Shown: piece by piece, positions 1 to 64,000 of the stretch
Layout of the letters: each line of letters begins with the position of its first letter
How positions within the stretch are numbered: position 1 is the first letter of the stretch
Assembly (NCBI RefSeq): GCF_947036865.1
Contig: NZ_CAMQSF010000012.1
Location: forward strand, 1 to 64,000
Source: an uncultured Caulobacter sp.
GTDB lineage: Bacteria; Pseudomonadota; Alphaproteobacteria; Caulobacterales; Caulobacteraceae
Length of the DNA: 64,000 bases
Direction of reading: 5' to 3'
Program-made: the position numbers and the translations under genes
Notes under the pieces: model-generated
Told to the model about the DNA's origin: nothing
Database searches by the model: none
The model's input: the letters and a program-made list of their open reading frames with translations, nothing else

Positions 1-1342
1 CGCCGCCCAGCGAAACGCCGCCGCCCGGGCCGCCGCCGACCGGCGCGCCGTCGCGCAGCGCCTTCAGCGCCTCCTCCGGTCCCGGCAGGTCGGCGGCGTA
101 GCACAGGCGGATCAGCGCCATCTCGGCCGCGGCCATGGCGTCGGGCGCGCGGCGCACCTCGTCATGGGCCTTCAGCAGCATCTGCCACAGCCGCGACAGC
201 GTGCCGGCCGAGGTGTGGGCGCCGATCGCCGCCAGCCGCGCGGCCTGCTCCTTGGGCAGCGAGAGGGCGTCCGGCCCCAGGGCCTTGGCCACGGCCGAGG
301 CGTGGCAATGATCGAGGATATCGAGCATCACCACCGCCGGATCGGCCCCGAAGCCCCACAGGGCGCGGAAGGCCTCCAGCGCGTCCTTGGTCTTGCCGGC
401 CATCACGTGTTCGAACAGGGCGATGGTCTGGCCGCGATCGGCCAGGCCCAGCATGTCGCGCACCACGGCCGCAGTGACCGTCTGGCCGCGCTCGGTCTGG
501 ACGATGGCCTGGTCCAGCAGCGAAAGGCCGTCGCGCACCGAGCCCTCGGCCGCGCGGGCGATCAGGGCCAGGGCGTCCAGCTCGATCCGCGCGCCTTCCT
601 TGGCGGCGATCTTGTCGAAGTGCTTGACCAGCACGTCCGGCTCGACCCGGCGCAGGTCGAAGCGCTGGCAGCGCGACAGGATCGTCACCGGGACCTTTCG
701 GATCTCGGTGGTGGCGAAGATGAACTTGGCGTGCGGCGGCGGCTCTTCCAGCGTCTTCAGCAGCGCGTTGAACGCCGCCGTCGACAGCATGTGCACTTCG
801 TCGATGATGTAGACCTTGTAGCGCGCCTCGACCGGGGCGTAGCGCACCCCGTCGAGCAGCTCGCGCATCTCGTCGACCTTGGTGCGGCTGGCGGCGTCCA
901 GCTCCAGCACGTCCATGTGCCGGCCCTCGATGATGGCGCGGCAGTGATAGCCCTCGGTGGTCAGGTCGACCGAGGGGCCCTTCACCGTGTCGGTCTCGTA
1001 GTTGAGCGCCCGGGCCAAGAGGCGCGCGGTCGTGGTCTTGCCGACGCCCCGCACGCCGGTGAGCATGAAGGCGTGGGCGATGCGGCCGGTCGAGAACGCA
1101 TTGGCCAAGGTGCGGACCATGGCCTCCTGGCCGATCAGGTCCTCGAAGGTGCGCGGCCGGTACTTGCGGGCCAGGACGGTGTAGGCGTCGCCGGTCTCCG
1201 CCGGGCTCTCGACGACCGGACGCGGCGTCGCGGCGGGGGCCGGCGCGTCGCCGAAGATGTCGGCGGTGTTCTCGTCCCGCTCGGCGGGCGCTTCGTCCCA
1301 CGGCGGCGCGGAATCAGGCGAGAGGTCGTCGTGGTCGGCCAT
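1..1342 (-). CDS. dnaX: DNA polymerase III subunit gamma/tau, N-terminal part (runs off left edge)
   Basis: Clamp-loader ATPase of the replicative polymerase. The frame is open from an ATG at 1342 to the window edge, so the ORF track (which needs a stop) misses it and lists shadow frames instead. My translation starts MADHDDL and, after an acidic, Pro-rich lead of about 50 residues, enters the AAA+ core ('YRPRTFEDLIGQ'). It then shows Walker A 'GVRGVGKTTTA', the 'DVLELDAASR' stretch, Walker B/DEVH 'YIIDEVHML', 'LLKTLEEPP' and the sensor/arginine-finger region 'ILSRCQRF'. About 447 residues are present; the C-terminal tau part lies outside. The acidic N-terminal extension is unusual next to E. 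coli but I believe common in alphaproteobacteria. Identification is firm. Confidence 0.95.
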   Translation of the reverse strand, partial: MADHDDLSPDSAPPWDEAPAERDENTADIFGDAPAPAATPRPVVESPAETGDAYTVLARKYRPRTFEDLIGQEAMVRTLANAFSTGRIAHAFMLTGVRGVGKTTTARLLARALNYETDTVKGPSVDLTTEGYHCRAIIEGRHMDVLELDAASRTKVDEMRELLDGVRYAPVEARYKVYIIDEVHMLSTAAFNALLKTLEEPPPHAKFIFATTEIRKVPVTILSRCQRFDLRRVEPDVLVKHFDKIAAKEGARIELDALALIARAAEGSVRDGLSLLDQAIVQTERGQTVTAAVVRDMLGLADRGQTIALFEHVMAGKTKDALEAFRALWGFGADPAVVMLDILDHCHASAVAKALGPDALSLPKEQAARLAAIGAHTSAGTLSRLWQMLLKAHDEVRRAPDAMAAAEMALIRLCYAADLPGPEEALKALRDGAPVGGGPGGGVSLGG

Positions 1343-1361
1343 GACTAGTCCGGTAACGCCG

Positions 1362-1458
1362 CCCTCGTCCTTCGACAAGCTCGGGATGAGGGCTACTGAC
1401 AGGAGGGGTGCGGCAGGTCGGTCCAAATCCTCGCCCCGAGCTTGTCGAAGGACGAGGG
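1362..1458. repeat. REP-like inverted repeat between dnaX and nudC
   Basis: Two 24-bp arms in inverted orientation, 'CCCTCGTCCTTCGACAAGC..' at 1362-1385 and its exact complement at 1435-1458, are separated by 49 bases. The arms contain the internal palindrome-like core TTCGACAAGCTCG. This is the type of dispersed intergenic repeat seen in many copies in caulobacters and sphingomonads (recalled, not searched). The remainder of the 340-bp gap 1343-1682 shows no convincing gene; it must hold the promoters of divergent dnaX and nudC. Confidence 0.7.
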
Positions 1459-1682
1459 TTTGGTCCAGCGGCCTTTGCGGCGGCCGTGGGGACAGTCAGC
1501 GATGCGCGAGGAAGGTGGAGACCGGACAGCGACCCAGAGGTGATCTCGTTGTGGCTGCTGCCTCTCGGCCCTGACCAGGTTGGCGAGGCTTCCGTCCGCG
1601 CCGATCTCCGAGGCCTATATCGCGACTTCGGACGAAGGATGCAAGGCTGACGAGTCACCGCGGTCGCGCTACAGAGTCGCGC

Positions 1683-2621
1683 ATGCCTCTGTCGACCATC
1701 ATCAACACCTTCGCCGGCAACCCGCTGGACCGCGCCAGCGAGCGTCGCGGCGACGCCGCCTGGATCGCCGAGAAGCTGGCCGATCCCGACTCCCTGGCCC
1801 TGGCCCTGTGGAACGGCAGGCCGCTGGTCGAGGACATCCTCGGCGAGGACGGCAAGCCCAAGGGGGTGCAGATCGCCTATCTGCGCGCCGACCTCGCCCA
1901 GGACCTGGCCGGCGGCGACGAGAAGCTGCTGTTCATGGGCCTGTGGAAGGAGATCGCCGTGTTCGCCGTCGATCTCGACGCGGCGAGCAACCCGGCCGAG
2001 GGACCGCTGCAGGGCCTCGGGCGGTTCGAGGAGCTGCGCGGCGCGGCGGCGACCATGCCGCCGGCCGACGCGGGGATCCTGGCCACCGCCAAGTCGATGT
2101 TCGAATGGCGTCGCCGCCACCGCTGGTGCAGCAACTGCGGCCAGAAGAGCGAGGTCGCCGACGGCGGCTGGAAGCGCGTCTGCCCGGCCTGCGAGGCCGA
2201 GCACTTCCCGCGCACCGACCCGGTGGTGATCATGCTGGCGACCCATGACGGCAAGTGCCTGCTGGGCCGCCAGGCCGCCTGGCCCAAGGGCATGTTCTCG
2301 GCCCTGGCCGGCTTCCTCGAACCGGGCGAAACCATCGAGGAGGCTTGCGCCCGCGAGCTGAAGGAAGAGGCCGGCCTGACCGCCACCGCCGTCCGCTACC
2401 ATTCCAGCCAGCCCTGGCCGTGGCCCTCGTCGCTGATGATGGGCCTGATGGCCGAGGTCGACAGCGCCGACGCCGCGCCGGACCAGACCGAGCTGGAGGA
2501 GGTGCGCTGGTTCAGCAAGGACGAGGCCGCCCGGCTGATCCGCGGCGAGCTCGAGGGCCTGTTCGCCCCGCCGCCGCTGGCCATCGCGCATCAGCTGATC
2601 AAGAGCTGGGCGGAGGACTGA
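1683..2621 (+). CDS. nudC: NAD(+)/NADH diphosphatase (decapping Nudix hydrolase)
   Basis: Hydrolyses NAD(H) to NMN(H) and AMP, and in the family also removes NAD caps from RNA 5' ends. The 312-residue protein has an N-terminal family domain, then a four-cysteine zinc ribbon 'CSNCG...CPAC' at about residues 149-170. The Nudix box runs from 'GFLEPGETIEEACARELKEEAGL' (about 210-232), and the NudC signature 'QPWPWPSS' follows at about 243-250. Length is typical. It is divergent from dnaX and convergent with amn, with only 7 bases between the two stops. The start at 1683 is the first ATG of the frame before the conserved domain. Confidence 0.95.
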   Translation: MPLSTIINTFAGNPLDRASERRGDAAWIAEKLADPDSLALALWNGRPLVEDILGEDGKPKGVQIAYLRADLAQDLAGGDEKLLFMGLWKEIAVFAVDLDAASNPAEGPLQGLGRFEELRGAAATMPPADAGILATAKSMFEWRRRHRWCSNCGQKSEVADGGWKRVCPACEAEHFPRTDPVVIMLATHDGKCLLGRQAAWPKGMFSALAGFLEPGETIEEACARELKEEAGLTATAVRYHSSQPWPWPSSLMMGLMAEVDSADAAPDQTELEEVRWFSKDEAARLIRGELEGLFAPPPLAIAHQLIKSWAED

Positions 2622-2628
2622 GCCGCCC

Positions 2629-4083
2629 TCACCTAAACGGCGGCTCGTCGAACGCCCGCAGCTTGCGCGAATGCAGGTTGGGACCCTCGGCGTGCAGCAG
2701 CTTGCAGGTCAGAATCCCGATCTGCAGGTGCTGGCTGATCGCCCGCTCGTAGAAGGCGTTGGCCTGGCCCGGCAGCTTGATCTCGCCGTGCAGCGGCTTG
2801 TCCGACACGCAGAGCAGCGTCCCGTACGGCACCCGGAAGCGGTAGCCCTGGGCCGAGATCGTCGCCGACTCCATGTCGATCGCCACCGCCCGGCTCTGGT
2901 TGAAGCGCAGGGCCGAGAGGCTGTGGCGCAGTTCCCAGTTGCGGTCGTCGGTGGTGACGACGGTGCCGGTGCGCAGGCGCTTCTTCAGCTGGTCGCCGCT
3001 ATCGCCGCTGATCGCCTTGGCCGCGTCGTAGAGGGCGCGCTGGACCTCGGCGATCGAGGGCACCGGCACTTCCGGCGGCAGCACGTCGTCCAGCACGTGG
3101 TCGTCGCGCAGATAGGCGTGGGCCAGCACATAGTCGCCGATCGTCTGGGTGTCGCGAAGCCCGCCGCAGTGGCCGATCATCAGCCAGGCTTGCGGGCGCA
3201 GCACCGCCAGGTGGTCGCAGATCGTCTTGGCGTTGGACGGGCCGACGCCGATATTGACCAGGGTCACGCCCGCGCCGCCCGGCGCCATCAGGTGATAGGC
3301 CGGCATCTGGTGCTTGCGCCAGGTCGACTCGGCCACCGCCAGTTCCGGATTGACCGTGTTGGCGGTGATGGTGAGGCCGCCCGAGCACGACAGGGCCGTG
3401 TAGGGGCTGTCGGGCGCCTTCAGCTGCTCGATGCCCCAGCGGACGAACTCGTCGACATAGCGGTGATAGTTGGTGAACAGGATGAACTGCTGCACGTCCT
3501 CGGCCGGCGCGCCGGTGTAGTGCTTGAGCCGGGCCAGCGAGAAATCGGTGCGCAGGCCGTCGAACAGCGACAGCGGCCGCGTCTCTTCCAGGGCCGGGTT
3601 CCAGACCCCGTCGGCGATCTCGTCGCCGATGAAGGCCAGGTCCGTGGTCGGGAAGAAGCGGGCGATGTCCTCGCTGCGAACGTCCGCCTGGTTCAGGTCG
3701 ATGGAGGCGTCCAGCACGTACGGATAGGGGATCTCCTGGCGCGAGCGCTCGACCTCGATCTCGACGTCGAAGTCGTCCATCAGCAGGCTGAGCTGCTCGA
3801 CCAGGTAGTCCTTGAACTGCGCGGGCTTGGTGACCGTCGTGGCGTAGACGCCGGGCCGGCTGACCCGCGCGTAGGACCGCGCCAGTTTCGGCGGCAGCGC
3901 CTCGGGATCATAGGTCAGGCGCAGCTCGGGATAGGCGAAGGTCCCATCGAACCGCGTTTGCGGGTCCGGGCGGGTTCCATTCTCGAGATAGGCGCGCAGG
4001 GCGGTCCGGAGCGCCTCGACGGCGCGTTCGTATTCGTCATTGAGCCGTTCGACGACGGCGATTGCTTTTTCTTGGTTTGACAT
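2629..4083 (-). CDS. amn: AMP nucleosidase
   Basis: Cleaves AMP to adenine and ribose 5-phosphate in purine turnover. The 484-residue length fits the family. The N-terminal AMP nucleosidase domain is followed by a nucleoside-phosphorylase-like core: 'GVTLVNIGVGPSNAKT' binds phosphate/ribose, 'WLMIGHCGGLR' follows, then 'IDMESATISAQGYRFRVPYGTLLCVSDKP'. The start at 4083 is the first ATG and leads into a helical N-terminus (MSNQEKAIAVVERLND). It is convergent with nudC. No operon partner is visible. Confidence 0.95.
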   Translation of the reverse strand: MSNQEKAIAVVERLNDEYERAVEALRTALRAYLENGTRPDPQTRFDGTFAYPELRLTYDPEALPPKLARSYARVSRPGVYATTVTKPAQFKDYLVEQLSLLMDDFDVEIEVERSRQEIPYPYVLDASIDLNQADVRSEDIARFFPTTDLAFIGDEIADGVWNPALEETRPLSLFDGLRTDFSLARLKHYTGAPAEDVQQFILFTNYHRYVDEFVRWGIEQLKAPDSPYTALSCSGGLTITANTVNPELAVAESTWRKHQMPAYHLMAPGGAGVTLVNIGVGPSNAKTICDHLAVLRPQAWLMIGHCGGLRDTQTIGDYVLAHAYLRDDHVLDDVLPPEVPVPSIAEVQRALYDAAKAISGDSGDQLKKRLRTGTVVTTDDRNWELRHSLSALRFNQSRAVAIDMESATISAQGYRFRVPYGTLLCVSDKPLHGEIKLPGQANAFYERAISQHLQIGILTCKLLHAEGPNLHSRKLRAFDEPPFR

Positions 4084-4364
4084 GGCGCCTTATAGCGGCG
4101 TTTCGCGACATTGGCGAGACACCGGTCGGCCAATCTGAGAATGATTTATTACTTATTCGCCGACCCCGCCGCGCCGCCACGACGACGCCATTCCGCGCCG
4201 GGGCGAGTCTTGGGCATGGACGAACCGCCGCTCGTCGGCCACAAGGACGGAAATGCTCAAGCCGGGGCGAATGGCGGAGACGGGACGATTATCCGTCGAT
4301 CATTCGGCCGGCCTTGACCCGAGACAAGCCGTCGACGCCGCCTATGCGGGCGCCAGGGGGACCG

Positions 4365-5612
4365 ATGAATAGACGTTTCGCTTTTCTGATCGTTCTGGCG
4401 ATGGTGCTGGGCGTCGCCGTGGGCTGGGGGTGCAACCAGTATCTCGACGCCGCCGGCGCCAAGAAGGCCGCCGAGCTGGCGTCGCTGCTGCCCTACGTCT
4501 TCCTGCGCCTGATCAAGATGATCATCGCGCCCCTGGTCTTCACCACCCTGGTCGCCGGCATCGCCCACATGGAGGACGCCGCCGCCGTCGGTCGCGTGGG
4601 CGTCAAGGCGCTGGGCTGGTTCATCGTCGCCTCGATCCTGTCGCTGCTGATCGGCATCGGCATGTTCCACCTGCTGGATCCCGCCCACGGCGTGGTGCTG
4701 AAGGAAGTGGCCGAGGCCGGGGCCCCGCCGTCGGCGGCGCAAGCCTTCACGATCAAGAGCTTCATCGACCACCTGATCCCGGCCTCGCTGTTCGAGGCCA
4801 TGGCCAAGAACGAGATCCTGCAGATCGTCGTCTTCTCGGTGTTCGTCGGCACGGCCGTCGCCACCCTGGACGACAAGGCGCCGGCCGTGCTGCAGGTGAC
4901 CGAGCAGGCCGCCTCGATCATGCTGAAGGTCACCGGCTTCGTGATGACCCTGGCGCCGCTGGCCATCTTCGGCGCCCTGGTCAACACCGTCGCCAAGGAA
5001 GGCCTGTCGATCCTGGGCGTCTATGCCCGCTTCATCGGGTCCTTCTACGCGGGCCTCGGCGTGCTGTGGCTGCTGCTGTTCCTGGCGGCGCTCGCGTTCC
5101 TGGGCGGCCGGGCGATCAAGCTGTTCGGCTTCATCCGCACCCCGGCCCTGCTGGCCTTCTCGACCGCCAGCTCCGAAGCGGCCTATCCGCGCCTGCTGGA
5201 CGGCCTGCCGACCCTGGGCGTGCGGCGCAAGATCGTCAGCTTCGTGCTGCCGCTGGGCTATTCGTTCAATCTCGACGGCTCGATGATGTACTGCACCTTC
5301 GCCACCCTGTTCATCACGGCGGTGCATGGCGTGCATCTGAGCCTGGAGCAGCAGGTGTCGATGCTGCTGCTGCTGATGGTCACCTCCAAGGGCATGGCCG
5401 GCGTGCCCCGCGCCTCGCTGGTGGTGATCATGGCCACCCTGACCTATTTCGGCCTGCCGGAAGCCTGGATCGCGCTGGTGCTCGGCGTCGATCACCTGTT
5501 GGACATGGGCCGCAGCGCCACCAACGTCGTCGGCAACAGCGTCGCCGCCGCCGTGGTCGCCAAGTGGGAGGGCGAGCTGGACCCCGTCCCGCCCGAGCCT
5601 GTCAAGGCCTAG
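4365..5612 (+). CDS. Dicarboxylate/amino acid:cation symporter (DAACS family)
   Basis: Inner-membrane transporter of the DctA/GltP family that takes up dicarboxylates or acidic amino acids with Na+ or H+. I chose ATG 4365 (MNRRFAF, 415 aa) over the track's 4062 start because a G-rich Shine-Dalgarno (AGGGGG) lies just upstream and the first hydrophobic helix begins at once. Family landmarks are the serine-rich hairpin 'AFSTASSEAAYPR' (about 265-277), 'GYSFNLDGSMMY' (about 300) matching the usual NMDG motif, and 'SATNVVGNS' near the C-terminus. Several hydrophobic segments span the chain. Substrate cannot be told from sequence alone. A strong terminator follows. The 280-bp gap before it (4084-4364) holds nothing I can name. 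Confidence 0.9.
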   Translation: MNRRFAFLIVLAMVLGVAVGWGCNQYLDAAGAKKAAELASLLPYVFLRLIKMIIAPLVFTTLVAGIAHMEDAAAVGRVGVKALGWFIVASILSLLIGIGMFHLLDPAHGVVLKEVAEAGAPPSAAQAFTIKSFIDHLIPASLFEAMAKNEILQIVVFSVFVGTAVATLDDKAPAVLQVTEQAASIMLKVTGFVMTLAPLAIFGALVNTVAKEGLSILGVYARFIGSFYAGLGVLWLLLFLAALAFLGGRAIKLFGFIRTPALLAFSTASSEAAYPRLLDGLPTLGVRRKIVSFVLPLGYSFNLDGSMMYCTFATLFITAVHGVHLSLEQQVSMLLLLMVTSKGMAGVPRASLVVIMATLTYFGLPEAWIALVLGVDHLLDMGRSATNVVGNSVAAAVVAKWEGELDPVPPEPVKA

Positions 5613-5636
5613 CCTCCCCTCCCGAAGCCTCGCGCG

Positions 5637-5677
5637 AACGGCCCGCTCCCCACCCCGGAGGCGGGCCGTTTTCATTT
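5637..5677 (+). terminator. Rho-independent terminator after the DAACS gene
   Basis: A perfect 10-bp stem (AACGGCCCGC / GCGGGCCGTT) with a 14-base loop is followed by TTCATTTG on the + strand, 25 bases after the stop codon. Confidence 0.85.
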
Positions 5678-5762
5678 GTTAGAAAGCGGTACAGTAAAAA
5701 CTTGACACCCTCGGGGAGAGGACCAATCTCCTTGGGCGAGGGACTTTTAGGACGACCATGCC

Positions 5763-6179
5763 ATGAACAAGATCACGCACGCGGCCCGCGCCGCCCTGCT
5801 CGGTCTCGTCGTGGCGGGACTGGGCGCTTCCGCCGCCTCGGCGCAGGGCCCGGCTCCCGTCAAGCCGAAGCCGCAACGCCAATGCTTCTACCTGTCCGAC
5901 TGGCAGGGCTGGAGCGCGCCGAACAAGGACACGCTGTACATGAAGGTCCGAGGCCGCGACGTCTATCGCGTCGACCTCGCCTACGGCACCAGCCAGCTGA
6001 CCTGGCCGGGCTCGCATCTGGTGTCGATCGTCCGGGGCTCGGACAGCATCTGCCACCCGCTGGATCTGGATTTGCGGGTGTCGGACGACATGGGTTTCGC
6101 CGTGCCGATCCGCGCCAAGACCATCACCAAGCTGACGCCGGAAGAGATCCAGGCGATCCCCAGGAAGTATCGCCCCTAA
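5763..6179 (+). CDS. Exported DUF6491-type protein
   Basis: Small secreted/periplasmic protein of 138 residues and unknown function. A clear signal peptide (MNKITHAARAALLGLVVAGLGASAASAQG, cleavage likely after SAQ or ASA) precedes a mature part with 'RQCFYLSDWQGWSAPN' and a second Cys in 'SICHPLDLDLRVSD', possibly a disulfide pair. The pattern (Cys-Phe, then a 'LYMKV..RDVYRVDLA' strand) fits the DUF6491 family common in Caulobacterales and sphingomonads, recalled rather than searched. It stands alone after a terminator; the next gene is convergent. Confidence 0.7.
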   Translation: MNKITHAARAALLGLVVAGLGASAASAQGPAPVKPKPQRQCFYLSDWQGWSAPNKDTLYMKVRGRDVYRVDLAYGTSQLTWPGSHLVSIVRGSDSICHPLDLDLRVSDDMGFAVPIRAKTITKLTPEEIQAIPRKYRP

Positions 6180-6216
6180 GCCCTATCGACCCGAAGGCGA
6201 GGGCGGTTCGCCGCCC

Positions 6217-6690
6217 TCACACGGGCAGGGCCGTGGTGTACTTCACCAGGTTCAGCGCGAAGTGCGACGAGGCGTTGGCCACCGAGGGGTGGCTGAGCAG
6301 CTGGCCCATCAGATAGGTGTTGTAGTCGGCGACGTCGGCGACGACGATCCGAAGCAGATAGTCCCAATCCCCCGACATCGAAAAGCACTCGACGATCTCG
6401 GGCTGGGTGCGGACGAACGTCTCGAAGGCGTCGCGCGCGGCCTTCGAGTGGCTGCCCATCCGCACGTTGCAGAGCACGTTCACGCCGCGGCCGACGCGCA
6501 CCGGATTGACCAGCCGCACGGTCTTTTCCAGCAGGCCCGCGGTCTCCATCGCCTTGACGCGGCGCCAGCACGAGGCGCTCGAGGCGCCGACGCGTTCGGC
6601 GAGGTCGGCGTGGCTGATCGTGGCGTCGTCCTGCAGGAGGGCGAGAATGCGACGCGAGACGGCGTCGAGTTCGAGCTCCTGTTTCATCAT
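6217..6690 (-). CDS. Lrp/AsnC-family transcriptional regulator
   Basis: DNA-binding regulator responding to amino acids. Its 157 residues hold an N-terminal winged HTH ('LDAVSRRILALLQDDATISHADLAERVGASSASCWRRVKAME', about 8-50) and a C-terminal RAM ligand/oligomer domain ('VECFSMSGDWDYLLRIVVADVADYNTYL', about 98-126). It is divergent from phhA with a 92-bp shared intergenic region, the standard arrangement for control of phenylalanine catabolism. That it regulates phhA, possibly with Phe or Tyr as effector, is inferred from position. Confidence 0.9.
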   Translation of the reverse strand: MMKQELELDAVSRRILALLQDDATISHADLAERVGASSASCWRRVKAMETAGLLEKTVRLVNPVRVGRGVNVLCNVRMGSHSKAARDAFETFVRTQPEIVECFSMSGDWDYLLRIVVADVADYNTYLMGQLLSHPSVANASSHFALNLVKYTTALPV

Positions 6691-6782
6691 TTGGCCGTAC
6701 CCTGGGATCGAACTTCACGGATGGACCATTAAGCCCTAGATTTTGAAAAGCCATCGCTGGATAGGCGTGCGAACGTTTCAGC

Positions 6783-7625
6783 ATGAAAAACCCCGCCCTC
6801 ACGCGTCCCGCCGGCACGGCGGCGGATTGGACCGTCCCGCAGAATTGGAGCGCCTACACGCCGGAAGACCACGCGATGTGGGACCGGCTCTTCGCGCGCC
6901 AGGCGGACATGCTGAGGGGCCGAGTCACGCCGAGTTTCCTCGAGGGCCTGGACGTTCTGCGCATGTCGAAGCCGGGGATTCCAGACTTCGAGGAACTCTC
7001 CGAGCGCCTCCACAAGCGCACGGGCTGGCGCGTGGTGGCGGTTCCGGGCCTGGTTCCCGACGACGTCTTCTTCGATCACCTGGCCAATCGACGGTTCGTC
7101 GCCGGCAATTTCATCCGCAAGCCCGACCAGATCGACTACCTGCAGGAGCCGGACATCTTCCATGACGTCTTCGGCCACGTGCCGTTGCTCGCCGATCCGG
7201 TCTTCGCCGACTACATGCAGGCCTATGGCCAAGGCGGCCTGCGGTCGTTGAACTTCGGCGCCCTGCATAAGCTGGCCCGTCTCTACTGGTACACGGTCGA
7301 ATTCGGCCTGATCCGCGAGAACGGCGACCTGCGCCTCTACGGCGCCGGCATCGTGTCGAGCTACGGCGAGTCGACCTTCGCCCTCGAGGATCCCGGCCCG
7401 CATCGCATCGGCTTCGATCTGAAGCGGGTCATGCGCACCCACTATCGGATCGACACCTACCAACAGACCTATTTCGTGATCGACAGCTTCGAGGATCTGC
7501 TGCGCCAGACCCTGGAGACCGACTTCGCGCCGCTCTACGCCGCGCTCGAAGCCGAGCCCGACCTCGCCGCCGACGCCATCCTGCCCGACGACGTGGTCCT
7601 GACGCGCGGAACGGGGCGGCCGTGA
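6783..7625 (+). CDS. phhA: Phenylalanine 4-monooxygenase
   Basis: Pterin-dependent non-haem iron enzyme converting L-Phe to L-Tyr. The 280 residues match the bacterial single-domain form without an ACT regulatory domain. The iron site is visible as 'EPDIFHDVFGHVPLL' (two His ligands, about residues 127-132) with the Glu ligand in 'YWYTVEFGL' (about 174). 'GAGIVSSYGES' and 'YRIDTYQQTYFVIDSFEDL' are further family blocks. It is divergent from the Lrp-type regulator and followed by a terminator at 7762. Confidence 0.95.
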   Translation: MKNPALTRPAGTAADWTVPQNWSAYTPEDHAMWDRLFARQADMLRGRVTPSFLEGLDVLRMSKPGIPDFEELSERLHKRTGWRVVAVPGLVPDDVFFDHLANRRFVAGNFIRKPDQIDYLQEPDIFHDVFGHVPLLADPVFADYMQAYGQGGLRSLNFGALHKLARLYWYTVEFGLIRENGDLRLYGAGIVSSYGESTFALEDPGPHRIGFDLKRVMRTHYRIDTYQQTYFVIDSFEDLLRQTLETDFAPLYAALEAEPDLAADAILPDDVVLTRGTGRP

Positions 7626-7761
7626 GGATCGAGCGCTGCCGCCAAGCGGCGCGGCGTGAAGGGTCAAGCGCCACAGGCCGCCGCTGATCCGAAGCGGCGC
7701 CACGCCATGGCGGGGCGGTGCGTGGACGCCGTTGATAATTCCGCCAGCGCGACAAGCCAGG

Positions 7762-7784
7762 GGCGCCCGGACGGGCGCCTTTTT
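7762..7784 (+). terminator. Rho-independent terminator downstream of phhA
   Basis: GGCGCCC-GGAC-GGGCGCC forms a perfect 7-bp stem with a 4-base loop, followed by TTTTT. It lies 137 bp after the phhA stop. The 385-bp stretch 7626-8009 holds no gene I can support; it also contains the short repeat at 7888. Confidence 0.8.
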
Positions 7785-7887
7785 GATGAGGACGAGACGG
7801 CCTTTGTTCCGGAGCGGTTCCGCAAGCCCGCGCGCGACCAAGCGCTAAACCAGCGCCGCACCTAATGATTGTTTTCGTTAGAAGAAA

Positions 7888-7912
7888 TGTTGGACGCCGG
7901 AATTAGCTGGAC
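7888..7912 (+). repeat. Left copy of a short repeat recurring near 16.0-16.15 kb
   Basis: TGTTGGACGCCGGAATTAGCTGGAC here. The first 18 bases recur with one mismatch at 16017-16034, and the last 16 (CCGGAATTAGCTGGAC) recur exactly at 16133-16148. The shared ends bracket the 8-kb accessory block and may be remnants of an insertion sequence or a recombined boundary. Confidence 0.55.
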
Positions 7913-8009
7913 TGGCCCGCGATAGACGCGGGTCTCATCCGTTGCCCATGAGAGCACTCGGCTCTCCCGCCGCAACATTCGGGTCGTCTCGCTCGCGGCG
8001 GCAAATTAG

Positions 8010-8231
8010 ATCCGGGTCCGTTCAGACGGAGCCCTCGGAACGACCACGCCGAGCGGCGGGGAGGGAAATGACGAGGCCATGGCCTTCATTTCCCGCCTGC
8101 ATCCGATGAAGCGGATGGCGACGGCCAACGAGATCGCCGGTGTCGCCGGCTTTCTGTTGTCGGATCGCGCGAGCTTCATTACCGGGACGGCGATGCTGGC
8201 CGATGGCGGTATCTCCGTTCGCTTGACCTAG
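8010..8231 (+). pseudogene. C-terminal remnant of a short-chain dehydrogenase/reductase
   Basis: Absent from the ORF track. Frame +, open from just after an in-frame stop at 8007, reads '..HPMKRMATANEIAGVAGFLLSD' and then 'SFITGTAMLADGGISVRLT' to a TAG at 8229-8231. This is the characteristic SDR C-terminus (family pattern P-x-x-R-x-A-x-P-x-E-I-A ... T-G-x-x-x-x-V/A-D-G-G). No SDR N-terminus, cofactor motif or catalytic Tyr-x-x-x-Lys precedes it, so it is a decayed 3' fragment. The first in-frame ATG is 8079. Confidence 0.7.
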
Positions 8232-8269
8232 GGGTCTGATGGGAAGCGTTGCGACAGGTCGAGCCGAGT

Positions 8270-8911
8270 TTAACGGCTGAATGTCAGGTGGATCGTGCCG
8301 CTCTCGGCGACCTCCGAGCGCGCGGCATAGCCGGCTTCCAACCCGCGCAGGTCGTCCCACAGACGGACACCGCGACCGAGAAGGATCGGGGCGATGGCGA
8401 CATGCAGGCGGTCCACGAGCCCCGCCTTGAGATAGTCGCGAACCACGGTCGGACCACCGCCAATTCGCACATCCTTGCCGTTCGCCACCGCGGTGGCCTG
8501 GGCAAGCGCGTCGATCGGGGCGGCGCTGATGAAGGAAAAGCGGGTTCCGCCAGCCATGGTCAGCGGCGGCCGCGATTGATGCGTCAGCACAAAGACGGGG
8601 CAGCGGAACGGCGGCTCGTCGCCCCACCAACCCCGCCAGTTCGGATCATTGGGATAGTCATGCAGGCCGAACATGCCCGCCCCCATGATCTCCGCGCCAA
8701 CGCCCTCGAAATAGTCGCGCGCATAGCGATCGTCGACGCCGGTCGTCCCCTCGCCGCTCGTATCGCCGAGCACCCGTTCACGAAAGGTCCGCGTGCCAAC
8801 GTACGCGGCCACCAACCGCGACCAGTCCGAGCCAAACGGATTGTCCGGGGTTCGATCGGTCGTCGTCGCGAACCCATCCAGCGAGATAAGAAGATCAACG
8901 CGCACCGCCAT
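8270..8911 (-). CDS. Dihydrofolate reductase-family protein (RibD C-terminal fold)
   Basis: Predicted NADPH-dependent reductase of 213 residues of the DHFR/RibD-C superfamily; substrate unknown. The start 'MAVRVDLLISLDGFATTTD' is the usual first strand and loop of the fold. 'VGAEIMGAGMFGL' and 'KDVRIGGGPTVVRDYLKAGLVDRLHVAIAPILLGRGVRLWDDL' give the glycine-rich dinucleotide-binding region and the typical C-terminus. It is divergent from the arsR-like gene across a 107-bp region carrying two operator-like repeats, so it is probably under that repressor. Confidence 0.85.
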   Translation of the reverse strand: MAVRVDLLISLDGFATTTDRTPDNPFGSDWSRLVAAYVGTRTFRERVLGDTSGEGTTGVDDRYARDYFEGVGAEIMGAGMFGLHDYPNDPNWRGWWGDEPPFRCPVFVLTHQSRPPLTMAGGTRFSFISAAPIDALAQATAVANGKDVRIGGGPTVVRDYLKAGLVDRLHVAIAPILLGRGVRLWDDLRGLEAGYAARSEVAESGTIHLTFSR

Positions 8912-8927
8912 GGCTGCTCTCCAAAAG

Positions 8928-8979
8928 GTAAGGCAATCACCTTTGTATAGAGCGTCATTAGTAAGGCAAGTGCCTTTGT
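8928..8979. promoter_or_regulatory. Twin operator-like repeats between the DHFR-like and ArsR-family genes
   Basis: GTAAGGCAATCACCTTTGT (8928-8946) and GTAAGGCAAGTGCCTTTGT (8961-8979) are direct repeats 33 bp apart, about three helical turns. The second contains a perfect dyad AAGGCA-AG-TGCCTT. Their place between the divergent starts suggests binding sites for the adjacent ArsR-type repressor; the binding is inferred. Confidence 0.6.
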
Positions 8980-9018
8980 GTGTTGACGGGCCGGCTTTCG
9001 GCCCGCCAGAATGGCGCC

Positions 9019-9357
9019 ATGCCCTCGCACGCGAGTCCGCTCGACCTAGCCTTCCATGCCCTCAGCGACCCCACCCGCCGGGCGGTCGTGTCTCGCCTCG
9101 CCCAGGGCGAGGCCGCCGTCAGCGCTTTGGCCAAACCCTTCGACATGGCGCTGCCGTCGTTCGCGCAGCATCTCAAAGTCCTTGAAGAGTCCGGACTGAT
9201 CACGAGCGAGAAGCGGGGCCGTAGCCGCTGGTGCCGTCTTGAGCGTACGCGCTTCGAAGAGGTGGCCGATTGGATGGAGATGGAACGCCGGGGGTGGACG
9301 GATCGGCTGGATCGTCTCGAAACCTATCTCGCAAAGTCACAGGAGCGGAACGCGTGA
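9019..9357 (+). CDS. ArsR-family winged-HTH regulator (SRPBCC-linked subtype)
   Basis: Small repressor, 112 residues from the ATG at 9019 (MPSHASPLDLAFHALSDPTRRAVVSRLAQG). The track's 9-codon-longer start at 8980 would run into the operator repeats. The wHTH is 'AVSALAKPFDMALPSFAQHLKVLEESGLITSEKRGRSRWCRLE'. No cysteine metal-binding site is present in the recognition helix, which fits the non-metal subtype that pairs with AHSA1/SRPBCC genes. It overlaps the next gene by 4 bases (GTGA), so the two are co-translated. Confidence 0.85.
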   Translation: MPSHASPLDLAFHALSDPTRRAVVSRLAQGEAAVSALAKPFDMALPSFAQHLKVLEESGLITSEKRGRSRWCRLERTRFEEVADWMEMERRGWTDRLDRLETYLAKSQERNA

Positions 9358-9833
9358 CCGACGATGTTCGCGATGCGCGGCTGGAACGCGAACTTGTCGT
9401 GGTGAAGGTCTTCGATTTTCCGCGCGACAGAGTGTTCGCGGCCTGGCTGGACCCTCTGGCCCTCGCTGAATGGTATGGACCGGAGGGATTCGCGATCGAG
9501 ACGATCGAGGCGGACATTCGTCCGGGCGGCGCCTGGCGGTTCGACATGGTCGGCCGCTTTGAAGGCGAGGACCGACGCTTCGCCAGCCTGATGCGCTTTA
9601 GGGAGATCATCCCGGAAGAGCGGATCGTGGTGGACTATGGATCGCCGGAGCAGGACGACCCGCATCGCTTCCTGATGACGGTCACCTTCGACGCGCAGGC
9701 TGACGGCAAGACCGTCTTGACCTTGCGGCAACTTCACCCCAGCCGAGAGCGCCGTCAGCAGGTGATGGCGTTCGGAGCCGTCGAATACGGTTTGCAGACC
9801 CTAAACAGTCTGGCCGCTTGGCTAGGCCGCTGA
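9354..9833 (+). CDS. SRPBCC (AHSA1-like) domain protein
   Basis: Single-domain START/AHSA1-fold protein that probably binds a hydrophobic ligand; function unknown. I place the start at GTG 9354, overlapping the arsR stop in GTGA, which gives 159 residues. The track's ATG at 9270 lies within arsR in another frame. Landmarks are 'VVKVFDFPRDRVFAAWLDPLALAEWYGPEGF', 'IRPGGAWRFDM' and 'FREIIPEERIVV', then the C-terminal helix 'GAVEYGLQTLNSLAAWL'. ArsR-SRPBCC pairs are a widespread two-gene unit. Confidence 0.85.
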   Translation: MTDDVRDARLERELVVVKVFDFPRDRVFAAWLDPLALAEWYGPEGFAIETIEADIRPGGAWRFDMVGRFEGEDRRFASLMRFREIIPEERIVVDYGSPEQDDPHRFLMTVTFDAQADGKTVLTLRQLHPSRERRQQVMAFGAVEYGLQTLNSLAAWLGR

Positions 9834-9856
9834 ATGGATTGGTCGCGAGGAGGCGC

Positions 9857-9883
9857 GGCTCGGAAACCCTACCGCTCCGAGCC
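9857..9883. terminator. Hairpin between convergent SRPBCC and tetR genes
   Basis: GGCTCGGA / TCCGAGCC, an 8-bp perfect stem with an 11-base loop in the 72-bp convergent gap. There is no T-run on either side, so termination is only suggested by position. Confidence 0.4.
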
Positions 9884-9905
9884 CTCGACAGCGATCATCC
9901 CAAGG

Positions 9906-10547
9906 TCATCGACCGCCAAGAAGGTTGTCCAGAACCCGCAGCACCATCTCGGTATAGAGTTCGACCACGCGATCTCCTTCTGGCGCAGGAACGGAAACCG
10001 CAAGCCTGACGGCGGCCTCGCCGAGCTCCCAGATCGCAAAGCCGTCGATGGCGAGCCGGTTTGGGTCCAGGTCAGGGCGGACACGCAGAGCGGCCTCCGC
10101 CAGTAGCCCCCCCATGGCCCGGTTCTCGGCGACCTGTAGATCGGCGAGCGCGCGATCGGCCTGCATTCCGGCCCAGATGTCGCGAACAACCGGCTCGGCG
10201 CGGGCGAGCGCGTAGTAGGTCTCGAAGAGGTCCTTGAAGGCGCGCCTGAGGCTCTCCAACGTCCGCACGTCCGCGAACGCTTCGGCGATGCAGCGTCGGC
10301 TCTCCAGGTTGAAAGCCTCGGCGAGCGCGTAGATGACGGCGCTCTTCTCGGGAAAGTATTGATAGAGAGAGCCCATCGACACAGCCGCCGCCTGCGCGAG
10401 TTCGTTCATCCGCAGCCTGTCGCTGCCTCGCTCCGAGATGAGCTCCCTCGCGGCGTCCAGAATCTTGGCCCGGCGCTCGCGGCTCCGCTGCTGAACGGGG
10501 CTGCGCGCGCTCCCGCCACTCCCAAACACCGTATCGTTTCCATCCAT
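9906..10547 (-). CDS. TetR/AcrR-family regulator
   Basis: Homodimeric repressor, 213 residues. The N-terminal HTH is clear: 'RRAKILDAARELISERGSDRLRMNELAQAAAVSMGSLYQYFPEKSAVIYALA' (about 25-75). The C-terminal ligand domain is unspecific. A GTGATA/TATCAC dyad lies about 30 bp upstream of the start, in the gap to the + strand remnant and cytochrome gene. The same dyad, in a longer perfect form, sits in front of the NmrA-like gene at 14.6 kb, suggesting a small regulon. Confidence 0.9.
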   Translation of the reverse strand: MDGNDTVFGSGGSARSPVQQRSRERRAKILDAARELISERGSDRLRMNELAQAAAVSMGSLYQYFPEKSAVIYALAEAFNLESRRCIAEAFADVRTLESLRRAFKDLFETYYALARAEPVVRDIWAGMQADRALADLQVAENRAMGGLLAEAALRVRPDLDPNRLAIDGFAIWELGEAAVRLAVSVPAPEGDRVVELYTEMVLRVLDNLLGGR

Positions 10548-10575
10548 GGCCGCTTGACACCCAAAATGTAAGAAA

Positions 10576-10608
10576 CTATCACCTTTTGCTAACGTGATAG
10601 CCTATCAC
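10576..10608. promoter_or_regulatory. TetR operator candidate
   Basis: CTATCAC-N11-GTGATAG is a perfect 7-bp dyad at 10576-10600, followed by a further half-site CTATCACA at 10601-10608. It lies in the divergent region upstream of tetR. Core TATCAC..GTGATA is shared with 14551-14592. Confidence 0.6.
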
Positions 10609-10627
10609 ATTTAGCGGGTTCACCAAG

Positions 10628-10726
10628 ATGACTGATCCCACCCCGCGCCGGGCCCTCGTAACCCCCGCGTTTGCAAGCCCGCGATGTCGCGCCGACCGGC
10701 ACTTGCGGTGGGCCATCCGATGTTAG
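10628..10726 (+). pseudogene. Possible 5' remnant of an SDR gene
   Basis: A 32-codon frame, MTDPTPRRALVTPAFA.., begins like the first strand of a short-chain dehydrogenase (normally ..RALVTGASRGIG..) but diverges after 'ALVT' and ends at a TAG inside the cytochrome c gene. TetR genes are often divergent from an SDR target, so this could be the stub of the original target, with the remainder lost. The evidence is short and could be chance. Confidence 0.25.
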
Positions 10727-11091
10727 CCGTACTCGCGACCACATCGGTCCTGGTCGCGATCGCCCAGGGCCCGCTGGCTTACACAGGCGATCCCGAGAAC
10801 GGCCGTCGCCTTTTCGAACGACGCTGCACCTCGTGCCATAGCTTGGAGACCGACGCCTTTGGCCCTCGGCTTGGCGGCGTTTACGGCCGCCCCGCTGGCG
10901 GGGTGCCGACCTTCTCCTACAGCCAGGCGCTTCGGAGCCTAAAATTCCGATGGACCGAGGCTGAACTCGACGTCTGGCTCGCCGGCCCGCGCCGCATGGC
11001 GCCAGGCGCCGCCATGCCGATATCCATAGGCGACGCGCGGCAGCGCGCCGACCTGATCGCGTTCCTCAAGCGGCAGGCGAGCGGACGATGA
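10684..11091 (+). CDS. Class I c-type cytochrome, exported
   Basis: Periplasmic mono-haem electron carrier, 135 residues. The N-terminal hydrophobic stretch 'MLAVLATTSVLVAIAQGPLAYTG' is a signal or anchor. The haem attachment site is 'CTSCH' (about residue 50-54) in 'GRRLFERRCTSCHSLETDAFGPRLGGVYGR', and the probable Met ligand is in 'MAPGAAMPISI'. Overall pattern is that of cytochrome c2-like proteins. The C-terminus 'ADLIAFLKRQ' is the usual closing helix. Redox partner unknown. The upstream region has signs of rearrangement (see the remnant at 10628). Confidence 0.88.
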   Translation: MSRRPALAVGHPMLAVLATTSVLVAIAQGPLAYTGDPENGRRLFERRCTSCHSLETDAFGPRLGGVYGRPAGGVPTFSYSQALRSLKFRWTEAELDVWLAGPRRMAPGAAMPISIGDARQRADLIAFLKRQASGR

Positions 11092-11104
11092 CGGCGAAGA
11101 GATC

Positions 11105-11206
11105 ATGGGCGTGATGGGTTACAGTCTCGAAAGCGCGGAGCAGGCGACGAACAAGACGCGCGAACGTCTCGCCGCCTGGCTCGCCGAACCCGCGATCAGC
11201 GCGTAA
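11105..11206 (+). pseudogene. Possible 3' remnant of a hydrolase gene
   Basis: A 33-residue frame (MGVMGYSLESAEQATNKTRERLAAWLAEP..) sits just after the cytochrome gene and overlaps the GNAT stop. The amphipathic 'A-x-x-A-x-x-R-x-x-x-W-L' end resembles the final helix of dienelactone-hydrolase-like proteins. The match is weak; it may be noise. Confidence 0.2.
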
Positions 11207-11693
11207 TCGGAACTGTATAGCGAACGACATCGTCCGCGGTCGCAACACGATCGTAGAGCCTGCGCGCCGTCACATTGTCCCGCTGAGTGTGCCAGTAGAC
11301 CGCACGCCATCCGTTTTCGCGGGCCCGGGCGATCAGTTCGTCCAACAGCGCCTTTCCAGCCCCGGCGCCGCGCCGATCGGAAGCGACAAAGAGGTCCTCG
11401 AGATGGCAGGTCGGGCGGACGCTCCAACTACTGCCCTGCAAGGCGCAGTTCGCGAAGCCAACGACAATGCCCTCCACCTCCGTCACCAAGCCGAACATCG
11501 GATCATCGCGACTAAGAAGTCGCTTCCAGGTGCTGTCCGTCGCCTCGTCCGGCGGCTCCGCGCCGTAGAAGAGGAGATAATCGGCCCAGAGCCTTCGCCA
11601 TGCGGCCTCGTCGCTGGCGCGAACCGCGCGCACAAGGGGCGCGGGCTCGGAGCCCGCGGTCGCGGGCGTTCCCGGGAGACGCTTAGCGCTCAT
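11196..11693 (-). CDS. GNAT-family N-acetyltransferase
   Basis: Acetyl-CoA-dependent acetyltransferase, 165 residues from ATG 11693. That start overlaps the upstream stop in ATGA, so I prefer it over the track's 11786. The acetyl-CoA site is 'EDLFVASDRRGAGAGKALLDELIARARENGWRAVYWHTQRDNVTARRLYDRV' (motif A with the RxxGxG/A variant, about 93-145). Acceptor unknown. It is the last gene of a three-gene leftward run. Confidence 0.88.
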   Translation of the reverse strand: MSAKRLPGTPATAGSEPAPLVRAVRASDEAAWRRLWADYLLFYGAEPPDEATDSTWKRLLSRDDPMFGLVTEVEGIVVGFANCALQGSSWSVRPTCHLEDLFVASDRRGAGAGKALLDELIARARENGWRAVYWHTQRDNVTARRLYDRVATADDVVRYTVPITR

Positions 11694-12292
11694 GTGTCCG
11701 ACGGCAGTTCGCGAACGCGCGTATAGCGCATGATCCAGTTCGTCTCCCACGACTTCCCCTCGTCGGCCGAGAACGCCTGCTCCCATTGCGCCAGGCCAGG
11801 GCGAATGTTCGTGAAAACGCCGCGAACCTTGATCGGGCGACCCTGAAAGACATCGTCGGAAAGAAACGTGCCGATCCCAGCGGCAAATCGGCCGATGCCG
11901 GGCTTATCAATGCTCGATGGCGCACTGGCGCTCAGATACCAATCGGCCCACGTCCCATCGCCGGCATTGAAGGCTCTTATTCCGACGCCACGGCCAACCT
12001 GCCCGGCGTGGCGCGATACGCTATCATTGTAGTTCGCCAGCCCGTTCATGAGCGGGCGGCACGTCGTTTCCCCGGAGAAGGTCTCCCAGTCCCGGCTGCC
12101 GACCATGCGGGCCTTCAGCTTGCGATGCTCGACGGTCCAAACGCCGAAGAAGAAATCGAAGTCCCGGACGCCGGGCGGAGCGGAGCCGGGCGGACTTTCG
12201 CCCAATGACCCGGCGTCCGCCCTTCCGGAGGCGGTTCCAAGCGCCAGGGCGGCGGCGGTCGCGTGCAGCAGGTCGCGGCGGTCCAACATCAT
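11690..12292 (-). CDS. Tat-exported protein, single copy of the domain in the upstream gene
   Basis: 200 residues from ATG 12292 (MMLDRRDLLHATAAALALGTASGRADA). The 'DRRDLL' plus hydrophobic stretch is a twin-arginine signal. The mature part, 'DFDFFFGVWTVEHRKLKARMVGSRDWETFSGETTCRPLMNGLANYNDSV', aligns by eye with both halves of the neighbouring 12295-13398 protein: W-x-V-x-x-R-(K/R)-L-x-x-R-x-x-G-x-x-D-W-x-x-F, then a C-terminal W-x-Q-x-F-S-x-D-x-G-K-S-W-E. Function unknown. The track start at 12421 lies inside the upstream gene. Confidence 0.75.
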   Translation of the reverse strand: MMLDRRDLLHATAAALALGTASGRADAGSLGESPPGSAPPGVRDFDFFFGVWTVEHRKLKARMVGSRDWETFSGETTCRPLMNGLANYNDSVSRHAGQVGRGVGIRAFNAGDGTWADWYLSASAPSSIDKPGIGRFAAGIGTFLSDDVFQGRPIKVRGVFTNIRPGLAQWEQAFSADEGKSWETNWIMRYTRVRELPSDT

Positions 12293-12294
12293 GG

Positions 12295-13398
12295 TCAAGC
12301 CTCGCTCCCGGTGGCGTGGTCCCTTTGGAATTCGCTCACCCAGTTCACCTCCCAAGTGGCGCCGCCGTCCGCGGACGCGGACTGCTCCCATCGCGCTGTG
12401 TTCGGCCCGATGCCGGACCACTGGACGCGCGTGAGCACGGTCTTGCCGTCGATCATTTCAGCCGAGTGGAAGGTCCCGACGCCGCCTTCGAACCGGCCGG
12501 TGAGCGGCGGTGCGATGTCGCGCGGTGATCGGCCGTCGAGGAACCAGCTCGACCAGAGCGCACGCGCGGGGTCGTAGGCGCGCAAGCCGACGCTCCTCGC
12601 GGTCCCGGCCGGAAAGTTCATCACGTTGTCGCTGAAGTTCCCCGCGCCGGCCATCAAGGGCCGGTTCACCAATGTGCCGTCGAAGGTCTGCCAATCTTGG
12701 CCGCCGACGAGCCGCTTCGCCAGGCGGCGGTGCCGGACTCGCCAGCGCCCCACCAGAAATTCCCAATCGGCCGGGGCGACGCCGGCGGCCTCTCCCGGCA
12801 GCCGAGGCACTGGGGCTGGCGTGGTTGACGTGCGCGAGAAGAAGTTCTCGAAGTTCATCTCCCAAGACTTGCCGCCGTCGGGTGAGAAGCTCTGCTGCCA
12901 GTGCGGTCTGGGTCCGTGGATGCCCTGCCAATGGAAGCGGACGTCGATGGGATGGCCCCGGAGCGTGTCGGCGCCGAGAAAAACACCTTCGTCTCCCCGA
13001 AAGCGCCCGCGCACCGGAGGATCTATCGCGGTCGGCGCGCGACCATCCAACCACCAGATCGCCCAGGTGCCGGTGGCCGGGTCCCAGGCGCGGATCCCCG
13101 CTGCTCTGTACACCCCGTCCTTCATCACGAAGGCGTTGTCGTCGATCGTACCCAGCCCACCCATCGTCAGCCATAAGGCGCTTTTGCCTGGAAATTCCAG
13201 CCAATCGCTATTCCCCGTGAGACGCTCGCGCAGCTTCCGGTTCTCGACGTTCCAGGCGCCGACAAGCCAAGCCCAGTCGTCGTTTGGCCGCGCGGCCGAG
13301 GCGGCGCGCGCGACATCGGGGAGCGCCAACGCCGCCGTAAGCATGCCCCCTTGCTTCAGGAGCCCTCGCCGCGTCGTATCGAAATCCACTTTGCCCAT
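12295..13398 (-). CDS. Tat-exported protein with two tandem copies of an unknown domain
   Basis: 367 residues from ATG 13398 (MGKVDFDTTRRGLLKQGGMLTAALALPDVARAASA), with Tat motif 'TRRGLLKQ'. Two repeats of about 165 residues follow. Repeat 1 begins 'DWAWLVGAWNVENRKLRERLTGNSDWLEFPG' and ends 'WQQSFSPDGGKSWEMNFENFFSR'. Repeat 2 begins 'DWEFLVGRWRVRHRRLAKRLVGGQDWQTFDG' and ends 'WEQSASADGGATWEVNWVSEFQR'. The next gene encodes a third copy. I do not recognise the function; the shape suggests a lipocalin-like or DUF1579-type beta fold. It is divergent from the LysR gene with a 100-bp gap. Confidence 0.78.
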   Translation of the reverse strand: MGKVDFDTTRRGLLKQGGMLTAALALPDVARAASAARPNDDWAWLVGAWNVENRKLRERLTGNSDWLEFPGKSALWLTMGGLGTIDDNAFVMKDGVYRAAGIRAWDPATGTWAIWWLDGRAPTAIDPPVRGRFRGDEGVFLGADTLRGHPIDVRFHWQGIHGPRPHWQQSFSPDGGKSWEMNFENFFSRTSTTPAPVPRLPGEAAGVAPADWEFLVGRWRVRHRRLAKRLVGGQDWQTFDGTLVNRPLMAGAGNFSDNVMNFPAGTARSVGLRAYDPARALWSSWFLDGRSPRDIAPPLTGRFEGGVGTFHSAEMIDGKTVLTRVQWSGIGPNTARWEQSASADGGATWEVNWVSEFQRDHATGSEA

Positions 13399-13498
13399 GC
13401 CATCACTGCCGCTGCTCGCGCACAAACCTCGGGAATGATGCCGAAAGCGGCGCGGGCTTGAACAGTCGACAGAATTGGTCGAAGGCTAAGGCAGACTT

Positions 13499-14434
13499 AT
13501 GCTGAACCCGCCCGCACTCCCTTCCCTGATCGCGATCCAAGCGTTTGAAGCGGCCGCGCGCGAGGGCAGTTTCGCGGCGGCGGCGCGCGAACTCGGCACC
13601 AGCGCGGCTTCGGTCAGCTATCACATCAAGCGGTTGGAACGGCAGGTCGGTTTCCCGTTGTTCCGCAGGCTCTCGCAGCGCGTGGAACTGACCGAAGCCG
13701 GCCGGATCATCGCCAATGAAGCAAGCGCTGCGTTCATGGCTCTGCGGGGAAGCTTCGCCCGCGCCTCGGCGGTCGAGCAAGGCAGCCTGCGCGTCAGCGC
13801 GCTGCCGACCTTTGCAGCAACCTGGCTCGTTCCGCGCCTTGGCGCGTTCCGCGCGCTTCAACCCGATATCAGGATTAGCGTGGACGTCTCACCCGAAGTA
13901 CGGGACCTGACCATCGGCGATTGCGACGTTGCGATACGGAATGGACATGGCGATTGGCCTGGCTTGCGAGCCGCGCCTCTATTCCCGGCGCTCTTCACGC
14001 CGCTTTGCGCCCCAGCTCTACTGGAGGCGGCGCGCGCGCTCCCTGGCCCCTTATCCGGCAAACTCCGGCTGCTCGGGCGGCGCGACTGGTGGCTGCTCTG
14101 GCTGAGAGCGAGCGGCTCTCCCTGGCGACCTGCGCCAGATGACTTCACCACCGATCTGTCGACCGAGCACCTGGACGCCTCCGCCGCGATGGCGGGTCAG
14201 GGAATTACGATAGGTTCGCCGATCCTTCTCAGCGACGACATCGAGTCTGGTCGCCTGGTCATGCCCCACCCTCTTGTGGCCGGTGACGGGCGATCGTTCT
14301 TCGCGGTCTATCCCGAAGCCCGGAAGGACTGCGCCAAGATCGCCGCCTTCGTCTCCTGGATTTCGGAGGCGGCGCAGGACGCCAAGCGCGCGGCGCGAAC
14401 GCGCGTCACCAACGCCGGGATGTTCACAAGCTAA
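13499..14434 (+). CDS. LysR-family regulator (GcvA-like)
   Basis: 311 residues with N-terminal HTH 'LPSLIAIQAFEAAAREGSFAAAARELGTSAASVSYHIKRLERQVGFPLFRR' (about 7-58), followed by a type 2 periplasmic-binding-like effector domain with 'VSALPTFAATWLVPRLGAF' and 'GDCDVAIRNGHGDWPGL', the GcvA-subgroup pattern. It is divergent from the Tat-exported gene pair and may control it; that is inference. Confidence 0.9.
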   Translation: MLNPPALPSLIAIQAFEAAAREGSFAAAARELGTSAASVSYHIKRLERQVGFPLFRRLSQRVELTEAGRIIANEASAAFMALRGSFARASAVEQGSLRVSALPTFAATWLVPRLGAFRALQPDIRISVDVSPEVRDLTIGDCDVAIRNGHGDWPGLRAAPLFPALFTPLCAPALLEAARALPGPLSGKLRLLGRRDWWLLWLRASGSPWRPAPDDFTTDLSTEHLDASAAMAGQGITIGSPILLSDDIESGRLVMPHPLVAGDGRSFFAVYPEARKDCAKIAAFVSWISEAAQDAKRAARTRVTNAGMFTS

Positions 14435-14550
14435 GCCTCGGCTTCGGTCGATCCCGTCCGCCGTCCGGGGCTCATTCGGCGCCACACCCTCCGGGATGTC
14501 CTGTTCCACGGACGGCGGAAGACCGGCCAGCCGCCTGTTGACGCGCCAGA

Positions 14551-14592
14551 CATGAGAAGTTATCACCTTTAGAAATGTGATAACTTCTCATG
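14551..14592. promoter_or_regulatory. Long perfect operator dyad in front of the NmrA-like operon
   Basis: CATGAGAAGTTATCAC-N10-GTGATAACTTCTCATG has 16-bp perfect arms. A -35-like TTGACG lies at 14538-14543, and with a 17-base spacer the -10 (TATCAC, 14561-14566) would fall inside the left arm, so a bound protein would block transcription. The Shine-Dalgarno AGGAGG (14595-14600) follows directly. Confidence 0.7.
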
Positions 14593-14605
14593 TTAGGAGG
14601 CGGAA

Positions 14606-15436
14606 GTGGGCGAAGCTGTTGGCTGCGCATTGGTGACCGGCGCGACCGGTAAGTCCGGAAGGCGCGTCGTGGAGCGGCTGGCGAAGCGTGGCTTCAGCGT
14701 GCGGCCAGGGTCTCGAGCGGGCGATCCGGCCTTCGATTGGGAGCGTCCAGAGACCTGGTCCCCGGCCCTGCGAGGGATGGAAGTCGCCTATGTCGCGTTC
14801 CAGCCGGATGTGGCGATGCCAGGCGCGCCTCAGCGGATCGGCGAATTCGCGGCGCTCGCGACGCAACTCGGGGTTCGCCGGCTTGTTCTTCTGTCTGGTC
14901 GCGGCGAACCGGAAGCCGAGGCCTGCGAAGACGCCCTACGTGTCGCGGCCCGGGAATGGACGATCCTGCGTTGCTCGTGGTTCGCGCAGAATTTCAGTGA
15001 AGGATTTCTGGCGGGGGCCATCGCGGCGGGCGAAGTGCGGCTGCCCGTCGGCGCCGTTCCGGAGCCGTTCGTGGACCTCGATGACGTCGCGGACGTGGCC
15101 GTCGAGGCGCTTGTCACCGACGCGCACGTGGGGCGGTGTTATGAACTGACCGGTCCCCGGCTTCTTACCTTCTCGGAAGCGGTAAGCGACATCGCCCAGG
15201 TGCTTGGACGGCCCCTTCGATTCACCGCCATTTCCGTGGAAGCGTTCCGGGCCGAGCTTGGGGCCATCCCCCTCGACGACGAGGTCGTGAACCTCCTCAC
15301 CTACCTCTTCACCAGCGTCCTCGATGGGCGCAACGCCGCCGTCCACGACGACATCGCGGCGGTTCTCGGAAGGCCAGCGCGTGATTTTCGCGCGTTCGCC
15401 ACGGCGGCCTTCGGTTCGCGGGAGGGCGCGCGATGA
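14606..15436 (+). CDS. NAD(P)-binding NmrA/SDR-a5-like protein
   Basis: 276 residues from GTG 14606, preceded by AGGAGG at 5-base spacing. The Rossmann motif 'ALVTGATGKSGRRVVERLAKRGFSVRPGSR' covers about 8-37. The later blocks 'LVLLSGRGEPEAE', 'WTILRCSWFAQNFSE' and 'EPFVDLDDVADVAVEAL' are typical of NmrA-like quinone reductase/ergot-type proteins. Substrate unknown. It overlaps the DUF1772 gene in ATGA, so they form an operon under the 14551 operator, with a TetR-type repressor likely. Confidence 0.85.
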   Translation: MGEAVGCALVTGATGKSGRRVVERLAKRGFSVRPGSRAGDPAFDWERPETWSPALRGMEVAYVAFQPDVAMPGAPQRIGEFAALATQLGVRRLVLLSGRGEPEAEACEDALRVAAREWTILRCSWFAQNFSEGFLAGAIAAGEVRLPVGAVPEPFVDLDDVADVAVEALVTDAHVGRCYELTGPRLLTFSEAVSDIAQVLGRPLRFTAISVEAFRAELGAIPLDDEVVNLLTYLFTSVLDGRNAAVHDDIAAVLGRPARDFRAFATAAFGSREGAR

Positions 15437-15921
15437 GTTCGGCCATCGTCAGAGGTCTGCTCTGGACGGCCGCCGCATCGTCAGGCCTCCTCGGAGGCGT
15501 CTACTTCGCCTTCTCCAGCTTCGTGATGGCGTCATTGGCGAGGGCGCCGGGCACAGCGGGTGTAGAAGCCATGCAATCCATGAACGTCGTCATTCTGCGG
15601 ACGCCGTTCATGACGGTTTTCTTCGCCTCAACGGCTCTGGCGGCACTTCTCCTCGTCCTGGCGATCTTAGGCCAAGGCGGGTCGCGGATATGGGCGGTGT
15701 CCGCGTGCCTGCTCTACCTGATCGGCATGTTCGGTGTCACCGCTTTCGGGAACGTCCCCATGAACGACACGCTCACCGGCATGTCGCCATCGGTCGCGGT
15801 GTCTGGCGGCTACTGGCGAACCTTCCTCTCGGACTGGACGCTCCTCAACCACCTTCGCATGGTGGCGTCTCTCGCGGCTTCAGGTCTCTTCGCGATCGCC
15901 GCTCATACGCTGCGGCGCTGA
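15433..15921 (+). CDS. DUF1772 membrane protein (anthrone oxygenase-like)
   Basis: 162 residues with four hydrophobic helices (about 10-30, 55-78, 83-100, 137-157). 'GVYFAFSSFVMASLARAP' and 'FGNVPMNDTL' are the DUF1772 landmarks. The family includes fungal anthrone oxygenases, but bacterial members are uncharacterised. It is co-translated with the NmrA-like gene (ATGA overlap at 15433). Confidence 0.85.
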   Translation: MSSAIVRGLLWTAAASSGLLGGVYFAFSSFVMASLARAPGTAGVEAMQSMNVVILRTPFMTVFFASTALAALLLVLAILGQGGSRIWAVSACLLYLIGMFGVTAFGNVPMNDTLTGMSPSVAVSGGYWRTFLSDWTLLNHLRMVASLAASGLFAIAAHTLRR

Positions 15922-16016
15922 CGATGTGGTGACCCGTGTTGGCTTTCGATTAGCACGCGCCAACGCGGACGTCGCGAGATGCCGAGCTGAGTTCGCCGCT
16001 CATAGGCCAGGCTTGG

Positions 16017-16260
16017 TGTTGGACGCGGGAATTACCCGGCATGAAAATCTAGAAAATCAACTACTTACCTGAGCCACGTCAGAGGTCTCTGGACTGGCTG
16101 TTCAGAATTCGCTGGACTGCGCCGGCGATAGGCCGGAATTAGCTGGACCGGATCGCGCCACTGGCGCTCTGTGAAGCGCCGGTACAGCAGGCTTTTCGGC
16201 CCTTTGGGATGGGCGGGGTCACCTGCCGGTCCAGATATTTCTGGAAGAGTCCAGCTAATT
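16017..16260. repeat. Right-hand copies of the 7.9-kb repeat, near the ICE boundary
   Basis: TGTTGGACGCGGGAATTA at 16017-16034 (17/18 with 7888), CCGGAATTAGCTGGAC at 16133-16148 (exact match to 7897-7912), and an inverted GTCCAGCTAATT at 16249-16260. The rest of the 600-bp gap 15922-16521 holds the attachment site and integrase promoter and no gene I can support. Confidence 0.5.
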
Positions 16261-16279
16261 GCGACCGCCAGAAAGTAAA

Positions 16280-16324
16280 TGGCGCGCCCGGAACGATTCG
16301 AACGTCCGACCCTCAGATTCGTAG
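16280..16324 (-). other. ICE left attachment site: 3' half of tRNA-Arg(ACG)
   Basis: Read on the - strand: CTACGAATCTGAGGGTCGG.. through T-loop TTCGAAT to ..CGGGCGCGCCA. This gives the anticodon loop CTACGAA (anticodon ACG), the 3' anticodon strand, a paired T-arm (GGACG/CGTTC), the acceptor strand, a discriminator base and encoded CCA. The 5' half of a tRNA is absent; sequence identity stops at the anticodon loop, where many tyrosine integrases cross over. An intact tRNA-Arg(ACG) is expected at the other end of the element, outside the window. Confidence 0.75.
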
Positions 16325-16342
16325 ACGTGAATCTGAGGGTCG
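16307..16342. repeat. Palindrome extending the tRNA anticodon arm
   Basis: CGACCCTCAGATTC-GTAGACGT-GAATCTGAGGGTCG: 14-bp perfect inverted arms. The left arm belongs to the tRNA fragment and the right arm is a mirrored copy on the element side. This is a good candidate for the integrase core-binding sites around the crossover. Confidence 0.65.
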
Positions 16343-16423
16343 AAAGCAACACGCCAACTTACTCCAGAATACGACAAGCTCTTGCCGGATTTGAATTTTC
16401 CGGAAATTGATCGCGATCTGGCG

Positions 16424-16488
16424 TTGACCTTACAAGCGCGGGAATTAGACTGTTTGTACTGGGATCCCCTTACAAAACCCTTGCAAAG
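16424..16488 (+). promoter_or_regulatory. Candidate integrase promoter and arm-type repeats
   Basis: TTGACC (16424) - 16 bases - TAGACT (16446) makes a plausible sigma-70 promoter for the integrase. Direct repeats CCTTACAA at 16428 and 16468 plus a variant CCTTGCAA at 16479 could be arm-binding sites for the integrase or an excisionase. Sequence reading only. Confidence 0.4.
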
Positions 16489-16521
16489 GCGACCCTTCGT
16501 ACTCTAGCGCGAGATAGGGCA

Positions 16522-18057
16522 ATGGCCGTACAGAGGCTCGTTCTGAACGAAAAGAGCGTCTTTCAGCTGCCTCTGGCGACCAAGGGCCGATACATCGTCC
16601 GGGACGCCGACCTTCGCGGCTTTTGCCTTTTCGTCGGCCAGCGCCGGAAGTCGTTCACGGTGCAGGCGGAACATTGGGACTGCGGCCGGAGAACCTCAAA
16701 GACCATTGTCCTGGGCCACGCCGGCGATCTCTCCGCGCGCGACGCGAGGATTCAGGCCAAGATTCTGCTGGCGAAAATCGCCAACGGCGAACTCGACGTC
16801 GAAACCTCCACTGAGCCGCCACCGCCGGCCGGCGTCACATTGCGACAGGCCTGGCAGCGCTACCTGACCGCCCACCTGCAACGCAAGGAGCGCAGCCCCG
16901 CGACGATCAAGGGATATGTCGATCACATCGAGCGCGCCTTGGTCGATTGGATAGACCTGCCGCTTCAGGTCCTCGGCGAGAACCCCGTCATGGTCGCCGA
17001 GCGTCACGACATCATGTCGCGTGAAAATGGCCCGTCCGCAGCGAACGGCGCCATGCGCACTCTGCGGGCGATCTACAATCATGCCCGCAAGAGCCACCGC
17101 GAATTGCCCCCGGAGAACCCGACCCTCGCCGTGGACTGGAATCGCGAGAAGCGCCGCGACACGGCAATGGGCGTCGAGGATTTCCCGGCGTGGTTCGCGC
17201 AGGCTCGGTTGCTGCGCCATCCCGTTCGCCGGGAATTCCACCTGATGACCCTGCTCTCCGGCAGTCGCCCGGGGGCTTTGCTCCAGGCCCGCATTGAGCA
17301 CATCAATTTCCGGGACCGGATCCTGCACATTCCGCGACCGAAGGGAGGCGCGGACCGCGCATTCGATATCCCGTTGTCGCGACCGATGGTCCGAAGCCTG
17401 ATCAGGGCTATTCGAGCAAGCCGCATCCTCTTCCCGGAGCAGGCCAAAGAGTGGGTCTTCGCAGCGGCTAGCGCGGAAGGACACATGGCCGAGCACAAGG
17501 AGTCGAGAAAGGTCTTGTCCAAATGGGGCAATGACCTGCGCCAGACCTACCGAACCATGGGCCAGGTCGCCGGGCTCTCTGAGGTCGATATGCACCTGCT
17601 CATGAACCACAGCCTGCCGGGCGTGAACGCCGGCTACATCACTCGCGCCAAGCTGTTGAGCGGCCATCTGCGCGCGGCGCAGGAAAAGCTTTCCGGAACA
17701 ATGATCGACGCCGCCGAAATCCAGGGCCGCGCCTGGCCGTTTCTTCCGGCGCGAAAGCTCGGCGACCCGGTTCTTGATCCGCCTCTGCCGGACCCCCGAT
17801 CCAACCGTGCCCGGGAGGAGCGCTTCTGGGCGATCGATGCGCCACGTCTCTTGAGGGCCGCAGCGGCAAGAACCGCCTCCGGCTCGGATCGGCCGCGGTT
17901 GATCACGGCTTCAGAACATCAGCCGCGGAGCCAGCCAGCCCTCGGCTCGGCCATGCCAGCTCCCGCGCCGCCCGGGCCCCCGGCCCCACGACCCGAGGCG
18001 CCGCGACCATCATCGCCCGCCATGCACGACCCTGTCCGATCCCTTCTCAATATGTAG
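16522..18057 (+). CDS. Tyrosine recombinase (ICE integrase, DUF4102-type)
   Basis: 511 residues. The N-terminal DUF4102-like arm-binding region (about 1-95) is followed by a SAM-like core-binding domain ('LRQAWQRYLTAHLQRKERSPATIKGYVDHIER') and the catalytic domain. I see the first catalytic Arg in 'LLSGSRPGALLQARIEHI' (about 250), Arg in 'NDLRQTYRTMGQ' (Asn where the family usually has His), His in 'LLMNHSLPGV' and the nucleophile Tyr in 'NAGYITRAK' (about 373). A Pro-rich C-terminal tail of about 130 residues is an extension. It sits 200 bp from the tRNA fragment and should catalyse integration at that site. Confidence 0.9.
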   Translation: MAVQRLVLNEKSVFQLPLATKGRYIVRDADLRGFCLFVGQRRKSFTVQAEHWDCGRRTSKTIVLGHAGDLSARDARIQAKILLAKIANGELDVETSTEPPPPAGVTLRQAWQRYLTAHLQRKERSPATIKGYVDHIERALVDWIDLPLQVLGENPVMVAERHDIMSRENGPSAANGAMRTLRAIYNHARKSHRELPPENPTLAVDWNREKRRDTAMGVEDFPAWFAQARLLRHPVRREFHLMTLLSGSRPGALLQARIEHINFRDRILHIPRPKGGADRAFDIPLSRPMVRSLIRAIRASRILFPEQAKEWVFAAASAEGHMAEHKESRKVLSKWGNDLRQTYRTMGQVAGLSEVDMHLLMNHSLPGVNAGYITRAKLLSGHLRAAQEKLSGTMIDAAEIQGRAWPFLPARKLGDPVLDPPLPDPRSNRAREERFWAIDAPRLLRAAAARTASGSDRPRLITASEHQPRSQPALGSAMPAPAPPGPPAPRPEAPRPSSPAMHDPVRSLLNM

Positions 18058-18156
18058 ACCGAGGCCCGGGCGCGAACCGCAACGCGTTTCGAGCGTTTCG
18101 TTTGTTGCGTTTATTTCGATTATGGCCTAATGTCCGGTCTCAATCGGGAGCATAAG

Positions 18157-18618
18157 ATGACACTGCCTGCATTCGCCCACGAGCTTGGCGATAGGCTTCC
18201 GTCTGCCAACGAGCGCGCCGCCGCCAACCAACTTCGCAAGATATTGGCCGCCCAGGCCAGCGGAGATGCCGATGGCATGCTGCGCGTTCTTCAGGAAGAC
18301 AAGTCAACCTCGGAGGTCGTGCTGACGCCGGCGCTTTCGCGCCTTTTGATGGAACTGCTTCGCCACGTCGGTCGTGGCGATGCTGTGACGCTCGTCCCTG
18401 TCAGCCAGATGCTGACGACGCAGCAGGCGGCCGACATTCTCAACGTGTCGCGTCCCTATCTTGTCGGCCTGCTCGACAAGGGCGAGATCGCTCATGAGCT
18501 GGTCGGTCGCCATCGCCGGATCAAGGCCGAGCACCTGTTCGACTACAAGCGCAAGCGTGACGAAAAACGCGCGGGCGCCCTGGCCGGTCTGGCGGCGCTG
18601 GACGCGGAGCTCCTCTAG
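18157..18618 (+). CDS. Excisionase-like HTH protein, probable antitoxin of the PIN gene
   Basis: 153 residues from ATG 18157, preceded by GGGAG. The track's 18130 start lacks such a site. The C-terminal part 'MLTTQQAADILNVSRPYLVGLLDKGEIAHELVGRHRRIKAEHLFDYKRKRDEKR' is a MerR-like/excisionase DNA-binding domain. Only three bases separate its TAG from the GTG of the PIN gene, so they form a two-gene toxin-antitoxin-like unit. A role as excisionase of the adjacent integrase is an alternative. Confidence 0.8.
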   Translation: MTLPAFAHELGDRLPSANERAAANQLRKILAAQASGDADGMLRVLQEDKSTSEVVLTPALSRLLMELLRHVGRGDAVTLVPVSQMLTTQQAADILNVSRPYLVGLLDKGEIAHELVGRHRRIKAEHLFDYKRKRDEKRAGALAGLAALDAELL

Positions 18619-18621
18619 TCC

Positions 18622-19212
18622 GTGTTCGCCAACCGCTTCACCGCCTTGATCGACGCCTGCTGCCTTGCGGGGACGCTCAAGCGCAACCTGCTGCTGACCC
18701 TGGCGGAGGCGGAATTCTTCCGGCTCCGCTGGTCCAGGACGATCCTCGACGAAACCGAGGCCGCGATCCGGCGCATCCTGGAGGACAGGGGCGCCGACGA
18801 CGCGGCCGAACGCGCGAGCCGGGCTCGCAAGTTCATGGAAGAGGCCTTCGAGGAAGCAGACGTGGGCGACTACGAAAGCATGCTGTGCGCCTGCGACGCC
18901 CTGCCCGACCCAAACGACGCCCATGTGCTGGCCGCGGCCCTGAAGACGCAAGCGGCGATCATCGTGACGGACAATCTGAAAGATTTCCCGCCCGCGATCC
19001 TCGGTCCGCTCAATCTTGAGGCTCGCTCGGCTGACGACTTCATCGCCGACACGGTGGCGCTTGATCCTGGACGCGCGGTGGCTGCGGTGCGCGCGATGCG
19101 CGAACGCTTCAAGCGGCCGGAAAAGACGGCCGAAGCCCTGCTCCTGGACATGGAGGCCGAAGGGCTGACCGAGACGGTGGATGTGCTCCGTCCCCACGTC
19201 GCGTCGCTCTGA
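18622..19212 (+). CDS. PIN-domain protein (probable toxin ribonuclease)
   Basis: 196 residues from GTG. The acidic residues expected of PIN nucleases are in place: D in 'TALIDACCLAG' (about 11), E in 'RTILDETEAAIR' (about 44), D in 'LPDPNDAHVLAAALKTQA' (about 96-99) and D in 'AIIVTDNLKDFP' (about 115). Target RNA unknown. It pairs with the upstream HTH gene, a known layout of HTH-antitoxin/PIN modules that would stabilise the element. Confidence 0.85.
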   Translation: MFANRFTALIDACCLAGTLKRNLLLTLAEAEFFRLRWSRTILDETEAAIRRILEDRGADDAAERASRARKFMEEAFEEADVGDYESMLCACDALPDPNDAHVLAAALKTQAAIIVTDNLKDFPPAILGPLNLEARSADDFIADTVALDPGRAVAAVRAMRERFKRPEKTAEALLLDMEAEGLTETVDVLRPHVASL

Positions 19213-19227
19213 TAGATCGCGTTCGCC

Positions 19228-20136
19228 CTACACCGGCTCGACTGGGGCGCCGGCGGCAGGCCTGTCGAGCGACGTGGCGGCGATGATCGCCTGAAACTCG
19301 TCCAGGATTTCCGGATGGCGACCGCGCAGATAGCCGAGGATCTCGGGATTGGCGACGAGCCGCGACAGGTAGCCAGATGCGATGACCAGGTGCAGAACAT
19401 CGTCGCCATACGACGCCTCCAGGGCTTTGAAGTCCTGGGTCAGGGACTCCATCTCCCGCTCCATTCGCGCCATCTGCTCCGACGTCATACCGCCGACCTT
19501 CTTGGGCTTGTTGGCATGGATGAGATCGTGCTGGCGAGTGGCCGCCAGTAGCGCCTGGGCATAGGCGGAAGTGAAATTGCCCACCGAGACCATGAGTTCG
19601 GCGACTTCCACCTGGCGCATCGGCTTCATTTTCCGAAGGACGTCGAACGCCACCGGGTTGACCGCGCGGTCCTTCAGCAGTTCGACGACCTCGGGGGTGA
19701 CGCCGTCGAGGAGATTTCGTCGGCGCTTGATCCCCTTCACGTCGACCTTCAAGGCGCGGGCAAGCTTTTCCTCGGGGACCCCGCGCTCGAGCGCGCGCAC
19801 GATCATGTAGTGCTCCTGGATCGTCGCCAGCCGATTGACCCGCTTGTTGTAGGTGAAGGCCTCATCGTCGTCGGCGATCAGGCAGCGCGTTTCCCGGACG
19901 CCGAGGTCCTTGAGAATGGCGAGGCGCACGTGACCGTCGAGCAGCATCAGCGGTCCTTCGCCGGGCGACCGAACCACGACCAGGGGCTCGATCACGCCGA
20001 CCTCGGCCACCGACTGGGCGATACGGCCAAACTTCACCGAACCTCGCACCTTGTCGGAGAGCTTGCGCATCGGGAGGATATCGTCGACCCGCACCACCAG
20101 AAGTTCGCTCTCGAACGCGGCTTTGACGTCGGCCAT
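19228..20136 (-). CDS. ParB-like protein with RepB-type C-terminal domain
   Basis: 302 residues. The N-terminal ParB/Srx fold is 'VDDILPMRKLSDKVRGSVKFGRIAQSVAEVGVIEPLVVVRSPGEGPLMLLDGHVRLAILKDLG', followed by an HTH-like middle ('VPEEKLARALKVDVKGIKRRRNLL') and a helical C-terminal part resembling plasmid RepB ends. It is the third gene of a recombinase-ParB-RepB-like operon; only one base separates it from the upstream gene. A partition or regulatory role for the element is inferred; no ParA is visible here. Confidence 0.8.
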   Translation of the reverse strand: MADVKAAFESELLVVRVDDILPMRKLSDKVRGSVKFGRIAQSVAEVGVIEPLVVVRSPGEGPLMLLDGHVRLAILKDLGVRETRCLIADDDEAFTYNKRVNRLATIQEHYMIVRALERGVPEEKLARALKVDVKGIKRRRNLLDGVTPEVVELLKDRAVNPVAFDVLRKMKPMRQVEVAELMVSVGNFTSAYAQALLAATRQHDLIHANKPKKVGGMTSEQMARMEREMESLTQDFKALEASYGDDVLHLVIASGYLSRLVANPEILGYLRGRHPEILDEFQAIIAATSLDRPAAGAPVEPV

Positions 20137-20137
20137 G

Positions 20138-21028
20138 TCAGGCCTCCGCCAGCCCGAGCCGCTCGGCGAGAGGCTTGGGAAGCGTGTGCATGGCCTCTGC
20201 GCGCAGCAGGGTCACGAAGTGCGGATCGTCGAGAAGGCGGCGCAGACCATTGACGACGAAGAGCAGGCGTCCCTGGGTGAGGGTGGCCTTCTTGATCATC
20301 AGTTTCTGCCGGTCGGTCTCCTTGCGGTAGGCCCGCACCAGGGAGTCGGCGGTGACGCGCGGTCGCGCGCTCGGGCCGCGCGAGCCACTGTTGCCGGCCT
20401 TTCCGCTGACGCGGCGCTGCTCGATGATCCGGCGGATGGCGATGAGCTGGTTCCCGGGCAGCGCCTTCTGCTCGTAAGCCTCGGCCAGGGCGCCCTGAAG
20501 ATCGGCGTCGCCCGCCTTGGCGATTTCCATCGCGATACTGTGGGGGATGGCGCCGCGCTCCACGGCGCGGATGAGCCGTTCCTCGCCGTGCTCCAGCAGG
20601 AAGCAGATCGCCCAGATGTACTCGGGACTGAAGTCGGTCTTTCGGGCGATGTCCGCCAGCGAATAGCCGCGCTCCTTGAGCGCTCCGATCTCCGAAACGA
20701 GCTCCAGCGAAGTGTGCTGACGGCGAGCCAGGTTCTCGACCAGACTCATTACGAAACAGTCCTCGACGGTGGCGTCCATGAGGATCGCCGGGATCTCCAT
20801 CTGGCCGAGCGCCTGGAAGGCTTCAAGACGCCCCTGGCCGCAGATGAGGTCGTATCCGCCATCGTCGCGAGGCCGCACGGTGATCGGCTTCTTCAAGCCG
20901 AGATTGGCGATCGACGTCACCAGCTCCTGGAAGATGCGTTTGTTGCGCGAGCGAGGATTGAGGATGGTGATCTTCGCGATCGGTACGCGCCGGATCACCG
21001 GCGCCTCTGGGATGGCGTCCGTCGTCAC
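20138..21028 (-). CDS. ParB N-terminal-domain protein
   Basis: 296 residues. The ParB CTPase/nuclease-like fold is visible: 'VPIAKITILNPRSRNKRIFQELVTSIANLGLKKPITVRPRDDGGYDLICGQGRLEAFQALG' carries the C-box-like 'CGQGRLEA' (GERRxxA in chromosomal ParB). 'ENLARRQHTSLE' follows, then the HTH 'YSLADIARKTDFSPEYIWAICFLLEHGEERL'. The start overlaps the recombinase stop by four bases, so they are translated together. Sits between two other DNA-binding genes; acts probably on the element's own DNA. Confidence 0.85.
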   Translation of the reverse strand: MTTDAIPEAPVIRRVPIAKITILNPRSRNKRIFQELVTSIANLGLKKPITVRPRDDGGYDLICGQGRLEAFQALGQMEIPAILMDATVEDCFVMSLVENLARRQHTSLELVSEIGALKERGYSLADIARKTDFSPEYIWAICFLLEHGEERLIRAVERGAIPHSIAMEIAKAGDADLQGALAEAYEQKALPGNQLIAIRRIIEQRRVSGKAGNSGSRGPSARPRVTADSLVRAYRKETDRQKLMIKKATLTQGRLLFVVNGLRRLLDDPHFVTLLRAEAMHTLPKPLAERLGLAEA

Positions 21029-22593
21029 GCGGCAAGCCTCAGGCTGGCGCGGCGCGTGAGGTCCAGGAACGGGTCGAGGTCATCAAATCGATAGGCGTCG
21101 AGGAAGACGCCGTTGTCTTCGCCAAGTCGCAGGCGAACCGCCTCGCCCATGTCGATCCACGGCAGCAGATAGTAGTCGCGGATCTCCTGGTTGCCGGCCT
21201 CCATTCTCGCGACGATGGTGATGTCCGGCCGAAGACCGGTGTCGAGGCGGATCTTCCAGCGTTGACCACGCTCGCTTTCGGCGCAGCGGGCGATCGAGAG
21301 CGATGCGGTGAACTCGTCATTGATGGTCAGGAGATCGGTGGCCGGATCGATGGCGACGCTGGCGCCTAAAGCTCGGATGCCTACGACCGTCCGCTCGACG
21401 ACCTTCGGATGAAGGGCGCGCAGGACGCGGTTGGTTTCCAGGTATCGGTAGTCGCGGTCCGTCGCATAGCCGACCAGCTGATAGGCCCTGACCAGGCTGC
21501 CGAACCGGCTGCGGTAGGTGGCGCTGGACGGCATGTCCTCCACCTCGTCGATGATGAGGCCCGACAGGCACCCGCGCTGACCGAGCAAGGCGGTCAGCCG
21601 TTCCAGCAGTTCGGCGTCCGTGAAACGCCGGCTCCGCTCTTCGATGATGCGACGCGCGGCGATGAAGAAGTCCGGATCGACGATCCCCTCGAACGCCTCC
21701 TCGGCCCGAACCCATTGATCGGGATCGTTGACCACCCGCTTCTTCTTCAGCTTGAAGGACACGCGGTTGTAGACGTTGTTGCCGACGTACTTTTCGTTGG
21801 TCAGGACCTGGTGAACGGTGCCGCGCGTCCACGGCCGTTCAAGGTCTGTGAGTACGCCTTCGCCGTTCAGCATCACGGCGATCTCGCGCTCGGAGCGTCG
21901 GTGCAACACGAACATCCGGTAGATGCGGTTGACGACCTCGATCTCCTCTGCGGGTCCGGGGGTCAGAACCACCCGGTCGGTCTGCAGGCTCTTGTGCTCG
22001 CCGCGTCCCAGGAGCGCCTTGGGCTGACGGTGCTCATCGACGAGAAGACGCCGCAAGCCAAATCCGGCGGGGCCGCCCTGGCGGAAGCCGAGGTTGATGA
22101 GGCGGCATTGGCCGGTGAACACCTTGGCCGAGAGCTCGCGGCTGTATTCCCCCGCCATGGCCCGCTTCATGCTCTTGATGATGGTGGCGCTGAGGCTGCC
22201 GTCATTCTCGAACTGCTCGGCGCAGTAGTGGACGACGATGCCAGCTTCGCGGCACTGGAACTCGTAGTAGGCGCTCTCATCGGCGTCCTGGAAACGCCCC
22301 CACCGGCTGACGTCATAGACGAGGATGGCCTCGAAATCGGCCAGGCCCGCCCGCACGTCGGCGATCAGTTTCTTGAGGGCGTCACGCCCATCGAGCCGCA
22401 GGCCGCTTTTGCCCTCATCGGCATAGGTTCGGACGATCTCGAAGCCGCGCCGGGCGGCGTACTGGTCGATGATCTCCGCCTGGTTTTCGGTGGAGTACTT
22501 CTGGTGTTCGGTGCTCATACGCACATAGCGGGCGGCGCGAACGGGCGCCCCGCGAATTTCCGCGTTCGTCTCGATAGTCATCAGGGAAAACAC
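21025..22593 (-). CDS. Large serine recombinase
   Basis: 522 residues. The resolvase domain begins 'RAARYVRMSTEHQKYSTENQ', with nucleophile Ser in 'RMST' (about 29), and continues 'VRTYADEGKSGLRLDGRDALKKLI' and 'EAILVYDVSRWGRFQDADES'. The recombinase domain ('GLRRLLVDEHRQPKALL', 'LNGEGVLTDLERPWTRGTVHQVLTNEKYVGNNVYNR') follows. I see no CxxC zinc ribbon, which many large serine integrases have. Starts are GTG 22593 or ATG 22581. It leads the operon with the two ParB-like genes. An element with both a tyrosine integrase and a serine recombinase is notable. Confidence 0.88.
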   Translation of the reverse strand: MFSLMTIETNAEIRGAPVRAARYVRMSTEHQKYSTENQAEIIDQYAARRGFEIVRTYADEGKSGLRLDGRDALKKLIADVRAGLADFEAILVYDVSRWGRFQDADESAYYEFQCREAGIVVHYCAEQFENDGSLSATIIKSMKRAMAGEYSRELSAKVFTGQCRLINLGFRQGGPAGFGLRRLLVDEHRQPKALLGRGEHKSLQTDRVVLTPGPAEEIEVVNRIYRMFVLHRRSEREIAVMLNGEGVLTDLERPWTRGTVHQVLTNEKYVGNNVYNRVSFKLKKKRVVNDPDQWVRAEEAFEGIVDPDFFIAARRIIEERSRRFTDAELLERLTALLGQRGCLSGLIIDEVEDMPSSATYRSRFGSLVRAYQLVGYATDRDYRYLETNRVLRALHPKVVERTVVGIRALGASVAIDPATDLLTINDEFTASLSIARCAESERGQRWKIRLDTGLRPDITIVARMEAGNQEIRDYYLLPWIDMGEAVRLRLGEDNGVFLDAYRFDDLDPFLDLTRRASLRLAA

Positions 22594-22664
22594 CCGCCTC
22601 GCACGTCAGAGCCCAGGGAGCGCCACGGCTCCTCTCCTGAAACCCTAGGTCGGATCGTGTGGGT

Positions 22665-23048
22665 ATGTCGCGTTCGCAGAAGGACCGAAAACTTCGGTCA
22701 AATCCGGAAAAGCTCTTCCCGGAACGCCCCGCAGAGGGCTTCGATTTCACCGAAGCGATCGCACAGGCTCTGCGGCGGGAATTCGGTTCCAGCCCGGCCG
22801 CTGTGAAGACCGTCGTGCGCCTGACCCGCACCAATCCGCGCGCCGTCCGCAACTGGTTCGCCGCCAACAACGGGCCCAATGGTGAGAACCTCGTCGTGCT
22901 CGCCCGCCACTCCGAGGAGGTCCTGGAGACGGTGCTGCAACTGGCCGGACGGCAGGATCTGGTCACGGCTCGCAAGCTCGCCGGCGCGCGCGAGAAATTG
23001 CGAGAGATGCTGGAAATGATTGACGACCTGCAATCGGGCCAGGGTTAG
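22665..23048 (+). CDS. Small putative DNA-binding protein
   Basis: 127 residues from ATG 22665, divergent from the recombinase operon. 'FTEAIAQALRREFGSSPAAVKTVVRLTRTNPRAVRNWFAANNGPNGENLVVLARHSEEVLETVLQLAG' reads as an HTH region; the 'R-x-V-R-N-W-F-x-A-x-x-G-P-N-G' part resembles Cro/C1-like proteins of ICEs and prophages. It may regulate the divergent operon. Exact family not recognised. Confidence 0.7.
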   Translation: MSRSQKDRKLRSNPEKLFPERPAEGFDFTEAIAQALRREFGSSPAAVKTVVRLTRTNPRAVRNWFAANNGPNGENLVVLARHSEEVLETVLQLAGRQDLVTARKLAGAREKLREMLEMIDDLQSGQG

Positions 23049-23133
23049 GCCATCGAGACACGAGCCATTCACCCTTGCCTTGTCGACACCCGTCTTTCAT
23101 CTGGACGGTTGTCCCTCTCACCGAGTTCTCCCC

Positions 23134-23997
23134 ATGCTACGCTTCGCCTTTCGGGCCAGCCTGATCGCCCTCGTCGCCATGCCAGCCTCGGCTATGGCTT
23201 GGGGCCGCACCGGCCACGCCGTGGTTGCCGAAATCGCGCGCGGTTACCTTACGCCGAAGGCCGCGGCGGCCGTCGACGCCCTGCTCGCCAGCGATCCGGA
23301 CGTCCTGACGGAAAGTGACCTGGGATCGCGAGCGGCCTGGGCGGACGCCTATCGGCGAGACCACCGGGAAACGTCGGAGTGGCACTTTGCTGATGTGGAG
23401 CTCGACCATCCTGACCTCGCCGAGGCCTGCTTCGGCTTCCCGGCCAGCGGGACGCCCGCGAGCGCGGGTCCGGCGAAGGATTGCGTGGTGGGTCGGCTGG
23501 AGGCGTTCGAGCGCGAGCTGGCCGACCCACGGACCGATGCCGCCGAGCGTCTTCTGGCCTTCAAGTTCGTGCTGCACTTCGTCGGCGACCTGCATCAGCC
23601 ACTCCATGCCGCGGACAATCAGGACAAGGGTGGAAACTGCGTCCCTCTGGCGCTCGGCGGTCCGCGCACCGTCAACCTCCACAGCTATTGGGACGGGGTC
23701 GTCGTCGATGCGCTCGGTCCCGATGCAAAGACGATCGCCGCTTCGCTGAGCGCCAGGATCACGCCCGCGCAACGCAAGGCCTGGGAAAAGGGGGACGCGA
23801 AGAGCTGGGCGATGGAGAGTTTCGCCGTCGCTAAATCGACGGCTTATACAGTTGGCTCCGCGCCCGGCTGCTCAAACGACAAGACGCCGATCGCCCTGCC
23901 GGAAGGCTATGCGGAACGGGCAAGCGCCGCCGCCGCCCTGCAACTGCAGAAAGCGGGCGTGCGTCTCGCTCTGGAGCTCAATCGCGCCTTCGACTAG
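23134..23997 (+). CDS. Secreted S1/P1-type nuclease
   Basis: Zinc-dependent single-strand nuclease/3'-nucleotidase, exported. Start ATG 23134 (MLRFAFRASLIALVAMPASAMAWGRTGH, 287 aa) gives a proper signal peptide; the track start at 23020 adds a non-signal leader. After cleavage the mature chain begins with Trp (AMA|WGRTGHAVVAEIA), the N-terminal zinc ligand of this family. Further zinc ligands are visible in 'RDHRETSEWHFADVEL', 'FVLHFVGDLHQPLHAADNQDKGGN' and 'VNLHSYWDGVVVD'. It lies within the ICE backbone region but has no evident link to transfer. Confidence 0.9.
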   Translation: MLRFAFRASLIALVAMPASAMAWGRTGHAVVAEIARGYLTPKAAAAVDALLASDPDVLTESDLGSRAAWADAYRRDHRETSEWHFADVELDHPDLAEACFGFPASGTPASAGPAKDCVVGRLEAFERELADPRTDAAERLLAFKFVLHFVGDLHQPLHAADNQDKGGNCVPLALGGPRTVNLHSYWDGVVVDALGPDAKTIAASLSARITPAQRKAWEKGDAKSWAMESFAVAKSTAYTVGSAPGCSNDKTPIALPEGYAERASAAAALQLQKAGVRLALELNRAFD

Positions 23998-24115
23998 GCG
24001 GGCTGGCTAAATCTGCGAAGAGCCACCTCTTTACGGGAAGTCGCGTGGTCATTGCGCCGGTTGGCGATTGGATCTGTTATGGGCGGCGTCGTGACGTCGG
24101 GTCTGCAGGAGTACC

Positions 24116-24664
24116 ATGACAGCGAAGTCGCCCCCGGTCCCAGCTAACCACAAAGCGCAATTTCGCGAAGAAGCCCGCCGCATCATCCGCGCCGATCGCG
24201 CGGCTCGGATGTCGGGAGCCTCTCAGAATACAATCGGCGCCGTCGCGGCCGCACTCGAGCGAGCCTTCAAGCTTGGCCGCGATGGAGGAGGCGCTCCGGC
24301 ATCGCCGGCCCTAAGCTGGGAAAGCATCCCGCCTCGATCGCGCGAGGCCTTAGAGTATCTTGGGATCAAGTCGCGACCGATCCACGGCCTGCGCGAGGAA
24401 GGGCTGGTGCTCGTCCCGGATGATGTCAATGGCCGGACACGATGGCGAGTGGAGGGCGCCGCTGAAAGCGAGCGGACGTACCCAACCGTCGCGATCAATC
24501 CGCTGGTCAAGCTTGGGCTGCTCGAAGCGCCGCAGGGCCGCGAAGACGCACTGCAACTGTCCCCCTCTGGCGCCGCCGCCTTCGATGGCTATTGGGCCCG
24601 TCGCCTCAAACGCGATCCGTCCTTGCCGATCGAAGGCATGCGGCCGACCAAACGCGGCTGGTGA
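24116..24664 (+). CDS. Conserved-looking protein of unknown function
   Basis: 182 residues, not recognised. The N-terminal half is basic and helical ('FREEARRIIRADRAARMSGASQNTIGAVAAALERAFKLGRDGG'). The C-terminal half ('YPTVAINPLVKLGLLEAPQGREDALQLSPSGAAAFDGYWARRL') looks like a small winged-helix fold. Codon use is typical of the window, so it is probably a real gene. It is followed by the intergenic region before traG, so a role in DNA processing or regulation of transfer is possible but unproven. Confidence 0.6.
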   Translation: MTAKSPPVPANHKAQFREEARRIIRADRAARMSGASQNTIGAVAAALERAFKLGRDGGGAPASPALSWESIPPRSREALEYLGIKSRPIHGLREEGLVLVPDDVNGRTRWRVEGAAESERTYPTVAINPLVKLGLLEAPQGREDALQLSPSGAAAFDGYWARRLKRDPSLPIEGMRPTKRGW

Positions 24665-24693
24665 GGCCGACCACATCGTAGGACTTCGAGGGA

Positions 24694-24781
24694 GTCTGGG
24701 CGGGGCGGTGGAAAGGTCTGCGAGGACCCCCAGGGTTTTAGCGCGAGCGCCTGGACATGCCGTCGGGCGCCCCGCCCAGAC
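24694..24781. repeat. Long inverted repeat upstream of traG (candidate oriT region)
   Basis: GTCTGGGCGGGGCG (24694-24707) and its perfect complement CGCCCCGCCCAGAC (24768-24781) stand 60 bases apart in the 250-bp gap before traG. The gap 24665-24915 holds no gene. Inverted repeats next to the coupling-protein gene are a common oriT setting; no nic site could be recognised, so this is only a candidate. Confidence 0.4.
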
Positions 24782-24835
24782 AGCCACTACCTTAGGGCGG
24801 CCGCCACCGACAATCAAAGCGCGGCCCTACGCCGC

Positions 24836-24852
24836 CGCCTGTCTTTGCACGC
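24836..24852 (+). promoter_or_regulatory. 17-bp element shared by the traG and trbB upstream regions
   Basis: CGCCTGTCTTTGCACGC occurs here, about 65 bp before traG, and identically at 27636-27652 before trbB, same orientation. It contains TTGCAC, usable as a -35. A shared promoter or operator for the two transfer transcripts is likely. Confidence 0.5.
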
Positions 24853-24915
24853 TGCTGCGCGAACGCGCCTGACAGAGACTGGCGTTCGCCTCGTCCGAGC
24901 CCCTTGATCCTGAAC

Positions 24916-26877
24916 ATGCAGGGTTCCAAGGTCCTCTGGCTGACGATCATCCTCGTCTTGGGCGTGGCGCTCGCGGCTGTGTGGTCCGCGACGCAATGGA
25001 CCGCGGCGTCGCTGGCTCACCAACCGGCCCTTGGGGCTCCGTGGTTCTTTCTCGCGGGCCGCCCCGTCTATCCGCCGCCCGCCTTCTTCTGGTGGTGGTT
25101 CGCCTATGACGCCTATGCGCCGGGCACCTTCCTGCGCGGCGGCGCGATCGCGGCCAGCGGCGGCGTTCTGGCCGCCGCCCTGGCGATCATGATGGCGATC
25201 TGGCGCAGCCGTGAGCGTGACGGGGCGTCGACCTTCGGAACCGCACGCTGGGCCAGCGATAGTGAGGTTCGCGGCGCGGGCCTTCTCGGCGACGACGGGG
25301 TGTTTCTCGGTCGATACAGCGATCACTATCTGCGCCACGCCGGACCAGAACATGTGCTCGGGTTCGCACCGACCCGTATGGGCAAAGGCGTCGGCTGGGT
25401 GGTGCCGAGCCTTCTGACCTGGCCCGCCTCGACGATCGTTCACGATATCAAAGGCGAGAACTGGACCCTCACGGCGGGATTTCGCGCGAAGCTCGGACCC
25501 GTCCTGCTGTTTGATCCAACCAATGCGACATCCTCGGCCTACAATCCCTTGCTCGAGGTTCGGGCCGGCGAGACCGAAGTTCGCGATGTGCAGAACATCG
25601 CCGACATTCTCGTTGATCCGGAAGGTAGCCTCGACAAGCGCAGCCACTGGGAGAAGACCTCCCACGCCCTTCTCGTCGGCGCGATCCTGCACGTCCTCTA
25701 CGCCGAGCCCGACAAGACCCTGGCCGGTGTCGCCGCCTTCCTGTCGGATCCGAGCCGCACGATAGAGCAGACGCTCGCGGCCATGATGACCACGCGGCAT
25801 CTTGGTGAAGCCGGCGTCCATCCCGTGGTGGCCAGCGCCGCCCGGGAACTGATGAACAAGAGCGAGAACGAGCGCTCGGGCGTTCTGTCGACGGCTATGA
25901 CCTTTCTGGGTCTCTACAGAGATCCGGTCGTCGCCACGGTGACCGCCCGCTGCGATTGGCGGATCGCCGACCTGGTCGCGGCGCCGTGCAGTCTCTATCT
26001 CGTCATCCCGCCTTCCGATGTGAGCCGAACGCGTCCGCTGATCCGGCTGATCCTCAATCAGATTATCCGCCGTCTGACGGAGAGCCTGGAGGACGTGAAC
26101 GGGCGCCAGGATCTCCTGCTCATGCTCGATGAACTCCCGGTGCTGGGACGGCTGGATTTCCTCGAGGGCTCGTTGCCGTTCATGGCGGGTTACCGCATCA
26201 GGGCCTTTCTGATCACCCAGTCGCTCAATCAGATCGAGCGGGCCTACGGCCCCAACAACGCCATCCTGGACAACTGCCACGTCCGCATCTGCTTTGCGAC
26301 CAACGATGAGCGGACCGCCAAGCGGATTTCCGAGGCCCTCGGCACGGCCACCGAAGAGCGGGCGATGCGAAATTATGCGGGGCACCGTCTCTCCCCCTGG
26401 CTTGGCCATCTTATGGTCTCGAAAGCCGAGTCGCCGCGGCCTCTGATGACGCCCGGCGAAATCATGCAGCTCCCGGCGGACGATGAGATCGTTCTGATCG
26501 CCGGCGCGCCGCCGATCCGCGCGCAGAAAGCACGCTACTTTCAAGACCGCCGTCTGGCGGCCCGAATTCTACCGCCCCCCGTCCCGAGCCGACTGTCGAC
26601 CGCGCCGCACGGCTGGAGGATTCAGCCACGGGTCAGGGAGGCAGCGCCCGCGATGACCAGCCCCGGCGCGATGGCGGACGGCGAAGGGCCCAGCCCGCGC
26701 GAGTACTCGCTTGCGCTGCCCGAGCTCGCATTGCCCCCAGGCTCCCGAGACGAATTTGCGTTCGACGACTCTCTCGCGGAGGACATGGCCGCGGCCAAGG
26801 CGCGCCAGTTCGAACGCAGTCAGACGAGCATCGCGCGACAAGCCTCGATGGACCCAGACGACGGGATGGAGCTCTAG
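24916..26877 (+). CDS. traG: Conjugal transfer coupling protein TraG (VirD4 type)
   Basis: Inner-membrane ATPase linking the relaxosome to the mating channel. About 653 residues from ATG 24916; the track uses TTG 24904. Two N-terminal membrane helices (about 6-26 and 75-97) precede the NTPase domain. Walker A is 'FAPTRMGKGVGWVVPSLL' (about 150-165) and Walker B 'DLLLMLDELPVLGRLDFLE'. 'SLNQIERAYGPNNAILDNCHVRICFATNDERTAKRISEALGTAT' is the T4CP signature region. It starts the transfer operon; CopG follows after two bases. Confidence 0.95.
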   Translation: MQGSKVLWLTIILVLGVALAAVWSATQWTAASLAHQPALGAPWFFLAGRPVYPPPAFFWWWFAYDAYAPGTFLRGGAIAASGGVLAAALAIMMAIWRSRERDGASTFGTARWASDSEVRGAGLLGDDGVFLGRYSDHYLRHAGPEHVLGFAPTRMGKGVGWVVPSLLTWPASTIVHDIKGENWTLTAGFRAKLGPVLLFDPTNATSSAYNPLLEVRAGETEVRDVQNIADILVDPEGSLDKRSHWEKTSHALLVGAILHVLYAEPDKTLAGVAAFLSDPSRTIEQTLAAMMTTRHLGEAGVHPVVASAARELMNKSENERSGVLSTAMTFLGLYRDPVVATVTARCDWRIADLVAAPCSLYLVIPPSDVSRTRPLIRLILNQIIRRLTESLEDVNGRQDLLLMLDELPVLGRLDFLEGSLPFMAGYRIRAFLITQSLNQIERAYGPNNAILDNCHVRICFATNDERTAKRISEALGTATEERAMRNYAGHRLSPWLGHLMVSKAESPRPLMTPGEIMQLPADDEIVLIAGAPPIRAQKARYFQDRRLAARILPPPVPSRLSTAPHGWRIQPRVREAAPAMTSPGAMADGEGPSPREYSLALPELALPPGSRDEFAFDDSLAEDMAAAKARQFERSQTSIARQASMDPDDGMEL

Positions 26878-26879
26878 TC

Positions 26880-27302
26880 ATGCGGGTCAAACACACCTTT
26901 CGGCTTCCACCCGGCCTCGGCAAACGGCTGGCCGAATACGCGCTAAGGCGCCGTATCTCACAGGCGCTGGTGGTCGAGGCGGCCTTGGAGAGCTTCCTGT
27001 CGCCAGATGGCGCCGAACAACTGGAGGCGGCGCTGAGCCGCAGGCTAGACCGCCTGTCGCGCCAGGCTGACCGCATAGAGCAGGTCGTCGGCATCATCCT
27101 CGAGGCGCTTGGCCTCTTCGTTCGCTTCTGGCTGGCCAACACCCTGGCCTTGCCCGAAGCATCCCTGGCCGCTCAGCAAGCCAAGGGTCGCGAACGCTAC
27201 CAGAATTTCCTGACCAGCCTCGGGCGTCGCATCGCCAAGGGCGCAAACCTGTCGCGCGACATCGAGGCCAGCGCACGCGAAGCGGACGCCCCCGAGATCT
27301 AA
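26880..27302 (+). CDS. CopG-type ribbon-helix-helix protein of the transfer operon
   Basis: 140 residues. The N-terminus 'MRVKHTFRLPPGLGKRLAEYALRRRISQALVVEAALESFLS' is a ribbon-helix-helix motif. A coiled-coil-like stretch ('RRLDRLSRQADRIEQVVGIILEALGLFVRFWL') follows. A CopG-like gene between traG and trbB is the rule in this ICE class. It probably controls transfer genes or assists the relaxosome. Confidence 0.85.
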   Translation: MRVKHTFRLPPGLGKRLAEYALRRRISQALVVEAALESFLSPDGAEQLEAALSRRLDRLSRQADRIEQVVGIILEALGLFVRFWLANTLALPEASLAAQQAKGRERYQNFLTSLGRRIAKGANLSRDIEASAREADAPEI

Positions 27303-27553
27303 GCGTCAGGATCGTCAAAGGCGCCGAAAGACTTCAGTCGAGCCTGCTGCTCGAGCGCCGAGCGGTTGATCGCGCCCTCGAGGAGGGCGCACGCCTGGTC
27401 CAGGGCGCGCAGGTCGTCGCGATGGTTGACCACGAGCGCGGCGGCCAACATCTCGACGAGGGCGTCGGCGATCGCCCCAATCTTCTCCGGATCGCGATTG
27501 GCCAAGGCCAACTGAGAGAGCACCAAGGCCCGCAGGTTGTCGACGAAGTCCAT
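27299..27553 (-). CDS. Small antisense-oriented protein between copG and trbB
   Basis: 84 residues from ATG 27553 (MDFVDNLRALVLSQLALANRDPEKIGAIADALVEMLAAALVV..), with a good Shine-Dalgarno (CCGGAGGAAG). I reject the track's 162-residue version because its N-terminal part is shadow-like. It is all helical and acidic. It overlaps the copG stop by four bases tail to tail. I believe a small gene in this place is conserved in related ICEs, but the function is unknown. Confidence 0.6.
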   Translation of the reverse strand: MDFVDNLRALVLSQLALANRDPEKIGAIADALVEMLAAALVVNHRDDLRALDQACALLEGAINRSALEQQARLKSFGAFDDPDA

Positions 27554-27635
27554 GCTTCCTCCGGCGGGTAGCATCGGCCTTGCAGCGTCGTCCGCGCAAT
27601 GCCTCTCACTCCGATCGGAGCGCAATTTTCGCCAG

Positions 27636-27652
27636 CGCCTGTCTTTGCACGC
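27636..27652 (+). promoter_or_regulatory. Second copy of the 17-bp element, upstream of trbB
   Basis: Identical to 24836-24852 (CGCCTGTCTTTGCACGC), about 73-90 bp before the trbB start and upstream of the antisense small gene's start. Suggests that trbB-I has its own promoter, co-regulated with traG. Confidence 0.5.
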
Positions 27653-27724
27653 CAGGCCTCGCCGAGCGCTAAACCCTTGTTGCGCCGCCGGCGCTTTGGT
27701 CCTGTCTAGAGAGCCTCCCGCCCG

Positions 27725-28720
27725 GTGCGCCGGGCCTTGTCGAGGCCTTCGATCGTGTCGGCGATCCCGCTTCCAGACGACAGTCAAACGCGCGCCAGCC
27801 GTATGCTGCGGACAGCGCTCGGCGCGGACGTCCGGGCGTGGTTGGCTCAGGACGATGTCGTTGAGGTGATGCTCAATCCGGACGGTCGTCTCTGGATCGA
27901 TCGTCTCGGGACGGGCCTATCCGACACAGGCGTAAGGCTGGAGGCGGCGGAAGGCGAGCGGATCATTCGTCTGGTCGCCCACCATGTCGACGGCGAAGCC
28001 CATGCACGAAGCCCCCGCATATCCGCCGAATTGCCTGCGACCGGCGAGCGGTTCGAGGGTCTCTTGCCGCCTATCGTCTCTGCGCCGACCTTCGCCATTC
28101 GCAAGCCTGCCGTCCGGGCGGTGACGCTAAGCGACTATGTCGACCAGGGCGTGATGGACCGCGCGCAAGCCGACACCCTGGCCGCCGCCGTCGCCTGGCC
28201 ACGCAACATCCTCGTCGCCGGCGCCACGGCCAGCGGCAAGACCACCCTCGCGAACGCCCTCCTTGCCGAGTTGGCCGGAACCCGGCAGCGGGTCATCATC
28301 CTCGAGGACACCGTCGAACTTCGCTGCCCCGCGCCCAACACCGTGGCGCTACGCAGCAAGGACGGGGTCGCCTCGCTGACCGACCTGCTGCGGTCAACGC
28401 TGCGCCTGCGTCCCGACCGGATCGTGGTGGGCGAAGTACGCGGCCCCGAGGCGCTCGATCTCATCAAGGCCTGGGGCACGGGCCATCCGGGCGGGATCGC
28501 CACGGTTCACGCCGGCACGGCCCTCGGCGCCCTGCGTCGCCTCGAACAGCTCATCGCCGAGGCGGCGGTGACCGTCCCGCGCGACCTGATCGCAGAGACG
28601 GTCGATGCGGTCGCCGTGCTGAGCGGCCGGGGTGCTGCGCGGCGCCTCACCGAACTCGTCGCGGTCCAGGGCCTCGACGCCGGCGGCTACAGCTTCATCC
28701 CCCTCGGAGACGCATCATGA
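27725..28720 (+). CDS. trbB: P-type conjugative transfer ATPase TrbB (VirB11)
   Basis: Hexameric cytoplasmic ATPase driving pilus assembly and DNA transfer. 331 residues from GTG 27725; an internal GTG at 27755 is another possible start. Walker A is '[19 protein letters not shown]' (about 159-177), '[12 protein letters not shown]' gives the Asp box, Walker B is '[37 protein letters not shown]' and the His box ends it. First gene of the trbBCDEJKLFGI run; TrbC overlaps its stop by four bases. Confidence 0.95.
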
Positions 28721-29103
28721 CGAGACCGAGCCCCTGCCGCCGCCATGGGCGGCCGCCCCGTCACCTGCGCGACCTGCTCTGCGGCATGTCGGCAACCGCC
28801 TGGCTTGTGCTCTACGGGCTGCCCGCCCGAGCGGCCGGCTCCTCAATGCCCTGGGAAGCGCCACTGCAATCGATCCTGGAGTCGATCGAGGGTCCGGTGG
28901 CCAAGATCGTGGCGGTGATCGTGATCATCGTCACGGGGTTATCGCTGGCCTTCGGCGAGACCTCGGGCGGCTTTCGCCGTCTGATACAGATCGTCTTCGG
29001 ACTGTCGATCGCTTTCGCGGCCTCCAGCTTTTTCCTGTCGTTCTTCTCGTTCGGCGGCGGCGCGCTGATTGACCTGCCGGCCGGAGGGAGCGTTTCGGCA
29101 TGA
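28717..29103 (+). CDS. trbC: Conjugal transfer pilin TrbC (VirB2)
   Basis: 128 residues. A long basic leader/signal (residues 1-40) is followed by the pilin body 'SSMPWEAPLQSILESIEGPVAKIVAVIVIIVTGLSLAFGETSGGFRRLIQIVFGLSIAFAASSFFLSFF' with two hydrophobic helices, the TrbC/VirB2 pattern. It makes the conjugative pilus after processing. Overlaps trbB and trbD by ATGA-type junctions. Confidence 0.93.
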   Translation: MTRPSPCRRHGRPPRHLRDLLCGMSATAWLVLYGLPARAAGSSMPWEAPLQSILESIEGPVAKIVAVIVIIVTGLSLAFGETSGGFRRLIQIVFGLSIAFAASSFFLSFFSFGGGALIDLPAGGSVSA

Positions 29104-29369
29104 GCGCCGAGGCGTTGCCAGCAGGCTATTTCGCGGTCGTGCACCGGGCGCTGGTCGAACCGATGCTGCTGGGCGGCGCACCGCGGACGGTCGCCATCGC
29201 CAACGGCACGCTGGCGGCGGCGGTCGGCCTTGGCCTCCGCCTCTGGTTCGTGGGCCTGCTGCTCTGGCTTGTCGGCCATGCGCTCGCGGTCTGGGCCGCG
29301 CGTCATGACCCGCAGTTCGTCGAGGTTGGTCGCCGCCACCTGCGCTATCCACCCTATCTTCGGACCTGA
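29100..29369 (+). CDS. trbD: Conjugal transfer protein TrbD (VirB3)
   Basis: 89 residues. 'YFAVVHRALVEPMLLGGAPRTVAIANGTLAAAVGLGLRLWFVGLLLWLVGHALAVWAARHDPQFVEVGRRHLRYPPYL' is a textbook TrbD/VirB3: short, one hairpin of membrane helices, ending in the 'DPQF..V..RHL....YL' motif. It acts at the inner membrane with TrbE. Confidence 0.93.
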   Translation: MSAEALPAGYFAVVHRALVEPMLLGGAPRTVAIANGTLAAAVGLGLRLWFVGLLLWLVGHALAVWAARHDPQFVEVGRRHLRYPPYLRT

Positions 29370-29374
29370 CCGCG

Positions 29375-31783
29375 ATGATGGCGCTCCAGCCCTATGGCGA
29401 TCCGACCCCGCGCCTGGCCGACTTCCTGCCTTGGGCCGCGCTCGTCGCGCCCGGCGTCGTCCTCAACAAGGACGGTTGCCTGCAGAGGACCGCGCGGTTC
29501 CGCGGCCCCGACCTCGACAGCGCTACGCCGGCCGAGCTCGTCGCCATCACGGGTCGCCTCAATAACGCGTTGCGGCGTCTGGGTTCGGGCTGGGCCCTGT
29601 TCGTCGAGGCCCGCCGCGACCCGTCTGCGGGCTATCCAGAGGATCGCTTTCCCGACGTGGCCTCCGCCCTCGTCGACCTCGAACGAAAGGCGCAGTTCGC
29701 CGAGGCCGGGGCCCACTTCGAAAGCCGCTATTTCCTGACGTTCGTCCGGCGTCCGCCGGCCGAGGACGCCGCGCGCGTCAGCGGTCTGATGATCGAAGGC
29801 CGCGCCAGGCGCGGACGCGACGCCTGGGAACATGCGCAAAGCTTCATCGAGCGAACGGACCGCGTCCTGCAGTTGATAGAGGGCTTCATGCCCGAAGCTG
29901 TTTGGCTAGACGATGCGCAGACCTTGAGCTTCCTGCACGGGGCGGTGACCACCACTCGCCAGGGCGTGCGTGTCCCTGAAGTCCCGATGCACCTGGACGC
30001 CTTGCTCGCGACCGAGCCGTTCGGCGGAGGGCTCGAACCACGGCTTGGCGACAAGCACCTCCGGGTTCTGACCGTCATTGGCTTTCCATCCGCGACCTTT
30101 CCCGGAATCCTCGACGATCTCAATCGCCTGTCGTTTCCCTACCGGTGGTCGACGCGCGCGCTGATGCTCGACAAGACCGACGCTGTCAGGCTGCTCACGA
30201 AGATTCGTCGTCAGTGGTTCGCAAAGCGCAAGTCGATCGGAGCCATTCTCAAGGAGGTGATGACCAACGAGGCCGCCAGCCTCGTGGATGCTGACGCCGC
30301 CAACAAGGCCGCCGACGCTGATGCCGCTCTTCAGGATCTCGGCGCCGATGATGTCGCCCAGGCCTTCGTGACGGCCAATGTCGTGGTGTGGGACGACGAT
30401 GCACGGGCGGCGGCCGACAAGCTCCGCCTCGTCGAGAAGACCATCCAGGGCCGAGACTTCACCGTCATCACCGAGACCCTGAACGCCGTCGAGGCCTGGC
30501 TCGGATCTCTGCCAGGGCATGTCTATGCCAATGTGCGCCAGCCGCCGGTCTCGACGGTGAACCTCGCCCACATGATGCCGCTCTCGGCCGTCTGGGCGGG
30601 ACCAGCCCGCGATGATCATCTTGAGGCCGCGCCGCTCTTCCAGGCTCGCACGGCGGGCTCTACGCCCTTTCGGTTCTCGCTGCATGTCGGCGATGTCGGC
30701 CACACCCTGATCGTCGGGCCGACCGGTGCGGGCAAATCGGTGTTGCTGGCGCTCCTTGCCCTGTCGTTTCGGCGCTACCGAAACGCCCAGATTTTCGCCT
30801 TCGACTTCGGCGGCTCGATCCGCGCGGCCACCCTGGCGATGGGTGGGCGCTACCACGACCTTGGCGGCGCGGCGCCGCCGTCGCTGCAGCCGCTCGCCCG
30901 GATCGACGACGTCACTGAACGCACCTGGGCCGTCGAATGGCTGGTCGCCCTTCTGGCGCGAGAGGGCGTGAGCCTGACGCCGGACAATCGCGATCGTCTG
31001 TGGTCGGCGCTCGCCGCCCTGGCGGCGGCGCCCGCCGACCAGCGCACCATCAGCGGCCTTATCGCCCTGTTGCAGGATGGCGCGCTGAAGCTCGCCCTAC
31101 GTCCCTATGCGATCGGCGGGGCCGCGGGTCGGCTGCTCGACGCCGAACACGAAACGCTCTCTTCGTCGTCCGTCGAGACCTTCGAGACCGAGGGCCTCGT
31201 CGGCTCTCATGGTGCGGCGGCGGTGCTGGGCTACCTCTTCCACCGCATCGAAGGCCGACTGGATGGCCGCCCGACCCTGGTGGTGATCGATGAGGGATGG
31301 CTGGCGCTCGATGACCCTCAGTTCGCCGGTCAACTGCGCGAATGGCTCAAGACCCTGCGCAAGAAGAACGCGTCGGTCGTTTTCGCCACTCAATCGCTGG
31401 CCGACATCAAGGACAGCCCCATCGCACCGGCCATTATCGAGAGCTGCCCGACGCGGCTCTTCCTGCCCAACGCCAGGGCCCTGGAGCCTCAGATCGCCGA
31501 GATCTACGCTGGGTTCGGACTCAACGCGCGCCAGACCGAGATCATCGCGCGCGCGACGCCCAAGCGCGACTACTACGTCCAGTCACCGGTCGGTGACCGA
31601 TTGTTCGACCTGAGCCTGGGCGAAGTCGCCCTGGCCTTCACCGCGACGTCATCGAAGGCCGACCAGGCGCTGATCGACGCGACGCTTGCAGACGCGCCTG
31701 AGGACTTCGCCAGCGCTTGGTTGCACGCGCGGGGTCTGAGCTGGGCGGCCGAGCTCATCCCCACGCTCGAACTGGAGACCTGA
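29375..31783 (+). CDS. trbE: Conjugal transfer ATPase TrbE (VirB4)
   Basis: 802 residues, the largest T4SS ATPase. The N-terminal CagE/TrbE domain begins 'LADFLPWAALVAPGVVLNKDGCLQRTARFRGPDLDS'. Walker A is 'VGPTGAGKSVLLALLALSF' (about 447-465), Walker B 'TLVVIDEGWLALDDPQFAGQL' (about 635), and 'NASVVFATQSLADI' follows. Energises pilus biogenesis together with TrbB. Starts five bases after trbD. Confidence 0.95.
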   Translation: MMALQPYGDPTPRLADFLPWAALVAPGVVLNKDGCLQRTARFRGPDLDSATPAELVAITGRLNNALRRLGSGWALFVEARRDPSAGYPEDRFPDVASALVDLERKAQFAEAGAHFESRYFLTFVRRPPAEDAARVSGLMIEGRARRGRDAWEHAQSFIERTDRVLQLIEGFMPEAVWLDDAQTLSFLHGAVTTTRQGVRVPEVPMHLDALLATEPFGGGLEPRLGDKHLRVLTVIGFPSATFPGILDDLNRLSFPYRWSTRALMLDKTDAVRLLTKIRRQWFAKRKSIGAILKEVMTNEAASLVDADAANKAADADAALQDLGADDVAQAFVTANVVVWDDDARAAADKLRLVEKTIQGRDFTVITETLNAVEAWLGSLPGHVYANVRQPPVSTVNLAHMMPLSAVWAGPARDDHLEAAPLFQARTAGSTPFRFSLHVGDVGHTLIVGPTGAGKSVLLALLALSFRRYRNAQIFAFDFGGSIRAATLAMGGRYHDLGGAAPPSLQPLARIDDVTERTWAVEWLVALLAREGVSLTPDNRDRLWSALAALAAAPADQRTISGLIALLQDGALKLALRPYAIGGAAGRLLDAEHETLSSSSVETFETEGLVGSHGAAAVLGYLFHRIEGRLDGRPTLVVIDEGWLALDDPQFAGQLREWLKTLRKKNASVVFATQSLADIKDSPIAPAIIESCPTRLFLPNARALEPQIAEIYAGFGLNARQTEIIARATPKRDYYVQSPVGDRLFDLSLGEVALAFTATSSKADQALIDATLADAPEDFASAWLHARGLSWAAELIPTLELET

Positions 31784-31784
31784 T

Positions 31785-32534
31785 ATGGCCCCATGCCTCT
31801 CGCGGCGGTCCCTCATGGCGATCGCGCCGATCGCGGCCGGAGCCGTTCTGCTCCCCGCCAGCGCGTTCGCGCAGTGGACCGTCTTCGACCCGACCAACTA
31901 CGCCCAGAACCTGCTGACGGCGAGCCGTTCGCTCGAACAGATCAACCATCAGATCACCGCCCTGCAGAACCAGGCCCAGTCGCTCGTCAACGAGGCGAGA
32001 AATCTCCAGACGCTCCCCTTCTCGTCCCTGCAGACCCTGCAGTCGCAACTGGCTCAAACCCGGGCGCTGATCGACCAGGCCAAGGGCGTCGCGCTGCGTG
32101 TGGCCGACGTTGAGGCGGCGTTCCAAGGCGCCTACCGCCCTGCCGACCTCTCCGCCAGCAACCAGGGCCTGCTCAGCGACGCGAAGAGCCGTTGGAGCAA
32201 CAGCGTCGCGGCCTTCCAGGACGCATTGAAGGTCCAGGCTGGCGTGGTCGGCAACCTCGAAGGCTCGCGGACCGAGCTTGGCCAGCTCGTTACCGCCAGC
32301 CAGTCGGCGAGCGGCGCGCTTCAAGCGGCCCAGGCGGGTAATCAGCTTCTGGCTTTGCAATCGCAACAGCTCTCCGACCTTCTCCTCCTCCTCGCCGCCC
32401 AAGGCCGCGCCCAGACGCTGGAAGCCGCCCAGCGCGCGGCCGCTCAGGACCAGGCGCGGGAACAACTGCGGCGCTTTCTAACGCCCGGCGCGGGGTACCA
32501 GCCGGGCTCGGCCAAAATGTTCAATCGCCCATGA
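31785..32534 (+). CDS. trbJ: P-type conjugative transfer protein TrbJ (VirB5-like)
   Basis: 249 residues. Signal peptide 'SLMAIAPIAAGAVLLPASAFAQ' is followed by 'WTVFDPTNYAQNLLTASRSLEQINHQITALQNQAQSLVNEARNLQTL', the TrbJ hallmark, with long helical and coiled-coil segments rich in Gln and Ala. A probable minor pilus component or mating adhesin. It lies one base after the trbE stop. Confidence 0.93.
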   Translation: MAPCLSRRSLMAIAPIAAGAVLLPASAFAQWTVFDPTNYAQNLLTASRSLEQINHQITALQNQAQSLVNEARNLQTLPFSSLQTLQSQLAQTRALIDQAKGVALRVADVEAAFQGAYRPADLSASNQGLLSDAKSRWSNSVAAFQDALKVQAGVVGNLEGSRTELGQLVTASQSASGALQAAQAGNQLLALQSQQLSDLLLLLAAQGRAQTLEAAQRAAAQDQAREQLRRFLTPGAGYQPGSAKMFNRP

Positions 32535-32791
32535 GCTCGCGTCTGTCCTTTCGACTCGCGGCGGCCGCCTTCGCGGTCCTGGCGATCCTCGTCGCGGCCC
32601 TTCAATCCCGCCACCCGCCCATGACCTCGACGCCGGCTGCGGCGACGAAGGACCACGTCATCACCCCGCACGCCGCGCGCATGGCGCATTGCCAGTCGCT
32701 CGGCGCGGCAGGCGCTCAGGATCCAGATTGCCTGAAGGCCTGGGACGATGCGCGAACCCGGTTCCTGGGCGCGAAGAAGGCGGAGCGCTGA
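32531..32791 (+). CDS. TrbK-like putative entry exclusion protein
   Basis: 86 residues with one N-terminal hydrophobic helix ('LAAAAFAVLAILVAAL'), then 'MAHCQSLGAAGAQDPDCLKAWDDARTRFLG' with two cysteines. This fits the TrbK-alt type found at this position in rhizobial and caulobacterial trb operons. It would reduce redundant transfer into cells already holding the element. Overlaps trbJ in ATGA. Confidence 0.8.
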   Translation: MSSRLSFRLAAAAFAVLAILVAALQSRHPPMTSTPAAATKDHVITPHAARMAHCQSLGAAGAQDPDCLKAWDDARTRFLGAKKAER

Positions 32792-32793
32792 GC

Positions 32794-34047
32794 ATGGAGG
32801 GTCCTGGCGTCGTTGATCGCTTCCTCGGTGTTTTCACCGCCTATATCGACTCGGGCTTTGGCCTTCTGGGCGGCGAGGTGGCGTTCATCGCCACGACCCT
32901 GATCGTCATCGACGTCACCCTGGCCGCGCTCTTCTGGAGCCTCGGCGAGGGGGAGGATGTTGTCGCCCGGCTGATCCGCAAAACGCTCTTTATCGGGGCC
33001 TTCGCCTACCTGATCGGCAACTGGGCGGCGCTGTCGCGGATCATCTTCGAAAGCTTCGCGGGCCTGGGCCTCAAGGCGTCAGGCACGGGCTTCACGGTTG
33101 ACGACTTGCTGCGCCCCGGGCGCGTCGGTCAGGCGGGCATCGACGCTGGCCGGCCGCTCCTGGAGAGCATCTCCGGGCTGATGGGCTATGTCGCCTTTTT
33201 CGAGAACTTCATCCAGATCGCGGTCTTGCTGATCGCCTGGCTGATTGTGGTTCTGAGCTTCTTCGTTCTGGCGGTTCAGCTCTTCGTCACGCTGATCGAG
33301 TTCAAGCTGACGACGCTCTGCGGCTTCGTGCTGATGCCCTGGGGCCTGTTCGGCAAGACCGCCTTCCTGGCCGAACGCGTGCTCGGCTCCGTGGTGGCCT
33401 CGGGCGTCAAGGTCATGGTGCTGGCTGTGGTCGTCGGCATCGGCTCAACGCTTTTCTCGCAATTCGCGGCCGGCTTTGCCGGTTCGGATCCAACCATCGA
33501 GGAAGCCCTGAGCGTGGTGCTGGCTTCGCTATGCCTGCTGGGCCTTGGCCTGTTCGCGCCTGGCATCGCCAGCGGCCTGGTATCTGGAGGGCCGCAGCTT
33601 TCGGCCGGTGCGGCCGTCGGCAGCGTCGCCGCGGCCGGCGGCGCCTTAGCGGCCGGCGGCGCGCTCGCGAGCCTGGCCGCCGGGGGAGCTGCGGGTTTTG
33701 CCGCCGGTGCGGCGCGGGGCGCGGCGAGCCTGGCGGGCGCCACGGTGGGCGCAGCCCAGAGCGGTGGGGCCATGGGGGTGGCGAAAGCCGCTACTGAAGC
33801 GGCCACAAGCCCCTTGCGGCGCATGGCCCAATCCCTGGGTCAGCGGTTCGACTCCGCACGTCAGAGCCAAACCACCCAGAGCAGCCCCGCGCCGGACGCC
33901 TCGTCCTCGCCCAACACCCCTCCGGCCTGGGCGCGGCGGATGAACCAGCGCCAGACCATCGCCCATGGCGCGGCCGCCGCCAGCCATGCGGCCAGTTCCA
34001 GCCCGTCCGGCGGCGGCGCATCCGTCGACCTTTCCGAGGAGCCGTAA
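32794..34047 (+). CDS. trbL: P-type conjugative transfer protein TrbL (VirB6)
   Basis: 417 residues from ATG 32794, three bases after trbK; the track start at 32689 lies inside trbK. Polytopic inner-membrane channel component with several hydrophobic helices (about 12-50, 65-90, 140-185, 205-245). The Gly/Ala-rich segment (about 270-340) and Ser/Pro/Gln-rich tail are typical of TrbL. 'FVTLIEFKLTTLCGFVLMPWGLFGKTAFLAERVLG' is the conserved core. Confidence 0.93.
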   Translation: MEGPGVVDRFLGVFTAYIDSGFGLLGGEVAFIATTLIVIDVTLAALFWSLGEGEDVVARLIRKTLFIGAFAYLIGNWAALSRIIFESFAGLGLKASGTGFTVDDLLRPGRVGQAGIDAGRPLLESISGLMGYVAFFENFIQIAVLLIAWLIVVLSFFVLAVQLFVTLIEFKLTTLCGFVLMPWGLFGKTAFLAERVLGSVVASGVKVMVLAVVVGIGSTLFSQFAAGFAGSDPTIEEALSVVLASLCLLGLGLFAPGIASGLVSGGPQLSAGAAVGSVAAAGGALAAGGALASLAAGGAAGFAAGAARGAASLAGATVGAAQSGGAMGVAKAATEAATSPLRRMAQSLGQRFDSARQSQTTQSSPAPDASSSPNTPPAWARRMNQRQTIAHGAAAASHAASSSPSGGGASVDLSEEP

Positions 34048-34050
34048 CCG

Positions 34051-34734
34051 ATGTTTCGCCGGTCCGAGATCCGCTATGGCGCCACGCCCGAACCCGACAC
34101 GCCCTACCGCCGCGCCAAGCAGGTCTGGGATGAGCGCGAGGGGCGGCTAGCCGTCACAGGTCGCCGCGCCTGGGCGGTGGCCCTGGTCCAGGGCGGCGCG
34201 ATCGCGGTGCTGACCGGGGCGCTCGTCTGGCAGAGCGCCCGAGGGCATATCGTGCCCTGGGTCGTCGAGGTCGACCGGTACGGCGAAGCCCGCACCGTCG
34301 GCCCCGCCACCGCCGACTTCAAGCCGAGCGACTTCCTGATCGCCGCGCGTCTGGAGCGCTTCATCGAAGAGGTGCGATCGGTCTCATCCGATCCGGTGGT
34401 GGTCACCCGTAACTGGCTTTCGGCCTATCAGTTCACCACCGAGCGCGGCGCGGCGGCCCTGACCGCCTACGGCAAGATCAACGATCCGCGTCAACGGGTG
34501 GGCAAGGAGCAGGTGTCGGTAGACGTCACCAGCGTGCTGCGCGCCTCGCCGACCAGTTTCCGCCTCTCCTGGATCGAACGCCACTACCAGGACGGGGCCC
34601 TGACCGGGACCGAGCGCTGGTCGGCGATCCTCACTCTCGTCGACCGGCCGACCAACCAGGTCGAGCGGCTGAAGGCCAACCCGCTCCACCTTTATGTCGA
34701 CGCGATCGACTGGTCCAAGGAGATGACCCCGTGA
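34051..34734 (+). CDS. trbF: Conjugal transfer protein TrbF (VirB8)
   Basis: 227 residues: cytoplasmic N-terminus, one membrane helix ('AWAVALVQGGAIAVLTGALVWQS', about 45-67) and a VirB8-type periplasmic domain with 'VVTRNWLSAYQFTTERGAAALTAYGKINDPRQRVGKEQVSVDVTSVLRASPTSFRLSW'. Scaffold between inner membrane and channel. Operon position between trbL and trbG is standard. Confidence 0.93.
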   Translation: MFRRSEIRYGATPEPDTPYRRAKQVWDEREGRLAVTGRRAWAVALVQGGAIAVLTGALVWQSARGHIVPWVVEVDRYGEARTVGPATADFKPSDFLIAARLERFIEEVRSVSSDPVVVTRNWLSAYQFTTERGAAALTAYGKINDPRQRVGKEQVSVDVTSVLRASPTSFRLSWIERHYQDGALTGTERWSAILTLVDRPTNQVERLKANPLHLYVDAIDWSKEMTP

Positions 34735-35579
34735 CCCCATTTGTCCGATCGGCCATCCTCGTCGCCGCCCTGGCCGCCACCGCCCAAACCACCAACGCTC
34801 AGACACGCACGCCCACGCCACGCAGCGTCGCGGCGGCCAACACCGCCGCCCGGGTCCAGCCGCAGCTCGAGGCTTTCCAGGGCGCCATGCAGCGGTTCGC
34901 CTGGAGCGAGGGCGGCCTCTATCAGGTCTACACCGCGCCGGGCCGGATCACCGATCTGGTGCTCGAGGCCGGCGAGCGCCTGGCGGGACCGGGTCCGATC
35001 GCGGCGGGCGACACCGCCCGATGGGTGATCGGCGACACCGAAAGCGGCGATGGCGAGACCCGCCGCGTCCACGTTCTGATCAAGCCCACCCTGCCAGGCC
35101 TCGCGACCAACCTCGTCATCAACACCGATCGCCGAACCTACTATGTCGAGCTGCGGGCTAGCGCGACGACCTACATGGCCTCGGTCGCCTGGACCTATCC
35201 GAAAGATTCGCTGATCGCGGTGTCCAAGCCCAAGCTCGCGGTCGCGCCAACAAGCCCCGCGCCCGCTCAAGTGCCCGTAGGCCTCAACCTTGCGCGCTTG
35301 AACTTCGACTACCGGATCTCTGGCGACAAGGTCGCCTGGCGCCCGCAACAGGTGTTCGACGATGGCGCCAAGGTGCATGTCGTCTTTCCGGCCGGCGTCG
35401 CCTCTGGCGATCTTCCGCCGCTCTTCCTGATCGACGCCGCAGGCAAGGCCGGCCTGATTAACTATCGGCTCGACGGACGCCAGATCATCGTCGATCGTTT
35501 GTTCGAAAAGGCCGAACTCCGGCTCGGCGACCGACGCTCGGCCCGCAAGGTGCGGATCGAACGGGTCCAGCACCCGTGA
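34731..35579 (+). CDS. trbG: P-type conjugative transfer protein TrbG (VirB9)
   Basis: 282 residues from a GTG in the overlap with trbF. Signal peptide 'FVRSAILVAALAATAQTTNAQ' leads to a VirB9/CagX domain: 'GGLYQVYTAPGRITDLVLEAGERLAGPGPIAAGDTARWVIGDTESGDGETRRVHVLIKPTLPGLATNLVINTDRRTYYVEL'. The C-terminal part has 'NYRLDGRQIIVDRLFEKAELRLG'. Outer-membrane core complex component. Confidence 0.94.
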   Translation: MTPFVRSAILVAALAATAQTTNAQTRTPTPRSVAAANTAARVQPQLEAFQGAMQRFAWSEGGLYQVYTAPGRITDLVLEAGERLAGPGPIAAGDTARWVIGDTESGDGETRRVHVLIKPTLPGLATNLVINTDRRTYYVELRASATTYMASVAWTYPKDSLIAVSKPKLAVAPTSPAPAQVPVGLNLARLNFDYRISGDKVAWRPQQVFDDGAKVHVVFPAGVASGDLPPLFLIDAAGKAGLINYRLDGRQIIVDRLFEKAELRLGDRRSARKVRIERVQHP

Positions 35580-36712
35580 GCCCGCCCGATCCAGGCCAAG
35601 CCGCCCGCGACGCCGTCCGGCTACGCGCGCCGCCGCCCAAGGTCGCGCGGCTCTCGCGGGTCGCGGTCACGTGCCTGGCGGGCTTGGCCGCAGCGAGCGT
35701 CGGCGCCGCCATCACCCTGGCGCTGCAGCCCCAAAAGCCCAAGCCCACGGTGCTCAAAGCCGAGACTGGCGATGGCCGCCCCCCGCAGGTGACGGGCCCG
35801 AGGACCTACGCCGAGGTTCCCAGGCTTGGACCGCCGCTCCCGGGCGACCTCGGACGCCCGATCGTCGCGGCCCAGGCTCGTGGCCAGGACGTCCCCACGC
35901 CGCCGGTCGGCCAATCAGGCCAAGATCCAAGAGAGCAGGCCCGAGCTCAGGCCGTTGAGACCGCACGCACAAGCCCCGTGTTCAATCGCACCAACAACGC
36001 AGCGACGGCGCCTTCTATCGCTATGCCACTCCCGGCGCAGACGGGACCGACGACACTCCCCGAGGCCCGTTCGGGGACTTCGATCACCGACAGCCGTCGC
36101 GGGTTCCTCGATCAAGACAGCCCGCCCTCCACCAGCGCCTTTCGCCCGACGTCGCCGGCAGGTCGGTACGTGCTGCTCGCGCAGACCGTCATTCCCGCCG
36201 CCCTGATCAGCGCCGTCAGCTCCGACCTGCCCGGCCCCGTCTCGGCCCAGGTGACCCGCAATATCCATGACAGCCTGACCGGCCGGACAATTCTCATCCC
36301 GCAAGGCTCGAGGCTGATCGGCCGCTACGATAGCCAGGTCGCCTTCGGCCAAAGACGTGTGTTGCTGGCCTGGGACAGGGTGATCTTTCCCGATGGCCGC
36401 TCCCTGCAGCTCGACCGTCTGGTCGCGGGCGACAGCCAGGGCCGTTCGGGGCTCGTGGACGAGATCAACGCCCACTGGGGCGACATGGCCAAGGCCGCCC
36501 TGCTCTCCAGCACTCTCGGTGCTGGCGCCGCCATTGGGGCTGACGACGAGAGCGACATCGCTCGCGCCCTGCGCCAGGGCGTGCAGGACACGGTCAACCA
36601 GACGGGCCAGCAGGTTGTGAGAAAGCAGCTGGACGTGCAGCCGACCCTGACGCTGCGCCCGGGCCTTCCCCTCACAGTCATCGTAACCCGCGACATTGTC
36701 TTCGACGACTAG
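35576..36712 (+). CDS. trbI: Conjugal transfer protein TrbI (VirB10)
   Basis: 378 residues from GTG 35576 in a 4-base overlap with trbG. One N-terminal membrane helix ('VTCLAGLAAASVGAAITLAL'), a Pro/Gln-rich linker and the VirB10 beta-barrel domain: 'LLAQTVIPAALISAVSSDLPGPVSAQVTRNIHDSLTGRTILIPQGSRLIGRYDSQVAFGQRRVLLAWDRVIFPDG'. The end 'QPTLTLRPGLPLTVIVTRDIVF' is also typical. Last gene of the trb operon; the LysR gene overlaps its 3' end by four bases from the other strand. Confidence 0.95.
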   Translation: MSPPDPGQAARDAVRLRAPPPKVARLSRVAVTCLAGLAAASVGAAITLALQPQKPKPTVLKAETGDGRPPQVTGPRTYAEVPRLGPPLPGDLGRPIVAAQARGQDVPTPPVGQSGQDPREQARAQAVETARTSPVFNRTNNAATAPSIAMPLPAQTGPTTLPEARSGTSITDSRRGFLDQDSPPSTSAFRPTSPAGRYVLLAQTVIPAALISAVSSDLPGPVSAQVTRNIHDSLTGRTILIPQGSRLIGRYDSQVAFGQRRVLLAWDRVIFPDGRSLQLDRLVAGDSQGRSGLVDEINAHWGDMAKAALLSSTLGAGAAIGADDESDIARALRQGVQDTVNQTGQQVVRKQLDVQPTLTLRPGLPLTVIVTRDIVFDD

Positions 36713-37626
36713 CCGACGCCCTGAAGCGAAGACAGAAAACAGTCGACGATGGCCTTGCGTGGGCGCCGCCCAAGAACGGCGTCGAAGGCCAGGAAGCTTC
36801 GAGCCAAGGGCCGATAGGCGACACCAGTGACGCGAGCCGCATCGCTCTCGTTGACGATCCCCAGGCCCTGACCAAGCGCGACGCGTCTGGCGACACTGGC
36901 AGGCGTCGCCGCCACGGCGATCGTCTTCGCCGCGTCGCGGCCAAGTCGCCTTGCCGCGAGAGAGGCCACCTCTTCGAGGACCGCAGAGGCCGTCAGGAGA
37001 CGGCGCCCCTCGAGAGCCAACCAGGTGACCGAGGTCTCGGCGCCCAGAGGCGCGTTCGCAGGGACGGCCAGCAGCAGGCGCTCGCGCCAAGCCGAAACCC
37101 TGGCCAGATTGCCCCCCGCTGCTGGCAGAAAAGCGAGATCCAGTCGCCCCCGCTCCAACGAAAGGCTGAGGCCATTCAGGCAATCCTCGGCGAGTTCAAT
37201 CAGCACGCCGGGCTCCCTGTCCAGCAGCGAGCGCATCAGTTCCTGTGGCTTTCCGCCGCCGAGGCCCGACAGCAGGCCAATCCGCAAAACACGGTGATCG
37301 GCGCGCGCCGCATCGGCCGCGCGCTCAACCACCTGGTCGAGACCGACGACCGCAATCCGGGCGCTGAGAACAAAGTCTTCGCCCACCGAGGTGAGGCGCA
37401 CGCCATTCGGCCCGCGCTCAAAGATCGGGGCGCCCAGACGCGCCTCGAGATCCTGGATCCGTCGCGACACCGCCGATTGCTGGACGCCGAGACGCCGCGC
37501 GGCTCGACGGAAGCCACCGGCCTCCGCCGCCGCCAGAACATAGCGCAGGTGGTGCAGGCCCAGCCCCGCGCGCGCGCTCGCCCGCCCCATCTCGCCCTTG
37601 GCCATGTCTGAAACGGTTGCTAGCAC
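36709..37626 (-). CDS. LysR-family regulator adjoining the trb operon
   Basis: About 300 residues; starts at ATG 37626 or 37605 (MAKGEMGRAS). HTH: 'LHHLRYVLAAAEAGGFRRAARRLGVQQSAVSRRIQDLEARLGAPIFERGPNGVRLT'. A LysR gene converging on trbI is usual in this ICE class and probably regulates transfer. A CTATAG-N5-CTATAG dyad at 37697-37713, 70-85 bp upstream of its start, could be its own binding site (T-N11-A type). Confidence 0.88.
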   Translation of the reverse strand: MLATVSDMAKGEMGRASARAGLGLHHLRYVLAAAEAGGFRRAARRLGVQQSAVSRRIQDLEARLGAPIFERGPNGVRLTSVGEDFVLSARIAVVGLDQVVERAADAARADHRVLRIGLLSGLGGGKPQELMRSLLDREPGVLIELAEDCLNGLSLSLERGRLDLAFLPAAGGNLARVSAWRERLLLAVPANAPLGAETSVTWLALEGRRLLTASAVLEEVASLAARRLGRDAAKTIAVAATPASVARRVALGQGLGIVNESDAARVTGVAYRPLARSFLAFDAVLGRRPRKAIVDCFLSSLQGVG

Positions 37627-37696
37627 GAGTCGAGCCGCCCCAGCGATCGCAGCGACCGCGCCGTCAATCGACCGCGCCAGGACGCGCGCGGCTACT

Positions 37697-37713
37697 CTAT
37701 AGAGCGACTATAG
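37697..37713. promoter_or_regulatory. LysR-type binding site candidate
   Basis: CTATAGAGCGACTATAG contains ATAG-N5-CTAT dyad symmetry of T-N11-A form. It lies in the 181-bp gap between divergent lysR and the MNT-HEPN gene, so it could act on both. Confidence 0.45.
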
Positions 37714-37807
37714 ACGGAATATTCTCTGTCCAAGCGCAACGAACGGTGGCGCCAACCACGCCTGTCGCCCTAGACTCCCCGCGAGACAGCCATTCACCGA
37801 AGGAACC

Positions 37808-38722
37808 ATGAAGACGTCGCTCGACCACCTTCCGGCCGCCAAGCGCAAGGAGCTCGACCTTGTGGTCGGTATCCTGCGGGAGGGTTTCGCCGAGGCCCTG
37901 AGCCGACGGACCATGCCGCGCTTTCGCAATGGCAAGATTCTGAAGATCATTCTGTTCGGCAGCTACGCTCGGGGTGATTGGGTCGAGGATCCCAAAGGCC
38001 GCTACTTCTCGGACTTCGACATCCTCGTCGTCGTAAATCACGACGACCTGGCCGACCTCGAAGAGTTCTGGTCCGGTCCGGACGAAACCCTCCTCAAGGA
38101 ACTGGCCTCAGGCGAACGCCTGCGCACTCAGCCGAACTTCATCGTCCACAGCCTCGACGACGTGAACGAGAAGCTTCGTCTGGGCCGCTACTTCTTTACG
38201 GATATCCTGAGAGACGGGATCACGCTTTTCGAAGAAGCCGGCTTTCCATTCGCCAATCCCGAGGCGCTTTCACCCCAAGACGCCTACAGCGAGACCAGAG
38301 CCTATTTCGATGAGTGGCACGCAAGCGCCGTAGGCTTCCTCGATACTGCTCTTTACGTCCGTCGACAGGGGCGACCTAAGGAGGCTGCCTTTCAGCTTCA
38401 CCAAGCAGCGGAACGCGCTTACCACGGGCTAATCCTGGCCCTCACGCTATATAGCGCCAAGACCCATCGACTGAATCTACTTCGCGATCGCGCAGAGGCC
38501 CTCGACAGTCGACTTGTTGGCGTCTGGCCGCGCACTAACAAGTTCGAGCGCCAGGGCTTCGATCTGATCCGCCGCGCTTATGTTGAGGCGCGCTACTCAG
38601 CGCACTACGAGATCTCCGATGAACATCTGGCTTGGCTGGAAGAACGGGTGGCCGCACTGCAGGAAGTGGTCGAGCGGATCGCACTTGATCGTATCGAGGC
38701 ATTGAGGGCCGCGGCCGCCTAG
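37808..38722 (+). CDS. Fused nucleotidyltransferase (MNT) - HEPN protein
   Basis: 304 residues. The N-terminal minimal nucleotidyltransferase has 'LFGSYARGDW' (Gly-Ser at 51-52) and the metal-binding pair in 'RYFSDFDILVV' (D69, D71). The C-terminal part (about 155-300) is a HEPN domain: 'YFDEWHASAVGFLDTALYVRRQGRPKEAAFQLHQAAERAYHGLILALTLYSAKTHRLNLL' and 'RRAYVEARYSAHYEI', where the last Arg/His could be the RNase residues. Separate MNT/HEPN pairs are toxin-antitoxin systems in which MNT AMPylates HEPN. A fusion puts both parts in one chain. First gene of the defence-like island. Confidence 0.85.
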   Translation: MKTSLDHLPAAKRKELDLVVGILREGFAEALSRRTMPRFRNGKILKIILFGSYARGDWVEDPKGRYFSDFDILVVVNHDDLADLEEFWSGPDETLLKELASGERLRTQPNFIVHSLDDVNEKLRLGRYFFTDILRDGITLFEEAGFPFANPEALSPQDAYSETRAYFDEWHASAVGFLDTALYVRRQGRPKEAAFQLHQAAERAYHGLILALTLYSAKTHRLNLLRDRAEALDSRLVGVWPRTNKFERQGFDLIRRAYVEARYSAHYEISDEHLAWLEERVAALQEVVERIALDRIEALRAAAA

Positions 38723-38906
38723 CGCCGGTTGCTGCCGTTGGCCACCCTCCAGTAGGGCGACGCTCAGATAATTGACGCTCAGCTCGCACTGGGCCTATCG
38801 CTCATTACTGCGCATGAGCCGTTCCCTCAATTTCGGATAATTTCTGCTTCGCATTCGCTATCTTCGGCGCGGAAACGCGTCGGATCCCACTGCCTGAGGC
38901 CACGTC

Positions 38907-39731
38907 ATGACACTGCTGATGGTTTGGAGGGAAAGCGAGGCAGACCGTATATGGATCGTCAGCGACAGCCGCTTGTCAAGAGACGGCCCGACGGGCGGCA
39001 TTGACCGGATGACGGACCGCGCCGCGAAGATACTTGAAGCGGACCTCCACTTATTGGGGCGCGATCCTGGCCATCCCCCGCTAAAGTCTCGTACTGTTGG
39101 GTTTGCTTACACCGGAAGCACCCTTGTAGCGCTGGAGGCCTACGCTGCGGTGTTGCCGCTCTGGTCGCGGCTCATGTCTTCCGGCGAACAAAAGCTTCCA
39201 AGCATGGGAGATTGCGCCAGGCACTTAGGCGTATTCCTGAAAGCGTATGCGTTCGACCTTGCGAACAGCGGCGCCGTCGGCACGGAATGCATTCTTCTCG
39301 GCCGGGACGACGAGGCTGGCGTTGTGGAAGCGTGGCAGGTGAAGGTCCATAAGGTCGCTACCGGGATAGATCTTACCGTGGACCAGCTGAGGCTTGGGAA
39401 CGGCGAGCTCCAGTTATTCGGAAGCGGCAAACACGATGCGATCGCACGGCTGCGCGACCTGAACCCGGAGGCGAAACCCTGGCGACGTGAGCCGCTCGAC
39501 ATGCTGCGCGAGCAGTTGAGTCAGGACGAACTAGGCACCGTCGGCGGCGGTGTCCAAGTGGCCTTCGCTGCACCCGACCGCTTCCACCTCAGCGCGGATG
39601 CGACAGCTGCTGGTTGGGGTAGAGCTTCCTGGGGCGACCCTTGGGTTGCTATTCGCTTTCGCGGCTTTGACTTGTCTGAAGTTAGTCAGGTCGGACACAC
39701 TTTCGCGTCGCTGGCCGGCGTCAGCGGCTAG
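38907..39731 (+). CDS. Candidate proteasome-like Ntn-hydrolase
   Basis: 274 residues; family not recognised by name. The N-terminus reads like a proteasome/HslV beta subunit: Thr directly after Met (M-T2-LLMVW), a strand, then 'IWIVSDSRLS' (D20, the position of HslV Asp17), 'MTDRAAKIL' (K41, the position of Lys33) and 'RTVGFAYTGSTLVALEAYAAVLPLW' like the 'GxAGxxxDA' segment. Removal of Met would expose Thr as the nucleophile. Middle and C-terminal parts have strand-helix alternation consistent with the fold. The assignment is from pattern reading only. Its 3' end overlaps vsr by 11 bases tail to tail. Confidence 0.5.
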   Translation: MTLLMVWRESEADRIWIVSDSRLSRDGPTGGIDRMTDRAAKILEADLHLLGRDPGHPPLKSRTVGFAYTGSTLVALEAYAAVLPLWSRLMSSGEQKLPSMGDCARHLGVFLKAYAFDLANSGAVGTECILLGRDDEAGVVEAWQVKVHKVATGIDLTVDQLRLGNGELQLFGSGKHDAIARLRDLNPEAKPWRREPLDMLREQLSQDELGTVGGGVQVAFAAPDRFHLSADATAAGWGRASWGDPWVAIRFRGFDLSEVSQVGHTFASLAGVSG

Positions 39732-40188
39732 GCGCAGAGACGCGACGATGCCGGTTGGGGCAGGATACACTTTGAAAGTGAGCCAGAAGAGGCTCCTTGA
39801 ATCGATCTTTCTTTACGTCACACTCCCAAACCTCCAGAACCCGCCAGCCCATCTCTTCTGCCTTCCTACGGTTAACGGCATCTCGAGCAACGTTCCGCTC
39901 AAACTTTTCAAGCCAAAGCGCCGTTCTAGTCTTAGGAATACTGGCATAGCGACAATCGGCATGACGGTGCCAAAAACAACCATGCACGAAAATCACTGTC
40001 TTCCATCTGGGAAGTACGATGTCCGGGCGACCGGGCATATTCGCTTCATGCAGCCGAAATCTGAGCCCCGCCCGGTGCAGCGCCCTACGCACGGCCATTT
40101 CCGGTGAGGTATTGCGACTGGAAACACGGCTCATAATCCGCCGCGTCAAGTCGCTGACCGGCACGTCTTCATCGAACTTTGACTGCAT
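39721..40188 (-). CDS. vsr: Very short patch repair endonuclease (Vsr), first copy
   Basis: 155 residues. T:G mismatch nickase that repairs deaminated 5-methylcytosine. Family blocks: 'SDLTRRIMSRVSSRNTSPEMAVRRALHRAGLRFRLHEANMPGRPDIVLPRWKTVIFVHGCFWHRHADC' (catalytic Asp in 'RPDIVL', zinc ligands Cys/His in 'HGCFWHRH..C') and 'RRKAEEMGWRVLEVWECDVKKD'. It lies 18 bases after the cytosine methyltransferase on the same strand, the usual partner. Confidence 0.95.
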   Translation of the reverse strand: MQSKFDEDVPVSDLTRRIMSRVSSRNTSPEMAVRRALHRAGLRFRLHEANMPGRPDIVLPRWKTVIFVHGCFWHRHADCRYASIPKTRTALWLEKFERNVARDAVNRRKAEEMGWRVLEVWECDVKKDRFKEPLLAHFQSVSCPNRHRRVSAPSR

Positions 40189-40206
40189 AGGCGCCGCTCG
40201 CGGACT

Positions 40207-41295
40207 TTACTCTGCGGCTATTTGCAACCGCCCATGGTCTGTACGCGCGGCGAGTAGCGAGAATATGGCCTTAGACATGATTGGTGAGACGCTGTTCCCG
40301 ATCATGCGGAACGAATGCCAGACGGTCGGATGAAAGCGGAAGTCGTCTGGAAAACCCTGAAGGCGTGCGGCTTCGCGAACCGTGATCACGCGCGGCTCGG
40401 TGGGATGGATGGGTCGCACAGATTGGAATGAGCCGCGATCACTGCCTGTCCCCGCCCTCAAGGTTGGGCACTGCCCATCCCAAGCTAGACGAGGATGGCG
40501 CCCAATGATGTCAACTCCACCTTGGGCAACGTTGCGGAACCGCTCAATGACTGCAGCGGTGTGCGCTGTCTGGCGATGCCCAGTGAACTTGGCGTCAGGC
40601 GCAAGAAGTTGATCGCGATAAGAATTCCCCTCCGCTGAAGGTGGCAACTGCCAGACGTCGAAGCCTAAATCAGGCTCGCACTCGACTGCTGAGGAAAGGT
40701 CGCCGATGGCATCGGCCACGGTCGCGGCCGGCATTTTCGCACCCTCGAGGTCCGCGAGCGTGATTGGATCGCACCGACGGGGGTCCACCCCGATCACAAA
40801 GAGTCGTCGGCGCTTTGTAGCCGCCCCAAAGTCGGCGGCGTCGAGCAGCACGGGGCCGAGCAGATCGTACTTTCCCGCCACCCTTGCCATTGCTGCGTCC
40901 AGCACGGGCTTGGCGTCCGCATATCCCAGGCCTTTGACGTTCTCCATAACGAAGAACGCTGGAGAAATCTCAGCGACCAATCTGAAAAAGTGATCGAGAA
41001 GATCGCGTCTCGGGTCATCGACTTTTCGCTGGCCAATGTCGCTAAAGGCTTGGCATGGCGGCCCGCCGAAAACTCCCAACACATGGCCACCGGCGAGGTT
41101 TAGAATGTCGCTGCCGGTTGCGGTCGAAAGATCGCCAGGGATAAAGGTTGAATCTGGAAAGTTCGTAGAGAATGACGACGTCAGGATCGGGTCAACGTCG
41201 AACGCCAATTCAGCACCGAATCCGGCCGCGCGGGCACCCAAGGCGAACCCACCACAACCGGAGAACAAATCGACCATCCGAGGTTGCACTTGCAC
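40207..41295 (-). CDS. DNA (cytosine-5) methyltransferase, first copy
   Basis: Modifies C5 of cytosine in a defined site. From GTG 41295 (after a GGGG ribosome-site-like run) the protein has about 362 residues. ATG 41370 and ATG 41277 are alternatives; the track's 41565 start would overlap the divergent gene. Motifs in order: 'MVDLFSGCGGFALGARAAGFGAELAFDVD' (motif I), 'GHVLGVFGGPPCQAFSDIG' (IV, catalytic Cys), 'FFVMENVKG' (VI), 'RRRLFVIGVD' (VIII), 'PRVITVREAARLQGFPDDF' (IX) and 'MIGNSVSPIMSKAI' (X). It forms an operon with vsr; the GHKL ATPase gene is divergent. Confidence 0.92.
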   Translation of the reverse strand: MQVQPRMVDLFSGCGGFALGARAAGFGAELAFDVDPILTSSFSTNFPDSTFIPGDLSTATGSDILNLAGGHVLGVFGGPPCQAFSDIGQRKVDDPRRDLLDHFFRLVAEISPAFFVMENVKGLGYADAKPVLDAAMARVAGKYDLLGPVLLDAADFGAATKRRRLFVIGVDPRRCDPITLADLEGAKMPAATVADAIGDLSSAVECEPDLGFDVWQLPPSAEGNSYRDQLLAPDAKFTGHRQTAHTAAVIERFRNVAQGGVDIIGRHPRLAWDGQCPTLRAGTGSDRGSFQSVRPIHPTEPRVITVREAARLQGFPDDFRFHPTVWHSFRMIGNSVSPIMSKAIFSLLAARTDHGRLQIAAE

Positions 41296-41395
41296 CGAGA
41301 GCCCCTTCAGCCGACTATGCCTCGGGGCGTTGATAACCTGTTTCGGTAGACTGGTCGACTTTCCCGACATTTCGGACGGGCGAAGGTTTGGGCAC

Positions 41396-42826
41396 GTGAC
41401 GGAAAAAGATAAGACAATAGGAACGGCCTTCGCATCGCCGACCAAACAGTTCTTTGTAAGCATGTTAACTAGAGACATCGAGCTTCGCGACGCGATTCTC
41501 GACCTTCTAGATAACTGTGTTGACGGGATATTGAGATCGTCAAAGCCGGATTTAACTTCGCCCACTCCCTATGCAGGGTTCGAAGCCAAGATAATCATGG
41601 CGACTGACCATTTCCAGATAGTCGACAATTGCGGCGGCATTCCAATCGACACGGCAAAGAAATACGCCTTCGCCATGGGGAAGCCAGAAGGTGCCAGCGC
41701 AGATCGACCTCCCGCGACGGTTGGGATGTACGGCATCGGGATGAAGCGCGCGATCTTCAAACTCGGCACCGAGGCGCTAGTCGAATCTCTGAACGACACC
41801 GGCTTCTCCGTAGAGTTCACCGCCGAATGGATGAGCACTGAGGGCTGGAATGACCTGCCCATCCGTGAGCTGCCTGATGGCAAGCTCTCGACAAGCGGCA
41901 CCTCGATCACCGTCATGGAGCTCAACGAAGAGGTAAAGGCGGCATTCTCGTCGAATGGCTGGATTGACGAATTCAAAAAAATCGTCGCTCAGCATTATTC
42001 AATCATACTCAGTAAGGGCTTCTCCGTTTTTGTCGGCAAGACTCTTGAGGAGGCGCAGCCGATCACGCCCGAACCTTTCCTTTTGCTTCAGACAAGCGAA
42101 GTGAGCGGGGGCCGTATTGCACCCTATATCTACAAGGGGCAGATCGAGGGCGTGGATGTCGAAATCTACGCTGGCCTATACCGCGAACTGCTGACGGCAG
42201 AGGAGGCCGACCGAGAGGAGGAAACCCGTGGCACCACCGACGACGCAGGCTGGACGGTCGCCTGCAATGACCGAGTCGTCATCTGGAAGGATAAAACCCG
42301 ATTGACTGGCTGGGGCGAGGCGAATGTGCCGAACTATCATGGCCAGTTCATCGCCATTACGGGCATCGTTCTATTGAGAAGTGACGACCCAAGTAAACTT
42401 CCCCTTACAACAACCAAGCGGGGAATTGACGCCGCGTCTAACGTCTACTCGGAATCGAAGGACTTGATGCGTGAGGCGACGAAGAGCTTAACCTCATTTA
42501 CAAACAAGTGGAAGAAATTCCCTGAGAAGCTCGAGACTATATACAAAGCCAGTGAATATGTTGACCTACCAAAGCTTCGCGCAATCGCTGCTGAAACCCC
42601 ACTCACTGCGATGCGGAAACAGCCATCCGTTAGTAAATACGAACCGCAATACCCGATCCCTACTGAGGAGAAGACCCACGTCGTGGTCCGCTTTGAGGCA
42701 CCAAAAGCGGATGTCGCATTCCTCGGCGAGACCTACTTCGGAGAGGGGGAGAGCGTGAAGCCGGGAGACGTCGGGCGGGAAGCCTTCGACCGCGCGATCA
42801 AGGACGCGCGGAGTTCGAAAAAGTGA
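41396..42826 (+). CDS. GHKL-type ATPase (MutL/MORC-like)
   Basis: 476 residues from GTG 41396. The GHKL ATP site is plain: 'ELRDAILDLLDNCVDGIL' (N box), 'FQIVDNCGGIPIDTAKKYAFAMG' (G1), 'VGMYGIGMKRAIFKLG' (G2) and 'TSGTSITVMELN'. The middle and C-terminal parts do not resemble any nuclease I know. Base composition is visibly more AT-rich than the trb genes, pointing to separate acquisition. MORC/MutL-like ATPases beside Dcm and Vsr genes are known from R-M-type islands (Iyer, Abhiman and Aravind). It overlaps the next gene in GTGA. Confidence 0.85.
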   Translation: MTEKDKTIGTAFASPTKQFFVSMLTRDIELRDAILDLLDNCVDGILRSSKPDLTSPTPYAGFEAKIIMATDHFQIVDNCGGIPIDTAKKYAFAMGKPEGASADRPPATVGMYGIGMKRAIFKLGTEALVESLNDTGFSVEFTAEWMSTEGWNDLPIRELPDGKLSTSGTSITVMELNEEVKAAFSSNGWIDEFKKIVAQHYSIILSKGFSVFVGKTLEEAQPITPEPFLLLQTSEVSGGRIAPYIYKGQIEGVDVEIYAGLYRELLTAEEADREEETRGTTDDAGWTVACNDRVVIWKDKTRLTGWGEANVPNYHGQFIAITGIVLLRSDDPSKLPLTTTKRGIDAASNVYSESKDLMREATKSLTSFTNKWKKFPEKLETIYKASEYVDLPKLRAIAAETPLTAMRKQPSVSKYEPQYPIPTEEKTHVVVRFEAPKADVAFLGETYFGEGESVKPGDVGREAFDRAIKDARSSKK

Positions 42827-43836
42827 GCGGCGCTTCTCTACCCTACCATCTCCGACCGCATAAAGCCGTCGATAGGCGCATCTTCATCGACCTTCTGAGC
42901 CGTATCGAACGCTGGCGCCCGCTGACCGACTACGTCTATCTCAGCATGGGGGCCTACCCGCTCGAGGATCACAAGCTCATCCACCGCGTGTTGGGGATCA
43001 AGCGGCTAATCGCCTTCGACATGGAGGGTGCCGTGGTCGCCCGCCAAAAGTTCAACAGGCCAGTGATCAGTTGCCAATGTATCGAGAAGACGTCAGGAGA
43101 AGTTGTTTCTGAAATTGACAAAATTCTGGAGAACTGCGGGTTCACTGGCCCGGACGGCGTAATCGTATGGCTGGACTACACCGATCCGAAAAAACTCGGC
43201 GAGCAAATACGAGAATTTGAATCTCTTCTTGATCGCTTGAGTACGGGCGATGTCGTGCGCGTCACCGTCAATGCTCACCCGCGCGAACTAATCGACTCGC
43301 CGTCAGAGAAACTCAAAACCGCCGAGGAGAAGCGCGATAAACAGTTTCAGGGCCTCCAAAATCGCATCAAAGAGTTTATGCCGTCTTGGGCAACCGCCGA
43401 TGACATGACTGCCGATAACCTCCCTAGAGTGATATCGGAATCGTTTGCGGCGGCAGCGCTCAAGGCATTTCCGGTCACCAGCAAGCGTACCTTTCGACCC
43501 TTGTCGATCGTCCGCTATGCCGACGCCAGCCAGATGCTTTCGATCACCGGCGTCATCGCAGACCGCACCGACGAAGGTCAGATGCTTTCACAGCTCGGGA
43601 TGGAGAAGTGGCCATTCTCATCCGACACTTGGTCGATAATACACAAGCTGGTAGTCCCCGACTTGACACTACGCGAGCGGCTATTCCTTGAGCGAGAGGT
43701 CGTCGCCGCAGCTCCAGAGGCCATCATCGAAGGACTGGGCTTCGATGATGCCGGCGGAATTTCGGTCGCCGATTTCATCGATAACTATCGCAACTACTAT
43801 CGATTTTACCCAAGCCTGTTGACGGCGGAACTCTAG
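42823..43836 (+). CDS. Unknown partner of the GHKL ATPase, Rossmann-like fold suspected
   Basis: 337 residues from GTG 42823, translationally coupled to the ATPase gene. Not recognised. 'YVYLSMGAYPLEDHKLIHRVLGIKRLIAFDMEGAVVARQKFNRPVISCQC' and 'GVIVWLDYTDPKKLGEQIREFESLLDRLSTGDVVRVTVNAHPRELID' look like strands I-II and IV-V of a methyltransferase-type Rossmann fold, but no clear SAM motif (G-x-G-x-G) is present. The C-terminal half is helical. The tight coupling argues for a shared complex. Confidence 0.7.
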   Translation: MSGASLPYHLRPHKAVDRRIFIDLLSRIERWRPLTDYVYLSMGAYPLEDHKLIHRVLGIKRLIAFDMEGAVVARQKFNRPVISCQCIEKTSGEVVSEIDKILENCGFTGPDGVIVWLDYTDPKKLGEQIREFESLLDRLSTGDVVRVTVNAHPRELIDSPSEKLKTAEEKRDKQFQGLQNRIKEFMPSWATADDMTADNLPRVISESFAAAALKAFPVTSKRTFRPLSIVRYADASQMLSITGVIADRTDEGQMLSQLGMEKWPFSSDTWSIIHKLVVPDLTLRERLFLEREVVAAAPEAIIEGLGFDDAGGISVADFIDNYRNYYRFYPSLLTAEL

Positions 43837-43915
43837 CTCCGGCTATTCGGCCGTCATTCGGAAATGCGTGTGCGGGTGCTCACCGGAACGGTGCTCGTTG
43901 AACCCGGGGCAACAG

Positions 43916-44656
43916 ATGAAGTCGGTAGACACGACGACGCGACGAATTAACGGGCGACCGACTATGCTGGCCTTGGTCGCCATCGCCGCGCGAAATCGTA
44001 TTGGCGAAATAGCCTTCACCGGCATCATAACGGCGTTGATCGCGGTCGCTGCTTGGGCCGCCTACGTGAACATCGAGAAGTACGGATGGAGCGGAGATTC
44101 CGCCGCCTGGGCGCAAGCTGCCGGGTCAATCATCGCCATCGCGGGGGCAAGTTGGATAGCGCGTGGCGAAGCCCGCCAAGCTCGCCGTTTGCGTCGCAGA
44201 CAGGGCGAAGAAGCCGCATGGGCAGTGCGCTTTACCCTCGCTCAAGCGTAGTACGACACCCAAATCGTCGCCGCCGAACTTATGTCCGAGGATATTTCGT
44301 TCGATTCAATCAAGTATTGGAAGCAGCGAGCCGAGAACGTGTCGCTAGGACTCCATACGATGTTGGCGCGGACTGATTACGTTCACCCGGCCGTCGCGTT
44401 GATGGCCGGCAACGGCAAGGTGCTCGTTGATCACCTGATCTCGGACCTGACCCAGCTTGAGGGACTGGTAAACCGCGACGAACTTCCTGACCTCAAGCTC
44501 ATCAGCGACATTATTGGCGCTCACACCGGTTGTCAGGAGTTGCTCGAACTGTTTGACGACCGCATGCGCAGCATCAGCTTGGCGCTGGACCGAGGTGGCG
44601 ACATGCTGCCTCTGCAGGAACTAACTCCCTGGTCGGTCGGTCGCCGTGGTTCCTAG
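43916..44656 (+). pseudogene. Membrane protein gene interrupted by an in-frame amber codon
   Basis: The track shows two ORFs, 43868-44251 and 44282-44656, but both lie in the same frame and only one TAG (44249-44251) separates them: '..AVRFTLAQA*YDTQIVAAELMSEDISFDSIKYWKQRAENV..'. Part 1 has basic N-terminal residues, a membrane helix 'FTGIITALIAVAAWAAYVNI' and 'SIIAIAGASWIARGEARQARRLRRRQ'; part 2 is a helical cytoplasmic domain. The joined protein would be about 246 residues. Either a recent nonsense mutation, or readthrough. Function unknown. Confidence 0.65.
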
Positions 44657-44826
44657 AGGCACCTGCTCGGGCTTCCGCTGCGTATGCGCTCTCGACAAAA
44701 AGCTCCGCCAGCCGCCGTCGGCGAAATGATACGATACGACAACGCGAGTCACAGCTACGCCTGCCGCAGCTAGAAGAAATTCGTCGCACGCTGCCAAGCC
44801 CTTAAAGGCACAGGTCAGCATCAGCC

Positions 44827-45288
44827 TTACCACCGTCCGCCGATCTGCGCGCTCGGTTCGCCCCCGGCAAGCCACACGCGGATAGCAGCGGCAACATTAT
44901 CCTGCTTGCGCTTTGCCCGCCCCCGGAGTGCGCACTCCCACACCGTAAGCACTCGCCACCCAGCGCTAAGCAAAGTCGCTTGGTCCCGGACATCACGTGC
45001 CTGATTTCGCTCGATCTTCTCCCGCCAGAAATCTTGGCGGGTGGCAGGCAGCTTGAACATCGGACAGTCATGCCCGTGCCAGAAACAACCGTGCACGAAG
45101 ATCACTGCACGCCGGCCGGGAAACACCAAGTCAGGCTTACCTGGCAGATTGCCATGGAGGCGGTATCGCAGGCCGGCGGCGTGTAGCGCGCGGCGGACGA
45201 TCATCTCCGGCTTGGTGTCCTTCCCACGTATAGCCGACATGTTCCGTCGCCGTTGTTCGGCGGTCAGCGGGTCGACGCCGCTGGTCAC
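44827..45288 (-). CDS. vsr: Very short patch repair endonuclease (Vsr), second copy
   Basis: 153 residues, clearly Vsr: 'EQRRRNMSAIRGKDTKPEMIVRRALHAAGLRYRLHGNLPGKPDLVFPGRRAVIFVHGCFWHGHDC' with catalytic Asp in 'KPDLVF' and Cys/His zinc site, then 'LLSAGWRVLTVWECAL'. It differs in many positions from the copy at 39.7 kb, so it is not a recent duplicate. Last gene of the second, McrB-like methylation module; it starts 17 bases after the DUF2357 gene. The 170-bp gap before it (44657-44826) shows nothing. Confidence 0.95.
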   Translation of the reverse strand: MTSGVDPLTAEQRRRNMSAIRGKDTKPEMIVRRALHAAGLRYRLHGNLPGKPDLVFPGRRAVIFVHGCFWHGHDCPMFKLPATRQDFWREKIERNQARDVRDQATLLSAGWRVLTVWECALRGRAKRKQDNVAAAIRVWLAGGEPSAQIGGRW

Positions 45289-45305
45289 TGGCGGCCTGCG
45301 CGCGG

Positions 45306-46955
45306 TCAGGGCGCCGCTCCGACATCCGCATCCTTGAGGATCGTCTCAAGCGCCATTTCGATCTGGCCGGCATTCATCCCGGGCGCCAGCGTCACGGCGC
45401 CGAACCGGAACTTCCCCCGATAGTCAGGATGAAACAGCCGCCCCGGCATCGCCGCGGTTTCCCAGTTGCCCCCGAAAGTCGGCGAAGCCGGGCTGAGGAG
45501 GTATGCGCCGCTCACCAGCTGGCGCACCTCGCCCGCGCCATCAGCAACGACGAGAGCATCCCGGTACATGTGGGCCGACGCCAGCGCATCGTTCAGCCCG
45601 GCGCCAATACGATACTTTGCGTCGAGGACGATCAGGCGGCCTGCCCCATCAAGGGCCTCAATGGCGACGTCGGGACGCATTTCACGGCTGAAGCTGCCGC
45701 GACCATCCCTTTCGCGCCAGTACTCGCGGTACGTCCTTTGAAAACAGAGTGCGATCCCCGCCGAGGGGAGGCGAACGACCGCCTGGCCGGCGGCCAGTGT
45801 GATGCCCTGTCCTGCTTCAAAAAGCCCGGAGAAATCGACCTCATCGGCGCCGTACTTCACCACGGCCGCGCGGGCGAGCCGCAAGTACGACCACAGCTCA
45901 TAGAGGTCAAATGTCCGCGCCAGTGGCATTTGCAGGAAGTCGCCAAAGACGTCGGCAATGCCCCTGGAAAAATCACGATGGAGCGCCGCGAACCGCCTGT
46001 ACTGAGGCTCGCCGCGCCAGATTGGCGTGGCGTCAGGCCGCGGAGGCCCTGCTCCGATATCCTGCAGGAATGGTAGCGCCAGGAGGTCCCTAAGCTCCCT
46101 GGACATTCGTCGTGTACGACGCGCCCAAAGCCTGACCAGACGCCCGTCCTCAGGATCTTCCGGTGTGCGCTTTCCGAAATCACTGGCCACGCCATCGAGC
46201 CAGCGCGCCCACACCTCCAGCGAGGCCTTGATCTGCCGGTGCGCGGGGATGTCGAGACTGGACCTGCGGATACTCCGTCGGATCGTAGCGGGCAGATGCC
46301 CTCGCATCGCGGAGGGAAGTCGCGAGCCCCCAGTTTCCGCGATCAGGCGCCCTGAGCGGAAGGACTTCAGCACTTCGGGCGGCGTTGCGCGGCCAGCCCG
46401 CCAGAATGGCGTCAGCTCGTCCTCTGCTTTGAGAACGCGCCTTGGCCTTGCATCGATGGCGCGGACCGTCTGGACCAGTATGCCCATACGGCTCCGCAGA
46501 AACTCAAGACGGGCAACGGGCGGCGGTTTGCGTCCGGCGCCGCGGGCCACAGCCTTCCGGAACGAACTGAGGGCGAAGAGCGCGAAGGTGTCCTCGAGCA
46601 CCTCGCTCACCATTACGTCGAAGGCCTCACGGCTGAGCTTGCGCACTTCCGGGTCTGTCGTGATCTCGAAAGCGAAACTCTGCCCCTGGAGCTTCAGGCA
46701 GCAATCCACGACGCCGGCATGAAAGCCCGGCTCCCATCTCCAGCGCGCAGCGTCCGGCTCCGGGGCGCGCAGCGCTTCGAGCGGCAGCTCATCAATGAGC
46801 AGATCCGCCTGCGCCGCGCCCTGGGCGCCTGTCAGAACGAAGAGGTGCTCACGCGCCTCTTCGATCAGACCTGATGGCATCGCTTCGGGGTCCGGCCAGA
46901 CCCGGACCGCCCGCGTAGGATCGCGGCTTGGCCAGATGTGGAGTGTGGCGCTCAC
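45306..46955 (-). CDS. DUF2357/PD-(D/E)XK nuclease-like protein (McrC-type partner)
   Basis: 549 residues. The N-terminal two-thirds fit DUF2357 ('FAFEITTDPEVRKLSREAFDVMVSEVLEDTFALF', 'FDLYELWSYLRLARA'). The C-terminal nuclease core is 'SREMRPDVAIEALDGAGRLIVLDAKYRIG', i.e. D-x(n)-(D)-A-K of PD-(D/E)XK enzymes (about 435-460). Its start overlaps the McrB-like stop in four bases, so they are coupled, as in McrBC and the BsuMI/LlaI-type systems where the AAA protein drives the nuclease. Confidence 0.85.
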   Translation of the reverse strand: MSATLHIWPSRDPTRAVRVWPDPEAMPSGLIEEAREHLFVLTGAQGAAQADLLIDELPLEALRAPEPDAARWRWEPGFHAGVVDCCLKLQGQSFAFEITTDPEVRKLSREAFDVMVSEVLEDTFALFALSSFRKAVARGAGRKPPPVARLEFLRSRMGILVQTVRAIDARPRRVLKAEDELTPFWRAGRATPPEVLKSFRSGRLIAETGGSRLPSAMRGHLPATIRRSIRRSSLDIPAHRQIKASLEVWARWLDGVASDFGKRTPEDPEDGRLVRLWARRTRRMSRELRDLLALPFLQDIGAGPPRPDATPIWRGEPQYRRFAALHRDFSRGIADVFGDFLQMPLARTFDLYELWSYLRLARAAVVKYGADEVDFSGLFEAGQGITLAAGQAVVRLPSAGIALCFQRTYREYWRERDGRGSFSREMRPDVAIEALDGAGRLIVLDAKYRIGAGLNDALASAHMYRDALVVADGAGEVRQLVSGAYLLSPASPTFGGNWETAAMPGRLFHPDYRGKFRFGAVTLAPGMNAGQIEMALETILKDADVGAAP

Positions 46956-49456
46956 CGGCTGGTCTGGAACGCCCCAAGCTCGTCAAGATCGCGTTGCAGC
47001 CGATCTATCAGAGCTCGCGAGCGGGGCCGGCCGGCATTGGTCTCGGCAAGCTTCCGGAGAAGGTCGCGCTGAGCCTCCGAGCCGCGCAGTCGCGCCAGGG
47101 CTTTCTGGACAAGCTGGTCATCGATCACCTCCTCCGACGACCGGCCGAGATGATCGGTGGCGAAGGCGTGGTAACGGACGAACTCTTCGGCCAGTCGATA
47201 GCCAAAGCCAAGTCCGTGCGGCCCCAGCAAAGCGCTCAGATCCTGGAGAACCGGCCGACAGGCGCCGATAGAGGCGTTCAGCGCATCCTCTCGAGCTCCA
47301 AGCGTGTCGAAGAAGGATCCAAGATCGACATCAGACATGTCGATGACAACGGCCCGGTCCATCACCTTGTCGCTAAGCGTGCTGGTCGTCTCGTCGACGT
47401 TGATCGTGCCGACCAGGAAGAGGTTGTGCGGCACGCGAAGGCTTGCCGGAACTTCACCGCCCGTACTGCCGACCATCGGCACGCCGCTGGAGTGGAGGGA
47501 GATTTCGTTGCGGCTCTCGATCGCGCTCAGGATGTCGGAGAAATAATACTCGACCCTGGCGAGGTTCATCTCGTCGAGAATGACGAACACCGGTGAGGCT
47601 GGGTGGGCGGTCGCCACCAGCAGCGCCTCCAGGAACTTTGGCACGACGTACTGGCCTGACAACCGATCCTCATAGCCGGTCAGGCCGCTCGGGTCGGTCC
47701 ACTCAGGACGCACCGGACAGACAAACAGCAGCGGATCCGCGGCCTCCATGCTCTCAAGGCCATGGATCGTGCGCGCGTATTGCAGGGCCAGCTGCGTCTT
47801 ACCCGTCCCCGAAAGCCCGGACAGAATGACGAAATGTTTGTGCTGCAGGTGGTTGAGGCCGGCGTGGAAACGGTCGATCAGGGCGTCAGGGTAGACCCCG
47901 CCCAGCGCCGCAACACCACGGCGGATCGCCTGCGGCGAGACGTCTGCCGGCATCCGCTGCATAAGCGGGCCAACGCCGCTCTCCGACGACCACACCTTCA
48001 GCTCATGCACCTTCTCGCGGCCCACGAGGCGCCCCAGGTAGCCGACAAACTCCCGAGCCAGCAGACTGCGCCTTGCCGAAACGGTCGGCGGCCAGATCGC
48101 GAATTCAATCGATTCTACAGCCGCCGAACGGCTTCTGAGTGTCGGCTCGGCTGAGATCGATTCGAAGAAGTCATTGCTGAAACCAATCCTGCCTTCTTCG
48201 TTGAGGTAGAATTTGACGTTGTTGTTGATCCGCGACGGTCGATCACCCTCAGCCTTCCCCCCGTTACGCGCCTCGACATCCCGGTAGAGTTCGACCAGGC
48301 CGGCATCGAGGCTCTCACGGTCTTCGCTGACGGTGATCGCGAAGTAGACCTCGTCATATGGCGGAAACGTCAGGACAGAGGCGAAAACGTAAGCCGATGC
48401 CCCGCCGGCGCCCGTGATCACGTTCTTTGACGCGCCCTCCATGTTTGCCGTGCAGGCAAACAGTCCGCCCTCGAGGAGACGCGCGCTGTTCGAGAAGCCA
48501 AAATTGGTCGCGACCTTCGCATTAGGGCCGGCTTTTTCCGTGACGAAAGCGGTGAACTGCTTCTGCCGATCAGTGGAGGACTGCGCCGGCTGGGGCAGAT
48601 CGCCCAGCGGCAGGGTATTTTGCTTACTCACCACAGACTTACTCTCGCTCCCCTCATCGGAGCGCCACTTTGAGGCGAACTCAGCCTCATAGAAATCGAA
48701 ATCTGCACTCCCGCGCGCCTGCGCGATCGAATTCCGGATTTCGAAGAGCCGACGATCCCTGGCCGCCCGGTCTAACTGTTTTACCGCCGCCGGGTCATCG
48801 CCACCCAGGCCAACAATCACCCGGCGCTTGTCGGCGCCGCTCGAAATTCGCTCGAACACGTCGGGGAAGAGGAGGTGCTCGACGATATGCGAGAACTGGC
48901 GCGTGCCGTCGGAATGGACGCTGGCCAGAAACCCTGAAAAGGCCCAGGCGTCGCCCAGGACTTGAACCCTCTCTGGCGGGGGAAGGTCCTTCAGCCGGGC
49001 GACCAGGTCGAGAAGATAGGCAAACTCCCGAGGTCGGTGGGTATTGAAGGCCGTACCGGCCGAGCCAAGCCCCCCGAGAACATCGTCGCTCAGCCACTTT
49101 TCATCAGGAGCCGAATGCTTCGAGCGCCAGGACAGTACCTCATGCACAGTTTCCCGCTTCTTGTCCGCTCCGATATTCGAAGGAAACAGAAGCAGGATCC
49201 AGAGTAACTCGGCTGCGAGCTCATGGATGGCGTCAGCCTGACCAGTGAGCTGCCTTCTGAGCTTGGTGAGAAAGCTGTCCTGCCCATCCTCTGCGCCGTC
49301 CCGGAAGGCATTTCGCACCTGGGCGATGTTGGCGCCGGTCCAGAGACCGCGCCCCGCGAAAAGGGCCGATCCATCTGTCAGGAGACAGCTATGGCGCCAG
49401 TGCGCGGCGGCTGCGAATACCGCGTCCGCGGGATGATGAGGGTTGAATCTCGACAT
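46952..49456 (-). CDS. McrB-like AAA+ NTPase
   Basis: 834 residues. The N-terminal half (1-300) is unrecognised. A middle region with 'AKVATNFGFSNSARLLEGGLFACTANMEG' may be a DNA- or base-recognition part. The C-terminal AAA+ motor follows: Walker A 'ILSGLSGTGKTQLALQYA' (about 545-562), 'FVCPVRPEWTDPSGLTGYED' (McrB-type), Walker B 'VFVILDEMNLARVEYYFSDILS' and 'VGTINVDETTSTLSDKVMDRA' (sensor and Arg finger). The McrB signature is firm. It lies seven bases after the methyltransferase gene. Confidence 0.88.
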   Translation of the reverse strand: MSRFNPHHPADAVFAAAAHWRHSCLLTDGSALFAGRGLWTGANIAQVRNAFRDGAEDGQDSFLTKLRRQLTGQADAIHELAAELLWILLLFPSNIGADKKRETVHEVLSWRSKHSAPDEKWLSDDVLGGLGSAGTAFNTHRPREFAYLLDLVARLKDLPPPERVQVLGDAWAFSGFLASVHSDGTRQFSHIVEHLLFPDVFERISSGADKRRVIVGLGGDDPAAVKQLDRAARDRRLFEIRNSIAQARGSADFDFYEAEFASKWRSDEGSESKSVVSKQNTLPLGDLPQPAQSSTDRQKQFTAFVTEKAGPNAKVATNFGFSNSARLLEGGLFACTANMEGASKNVITGAGGASAYVFASVLTFPPYDEVYFAITVSEDRESLDAGLVELYRDVEARNGGKAEGDRPSRINNNVKFYLNEEGRIGFSNDFFESISAEPTLRSRSAAVESIEFAIWPPTVSARRSLLAREFVGYLGRLVGREKVHELKVWSSESGVGPLMQRMPADVSPQAIRRGVAALGGVYPDALIDRFHAGLNHLQHKHFVILSGLSGTGKTQLALQYARTIHGLESMEAADPLLFVCPVRPEWTDPSGLTGYEDRLSGQYVVPKFLEALLVATAHPASPVFVILDEMNLARVEYYFSDILSAIESRNEISLHSSGVPMVGSTGGEVPASLRVPHNLFLVGTINVDETTSTLSDKVMDRAVVIDMSDVDLGSFFDTLGAREDALNASIGACRPVLQDLSALLGPHGLGFGYRLAEEFVRYHAFATDHLGRSSEEVIDDQLVQKALARLRGSEAQRDLLRKLAETNAGRPRSRALIDRLQRDLDELGAFQTSR

Positions 49457-49463
49457 CCCTGCT

Positions 49464-50969
49464 TCAGCCCGCTTCGGCCGAGGGGCGGACCAGATCTGAA
49501 CCGCGCGCCAGAGCCGACCGCAGCGTTGCGAGCATCTCGGTCGCGACAGCCTTGGACAGCAGCGGAGGCACGGCGTTGCCGATCTGCTTGAACGCCGGAT
49601 TCATCGTCCCGGAAAATACAAATCCATCCGGAAAGGACTGAAGCCGCGCGGCCTCGCGAACCGATATGGTCCGAGCCTGAGCGCTGTCGTAGTGAATGTG
49701 GCTGTAGCTGTCCTTACCCAGGTGCGCCATAAGCGTGCGCGCCGGCAGGTCAGGCTCCATCTTGCGCCACTTGTTGGGGAATTTTCCAACGTCGTAGGGC
49801 GGGACGATGGAGTCGCGCAGGTTCTGCCATGCGGCAGATCCCTTCCTCGGCGCGGAGCCGGTCTCGCGACGCAGGGCCTCCAGCGCTTCCTCAAACATGC
49901 GCAGCGCATGGGCGTGCGCCTGAGGATACTGATCTCCGGGATTGAGGCGAGCGAACAGCTTCCAGTCGCGGGGCAGATAACGGATGACGTGATCGCGCAC
50001 GCCATCGCTGTTCTCCCGACCGCTCCAGCCCCGCATAAGGGCGCCGTAGCTCCCGGCACGCGCCTTGCCGCCGTAGGGGATCAGTTCATCGAACCTGCGC
50101 GCCCCCTTGGTAAGCTTTCCCTCGAGATGCAGCGTGATCGGCGGCAGGTCCTCAAGCGCCGCCTTGGCGGTGATCGCTGGCGGCAGAGACGGATCAGCTT
50201 CAGGCGGATCCATGTAGCTGACCGGCTCTCCGCTCGTTGACCGGCGGTTCAGGAGTTTCAGCGCCACCTGCCGGCTGCCCGCGTAGCCGGGGGGCAGCTT
50301 CATGTAGTGGGTGGGCTGCGGGAAGCTGATTTCGGCGCCGAGTTCCTTGCGATAGGCGATCAGGATCATCCGCTCGCGCATCTGGGGAACGCCGAAGTAC
50401 GAGGCATTGAGCAGCGTATAGCCCGCGACGTACCCCTTATCGCGCAGGACCTCGCACGTCTCCTCAGCGATATTCTGGCCGCCATGATTGAGCATGTCCG
50501 GCACATTTTCCATCAGAAGCGCCAGAGGCTGGAACGCTTCCACATAGTGCAGGTACTCCAGATAGAGGCGGGCCCGAGGATCGTGCTTGAACGCCTCGGG
50601 ATGCTCATCGATCTCCCGCAGCTTTGAGCGCCCGACGCGCGCGAACGCCTGACACGGCGGCCCGCCCACAATGACGTCGATCGCGGAAGAGACGCCGCCC
50701 AGCTCCAGATCCTCCGCGAGCTGTTCAGGCGAGAGTCTGGTGATATCGCGAGGCTGAGCGTGTCGCGGGTCGCCCGGGTGAAAGTTGGCGCCATGCGACG
50801 CGGCCGCATCGCGATCAAACTCAACCGCCGCGGCGATTTCAAACCCAGCCGCCTGGAATCCGAGGGAGATGCCACCGCAGCCGGCGAAGAGATCGAGCAC
50901 CCTTGGGGCCCCGCCGGCCTGCAGGCGAGCGATTTTTGACAGTATGGTCTGGCGCGTATCGACAGTCAT
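49464..50969 (-). CDS. DNA (cytosine-5) methyltransferase, second copy
   Basis: 501 residues. Motifs: 'RVLDLFAGCGGISLGFQAAGFEIAAAVEFD' (I), 'DVIVGGPPCQAFARVGRSK' (IV), 'LALLMENVPDML' (VI), 'MRERMILIAYR' (VIII), then 'TISVREAARLQSFPDGFVFSG' and 'QIGNAVPPLLSKAVA' (IX-X). The target-recognition region is long (about 230-420) and differs from that of the 40-kb enzyme, so a different site is expected. Protects DNA from the adjacent McrB/DUF2357 nuclease if that is its restriction partner. Confidence 0.93.
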   Translation of the reverse strand: MTVDTRQTILSKIARLQAGGAPRVLDLFAGCGGISLGFQAAGFEIAAAVEFDRDAAASHGANFHPGDPRHAQPRDITRLSPEQLAEDLELGGVSSAIDVIVGGPPCQAFARVGRSKLREIDEHPEAFKHDPRARLYLEYLHYVEAFQPLALLMENVPDMLNHGGQNIAEETCEVLRDKGYVAGYTLLNASYFGVPQMRERMILIAYRKELGAEISFPQPTHYMKLPPGYAGSRQVALKLLNRRSTSGEPVSYMDPPEADPSLPPAITAKAALEDLPPITLHLEGKLTKGARRFDELIPYGGKARAGSYGALMRGWSGRENSDGVRDHVIRYLPRDWKLFARLNPGDQYPQAHAHALRMFEEALEALRRETGSAPRKGSAAWQNLRDSIVPPYDVGKFPNKWRKMEPDLPARTLMAHLGKDSYSHIHYDSAQARTISVREAARLQSFPDGFVFSGTMNPAFKQIGNAVPPLLSKAVATEMLATLRSALARGSDLVRPSAEAG

Positions 50970-51148
50970 CCCACTGCCCTCCGGACAACCTGCAACGGCT
51001 GGATTTCGAACTGCTCACGGTCCAGGTGCTCCCGGATGAGGCGGGCGATCAGTGTCGACTTCTTATGGCCGGTCTGGCTGCAGTAGCGTTCAAATCTCTC
51101 TGCTTCCGCCGGCTGCAGAAGAACCTGCACGCGCGCCACGTCGCTCAT
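50966..51148 (-). CDS. Ribbon-helix-helix protein heading the second methylation module
   Basis: 60 residues: 'MSDVARVQVLLQPAEAERFERYCSQTGHKKSTLIARLIREHLDREQFEI' is a CopG/MetJ-type RHH fold. It overlaps the methyltransferase start by four bases, so it is first in the operon. Probably an autorepressor that times methylation and restriction, analogous to the C proteins of R-M systems; inferred. Confidence 0.75.
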   Translation of the reverse strand: MSDVARVQVLLQPAEAERFERYCSQTGHKKSTLIARLIREHLDREQFEIQPLQVVRRAVG

Positions 51149-51257
51149 TTCGAATCACCTTTTGTTCCTCCTCAGGAGTGAGGGAGCGGCGATCCGGGGT
51201 CAACAGAACTGCACAAAAATGCACAACACTCATCTCGCGCTGAGTAGCGCCCTGAGG

Positions 51258-51530
51258 TCATGCTCTGCCAGCGCCTGAGCCCGCCGGCGCCAGGATGTTC
51301 ATGCGCTCCTGCCCACTGGGCCAGAAGACGACGAATGTTGCGTCAGGATACGCCTCGGAACTGCAGGTCAGCTCCACAGGCTGATCCCGTACAATCTCAA
51401 TCCCGGATGCTTTCGCCGACGCGATGAGCAACGCCTCGAGTTCACGCGGAGCTTCCATCATCGCCAGTTCCCTCAAGGGGAGCCTGACGTCGGCGAAGGG
51501 GTATTCTCCGTCTGGAAGCTGGGTCGTCAC
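51258..51530 (-). CDS. Small protein of unknown function
   Basis: 90 residues from GTG 51530 (TTQLPDGEYPFADVRLPLRELAMMEAPRELEALLIASAKASGIEIV..). The track's longer start at 51620 adds an unlikely leader. It has a plausible alternation of strands and helices ('IEIVRDQPVELTCSSEAYPDATFVVFWPSGQERM') and reasonable codon use. No family recognised. It could be a shadow; confidence is limited. Confidence 0.4.
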   Translation of the reverse strand: MTTQLPDGEYPFADVRLPLRELAMMEAPRELEALLIASAKASGIEIVRDQPVELTCSSEAYPDATFVVFWPSGQERMNILAPAGSGAGRA

Positions 51531-51620
51531 GCGCGGGCTCTCACAGGCTGCGCGCCGAGGATAGAGAGTCGGGGACACATGGCAACGGCTTGCGGATGAT
51601 CTCAAGGCGCCTACTGTCAC

Positions 51621-51983
51621 ATGGCGGGCGCCGCCCTATAGGCGCCGATCTGGAGCCGGGGGTCATCGGCGGCGGTCGGCGCTGAAGTCGGCGGGCCTTC
51701 GTCATCGCGAGGTTTCCAACGCCCGCCCCCATTTTCGCCTAACGACGATCCCTGGCTTGCGCGCCAGTCCTCTTTGATTCAGGATTTCGACGCTCGCGCC
51801 TTGCGCGCGGGTGGGGCGTGGAAACCCCGTGCGATGCCTAAGTGCCATAGCGACGCGCCGATCAAAGCGGCGCGCCGACAGCGCCCGCGCCCCCGGGCGC
51901 GCCCTCGCGTCCGTGTCTTGCGGCCGCGCGCCCTTGCCCGCCATCGAGTTTCCAGGCGCCCCGTCCAACCGACGGAGTAGGCG
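51621..51983. other. Intergenic region before the lasso-locus sigma factor
   Basis: No gene supported. It contains a GC-rich hairpin GCGCCCG-N6-CGGGCGC (51881-51900) without a T-run and, at its end, GGAGTAGG, the ribosome site of the sigma factor. The 68-codon track ORF at 51774 is Arg-rich and looks like noise. Confidence 0.5.
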
Positions 51984-52526
51984 ATGGACCCCAAGCTTCC
52001 GCGCGTTGCGACCCAGCCCGAGGGCGGCTGGGACGACCGCGATGATCTGGACAGGCTTTACAGGCGCTATGCGCCCTGGCTTGGCGCGATGCTGCGCCGG
52101 CGCTTTGGACGCGGCATCGACGCGGACGCCGACGACGTCGTGCAGGAAACCTATGCTCGCCTGGCCCCACGCAACACGAATGAGATCCGCAGCCCCCAGG
52201 CCTTGCTCATGCGGGTGGCCTCCAATCTGGCCAAGGATCTGCTCCGTCGGCGCGCCGTCCGCGCCCGCCATGCCGAGGCGGTTCAGTCCGGTCCCGGCGA
52301 GCCGGGGGCTACCGCCACGCCCATGGAAGATCTTCTCGTCAGGGAGCTGATCCTGTCGATCCCCGAGCGGTATCGGGACGTCTTCGTCTTGAGCCGTTTC
52401 GAGGGTTTGACTTATGAAGAGATCGCTACACGCTGTGGTTTATCGGTGAAAGCGGTGGAGTGGCGGCTGAACAAGGCCCTCGAACACTGTATCGTGCGCT
52501 TGCAGGACGAAGCGGAAGACGCCTGA
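51984..52526 (+). CDS. ECF sigma factor (FecI type)
   Basis: 180 residues, preceded by GGAGTAGG. Region 2: 'LDRLYRRYAPWLGAMLRRRFGRGIDADADDVVQETYARLA' and 'SPQALLMRVASNLAKDLLRRRAVRAR'. Region 4: 'ILSIPERYRDVFVLSRFEGLTYEEIATRCGLSVKAVEWRLNKALEH'. The anti-sigma gene begins one base after its stop. With FecR and the TonB receptor it forms a cell-surface signalling unit; here it stands in a lasso-peptide locus, so the signal is probably the lasso peptide or its cargo, and the target is the receptor/isopeptidase transcript. Confidence 0.92.
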   Translation: MDPKLPRVATQPEGGWDDRDDLDRLYRRYAPWLGAMLRRRFGRGIDADADDVVQETYARLAPRNTNEIRSPQALLMRVASNLAKDLLRRRAVRARHAEAVQSGPGEPGATATPMEDLLVRELILSIPERYRDVFVLSRFEGLTYEEIATRCGLSVKAVEWRLNKALEHCIVRLQDEAEDA

Positions 52527-52527
52527 C

Positions 52528-53523
52528 ATGAGCCCTTCGACCGTCCCTTCGAACCAGGCCAGGAGCGAGGCGAGCGCGTGGTTCGCCCGTCTGAACAAGC
52601 GCGCCGTGCCCGCCGCCGACATGGAAGCCTTTCAGGCGTGGCGTCGCCTGCCCGGCAACAGGGCAGCCTATGACGAGGTCGACGCCTTCTGGCGTCGCAG
52701 TCAGGCTGTTCACGGGGATTCCGACATCCAGGCTGCTATTTCGTCGGCGCACGCGCGCGCCAGGAGCAAGCCTCGCAGACCCGCGGGCCTGGTCGCTGGC
52801 CTCGGCGCGGCCTTCGCCCTGGCGCTGGTGGTCGTGGGCGGCGTGGCCGGCTATCGGCTCTATGGACCGGCCACTTACGAGACCCGCGTGGGCGAGCAGC
52901 GGCTGGTGCGTCTGAGCGACGACTCCACGGTGATGCTCGACACCGACAGCAAGGTGCTCGTGCGCTACGACCGGGGTCACCGCAATCTTGAGCTTCTCGA
53001 AGGACGCGCGATGTTCGAGGTCGCCCACGACGCGGCCCGGCCATTCGTCGTGCGAGCTGGAAACACCTCGGTGACGGCGCTGGGCACAAGGTTCGACGTT
53101 CGCCGCGCCGACGGCGGCGCCGAGGTCACCCTGGTCAGGGGCTCGGTTGAGGTGCGCGAGGCCAAGGGCGCCGCGCCGGTCGTCTGGCGGCTTTCGCCCG
53201 GCCAGGGTCTGTCGACGGCGGCCCCCACGCCTCGGCCGGTCTCTGTCGATCTCCCGACCGAGACGAGCTGGACGACGGGACGCCTGGTGTTCAACCGCGT
53301 GCCGCTCAAGGCGGCTGTGGCCGAGGTCAACCGCTACGACCGGCGCAAGATCGTTCTCGACGTCGGCCCGCTCGACGCAGCCCTGATCAGCGGAACCTTC
53401 GACGTCGGCGACACCGACACCTTCGTGAGCTCGGTGGCGGAGATGAACGATTTCGTGGTCCAGCGCTCGGGCGACGGGCCCATCCGGCTGGCGCGCGGCC
53501 CCGCGCCGCCGGCTACCCCCTGA
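52528..53523 (+). CDS. FecR-family anti-sigma factor
   Basis: 331 residues. The N-terminal DUF4880 cytoplasmic part ('ASAWFARLNKRAVPAADMEAFQAWRRLPGNRAAYDEVDAFWRR') binds the sigma factor. One membrane helix ('GLVAGLGAAFALALVVVGGVAGY', about 87-110) precedes the FecR domain ('ETRVGEQRLVRLSDDSTVMLDTDSKVLVRYDRGHRNLELLEGRAMFEVAHDAARPFVVRAGNTSVTALGTRFDVRR'). The C-terminal DUF4974-like part ('NRVPLKAAVAEVNRYDRRKIVLD') would contact the receptor's STN domain. Confidence 0.93.
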   Translation: MSPSTVPSNQARSEASAWFARLNKRAVPAADMEAFQAWRRLPGNRAAYDEVDAFWRRSQAVHGDSDIQAAISSAHARARSKPRRPAGLVAGLGAAFALALVVVGGVAGYRLYGPATYETRVGEQRLVRLSDDSTVMLDTDSKVLVRYDRGHRNLELLEGRAMFEVAHDAARPFVVRAGNTSVTALGTRFDVRRADGGAEVTLVRGSVEVREAKGAAPVVWRLSPGQGLSTAAPTPRPVSVDLPTETSWTTGRLVFNRVPLKAAVAEVNRYDRRKIVLDVGPLDAALISGTFDVGDTDTFVSSVAEMNDFVVQRSGDGPIRLARGPAPPATP

Positions 53524-53645
53524 AATTCTTTTTCGCGGCGACAGGAATGAGCCGGAGATGGCGCGTCTGAGCCACGATGCCATGCGCCGTGCACAGAAGA
53601 TCCGTCACACGACGGACGCCGGGCCGGTGTCGGAGGGGACCGATC

Positions 53646-56600
53646 TTGCCTAGCACCACCTTGAAACACCGCCTGCTCGCGAGCCTGGCCGCCACGCTGC
53701 TGGGGACGGCATGCGCGGCTCAGGCCATGGCCGCGCCGACCGAGCAGAACCAGGTCGTCGCGTTCAACATCCCGCCCGGGCCTCTTGAGCCGGCGCTACA
53801 GGCCTTCGCCGCTCAGAGCGGCCGCCAGATCCTGTTCGCGCCGGAGCTGGTCGCGGGCCTGACGACCGCGGGCGTTCGCGGAAGCCTGACACCCGAGGCG
53901 GCCATCGCACAACTGGTGGCCGGAGCGCCCCTCGAGATCCGGCGCGGCGGCAAGAGTGGGTTTGTCCTGAAGGCGCGCGCCGTCGCGGCGGGAGGCGACA
54001 CAACCGCCCCTTTTGAAGCGACCGGGGAAGGCCCCGCCAACGAGGTCGCCGAACTGCTGGTCACGGGATCGCTGATCCGCGGGGCGAGGGACGGCGCCTC
54101 GCCCGTCGTCGCCTTCGACCGCGAGGCGATCGACCGCGCCGGCCACGGCAACCTCGCCGAAGCCCTCGCGGCCCTGCCGCAGAACTTTGGCGGCGGTGCG
54201 AGCCCGGCCAGTCAGTTGCTCGGCTCGGACCGAACCTTCGTCAACGACACGGCGGCCTCGGGCGTCAACCTGCGAGGCCTGGGCAACTCCGCGACCCTGG
54301 TGCTGCTCAACGGCCGGCGCATGGCCGGGACCGGCCTGAAGGGCAATTTCGCGGATGTCTCGGCGATCCCCACCGGGGCCATTGACCGCGTCGAAGTGCT
54401 GCTGGACGGCGCCTCGGCGCTCTACGGCGCGGATGCGGTGGGCGGTGTCGTCAACGTCATCCTGCGCCAGACGTTCGAGGGGGCCGAGACCCGTCTGCGA
54501 TCGAGCCTTGCCCAGAGGGGCGACGCGGCCGAGCTGCAGTTCGGCCAGACCTTCGGCGCGCGCTGGAGCGGAGGCCGCGCCGTGGTTTCGGCGGAGTATT
54601 ATCAACGCGACGCCCTGGCCGCCTCGGCACGCGCCCAGACCGCAAGCAGCGACCTGCGTCCGCTGGGCGGGACCGACCACCGGGTCCAGTTCGCCAATCC
54701 CGGGAACATCGTCGCCTACAGCGCAGCGGCCGGGGCCTATGTGCCGGTCTACGCCATCCCGTCCAGGGGCGTCGGGCTCAAACCCTCCGATTTCGTGGCG
54801 GGGGCGATGAACTTCGGCGAGCCCCGCGCGGGATCTGACACGCTGCCCGATCAGGAGCGCGTCAGCCTCTATGCGACGCTCGGCCAGACCCTGGGCGCGG
54901 TCGAACTGTCCGCCGACGCGCTTTACACCCACCGCAAGTTCAGCTTCGCCCAGGGCGGTTCCTCCTCGATCATCACCGTCACCAGCGCCAACCCCTATTT
55001 CGTGCCGATCGCGGGGGAGGCCTCACAGTTGATCGCCTATGACTTCGTCGGCGTGCTCGGCTCAAACCGGCTCGAGGGCACGGCCGAGAACCTTGGCCTG
55101 TCGCTCGGCGCGGCCCGCGATTTCGGGCGCACCTGGCGCGGCGAAGTCTACGCGGCGTTCTCGACGGACAAGGGTGAGCGCAACCAGGACCAGGCGCTCA
55201 ATTCCGGCTTCCTGCGCGAGGCTCTGGGCTCGGTCGCCGATGATCCTTCGACAACCTATTCGGCCGCGCGCGACGGCTACTTCAATCCCTATGGCGACGG
55301 CGCGGCGAACAGTGATGTGGTCAAGGCCTTCATCCGCAGCGGCTACCAGCACCACTGGCGACGCAACCGCGTTTCCTCGGTCAACCTGAAGCTCGACGGT
55401 ACGCTGGCGGAACTTCCAGGCGGCGCGCTGAAGCTCGCGGCCGGGGGGCAGTTGCGCAAGGAGGACTTTCTTGTTCGCAACGCCTACCTGACCTCGGGCG
55501 CCAGGGTGACGACGACGGACGGCACGCTGTTCGAACGTGACGTCCGCTCAGCCTTCGCCGAACTGCGCGTGCCGATCTTCGGCCCTCACCAGGACATCCC
55601 TGGCCTGCGCCGCCTGGAGCTTTCGCTCGCCGGCCGCATCGAGCGCTACAGCGACTTCGGGGTGAGCCGAAATCCCAAGGTCGGCGTGGTCTGGGAGCCG
55701 GTCGAGGGCGTCAGGTTCCGAACCAGCTACGGCACCTCGTTCCGCGCGCCCACCCTGGCCGACATCAACGAGCCCTATGTGATCAGCGCCGCCTTCGTGC
55801 CCGACGTGACGGGCAACACGTTGAGCCTGATCCAGACGGGCGGGAACCTTGGCCTGCGGCCCGAGACCGCGCGGTCGTGGACGACCGGCGTCGACCTGAC
55901 GCCAGCCTCCCGTCCCGGGGTCCGACTGGGCGTCACCTACTTCGACACGCGGTTTTCCAACCAGGTCGGACATCCGGTCTACGAGGACATCCTCAACGCC
56001 CTGAAGAACCCGATCTACAAGGACTTCGTTCGACGGCTCAGCGCCAGCAACGCCGGCGATGTCGCCGCTGCTCAGGCGCTCATCGACGCGGCGACGAGTT
56101 CGACGCCAAAACTGTTCCCCGCCAACGCCTATGGCACGATCATCGATGCGCGGAACCTCAACGCCGGTGAGCTGGACGTGCGCGGCCTCGACATCAGCGG
56201 CGCCTGGCCCGCCAGGCTCGGCGGTGAGACGCTCAGCCTGACCGCGAGCGTGTCATACCTGTTCGAGTACAGCCGGCGCATCAGCCCCTCGGCGCCCTCG
56301 ACATCCTTCGTCGACACTGCTGGTTTCCCCGTCGACCTGCGCGCCGTGGCCGGGGCCAGTTGGACCCACGGGCCACTCCTGGCCAACCTCTCCGTCCGCT
56401 ATGTCGACGATTACCGATCGACGACGGGCCAGAGGATCGGCTCGTGGACCACGACTGATGTGCTGATGCGCTGGACCGCGCCAGCGTCAGCGGGTCCGCT
56501 CCGCGGCGTTACGGCCAGCCTGTCGGTCCAGAACCTGCTGGGGACAAAGGCGCCGTTCTACGACTCGTTCGACGGGGTGGGCTACGACCCGACCAACGCC

Positions 56601-56648
56601 GACGTGTTGGGCCGCGTGGTCGCCCTACAGCTGAACAAGCGCTGGTAG
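53646..56648 (+). CDS. TonB-dependent receptor with N-terminal signalling (STN) domain
   Basis: Outer-membrane receptor of 1000 residues. I choose TTG 53646 because GGAGGGG lies seven bases upstream and the frame then opens straight into a signal peptide (LKHRLLASLAATLLGTACAAQAMA). ATG 53577 in the track adds an Arg-rich leader without a ribosome site. The STN domain follows ('VVAFNIPPGPLEPALQAFAAQSGRQILFAPELVAGLTTAGVRGSLTPEAAIAQLVAGAPLEIRR'). Then come a TonB-box-like region, the plug ('LLVTGSLIRGARDGASP', 'GVNLRGLGNSATLVLLNGRR', 'RVEVLLDGASALYGADAVGGVVNVI') and a barrel ending in aromatic 'LQLNKRW'. In lasso loci of this type the receptor takes up the threaded peptide. Confidence 0.93.
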   Translation: MPSTTLKHRLLASLAATLLGTACAAQAMAAPTEQNQVVAFNIPPGPLEPALQAFAAQSGRQILFAPELVAGLTTAGVRGSLTPEAAIAQLVAGAPLEIRRGGKSGFVLKARAVAAGGDTTAPFEATGEGPANEVAELLVTGSLIRGARDGASPVVAFDREAIDRAGHGNLAEALAALPQNFGGGASPASQLLGSDRTFVNDTAASGVNLRGLGNSATLVLLNGRRMAGTGLKGNFADVSAIPTGAIDRVEVLLDGASALYGADAVGGVVNVILRQTFEGAETRLRSSLAQRGDAAELQFGQTFGARWSGGRAVVSAEYYQRDALAASARAQTASSDLRPLGGTDHRVQFANPGNIVAYSAAAGAYVPVYAIPSRGVGLKPSDFVAGAMNFGEPRAGSDTLPDQERVSLYATLGQTLGAVELSADALYTHRKFSFAQGGSSSIITVTSANPYFVPIAGEASQLIAYDFVGVLGSNRLEGTAENLGLSLGAARDFGRTWRGEVYAAFSTDKGERNQDQALNSGFLREALGSVADDPSTTYSAARDGYFNPYGDGAANSDVVKAFIRSGYQHHWRRNRVSSVNLKLDGTLAELPGGALKLAAGGQLRKEDFLVRNAYLTSGARVTTTDGTLFERDVRSAFAELRVPIFGPHQDIPGLRRLELSLAGRIERYSDFGVSRNPKVGVVWEPVEGVRFRTSYGTSFRAPTLADINEPYVISAAFVPDVTGNTLSLIQTGGNLGLRPETARSWTTGVDLTPASRPGVRLGVTYFDTRFSNQVGHPVYEDILNALKNPIYKDFVRRLSASNAGDVAAAQALIDAATSSTPKLFPANAYGTIIDARNLNAGELDVRGLDISGAWPARLGGETLSLTASVSYLFEYSRRISPSAPSTSFVDTAGFPVDLRAVAGASWTHGPLLANLSVRYVDDYRSTTGQRIGSWTTTDVLMRWTAPASAGPLRGVTASLSVQNLLGTKAPFYDSFDGVGYDPTNADVLGRVVALQLNKRW

Positions 56649-56705
56649 CGCCGGGCGGGGGCGCCCGGCGCGTCCCCGCCTTCCTCCATAGAGAAGGTCA
56701 ACTCC

Positions 56706-59147
56706 ATGCGACTGCTTCTGCAGTGCGCAGCCCTTTGCTGCGCCCTCTTCGCCACGGCCGCGCAGGCCCGACCCTTCACCGTCGACGACCTGATGAAGAT
56801 CGATCGTCGCTCGGCGGTCGGCGCCTCGCCCGATGGCCGCTGGCTGGTCATCACGATCGATCGTGGCCTCGACCATGCGCCGCGCTTCGACTACGGCGCC
56901 GCGCCCCAGTTCATCACCCGACGGCTTTACCGCGTCGACCTCGCCCATCCTGGTCCGGCCACACCGCTCCTCGCGCAGGACGCGGACGCCGGATACACGG
57001 CCGGTCCGTTCTCTCCCGATGGTCGCCGGCTGCTGGTCACGCGCATGCGCGGGCACAGCTCCGAGAGCGGCGTCGTCGAGCTCGCCACGGGCGCTGTCCG
57101 CTGGTTTGGCGTCGGGCTCGACTTTTCGCTCATGGGACGCACCGCTCAGTGGCGCGGTGACCACGAGGTCGTCGCCATCGTCACACCGCCCGATCGCCCG
57201 CACTTCGTCTTCCGGCGTGGCTGGGAGAGCATGGCCTACCGCTCGGCGGCCGCCCGGATCACCGCGGAGACCGGAGGGCCCAGCGTGCTGGCGATCGGCA
57301 GCGGCAAATACCTCGACCGCGGCGCGCCAGGCATGCAGCGGGCGCTTGTCCGCATTGATGTCGACACCGGTCGCTTCAGACCGCTGGCGACCGGCGAGTT
57401 CCTGGATCTCGAGCTATCGTCGAGCGGCCGCTACGTGGCCACCTACGCCTATGGCGCCGACATCCAGCCGAGGGCCTCGGACCGGATCCTCGGCGGGACC
57501 TCGCCGCGACGCCGCGACCTCTCGGTCTTCGACCTGGAGACCGACAGGCGGCTGCCCGGCTGTGAGGACTGCGACCTGTCATCCTTCCTGCTGGCCTGGG
57601 CGCCGCGGTCGGACCGGTTGCTGGTCTATGCCCGCCGGCCCGGCCAGCCACCGGAGGCCGGCGGCCTCATGATGCTCACGCCGCAGACCGGCCGCCTCAC
57701 CGCTCGCCGGCTCGACCAGGTCAGACCGCGCCTCGACTACACCTACGAGGGGTTCGAGATTCCGCGCGCCGGCTGGGTCGGCGAGACGGCGGTCGTGCTC
57801 GGTCGGCCAGCGGCCGGTCCAGACTCGCCGCCCGACCGGTGGCTGAAGGTGGTGGGCGAAGGGACCGCGCCGCTCCTGCCGGAGGCGGCCCCCACGCGCC
57901 CCGACCGGATTGTCAGCGACGCGGCAGGCCGGATGGTGGTGGTCGGCGCCGGGCGGGTCTTGCGGATCGCGCGTGGCCGCATGACCAGCCTGGACGGCGC
58001 AACCGCCGCGCCGGCCCCGGTGCTGGGTGAGCAGGGCCGCCCGGCCATGGCCAGCCTGGTCGCGGGCGACGGGCTGCTCGTCCGCCGCAACGGTCGGCTG
58101 GTCAGGCTGACAGCGGAACGCGAGCAGGACCTTGGCGAAATCTCCGACACGGCCCTGGTCGTTACGGGAAGCGGCTGGTCGGTCATCGCCGACCGCGACG
58201 GCCATGGGGTCGAGACCATAAGGGCCCGACACGGCGGCGAGACGGTCGAGCTGATGACGCTCAACCCGCAACTGGCGGGCATCGAGTTCGGAGAGGTCCG
58301 GGCCATCGCCCACAAGGGCCCGAGCGGCGAGCCGCTCACCAGCTGGATCGTGCTTCCGCCAGGCTGGCGCGCGGACCGTCCGCCGCCGCTGGTGGTGATC
58401 CCCTATCCCGGCCGCGGGGTCTTCGGCGCGGCGGCCCCACCAGCCGACGCCCGGCCCGGCGCCGCCCATTCCACCGTTTCGCCGCTGGTGCTGGCTGGCC
58501 ACGGCTATGCCGTGCTCTATCCGAGCCTGCCGCACAACCGCTTCCCCAACGAACCGGCTCAGGGCCTGGCCGAGGAGATCCTCGCCGTGCTCGACACGCC
58601 GGAAGTCGCCCGCCTTGCCGATAGCGGGCGGGTGGCGATCTGGGGCCATAGCTTCGGCGGTCAGGCGGCGCTGTCAGCGGCGACCCAGTCCGATCGTTTC
58701 AAAGCCATCATCTGCACGGCCGGGATCAGTGACATGATCACGCGCTGGGGAAGCAACTTCCTGCAATCGACGCCAGAGGAGGGCCTGCCGTTCATGGGCA
58801 CCTTCGGCTATTTCGAAACCGGACAGATGGCGGTCGGCGGGCCGCCCTGGGCCGTACCGGAACGATACGTCCGAAACAGCGCGCTCTTCCACGCCGACAA
58901 GATCACCGCGCCGGTGCTGCTCGCCTATGGCGATCTCGACGAATATGGCTATGGGCAGGGCGCGGAGATGTTCGCCGCGCTCTATCGCCAGGGCAAGGAT
59001 GCGCGCCTGCTGACGTTCTGGGGCGAAGGCCATGTGGTGAACGGGCCCGGCAATGTCCGGCGGCTTTATCGCGAGGCCCTAGACTTCCTCGACGAGGCGT
59101 TCGGGGCTCGGCCGAGGTCCGAGCCCGGCGAGCCGGCGCGTCCATGA
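56706..59147 (+). CDS. Lasso peptide isopeptidase (prolyl-oligopeptidase family, AtxE2-like)
   Basis: Opens the macrolactam ring of the matching lasso peptide, turning it linear. 813 residues: signal peptide 'LLLQCAALCCALFATAAQA', an N-terminal beta-propeller-like part ('SAVGASPDGRWLVITIDRG', 'GPFSPDGRRLLVTRMRG') and a C-terminal alpha/beta-hydrolase. Triad candidates by reading the frame: Ser649 in 'WGHSFGG', Asp745 in 'YGDLDEYG' and His776 in 'GEGHVVNG'. It follows the receptor gene by 57 bases. Its last 69 bases overlap the 3' end of the C gene tail to tail. The family is known from astexin, benenodin and sphingonodin-type loci. Confidence 0.9.
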   Translation: MRLLLQCAALCCALFATAAQARPFTVDDLMKIDRRSAVGASPDGRWLVITIDRGLDHAPRFDYGAAPQFITRRLYRVDLAHPGPATPLLAQDADAGYTAGPFSPDGRRLLVTRMRGHSSESGVVELATGAVRWFGVGLDFSLMGRTAQWRGDHEVVAIVTPPDRPHFVFRRGWESMAYRSAAARITAETGGPSVLAIGSGKYLDRGAPGMQRALVRIDVDTGRFRPLATGEFLDLELSSSGRYVATYAYGADIQPRASDRILGGTSPRRRDLSVFDLETDRRLPGCEDCDLSSFLLAWAPRSDRLLVYARRPGQPPEAGGLMMLTPQTGRLTARRLDQVRPRLDYTYEGFEIPRAGWVGETAVVLGRPAAGPDSPPDRWLKVVGEGTAPLLPEAAPTRPDRIVSDAAGRMVVVGAGRVLRIARGRMTSLDGATAAPAPVLGEQGRPAMASLVAGDGLLVRRNGRLVRLTAEREQDLGEISDTALVVTGSGWSVIADRDGHGVETIRARHGGETVELMTLNPQLAGIEFGEVRAIAHKGPSGEPLTSWIVLPPGWRADRPPPLVVIPYPGRGVFGAAAPPADARPGAAHSTVSPLVLAGHGYAVLYPSLPHNRFPNEPAQGLAEEILAVLDTPEVARLADSGRVAIWGHSFGGQAALSAATQSDRFKAIICTAGISDMITRWGSNFLQSTPEEGLPFMGTFGYFETGQMAVGGPPWAVPERYVRNSALFHADKITAPVLLAYGDLDEYGYGQGAEMFAALYRQGKDARLLTFWGEGHVVNGPGNVRRLYREALDFLDEAFGARPRSEPGEPARP

Positions 59148-60857
59148 GCGCGCCCACTGCTCGAGAACGACCGCCTCGATGATCTCGCGGTATGGCCCCT
59201 TCCAGATCAGGGTTTCAACCGTGAGCAGCTCGTCGAGAGCGGTCGGGTCGAGCAGCCCGGCCTCGACCAGGCAGCCGTCGAGCAGCAACTCGCGAAGCGC
59301 TGTGAGGTCCTCGGCGATCGCGCGGCCATAGTGGCGTCCAAGGTCGCCCTTCGACCGCCGCGCGCGGACCTCCGGCGCCAGGCGCTCCCGGAAGGCCTCG
59401 CGCGCCATGGCTCGGTCGTCGCCTCCGTGGGTCAGGGCCGTGACCGAAAGCGCGAGGCAGGTCTCCATGACCGGCTGGGCGAGCAGCGGATGAACAAGGT
59501 CGAGGACTTGTCCCCGCAGCGTGCGCCCCGACACCAGCACCTGCAGGGCCAGGTGGCGCACCTGCCGGCGCTTGGCCGGCGCCACGCCGTCGAGGTCGAG
59601 GAGCCAGCCATGAAGGGCGGGCGCTCTCTGCCGCGAGGCCAGATGGCGCGGCGGAGACGGCTCGGACCGCACCGCCCATCCGAACCGCGCGGCCTGCGCC
59701 TGTCGCCAGATTGACCAGACCGATCCATGGACGCGGCGCGCCACCGACAGCGACGGCGCGAGCCCCGCCGACCAGAACGGCCGCCGCCAGTAGGCGTCGG
59801 CGGCGACCAGCGCCCCGCCCCCGGACATGAAGACCGTATCGCCCGCCAGGCCGGTGAACAGTTGCGCCGCCCCGAGCGTTCGGGCGCGTTCGGCGATGTC
59901 GCGATCATAGTGGGCGTCGGCATTGGCGCCGCTGGGCCGGATCGCCTTGGCGGTCCGCGACAGGGTCGCAAGGTCGAGGCCGGCTCCGGATTTCGGCGCC
60001 TCGGTGAGCGCGAGGCCCAGCTGGCGGGCCGTGGCGCGGGCATAGCGCCGCTCGTCGGCGGCGGGATCCTCGACGAAGTAGTGCAGCCACTGGGCGACAT
60101 GGATTTCCGGCCGGGCGGCCAGGGCGCTGGCCACGATCGAGGAGTCGAGGCCGCCGGACACCTCGGCCATGAGCGGCGGGCCGCGGCGCGCCAGACTGGC
60201 GACCGCTCTGTCGACCGCTTCGACCAGTCCCCGGCGGGCCTCAGGACTGTCGGGTCGGGCTTCTCGCGCGAAGGCGCCGGGGCTCCAGGCCATGACCTCG
60301 CCAGAGCCGTCGAGCCAGCGCAAGGCGCCTGGTGTGGCGGCGTCGACGCCGCGCAGGGGGCAGCGTCCGGCGAGCGCCAGGCGATCGGCCAGCGCCGCGC
60401 CCAGCAGGGACCAGTCGACGGCGAGGTCGTGCGGCGGGGCGGCCTCCAGCAGGGCGTCGAGGTCCGATGCGACGACGGTTAGCGCGCCGCATCGCCAGGC
60501 CAGCGCCTCCAGGCCGCCGGACGGGTCGCGAAAGAACGCCCTGGCCGGGCCAGCCTGGTCGCGGAAGACGGCGACATAACGCCCCCAGGTTTCGCGCCCG
60601 AGCGCGCGCGCGCAATCGAGCGGATCGGCCCGCCAGGCCTCTTGGATTGATCCAAACACCTGGCCGACGACCACACCGCCCTCGTCGGGCGAGAGCCACA
60701 GAGATGGCGGCCCCAGGCTCGAGCGCCAGGCTTCGAAACCAGGCCGGACGGCGGCAAGCTCAAGGCCGAGCCGCCTCAGAGCCGCCTGGGCGCACTGGAG
60801 CGGAGCGCGGGCGGCCTGGTCGTCCGGTCGCCAGGTGAGAATCGCGTAGTCGCCCAT
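59079..60857 (-). CDS. Lasso peptide macrocyclase C (asparagine synthetase-like)
   Basis: ATP-dependent enzyme that adenylates the side-chain carboxylate at core position 8 and closes the ring on the N-terminus. 592 residues from ATG 60857, which starts one base after the B stop; the track's 60908 start would overlap B. The N-terminal glutaminase-like half lacks the catalytic Cys at position 2 (MGDYAIL), as expected for lasso C proteins. The PP-loop 'PLMAEVSGGLDSSIVASALAA' lies at about 235-255, and 'QLFTGLAGDTVFMSGGGALVAADAYWR' is the second conserved block. Encoded with B and the two precursors. Confidence 0.92.
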   Translation of the reverse strand: MGDYAILTWRPDDQAARAPLQCAQAALRRLGLELAAVRPGFEAWRSSLGPPSLWLSPDEGGVVVGQVFGSIQEAWRADPLDCARALGRETWGRYVAVFRDQAGPARAFFRDPSGGLEALAWRCGALTVVASDLDALLEAAPPHDLAVDWSLLGAALADRLALAGRCPLRGVDAATPGALRWLDGSGEVMAWSPGAFAREARPDSPEARRGLVEAVDRAVASLARRGPPLMAEVSGGLDSSIVASALAARPEIHVAQWLHYFVEDPAADERRYARATARQLGLALTEAPKSGAGLDLATLSRTAKAIRPSGANADAHYDRDIAERARTLGAAQLFTGLAGDTVFMSGGGALVAADAYWRRPFWSAGLAPSLSVARRVHGSVWSIWRQAQAARFGWAVRSEPSPPRHLASRQRAPALHGWLLDLDGVAPAKRRQVRHLALQVLVSGRTLRGQVLDLVHPLLAQPVMETCLALSVTALTHGGDDRAMAREAFRERLAPEVRARRSKGDLGRHYGRAIAEDLTALRELLLDGCLVEAGLLDPTALDELLTVETLIWKGPYREIIEAVVLEQWARSWTRRLAGLGPRPSPERLVEEV

Positions 60858-60858
60858 G

Positions 60859-61509
60859 TCAGACGGCCAGAATCGGCGTGAACGGCAGGACATGGTCGAG
60901 CCGGTCATCGAGCACGGTCTCTCCCGCCTGCAGCCAGCAATGGGCCTCGAAGGGCCAGGTCTGAACCCCGAACACCCACGTGGCGTCCAGCCCGCGCCGG
61001 CGCAGGAAGGTCAGCAGAAAGAACGAGCGATAGAGGCAGACCCCCTGACACGGAGCCCAGGGCAGGAGATGTCGGAAGATGGCGACCTCGTCGGCGAGTC
61101 GCGCTGGCGCCGGCGCCTCCACATGACGGCGCGTTTGGGCGGCATGGGCGATCAGACGCCCGAACGAGCGGCCATGATAGCGGACCAGCATGGTTGTCCA
61201 GGCGCCGGCGCCCGCCATCCAGTCGGCGCCGCGGATCGATGACGCCGGATGGTCGATCAGATCGGCGCGTGGCGACGGCGGAAGGGGCGCGGCGACCGAC
61301 CGTCCCGCGCCAGCCAGACCCAGCGCGGCGGCCTCCCTGGCGACGGCGTCGTCGAGCACTTCGACTGGGCCTGTAGCCGGTTGGAAGAACAGCTCCGCGG
61401 CGTCAGGCAGGCAGAGATACTCTCCAAGGCCAGCGTCGAGCAGAACGACATCGCGGCCCAGCCGCGCGAGATGGACGTCGGGGCGCAGTCGCATGGGGTC
61501 TCCGGACAT
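60859..61509 (-). CDS. Lasso peptide maturation protein B (fused RRE and leader protease)
   Basis: 216 residues; ATG 61494 (MRLRPDV) with GGAG in front is an alternative start. The N-terminal PqqD-like RiPP recognition element ('RLRPDVHLARLGRDVVLLDAGLGEYLCLPDAAELFF', about 6-42) should bind the leader. The C-terminal transglutaminase-like cysteine protease has Cys in 'APCQGVCLYRSFFLLTFLRRRGLDATWVFGVQ', His in 'FEAHCWLQ' and Asp in 'ETVLDDRLDHV', which would form the triad cleaving after the leader's Thr-x. B1 and B2 parts are fused, as usual in proteobacteria. It lies 81 bases after the second precursor. Confidence 0.92.
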   Translation of the reverse strand: MSGDPMRLRPDVHLARLGRDVVLLDAGLGEYLCLPDAAELFFQPATGPVEVLDDAVAREAAALGLAGAGRSVAAPLPPSPRADLIDHPASSIRGADWMAGAGAWTTMLVRYHGRSFGRLIAHAAQTRRHVEAPAPARLADEVAIFRHLLPWAPCQGVCLYRSFFLLTFLRRRGLDATWVFGVQTWPFEAHCWLQAGETVLDDRLDHVLPFTPILAV

Positions 61510-61590
61510 GAGCGCGATGGGGTCGGACGCGCCTGAGCGGGTGAAGGTCTGGCGGGGCCAGGCGACGGCGTGACCGCCGCCCGGCGAATG

Positions 61591-61707
61591 TCAGCCTTGC
61601 GGGACCATCGGCTGCAGCTGGAAGTCCAGCCCGATGTCGCCGCCGCCGCGGGTCAGGCGCTTGGCCTTGCCCAGTCTGACGATGCGGGGAGTCTGGATCG
61701 CCTTCAT
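61591..61707 (-). CDS. Lasso peptide precursor A2
   Basis: 38 codons, absent from the ORF track. ATG 61707 is preceded by AGGAGG at 5-base spacing; stop TGA 61591-61593. The leader of 20 residues ends 'RLGKAKRLTR', with the conserved Thr at -2. The predicted core is GGGDIGLDFQLQPMVPQG: Gly1, Asp8 (8-residue ring) and a 10-residue tail. It shares the leader motif R-(I/L)-V-R-L-G-x-A-K-R-L-T with A1 and the core pattern G-x-G-x-(I/V)-G-(L/F)-(D/E). An Asp at position 4 is too close for a usual ring. I do not recognise the core among named lasso peptides I remember. Confidence 0.9.
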   Translation of the reverse strand: MKAIQTPRIVRLGKAKRLTRGGGDIGLDFQLQPMVPQG

Positions 61708-61920
61708 GGCGTCCTCCTACGATGGCCGATCGGGGACCGGCGGTTGGTGGTGCGCGCGGCGTGATCTCGAAAGGCCATCTTCGCGACGCGACTGATGTCG
61801 ATCGCGGGCGCTCATCCGCGCCGCCTTGCGGCCAGGGCGTCGCCGGGCCTCAGGAAGCGGATGGCGCTCGCGGGCGACGAAGCCTCGTCTGGCGCTTCGC
61901 GGACACGTCACACGGCGCTG

Positions 61921-61946
61921 GCGGGCCGTCCGGGCCGACGGCCCGC
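61921..61946 (-). terminator. Hairpin just downstream of precursor A1
   Basis: GCGGGCCGTC-CGGGCC-GACGGCCCGC: 10-bp perfect stem with a 6-base loop, 6 bases past the A1 stop, with no T-run. It is more likely an attenuator or 3' mRNA stabiliser that gives extra precursor over B and C than a full terminator. The rest of the 213-base gap to A2 holds no lasso-type frame. Confidence 0.65.
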
Positions 61947-61952
61947 GAAGCT

Positions 61953-62069
61953 TCAGCCGGCGTCGCGGCCGGGCTTCAGGTTGATCTCGAAGCCGACGGT
62001 GCCTTCGCCCTGCGTCAGGCGCTTGGCGTCGCCCAGGCGGACGAGGCGGAACTTGCGGGTCTTGGTCAT
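61953..62069 (-). CDS. Lasso peptide precursor A1
   Basis: 38 codons, absent from the ORF track. ATG 62069 is preceded by AAGGAG at 6-base spacing; stop TGA 61953-61955. The leader of 20 residues ends 'RLGDAKRLTQ', with Thr at -2. The predicted core is GEGTVGFEINLKPGRDAG: Gly1 with Glu8 gives an 8-residue ring, then a 10-residue tail. First structural gene after gntR on the - strand; A2, B and C follow. It has a Glu ring closer and a charged tail, where A2 has Asp and a Gln-rich tail. Confidence 0.9.
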   Translation of the reverse strand: MTKTRKFRLVRLGDAKRLTQGEGTVGFEINLKPGRDAG

Positions 62070-62143
62070 GACGAACTCCTTGGGGTTGGGATGGCCGCAC
62101 CATCGCGGCCCTTCATCAAGGGCGCCGCCCGATCTGCATTGGC

Positions 62144-62176
62144 AGTATATTGCAGCTATAACGACGCTATATTTGC
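62144..62176 (-). promoter_or_regulatory. AT-rich promoter/operator candidate of the lasso precursor operon
   Basis: Overlapping the gntR 3' end, the - strand has a good -10 (TATACT, 62149-62144), 75 bases before the A1 start. Next to it are TATATTGC (62146-62153, + strand), the near-palindrome TATAACGACGCTATA and TATATTTGCG. TATATTGC recurs in the gntR upstream region at 62905. These are plausible sites for the GntR protein. Confidence 0.5.
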
Positions 62177-62776
62177 GTGGGCGCGCATGGCGCGCACCAG
62201 GTCTGCGGCCCGCAACCGGCGCGCCTCGTGGAGGTCGCCAAGGGTCGTGGCCAGTCGCGTTCGATCACCCAGGCTTTCTTCCACGGCGTCGAGTTCATCC
62301 TCGACGGAGAAGACCTTGCCCTCGATCCTCACGGAGGGCGCAAGGCGTTCGCCGACCTGGCGATAGGCGTCGAACAGGGCGCGGTTGCCAGCGCGGGCGA
62401 CGATCCAGTCGAGCACCTGGCCGAGCCGGGCGGCCGGAGGCGTCGGCTCGTCGGGTTCTGGCGGCGGCTCGGCGCCGTCTGCAATCAGCGCCTCGGCGAG
62501 ATAGAGTCGGCGAAGGCCATAGAGCTCGACGAGGTCCGAGACATCGAAGCGCGGGGCGAAGTAGCCGCGTCCGCGTCTGTCCTCGATCAGCCGTTCTCCG
62601 GCCAGCCGCGACAGCGCCTCACGCACAGGCGTGGCGCTGAGGCCAAGGTCGTGGGCCAGTTCGGTGATGGTCAGGGGCTCGCCGGAAACCAGGCGGCCGC
62701 TTCTCAGCTGGCTGCGAAGCGCTTCGACGGCCACACTGAACGGGTCTCTTGGCTTGCCGGGGGCGTCGATCCTCAC
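62156..62776 (-). CDS. GntR-family regulator of the lasso locus
   Basis: 206 residues. The N-terminal winged HTH 'DPFSVAVEALRSQLRSGRLVSGEPLTITELAHDLGLSATPVREALSRLAGERLIEDRRGRGYFAPRF' (about 11-76) is of GntR type. A short C-terminal domain (about 80-206) is all-helical and not the full FadR length. It lies 86 bases upstream of precursor A1 on the same strand, with shared AT-rich motifs around both its own start region and A1. It probably represses itself and the precursor operon; the effector is unknown. Confidence 0.85.
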   Translation of the reverse strand: MRIDAPGKPRDPFSVAVEALRSQLRSGRLVSGEPLTITELAHDLGLSATPVREALSRLAGERLIEDRRGRGYFAPRFDVSDLVELYGLRRLYLAEALIADGAEPPPEPDEPTPPAARLGQVLDWIVARAGNRALFDAYRQVGERLAPSVRIEGKVFSVEDELDAVEESLGDRTRLATTLGDLHEARRLRAADLVRAMRAHANIASL

Positions 62777-63094
62777 GCAGACCTCCAGACCAGGAGACCG
62801 AACGCCAGGTTACGCCACGACTCTCCAACGATACGCAAAATAGTTTTTACGCTCTATCTTTGCAACCACAAGTATTTAAGACGGCCTATTCATTTTGATG
62901 CCAATATATTGCGTGAACGCGCAGATATTCTGCGCTTGATCTTTTCCACAACCTTAACTACGTGACGAACATCCGTCGCCCCGACCCCCGCCGCCATGAC
63001 GCCGCGGTTCTGTGGAGACGGCCCGCCGGTTACGGCTTCCGCTACAGCATCAGCCCCTGTTACACCTAGGGTAGTTCCGGCATGCGTGGTTTGG
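62777..63094. promoter_or_regulatory. AT-rich divergent region between gntR and the XRE-type gene
   Basis: 318 bp without a gene, clearly more AT-rich than its surroundings. It carries TATATTGC at 62905-62912, the same octamer as before precursor A1, and an inverted GCGCAGATATTCTGCGC at 62919-62935 (GCGCAGA/TCTGCGC arms with ATT between), a second operator-like dyad. These could serve GntR and the XRE-type regulator respectively. Confidence 0.5.
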
Positions 63095-63673
63095 ATGAGG
63101 GCTAAGGACTCCGAGGACAAGAAGCGCTCGAAGCTCCTCTCGCGCGCCCTGCGGGCGGTGCGCGCGATCCGCAAGGTGAAGCCGCACGACCTTGCCAAGG
63201 CCCTGGGCCTGTCGCTGCGCGGCTACCAGAACTTCGAGGCCGGCGGCGGTCAGCTCAACATCGAGCACGTGATGGCGTTCTCGCGCGCCATGGACTGCGA
63301 CCCGATCGGCGTCCTGGCGGCGGTGCAGATCGGCAAGCCCGAGTTCGCCGCCTGGGTCGCCCAGAACAAGGCGATGATCGCGTTCATGATCACCCTTCAG
63401 GAGTTCGCCGAGGAGACGGGCGGAGCGATGGCGCGCCTTGAGACCACCACCTGGGTCTCGGCCTACCGGGAGATGTTCAGGGACCTCTCCGAAAAGGCGC
63501 TCGCGGCGCAGGCGCGCGACGAGGCCTGGCTCAGCGAAAACGCCGCCCGGCTCGGCCTCGGCGCGGCGCCGACGGCGAGCCCGACGGCGACGGGCGCTCC
63601 CCGCGCGGACGTCGAGGCGAGCGACGCGCCTGGAGACGCCCACAAGCCGGGCGGCGAGGCCGACGGCTCATAG
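63095..63673 (+). CDS. XRE-like helix-turn-helix regulator of the ICE
   Basis: 192 residues from ATG 63095 (MRAKDSEDKKRSKLLSRALRAVRAIRKVKPHDLAKALGLSLRGYQNFEAGGGQLNIEHVMAFSRAMDCDPIGVL..). The track's 62996 start adds 33 residues of low-complexity sequence. The HTH spans about 14-75. The Ala/Pro/Thr-rich C-terminal tail from about 155 is probably disordered. It overlaps the relaxase 3' end by six bases tail to tail. Probably an ICE backbone regulator rather than a lasso gene. Confidence 0.75.
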   Translation: MRAKDSEDKKRSKLLSRALRAVRAIRKVKPHDLAKALGLSLRGYQNFEAGGGQLNIEHVMAFSRAMDCDPIGVLAAVQIGKPEFAAWVAQNKAMIAFMITLQEFAEETGGAMARLETTTWVSAYREMFRDLSEKALAAQARDEAWLSENAARLGLGAAPTASPTATGAPRADVEASDAPGDAHKPGGEADGS

Positions 63674-64000
63674 CGCCCGTCCTCTGGCGCGCCCAAGCGA
63701 CCAGGCCATCCCCCCCGGCTGGAGCACCCCGCTAACCGACCGGCCGCGATGGGCCTCAAGCGCTGGTCGCCAGGGCGCCAGCCGAAAGCCAAGGCCGTCG
63801 TCGAGGACCGCGAACCGGCCGGACGCAAGGTCAAGGCGGCTCTGGTAGACGCCCGAGACAGCCTCGCCGACGCCGAGCGCTCGCGCCGGACGACCGGTCT
63901 GGGCGGCCAGCCGCGCGGCCGCGGCCTGAAGGTCGCGCGCCTGCAGCGTCGCCAGAAGTCCGGGCGCGGCGACGAGCCGCCCATCACGCACCGAGGCCAG
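63668..64000 (-). CDS. VirD2/DUF3363-type relaxase, C-terminal part (runs off right edge)
   Basis: Only about 110 C-terminal residues lie in the window: '..GEAVSGVYQSRLDLASGRFAVLDDGLGFRLAPWRPALEAHRGRSVSGVLQPGGMAWSLGRARGRAL'. This is the conserved end of DUF3363 in conjugative relaxases that go with TraG/Trb systems (family pattern V-x-G-x-Y-x-x-R-x-x-L-A-S-G-R-F-A-x-(I/L)-D-D-G-L-G-F-x-L-V/A-P-W). The nickase domain would be to the right, outside. It shows that the element continues past 64 kb and that the lasso locus lies inside it. Confidence 0.8.
   Translation of the reverse strand: MASVRDGRLVAAPGLLATLQARDLQAAAARLAAQTGRPARALGVGEAVSGVYQSRLDLASGRFAVLDDGLGFRLAPWRPALEAHRGRSVSGVLQPGGMAWSLGRARGRAL

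Follow-up and report, generated by a model that had tools for sequence, protein, structure and literature searches.

The stretch of DNA analysed here, a window of 64,000 nucleotides from an uncultured Caulobacter sp., carries two short genes on its minus strand, A1 (61953..62069) and A2 (61591..61707). As had been proposed from the letters of the sequence, both are intact 38-codon ORFs, reading from 62069 to 61953 and from 61707 to 61591 with no frameshift in either, and both lie upstream of the genes for a leader peptidase, B (61509-60859), and a cyclase, C (60908-59079), which follow directly downstream. Each start codon has an AGGAG-type, purine-rich ribosome-binding site 6-7 bases 5' of the ATG (CCCCAAGGAGTTCGTC-ATG for A1 and CGTAGGAGGACGCC-ATG for A2), in keeping with the strong sites first described. 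The translation products consist of a leader (MTKTRKFRLVRLGDAKRLTQ in A1, MKAIQTPRIVRLGKAKRLTR in A2) that carries the expected motif, here VRLG(D/K)AKRLT(Q/R) with Thr at position -2, and of the same 18-residue cores that the original prediction had given (GEGTVGFEINLKPGRDAG and GGGDIGLDFQLQPMVPQG, respectively), for which rings are predicted between Gly1 and Glu8 in A1 and between Gly1 and Asp8 in A2. Recomputing the monoisotopic masses of the cyclised peptides (core minus water) gave 1797.901 and 1809.872 Da, in agreement with the earlier hand calculation, with [M+H]+ at 1798.908 (A1) and 1810.879 (A2). Both genes therefore show the features that define a lasso precursor: the leader, Thr at -2, a core that starts with Gly, Ala, Ser or Cys, and Asp or Glu at position 7-9. 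Their scores against the NCBIfam lasso-leader models (14.4 and 16.7 bits) fall below the cut-off of 19, which would account for an annotation that lacks them.

The two enzymes encoded next to these precursors, also on the minus strand, belong to the families expected of a lasso cluster. B is a 216-aa leader peptidase (PF13471, 8.8e-21; NF033537 lasso_biosyn_B2, 70.4 bits against a cut-off of 33), in which an N-terminal leader-binding (RRE/PqqD-like) part, whose residues 3-45 match TfuB1 weakly (E 0.013), precedes a C-terminal transglutaminase-like cysteine protease with motif residues C158 and H190. C is a 609-aa asparagine-synthetase-like macrolactam (lasso) cyclase with an SGGLDSS ATP motif at residue 251. 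It falls below the cut-offs of NF033561 and NF033535 (curated lasso-cyclase score 37 against 525), and is placed here by its match to PF00733 (3.7e-24) and by its homology to the caulosegnin cyclase (locus L020), with which it shares 38% identity.

Convergent to C lies a gene for an 813-aa S9/prolyl-oligopeptidase (56706..59147, plus strand; PF00326, 3.4e-25), preceded on the same strand by genes for a TonB-dependent receptor with an N-terminal STN signalling domain (53577..56648; PF00593, PF07715, PF07660), a FecR-like anti-sigma regulator (52528..53523) and a FecI-like ECF sigma factor (51984..52526), the last two assigned from sequence and position, with counterparts at the corresponding position in both L003 and L087. 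On the other side, a GntR-family regulator (62156..62776, minus strand; PF00392, 3.9e-15) precedes A1 and has counterparts beside all lasso loci examined. The locus thus contains a complete isopeptidase-type cluster (GntR, A1, A2, B, C, S9 isopeptidase, TonB receptor, FecR and FecI), and its arrangement, with GntR ahead of the precursors and, past the isopeptidase, the TonB receptor and the sigma/anti-sigma pair, is the nearly constant one of clusters of this type (PMC9266682). Next to gntR, and linked to it in every lasso locus examined, is a gene for an XRE-type HTH protein (62996..63673, plus strand; PF01381, 5.2e-06). The same neighbour, at 26-73% identity, was found beside GntR in all Caulobacter lasso loci examined, the caulosegnins included (the window; L003, L088, L091-L096 and L100-L102), and the reviewed isopeptidase-type architecture does not mention it.

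The S9 enzyme scores 72.9 bits against NF033523, the Atxe2 isopeptidase equivalog model, whose cut-off is 400; enzymes of about 810 aa beside other Caulobacter lasso clusters, including that of the caulosegnins, match this model far better. When the protein was aligned with AtxE2 (5TXC/5TXE), residues S649, D745 and H776 fell opposite S527, E610 and H638, of which S527 is marked as the catalytic serine by the S527A mutant chain of 5TXE, giving a predicted Ser-His-Glu/Asp triad of S649, D745 and H776. The enzyme is therefore a probable isopeptidase, an activity that, with scores so far below the curated cut-offs, rests on homology and position. Such an enzyme should return the two peptides to their linear masses of 1815.91 and 1827.88. 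Since these linear masses may dominate where the isopeptidase is present, a missing dehydrated mass would be a weak refutation of production.

To place the precursors among their relatives, we drew on sequences from across the genus and family, where relatives of the cyclase occur in 37 of 75 Caulobacter genomes and relatives of the isopeptidase in 95 of 299 genomes of the family. A precursor scan beside these relatives returned the exact sequences of caulosegnins I-III in L020, which served as a positive control, together with many further precursor pairs. Seven Caulobacter genomes, including that of the window, form a subfamily in which each cluster has two precursors with cores of 17-18 residues and leaders close to MTKTRKxRLVRLGDAKxLT. 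All 14 precursors have Thr at -2 and a purine-rich GGAG-type site upstream; all 14 cores begin with Gly1 and have an acidic residue at position 8 (Glu in 12, Asp in two), and most other core positions vary. The 8-residue ring put forward for A1 and A2 thus gains comparative support from the constancy of Gly1 and of the acid at position 8. In the closest named relative, Caulobacter sp. UNC358MFTsu5.1 (L003), the precursor pair comprises GQGDQNFEINTLPGKDVG and GGGDHGVDWLAQPMEPQG, the latter being the core of the A2 counterpart. Between the window and L003, the A1 leaders are identical at 19 of 20 residues, with four synonymous codon changes, and the cores at only 10 of 18, the pattern that a conserved leader and a diversifying core would be predicted to give, and one that supports ring closure at residue 8. 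Taken together, the leader motif, the adjoining B and C genes and the matching pairs in six other Caulobacter genomes support the identification of A1 and A2 as lasso peptide precursors.

In a phylogenetic analysis of the cyclases, the seven subfamily members fell into two well-supported clades (the window, L003 and L007; L024, L026, L071 and L072); the node uniting these clades has a support of only 14-15, too low to establish them as one group. For L008, L011, L014, L016 and further B-C loci that are intact, the scan returned no precursor; in the tree these loci group together as a separate, supported clade, and their precursors may have a leader of a different kind.

A conserved 21-bp element, TGCAATATACTGCCAATGCAG (62134..62154, minus strand), lies immediately past the stop codon of gntR and some 85 bp upstream of A1; by chance, 0.00 occurrences of it are expected in the window. 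Six of the seven subfamily clusters have it at the same place, either unchanged or differing at one or two positions, and the seventh has a degenerate form. It is absent from the other lasso loci fetched, and a search allowing up to one mismatch gave no second match in its own genome or in 298 others sampled from the order. This element is likely to be an operator for the local GntR, for which it is a candidate, or a promoter. A possible second copy upstream of gntR (62899..62913, minus strand; two mismatches) was set aside as weak and at chance level, about 0.4 such matches being expected in the window.

A second lasso locus was found at a contig edge of the same genome (L096/L084; G000:C11:1-6000). 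It encodes the precursor MRDSLQLIRLGSAKQLTQ|ASGGTLKAESVEFIRYDPL and another with the core AGGGTMHMEEGLPLYYDPV, both with predicted Ala1-Glu9 rings, as well as a B protein and a C protein cut by the contig end, and the same two cores occur in another Caulobacter (G027, L019). The genome assembly showed no close isopeptidase besides that of the window.

The suggestion that both cores of the window are new holds across the sources searched: neither returned a match in open-access full text, where the three caulosegnin cores, used as a control, did retrieve a paper, and neither appears in a 2025 table of more than 60 named lasso peptides (PMC12427821). The nearest named cores have only 6-7 residues in common with them in global alignment. 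It is likely, then, that the cores are novel, within a type of system that is already known. The cluster for caulosegnins I-III of Caulobacter segnis has the same A-B-C order, several precursors, a convergent isopeptidase and the same GntR and HTH neighbours, and caulosegnin I likewise has an 8-residue ring; it differs in its cyclase, which is 38% identical, in its cores, which form 8- and 9-residue rings, and in the absence of the 21-bp element from the stretches examined. The astexin-2/-3 cluster of Asticcacaulis excentricus, which encodes AtxE2, shares the isopeptidase, TonB receptor and FecI/FecR set and an S9 fold with a Ser-acid-His triad, but AtxE2 matches the S9 enzyme of the window with an E value of only 8e-6, and the cores of astexin-2 and -3 are longer and carry Asp9. 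Benenodin-1 of Asticcacaulis benevestitus also comes from an isopeptidase cluster, has an 8-residue Gly1-Asp8 ring and a leader similar to those of the window (NF033522, 16.5 bits, below the cut-off), whereas its core is unrelated in sequence and length. The most similar systems are those of L003 and the five further Caulobacter genomes, with two precursors, cores of 17-18 residues, G1 with E8 or D8, the upstream element and, mostly, a location on an integrative conjugative element (ICE); their cores are different, and none came up as a characterised peptide in the literature that was searched.

In the window, genes typical of such an element lie on both sides of the cluster. A tyrosine integrase (16522-18057) and the TraG coupling protein with the trb mating-pair genes (24916-36712) lie on one side, together with a serine recombinase; on the other, the HTH gene is followed by a DUF3363 relaxase protein, which runs from 63668 into L085, and then by TraF, ParA and RepA. 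Third-position GC is 0.88-0.95 for genes in the first 7.6 kb or so and mostly 0.65-0.88 thereafter. The order lasso-HTH-relaxase-TraF-ParA-RepA recurs in G017 (which contains L003), G006, G035 and G003; three of these, G017, G006 and G003, also have trb genes on the opposite side of the lasso cluster, so that the cluster sits between trb genes and relaxase in four genomes; the layout is the same in L003/L099, L087/L088/L097 and G003. Among the remaining subfamily members, G010 has chromosomal-looking neighbours with no relaxase nearby, and the locus of G029 is cut by the contig end. Judging from this gene content, the lasso cluster lies inside a trb-type ICE that is apparently capable of transfer between cells. 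The attachment ends of the element were not found, there is no tRNA gene in the window, and the contig ends at 89090. A plasmid origin was considered and found no support, as plasmid records gave only distant cyclases (identities below 37% in the listed rows and below 60% throughout).

Other cargo can be recognised on the element. Next to the lasso cluster is a block (44827-50969) of Vsr endonuclease, McrC-like and McrB-like ATPase proteins and cytosine methyltransferase, in which PADLOC reported Vsr, PDC-M26A and MTase_II, and an efflux-type gene set, named by eye only, lies at 13561-19249 of L085. At the caulosegnin locus (L095, 3116-8155), we noted ParB-like proteins and short MTTIG... proteins, similar to those of the window's ICE, next to the cluster, so the caulosegnin genes may likewise have come from a mobile element. 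Among open-access papers, none was found by title or abstract that treats lasso peptides together with integrative conjugative elements.

The precursor features, the enzyme families, the 14 cores, the caulosegnin control, the AtxE2 alignment, the architecture and the ICE genes on both sides together give strong grounds for concluding that the two precursors belong to an isopeptidase-type lasso cluster, similar to those of the caulosegnins and astexins, carried on an ICE. In such a pathway, the N-terminal part of B would bind the leader and its protease would cleave after Gln20 (A1) or Arg20 (A2), making use of Thr at -2; C would then adenylate the Glu8 or Asp8 side chain and link it to the amino group of Gly1 in an ATP-dependent closure, to yield two 18-residue peptides with 8-residue rings. 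Once exported, the peptides would be taken up through the TonB-dependent receptor and linearised by the co-encoded S9 enzyme, while the STN domain of the receptor would signal through FecR and FecI, inducing the uptake side, and GntR would repress the operon. Their role is most likely that of a signal or a scavenging molecule of the siderophore type, as a published hypothesis holds, and not that of an antibiotic. An extension of this idea, which we think unlikely, is that the lasso module has a function within the ICE, its peptide signal, sensed via the TonB receptor, FecR, FecI and GntR, reporting kin carriers or tuning the genes of the element, and so serving the element and not the host.

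Some lasso peptides with 8-residue rings are antibacterial, microcin J25 being one, and the peptides could be weapons of this microcin-like kind with the isopeptidase providing self-immunity, in line with the proposal that isopeptidases curb intracellular peptide levels (PMC9266682). This seems quite improbable, however, as there is no ABC transporter or exporter gene in or beside the lasso cluster, and as known isopeptidase-type lasso peptides, with the exception of astexin-1, lack antimicrobial activity (PMC9266682). It is harder still to credit that the peptides are cyclised at residue 8 and yet remain unthreaded, or are only transiently threaded, as branched-cyclic products. The tails, INLKPGRDAG and FQLQPMVPQG, do have no bulky aromatic plug after position 9, so that the thread could be labile, and caulosegnin I, with its ring of the same size, loses its thread when heated (PMC13352647); but the machinery is homologous to that which makes threaded peptides, and the requirement of AtxE2 for the threaded form (PMC9266682) argues that such clusters make threaded peptides. 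We infer a threaded lasso topology rather than a plain branched cycle.

Given that the cluster travels on an ICE alongside other cargo, it might also be a decaying or silent passenger whose precursors are unexpressed. We give this very little credence, as all genes are intact, the pair persists in seven genomes, where the leaders show synonymous changes and the ring position is constant, and the upstream 21-bp element is conserved. Finally, while many spurious ORFs occur in high-GC DNA, the idea that A1 and A2 are chance reading frames is refuted by the homologous pairs that other genomes carry at this position and by the observation of two precursor-like ORFs (LGxAxxLTx, then G/A/S/C, a core of 14-30 residues and an acid at 7-9) in the window, against a mean of 0.007 (maximum 1) in 150 first-order Markov simulations.

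As members of an isopeptidase-type lasso cluster on an ICE, the two cores extend a class in which peptides of this type have no settled function. The seven-genome set, in which the ring position is fixed and the loops and tails vary, offers a series in which the specificity of isopeptidase and receptor can be compared with core sequence. In addition, the location on an ICE suggests that such clusters spread as mobile cargo, and provides a route to asking what benefit they may bring to the recipient cell.
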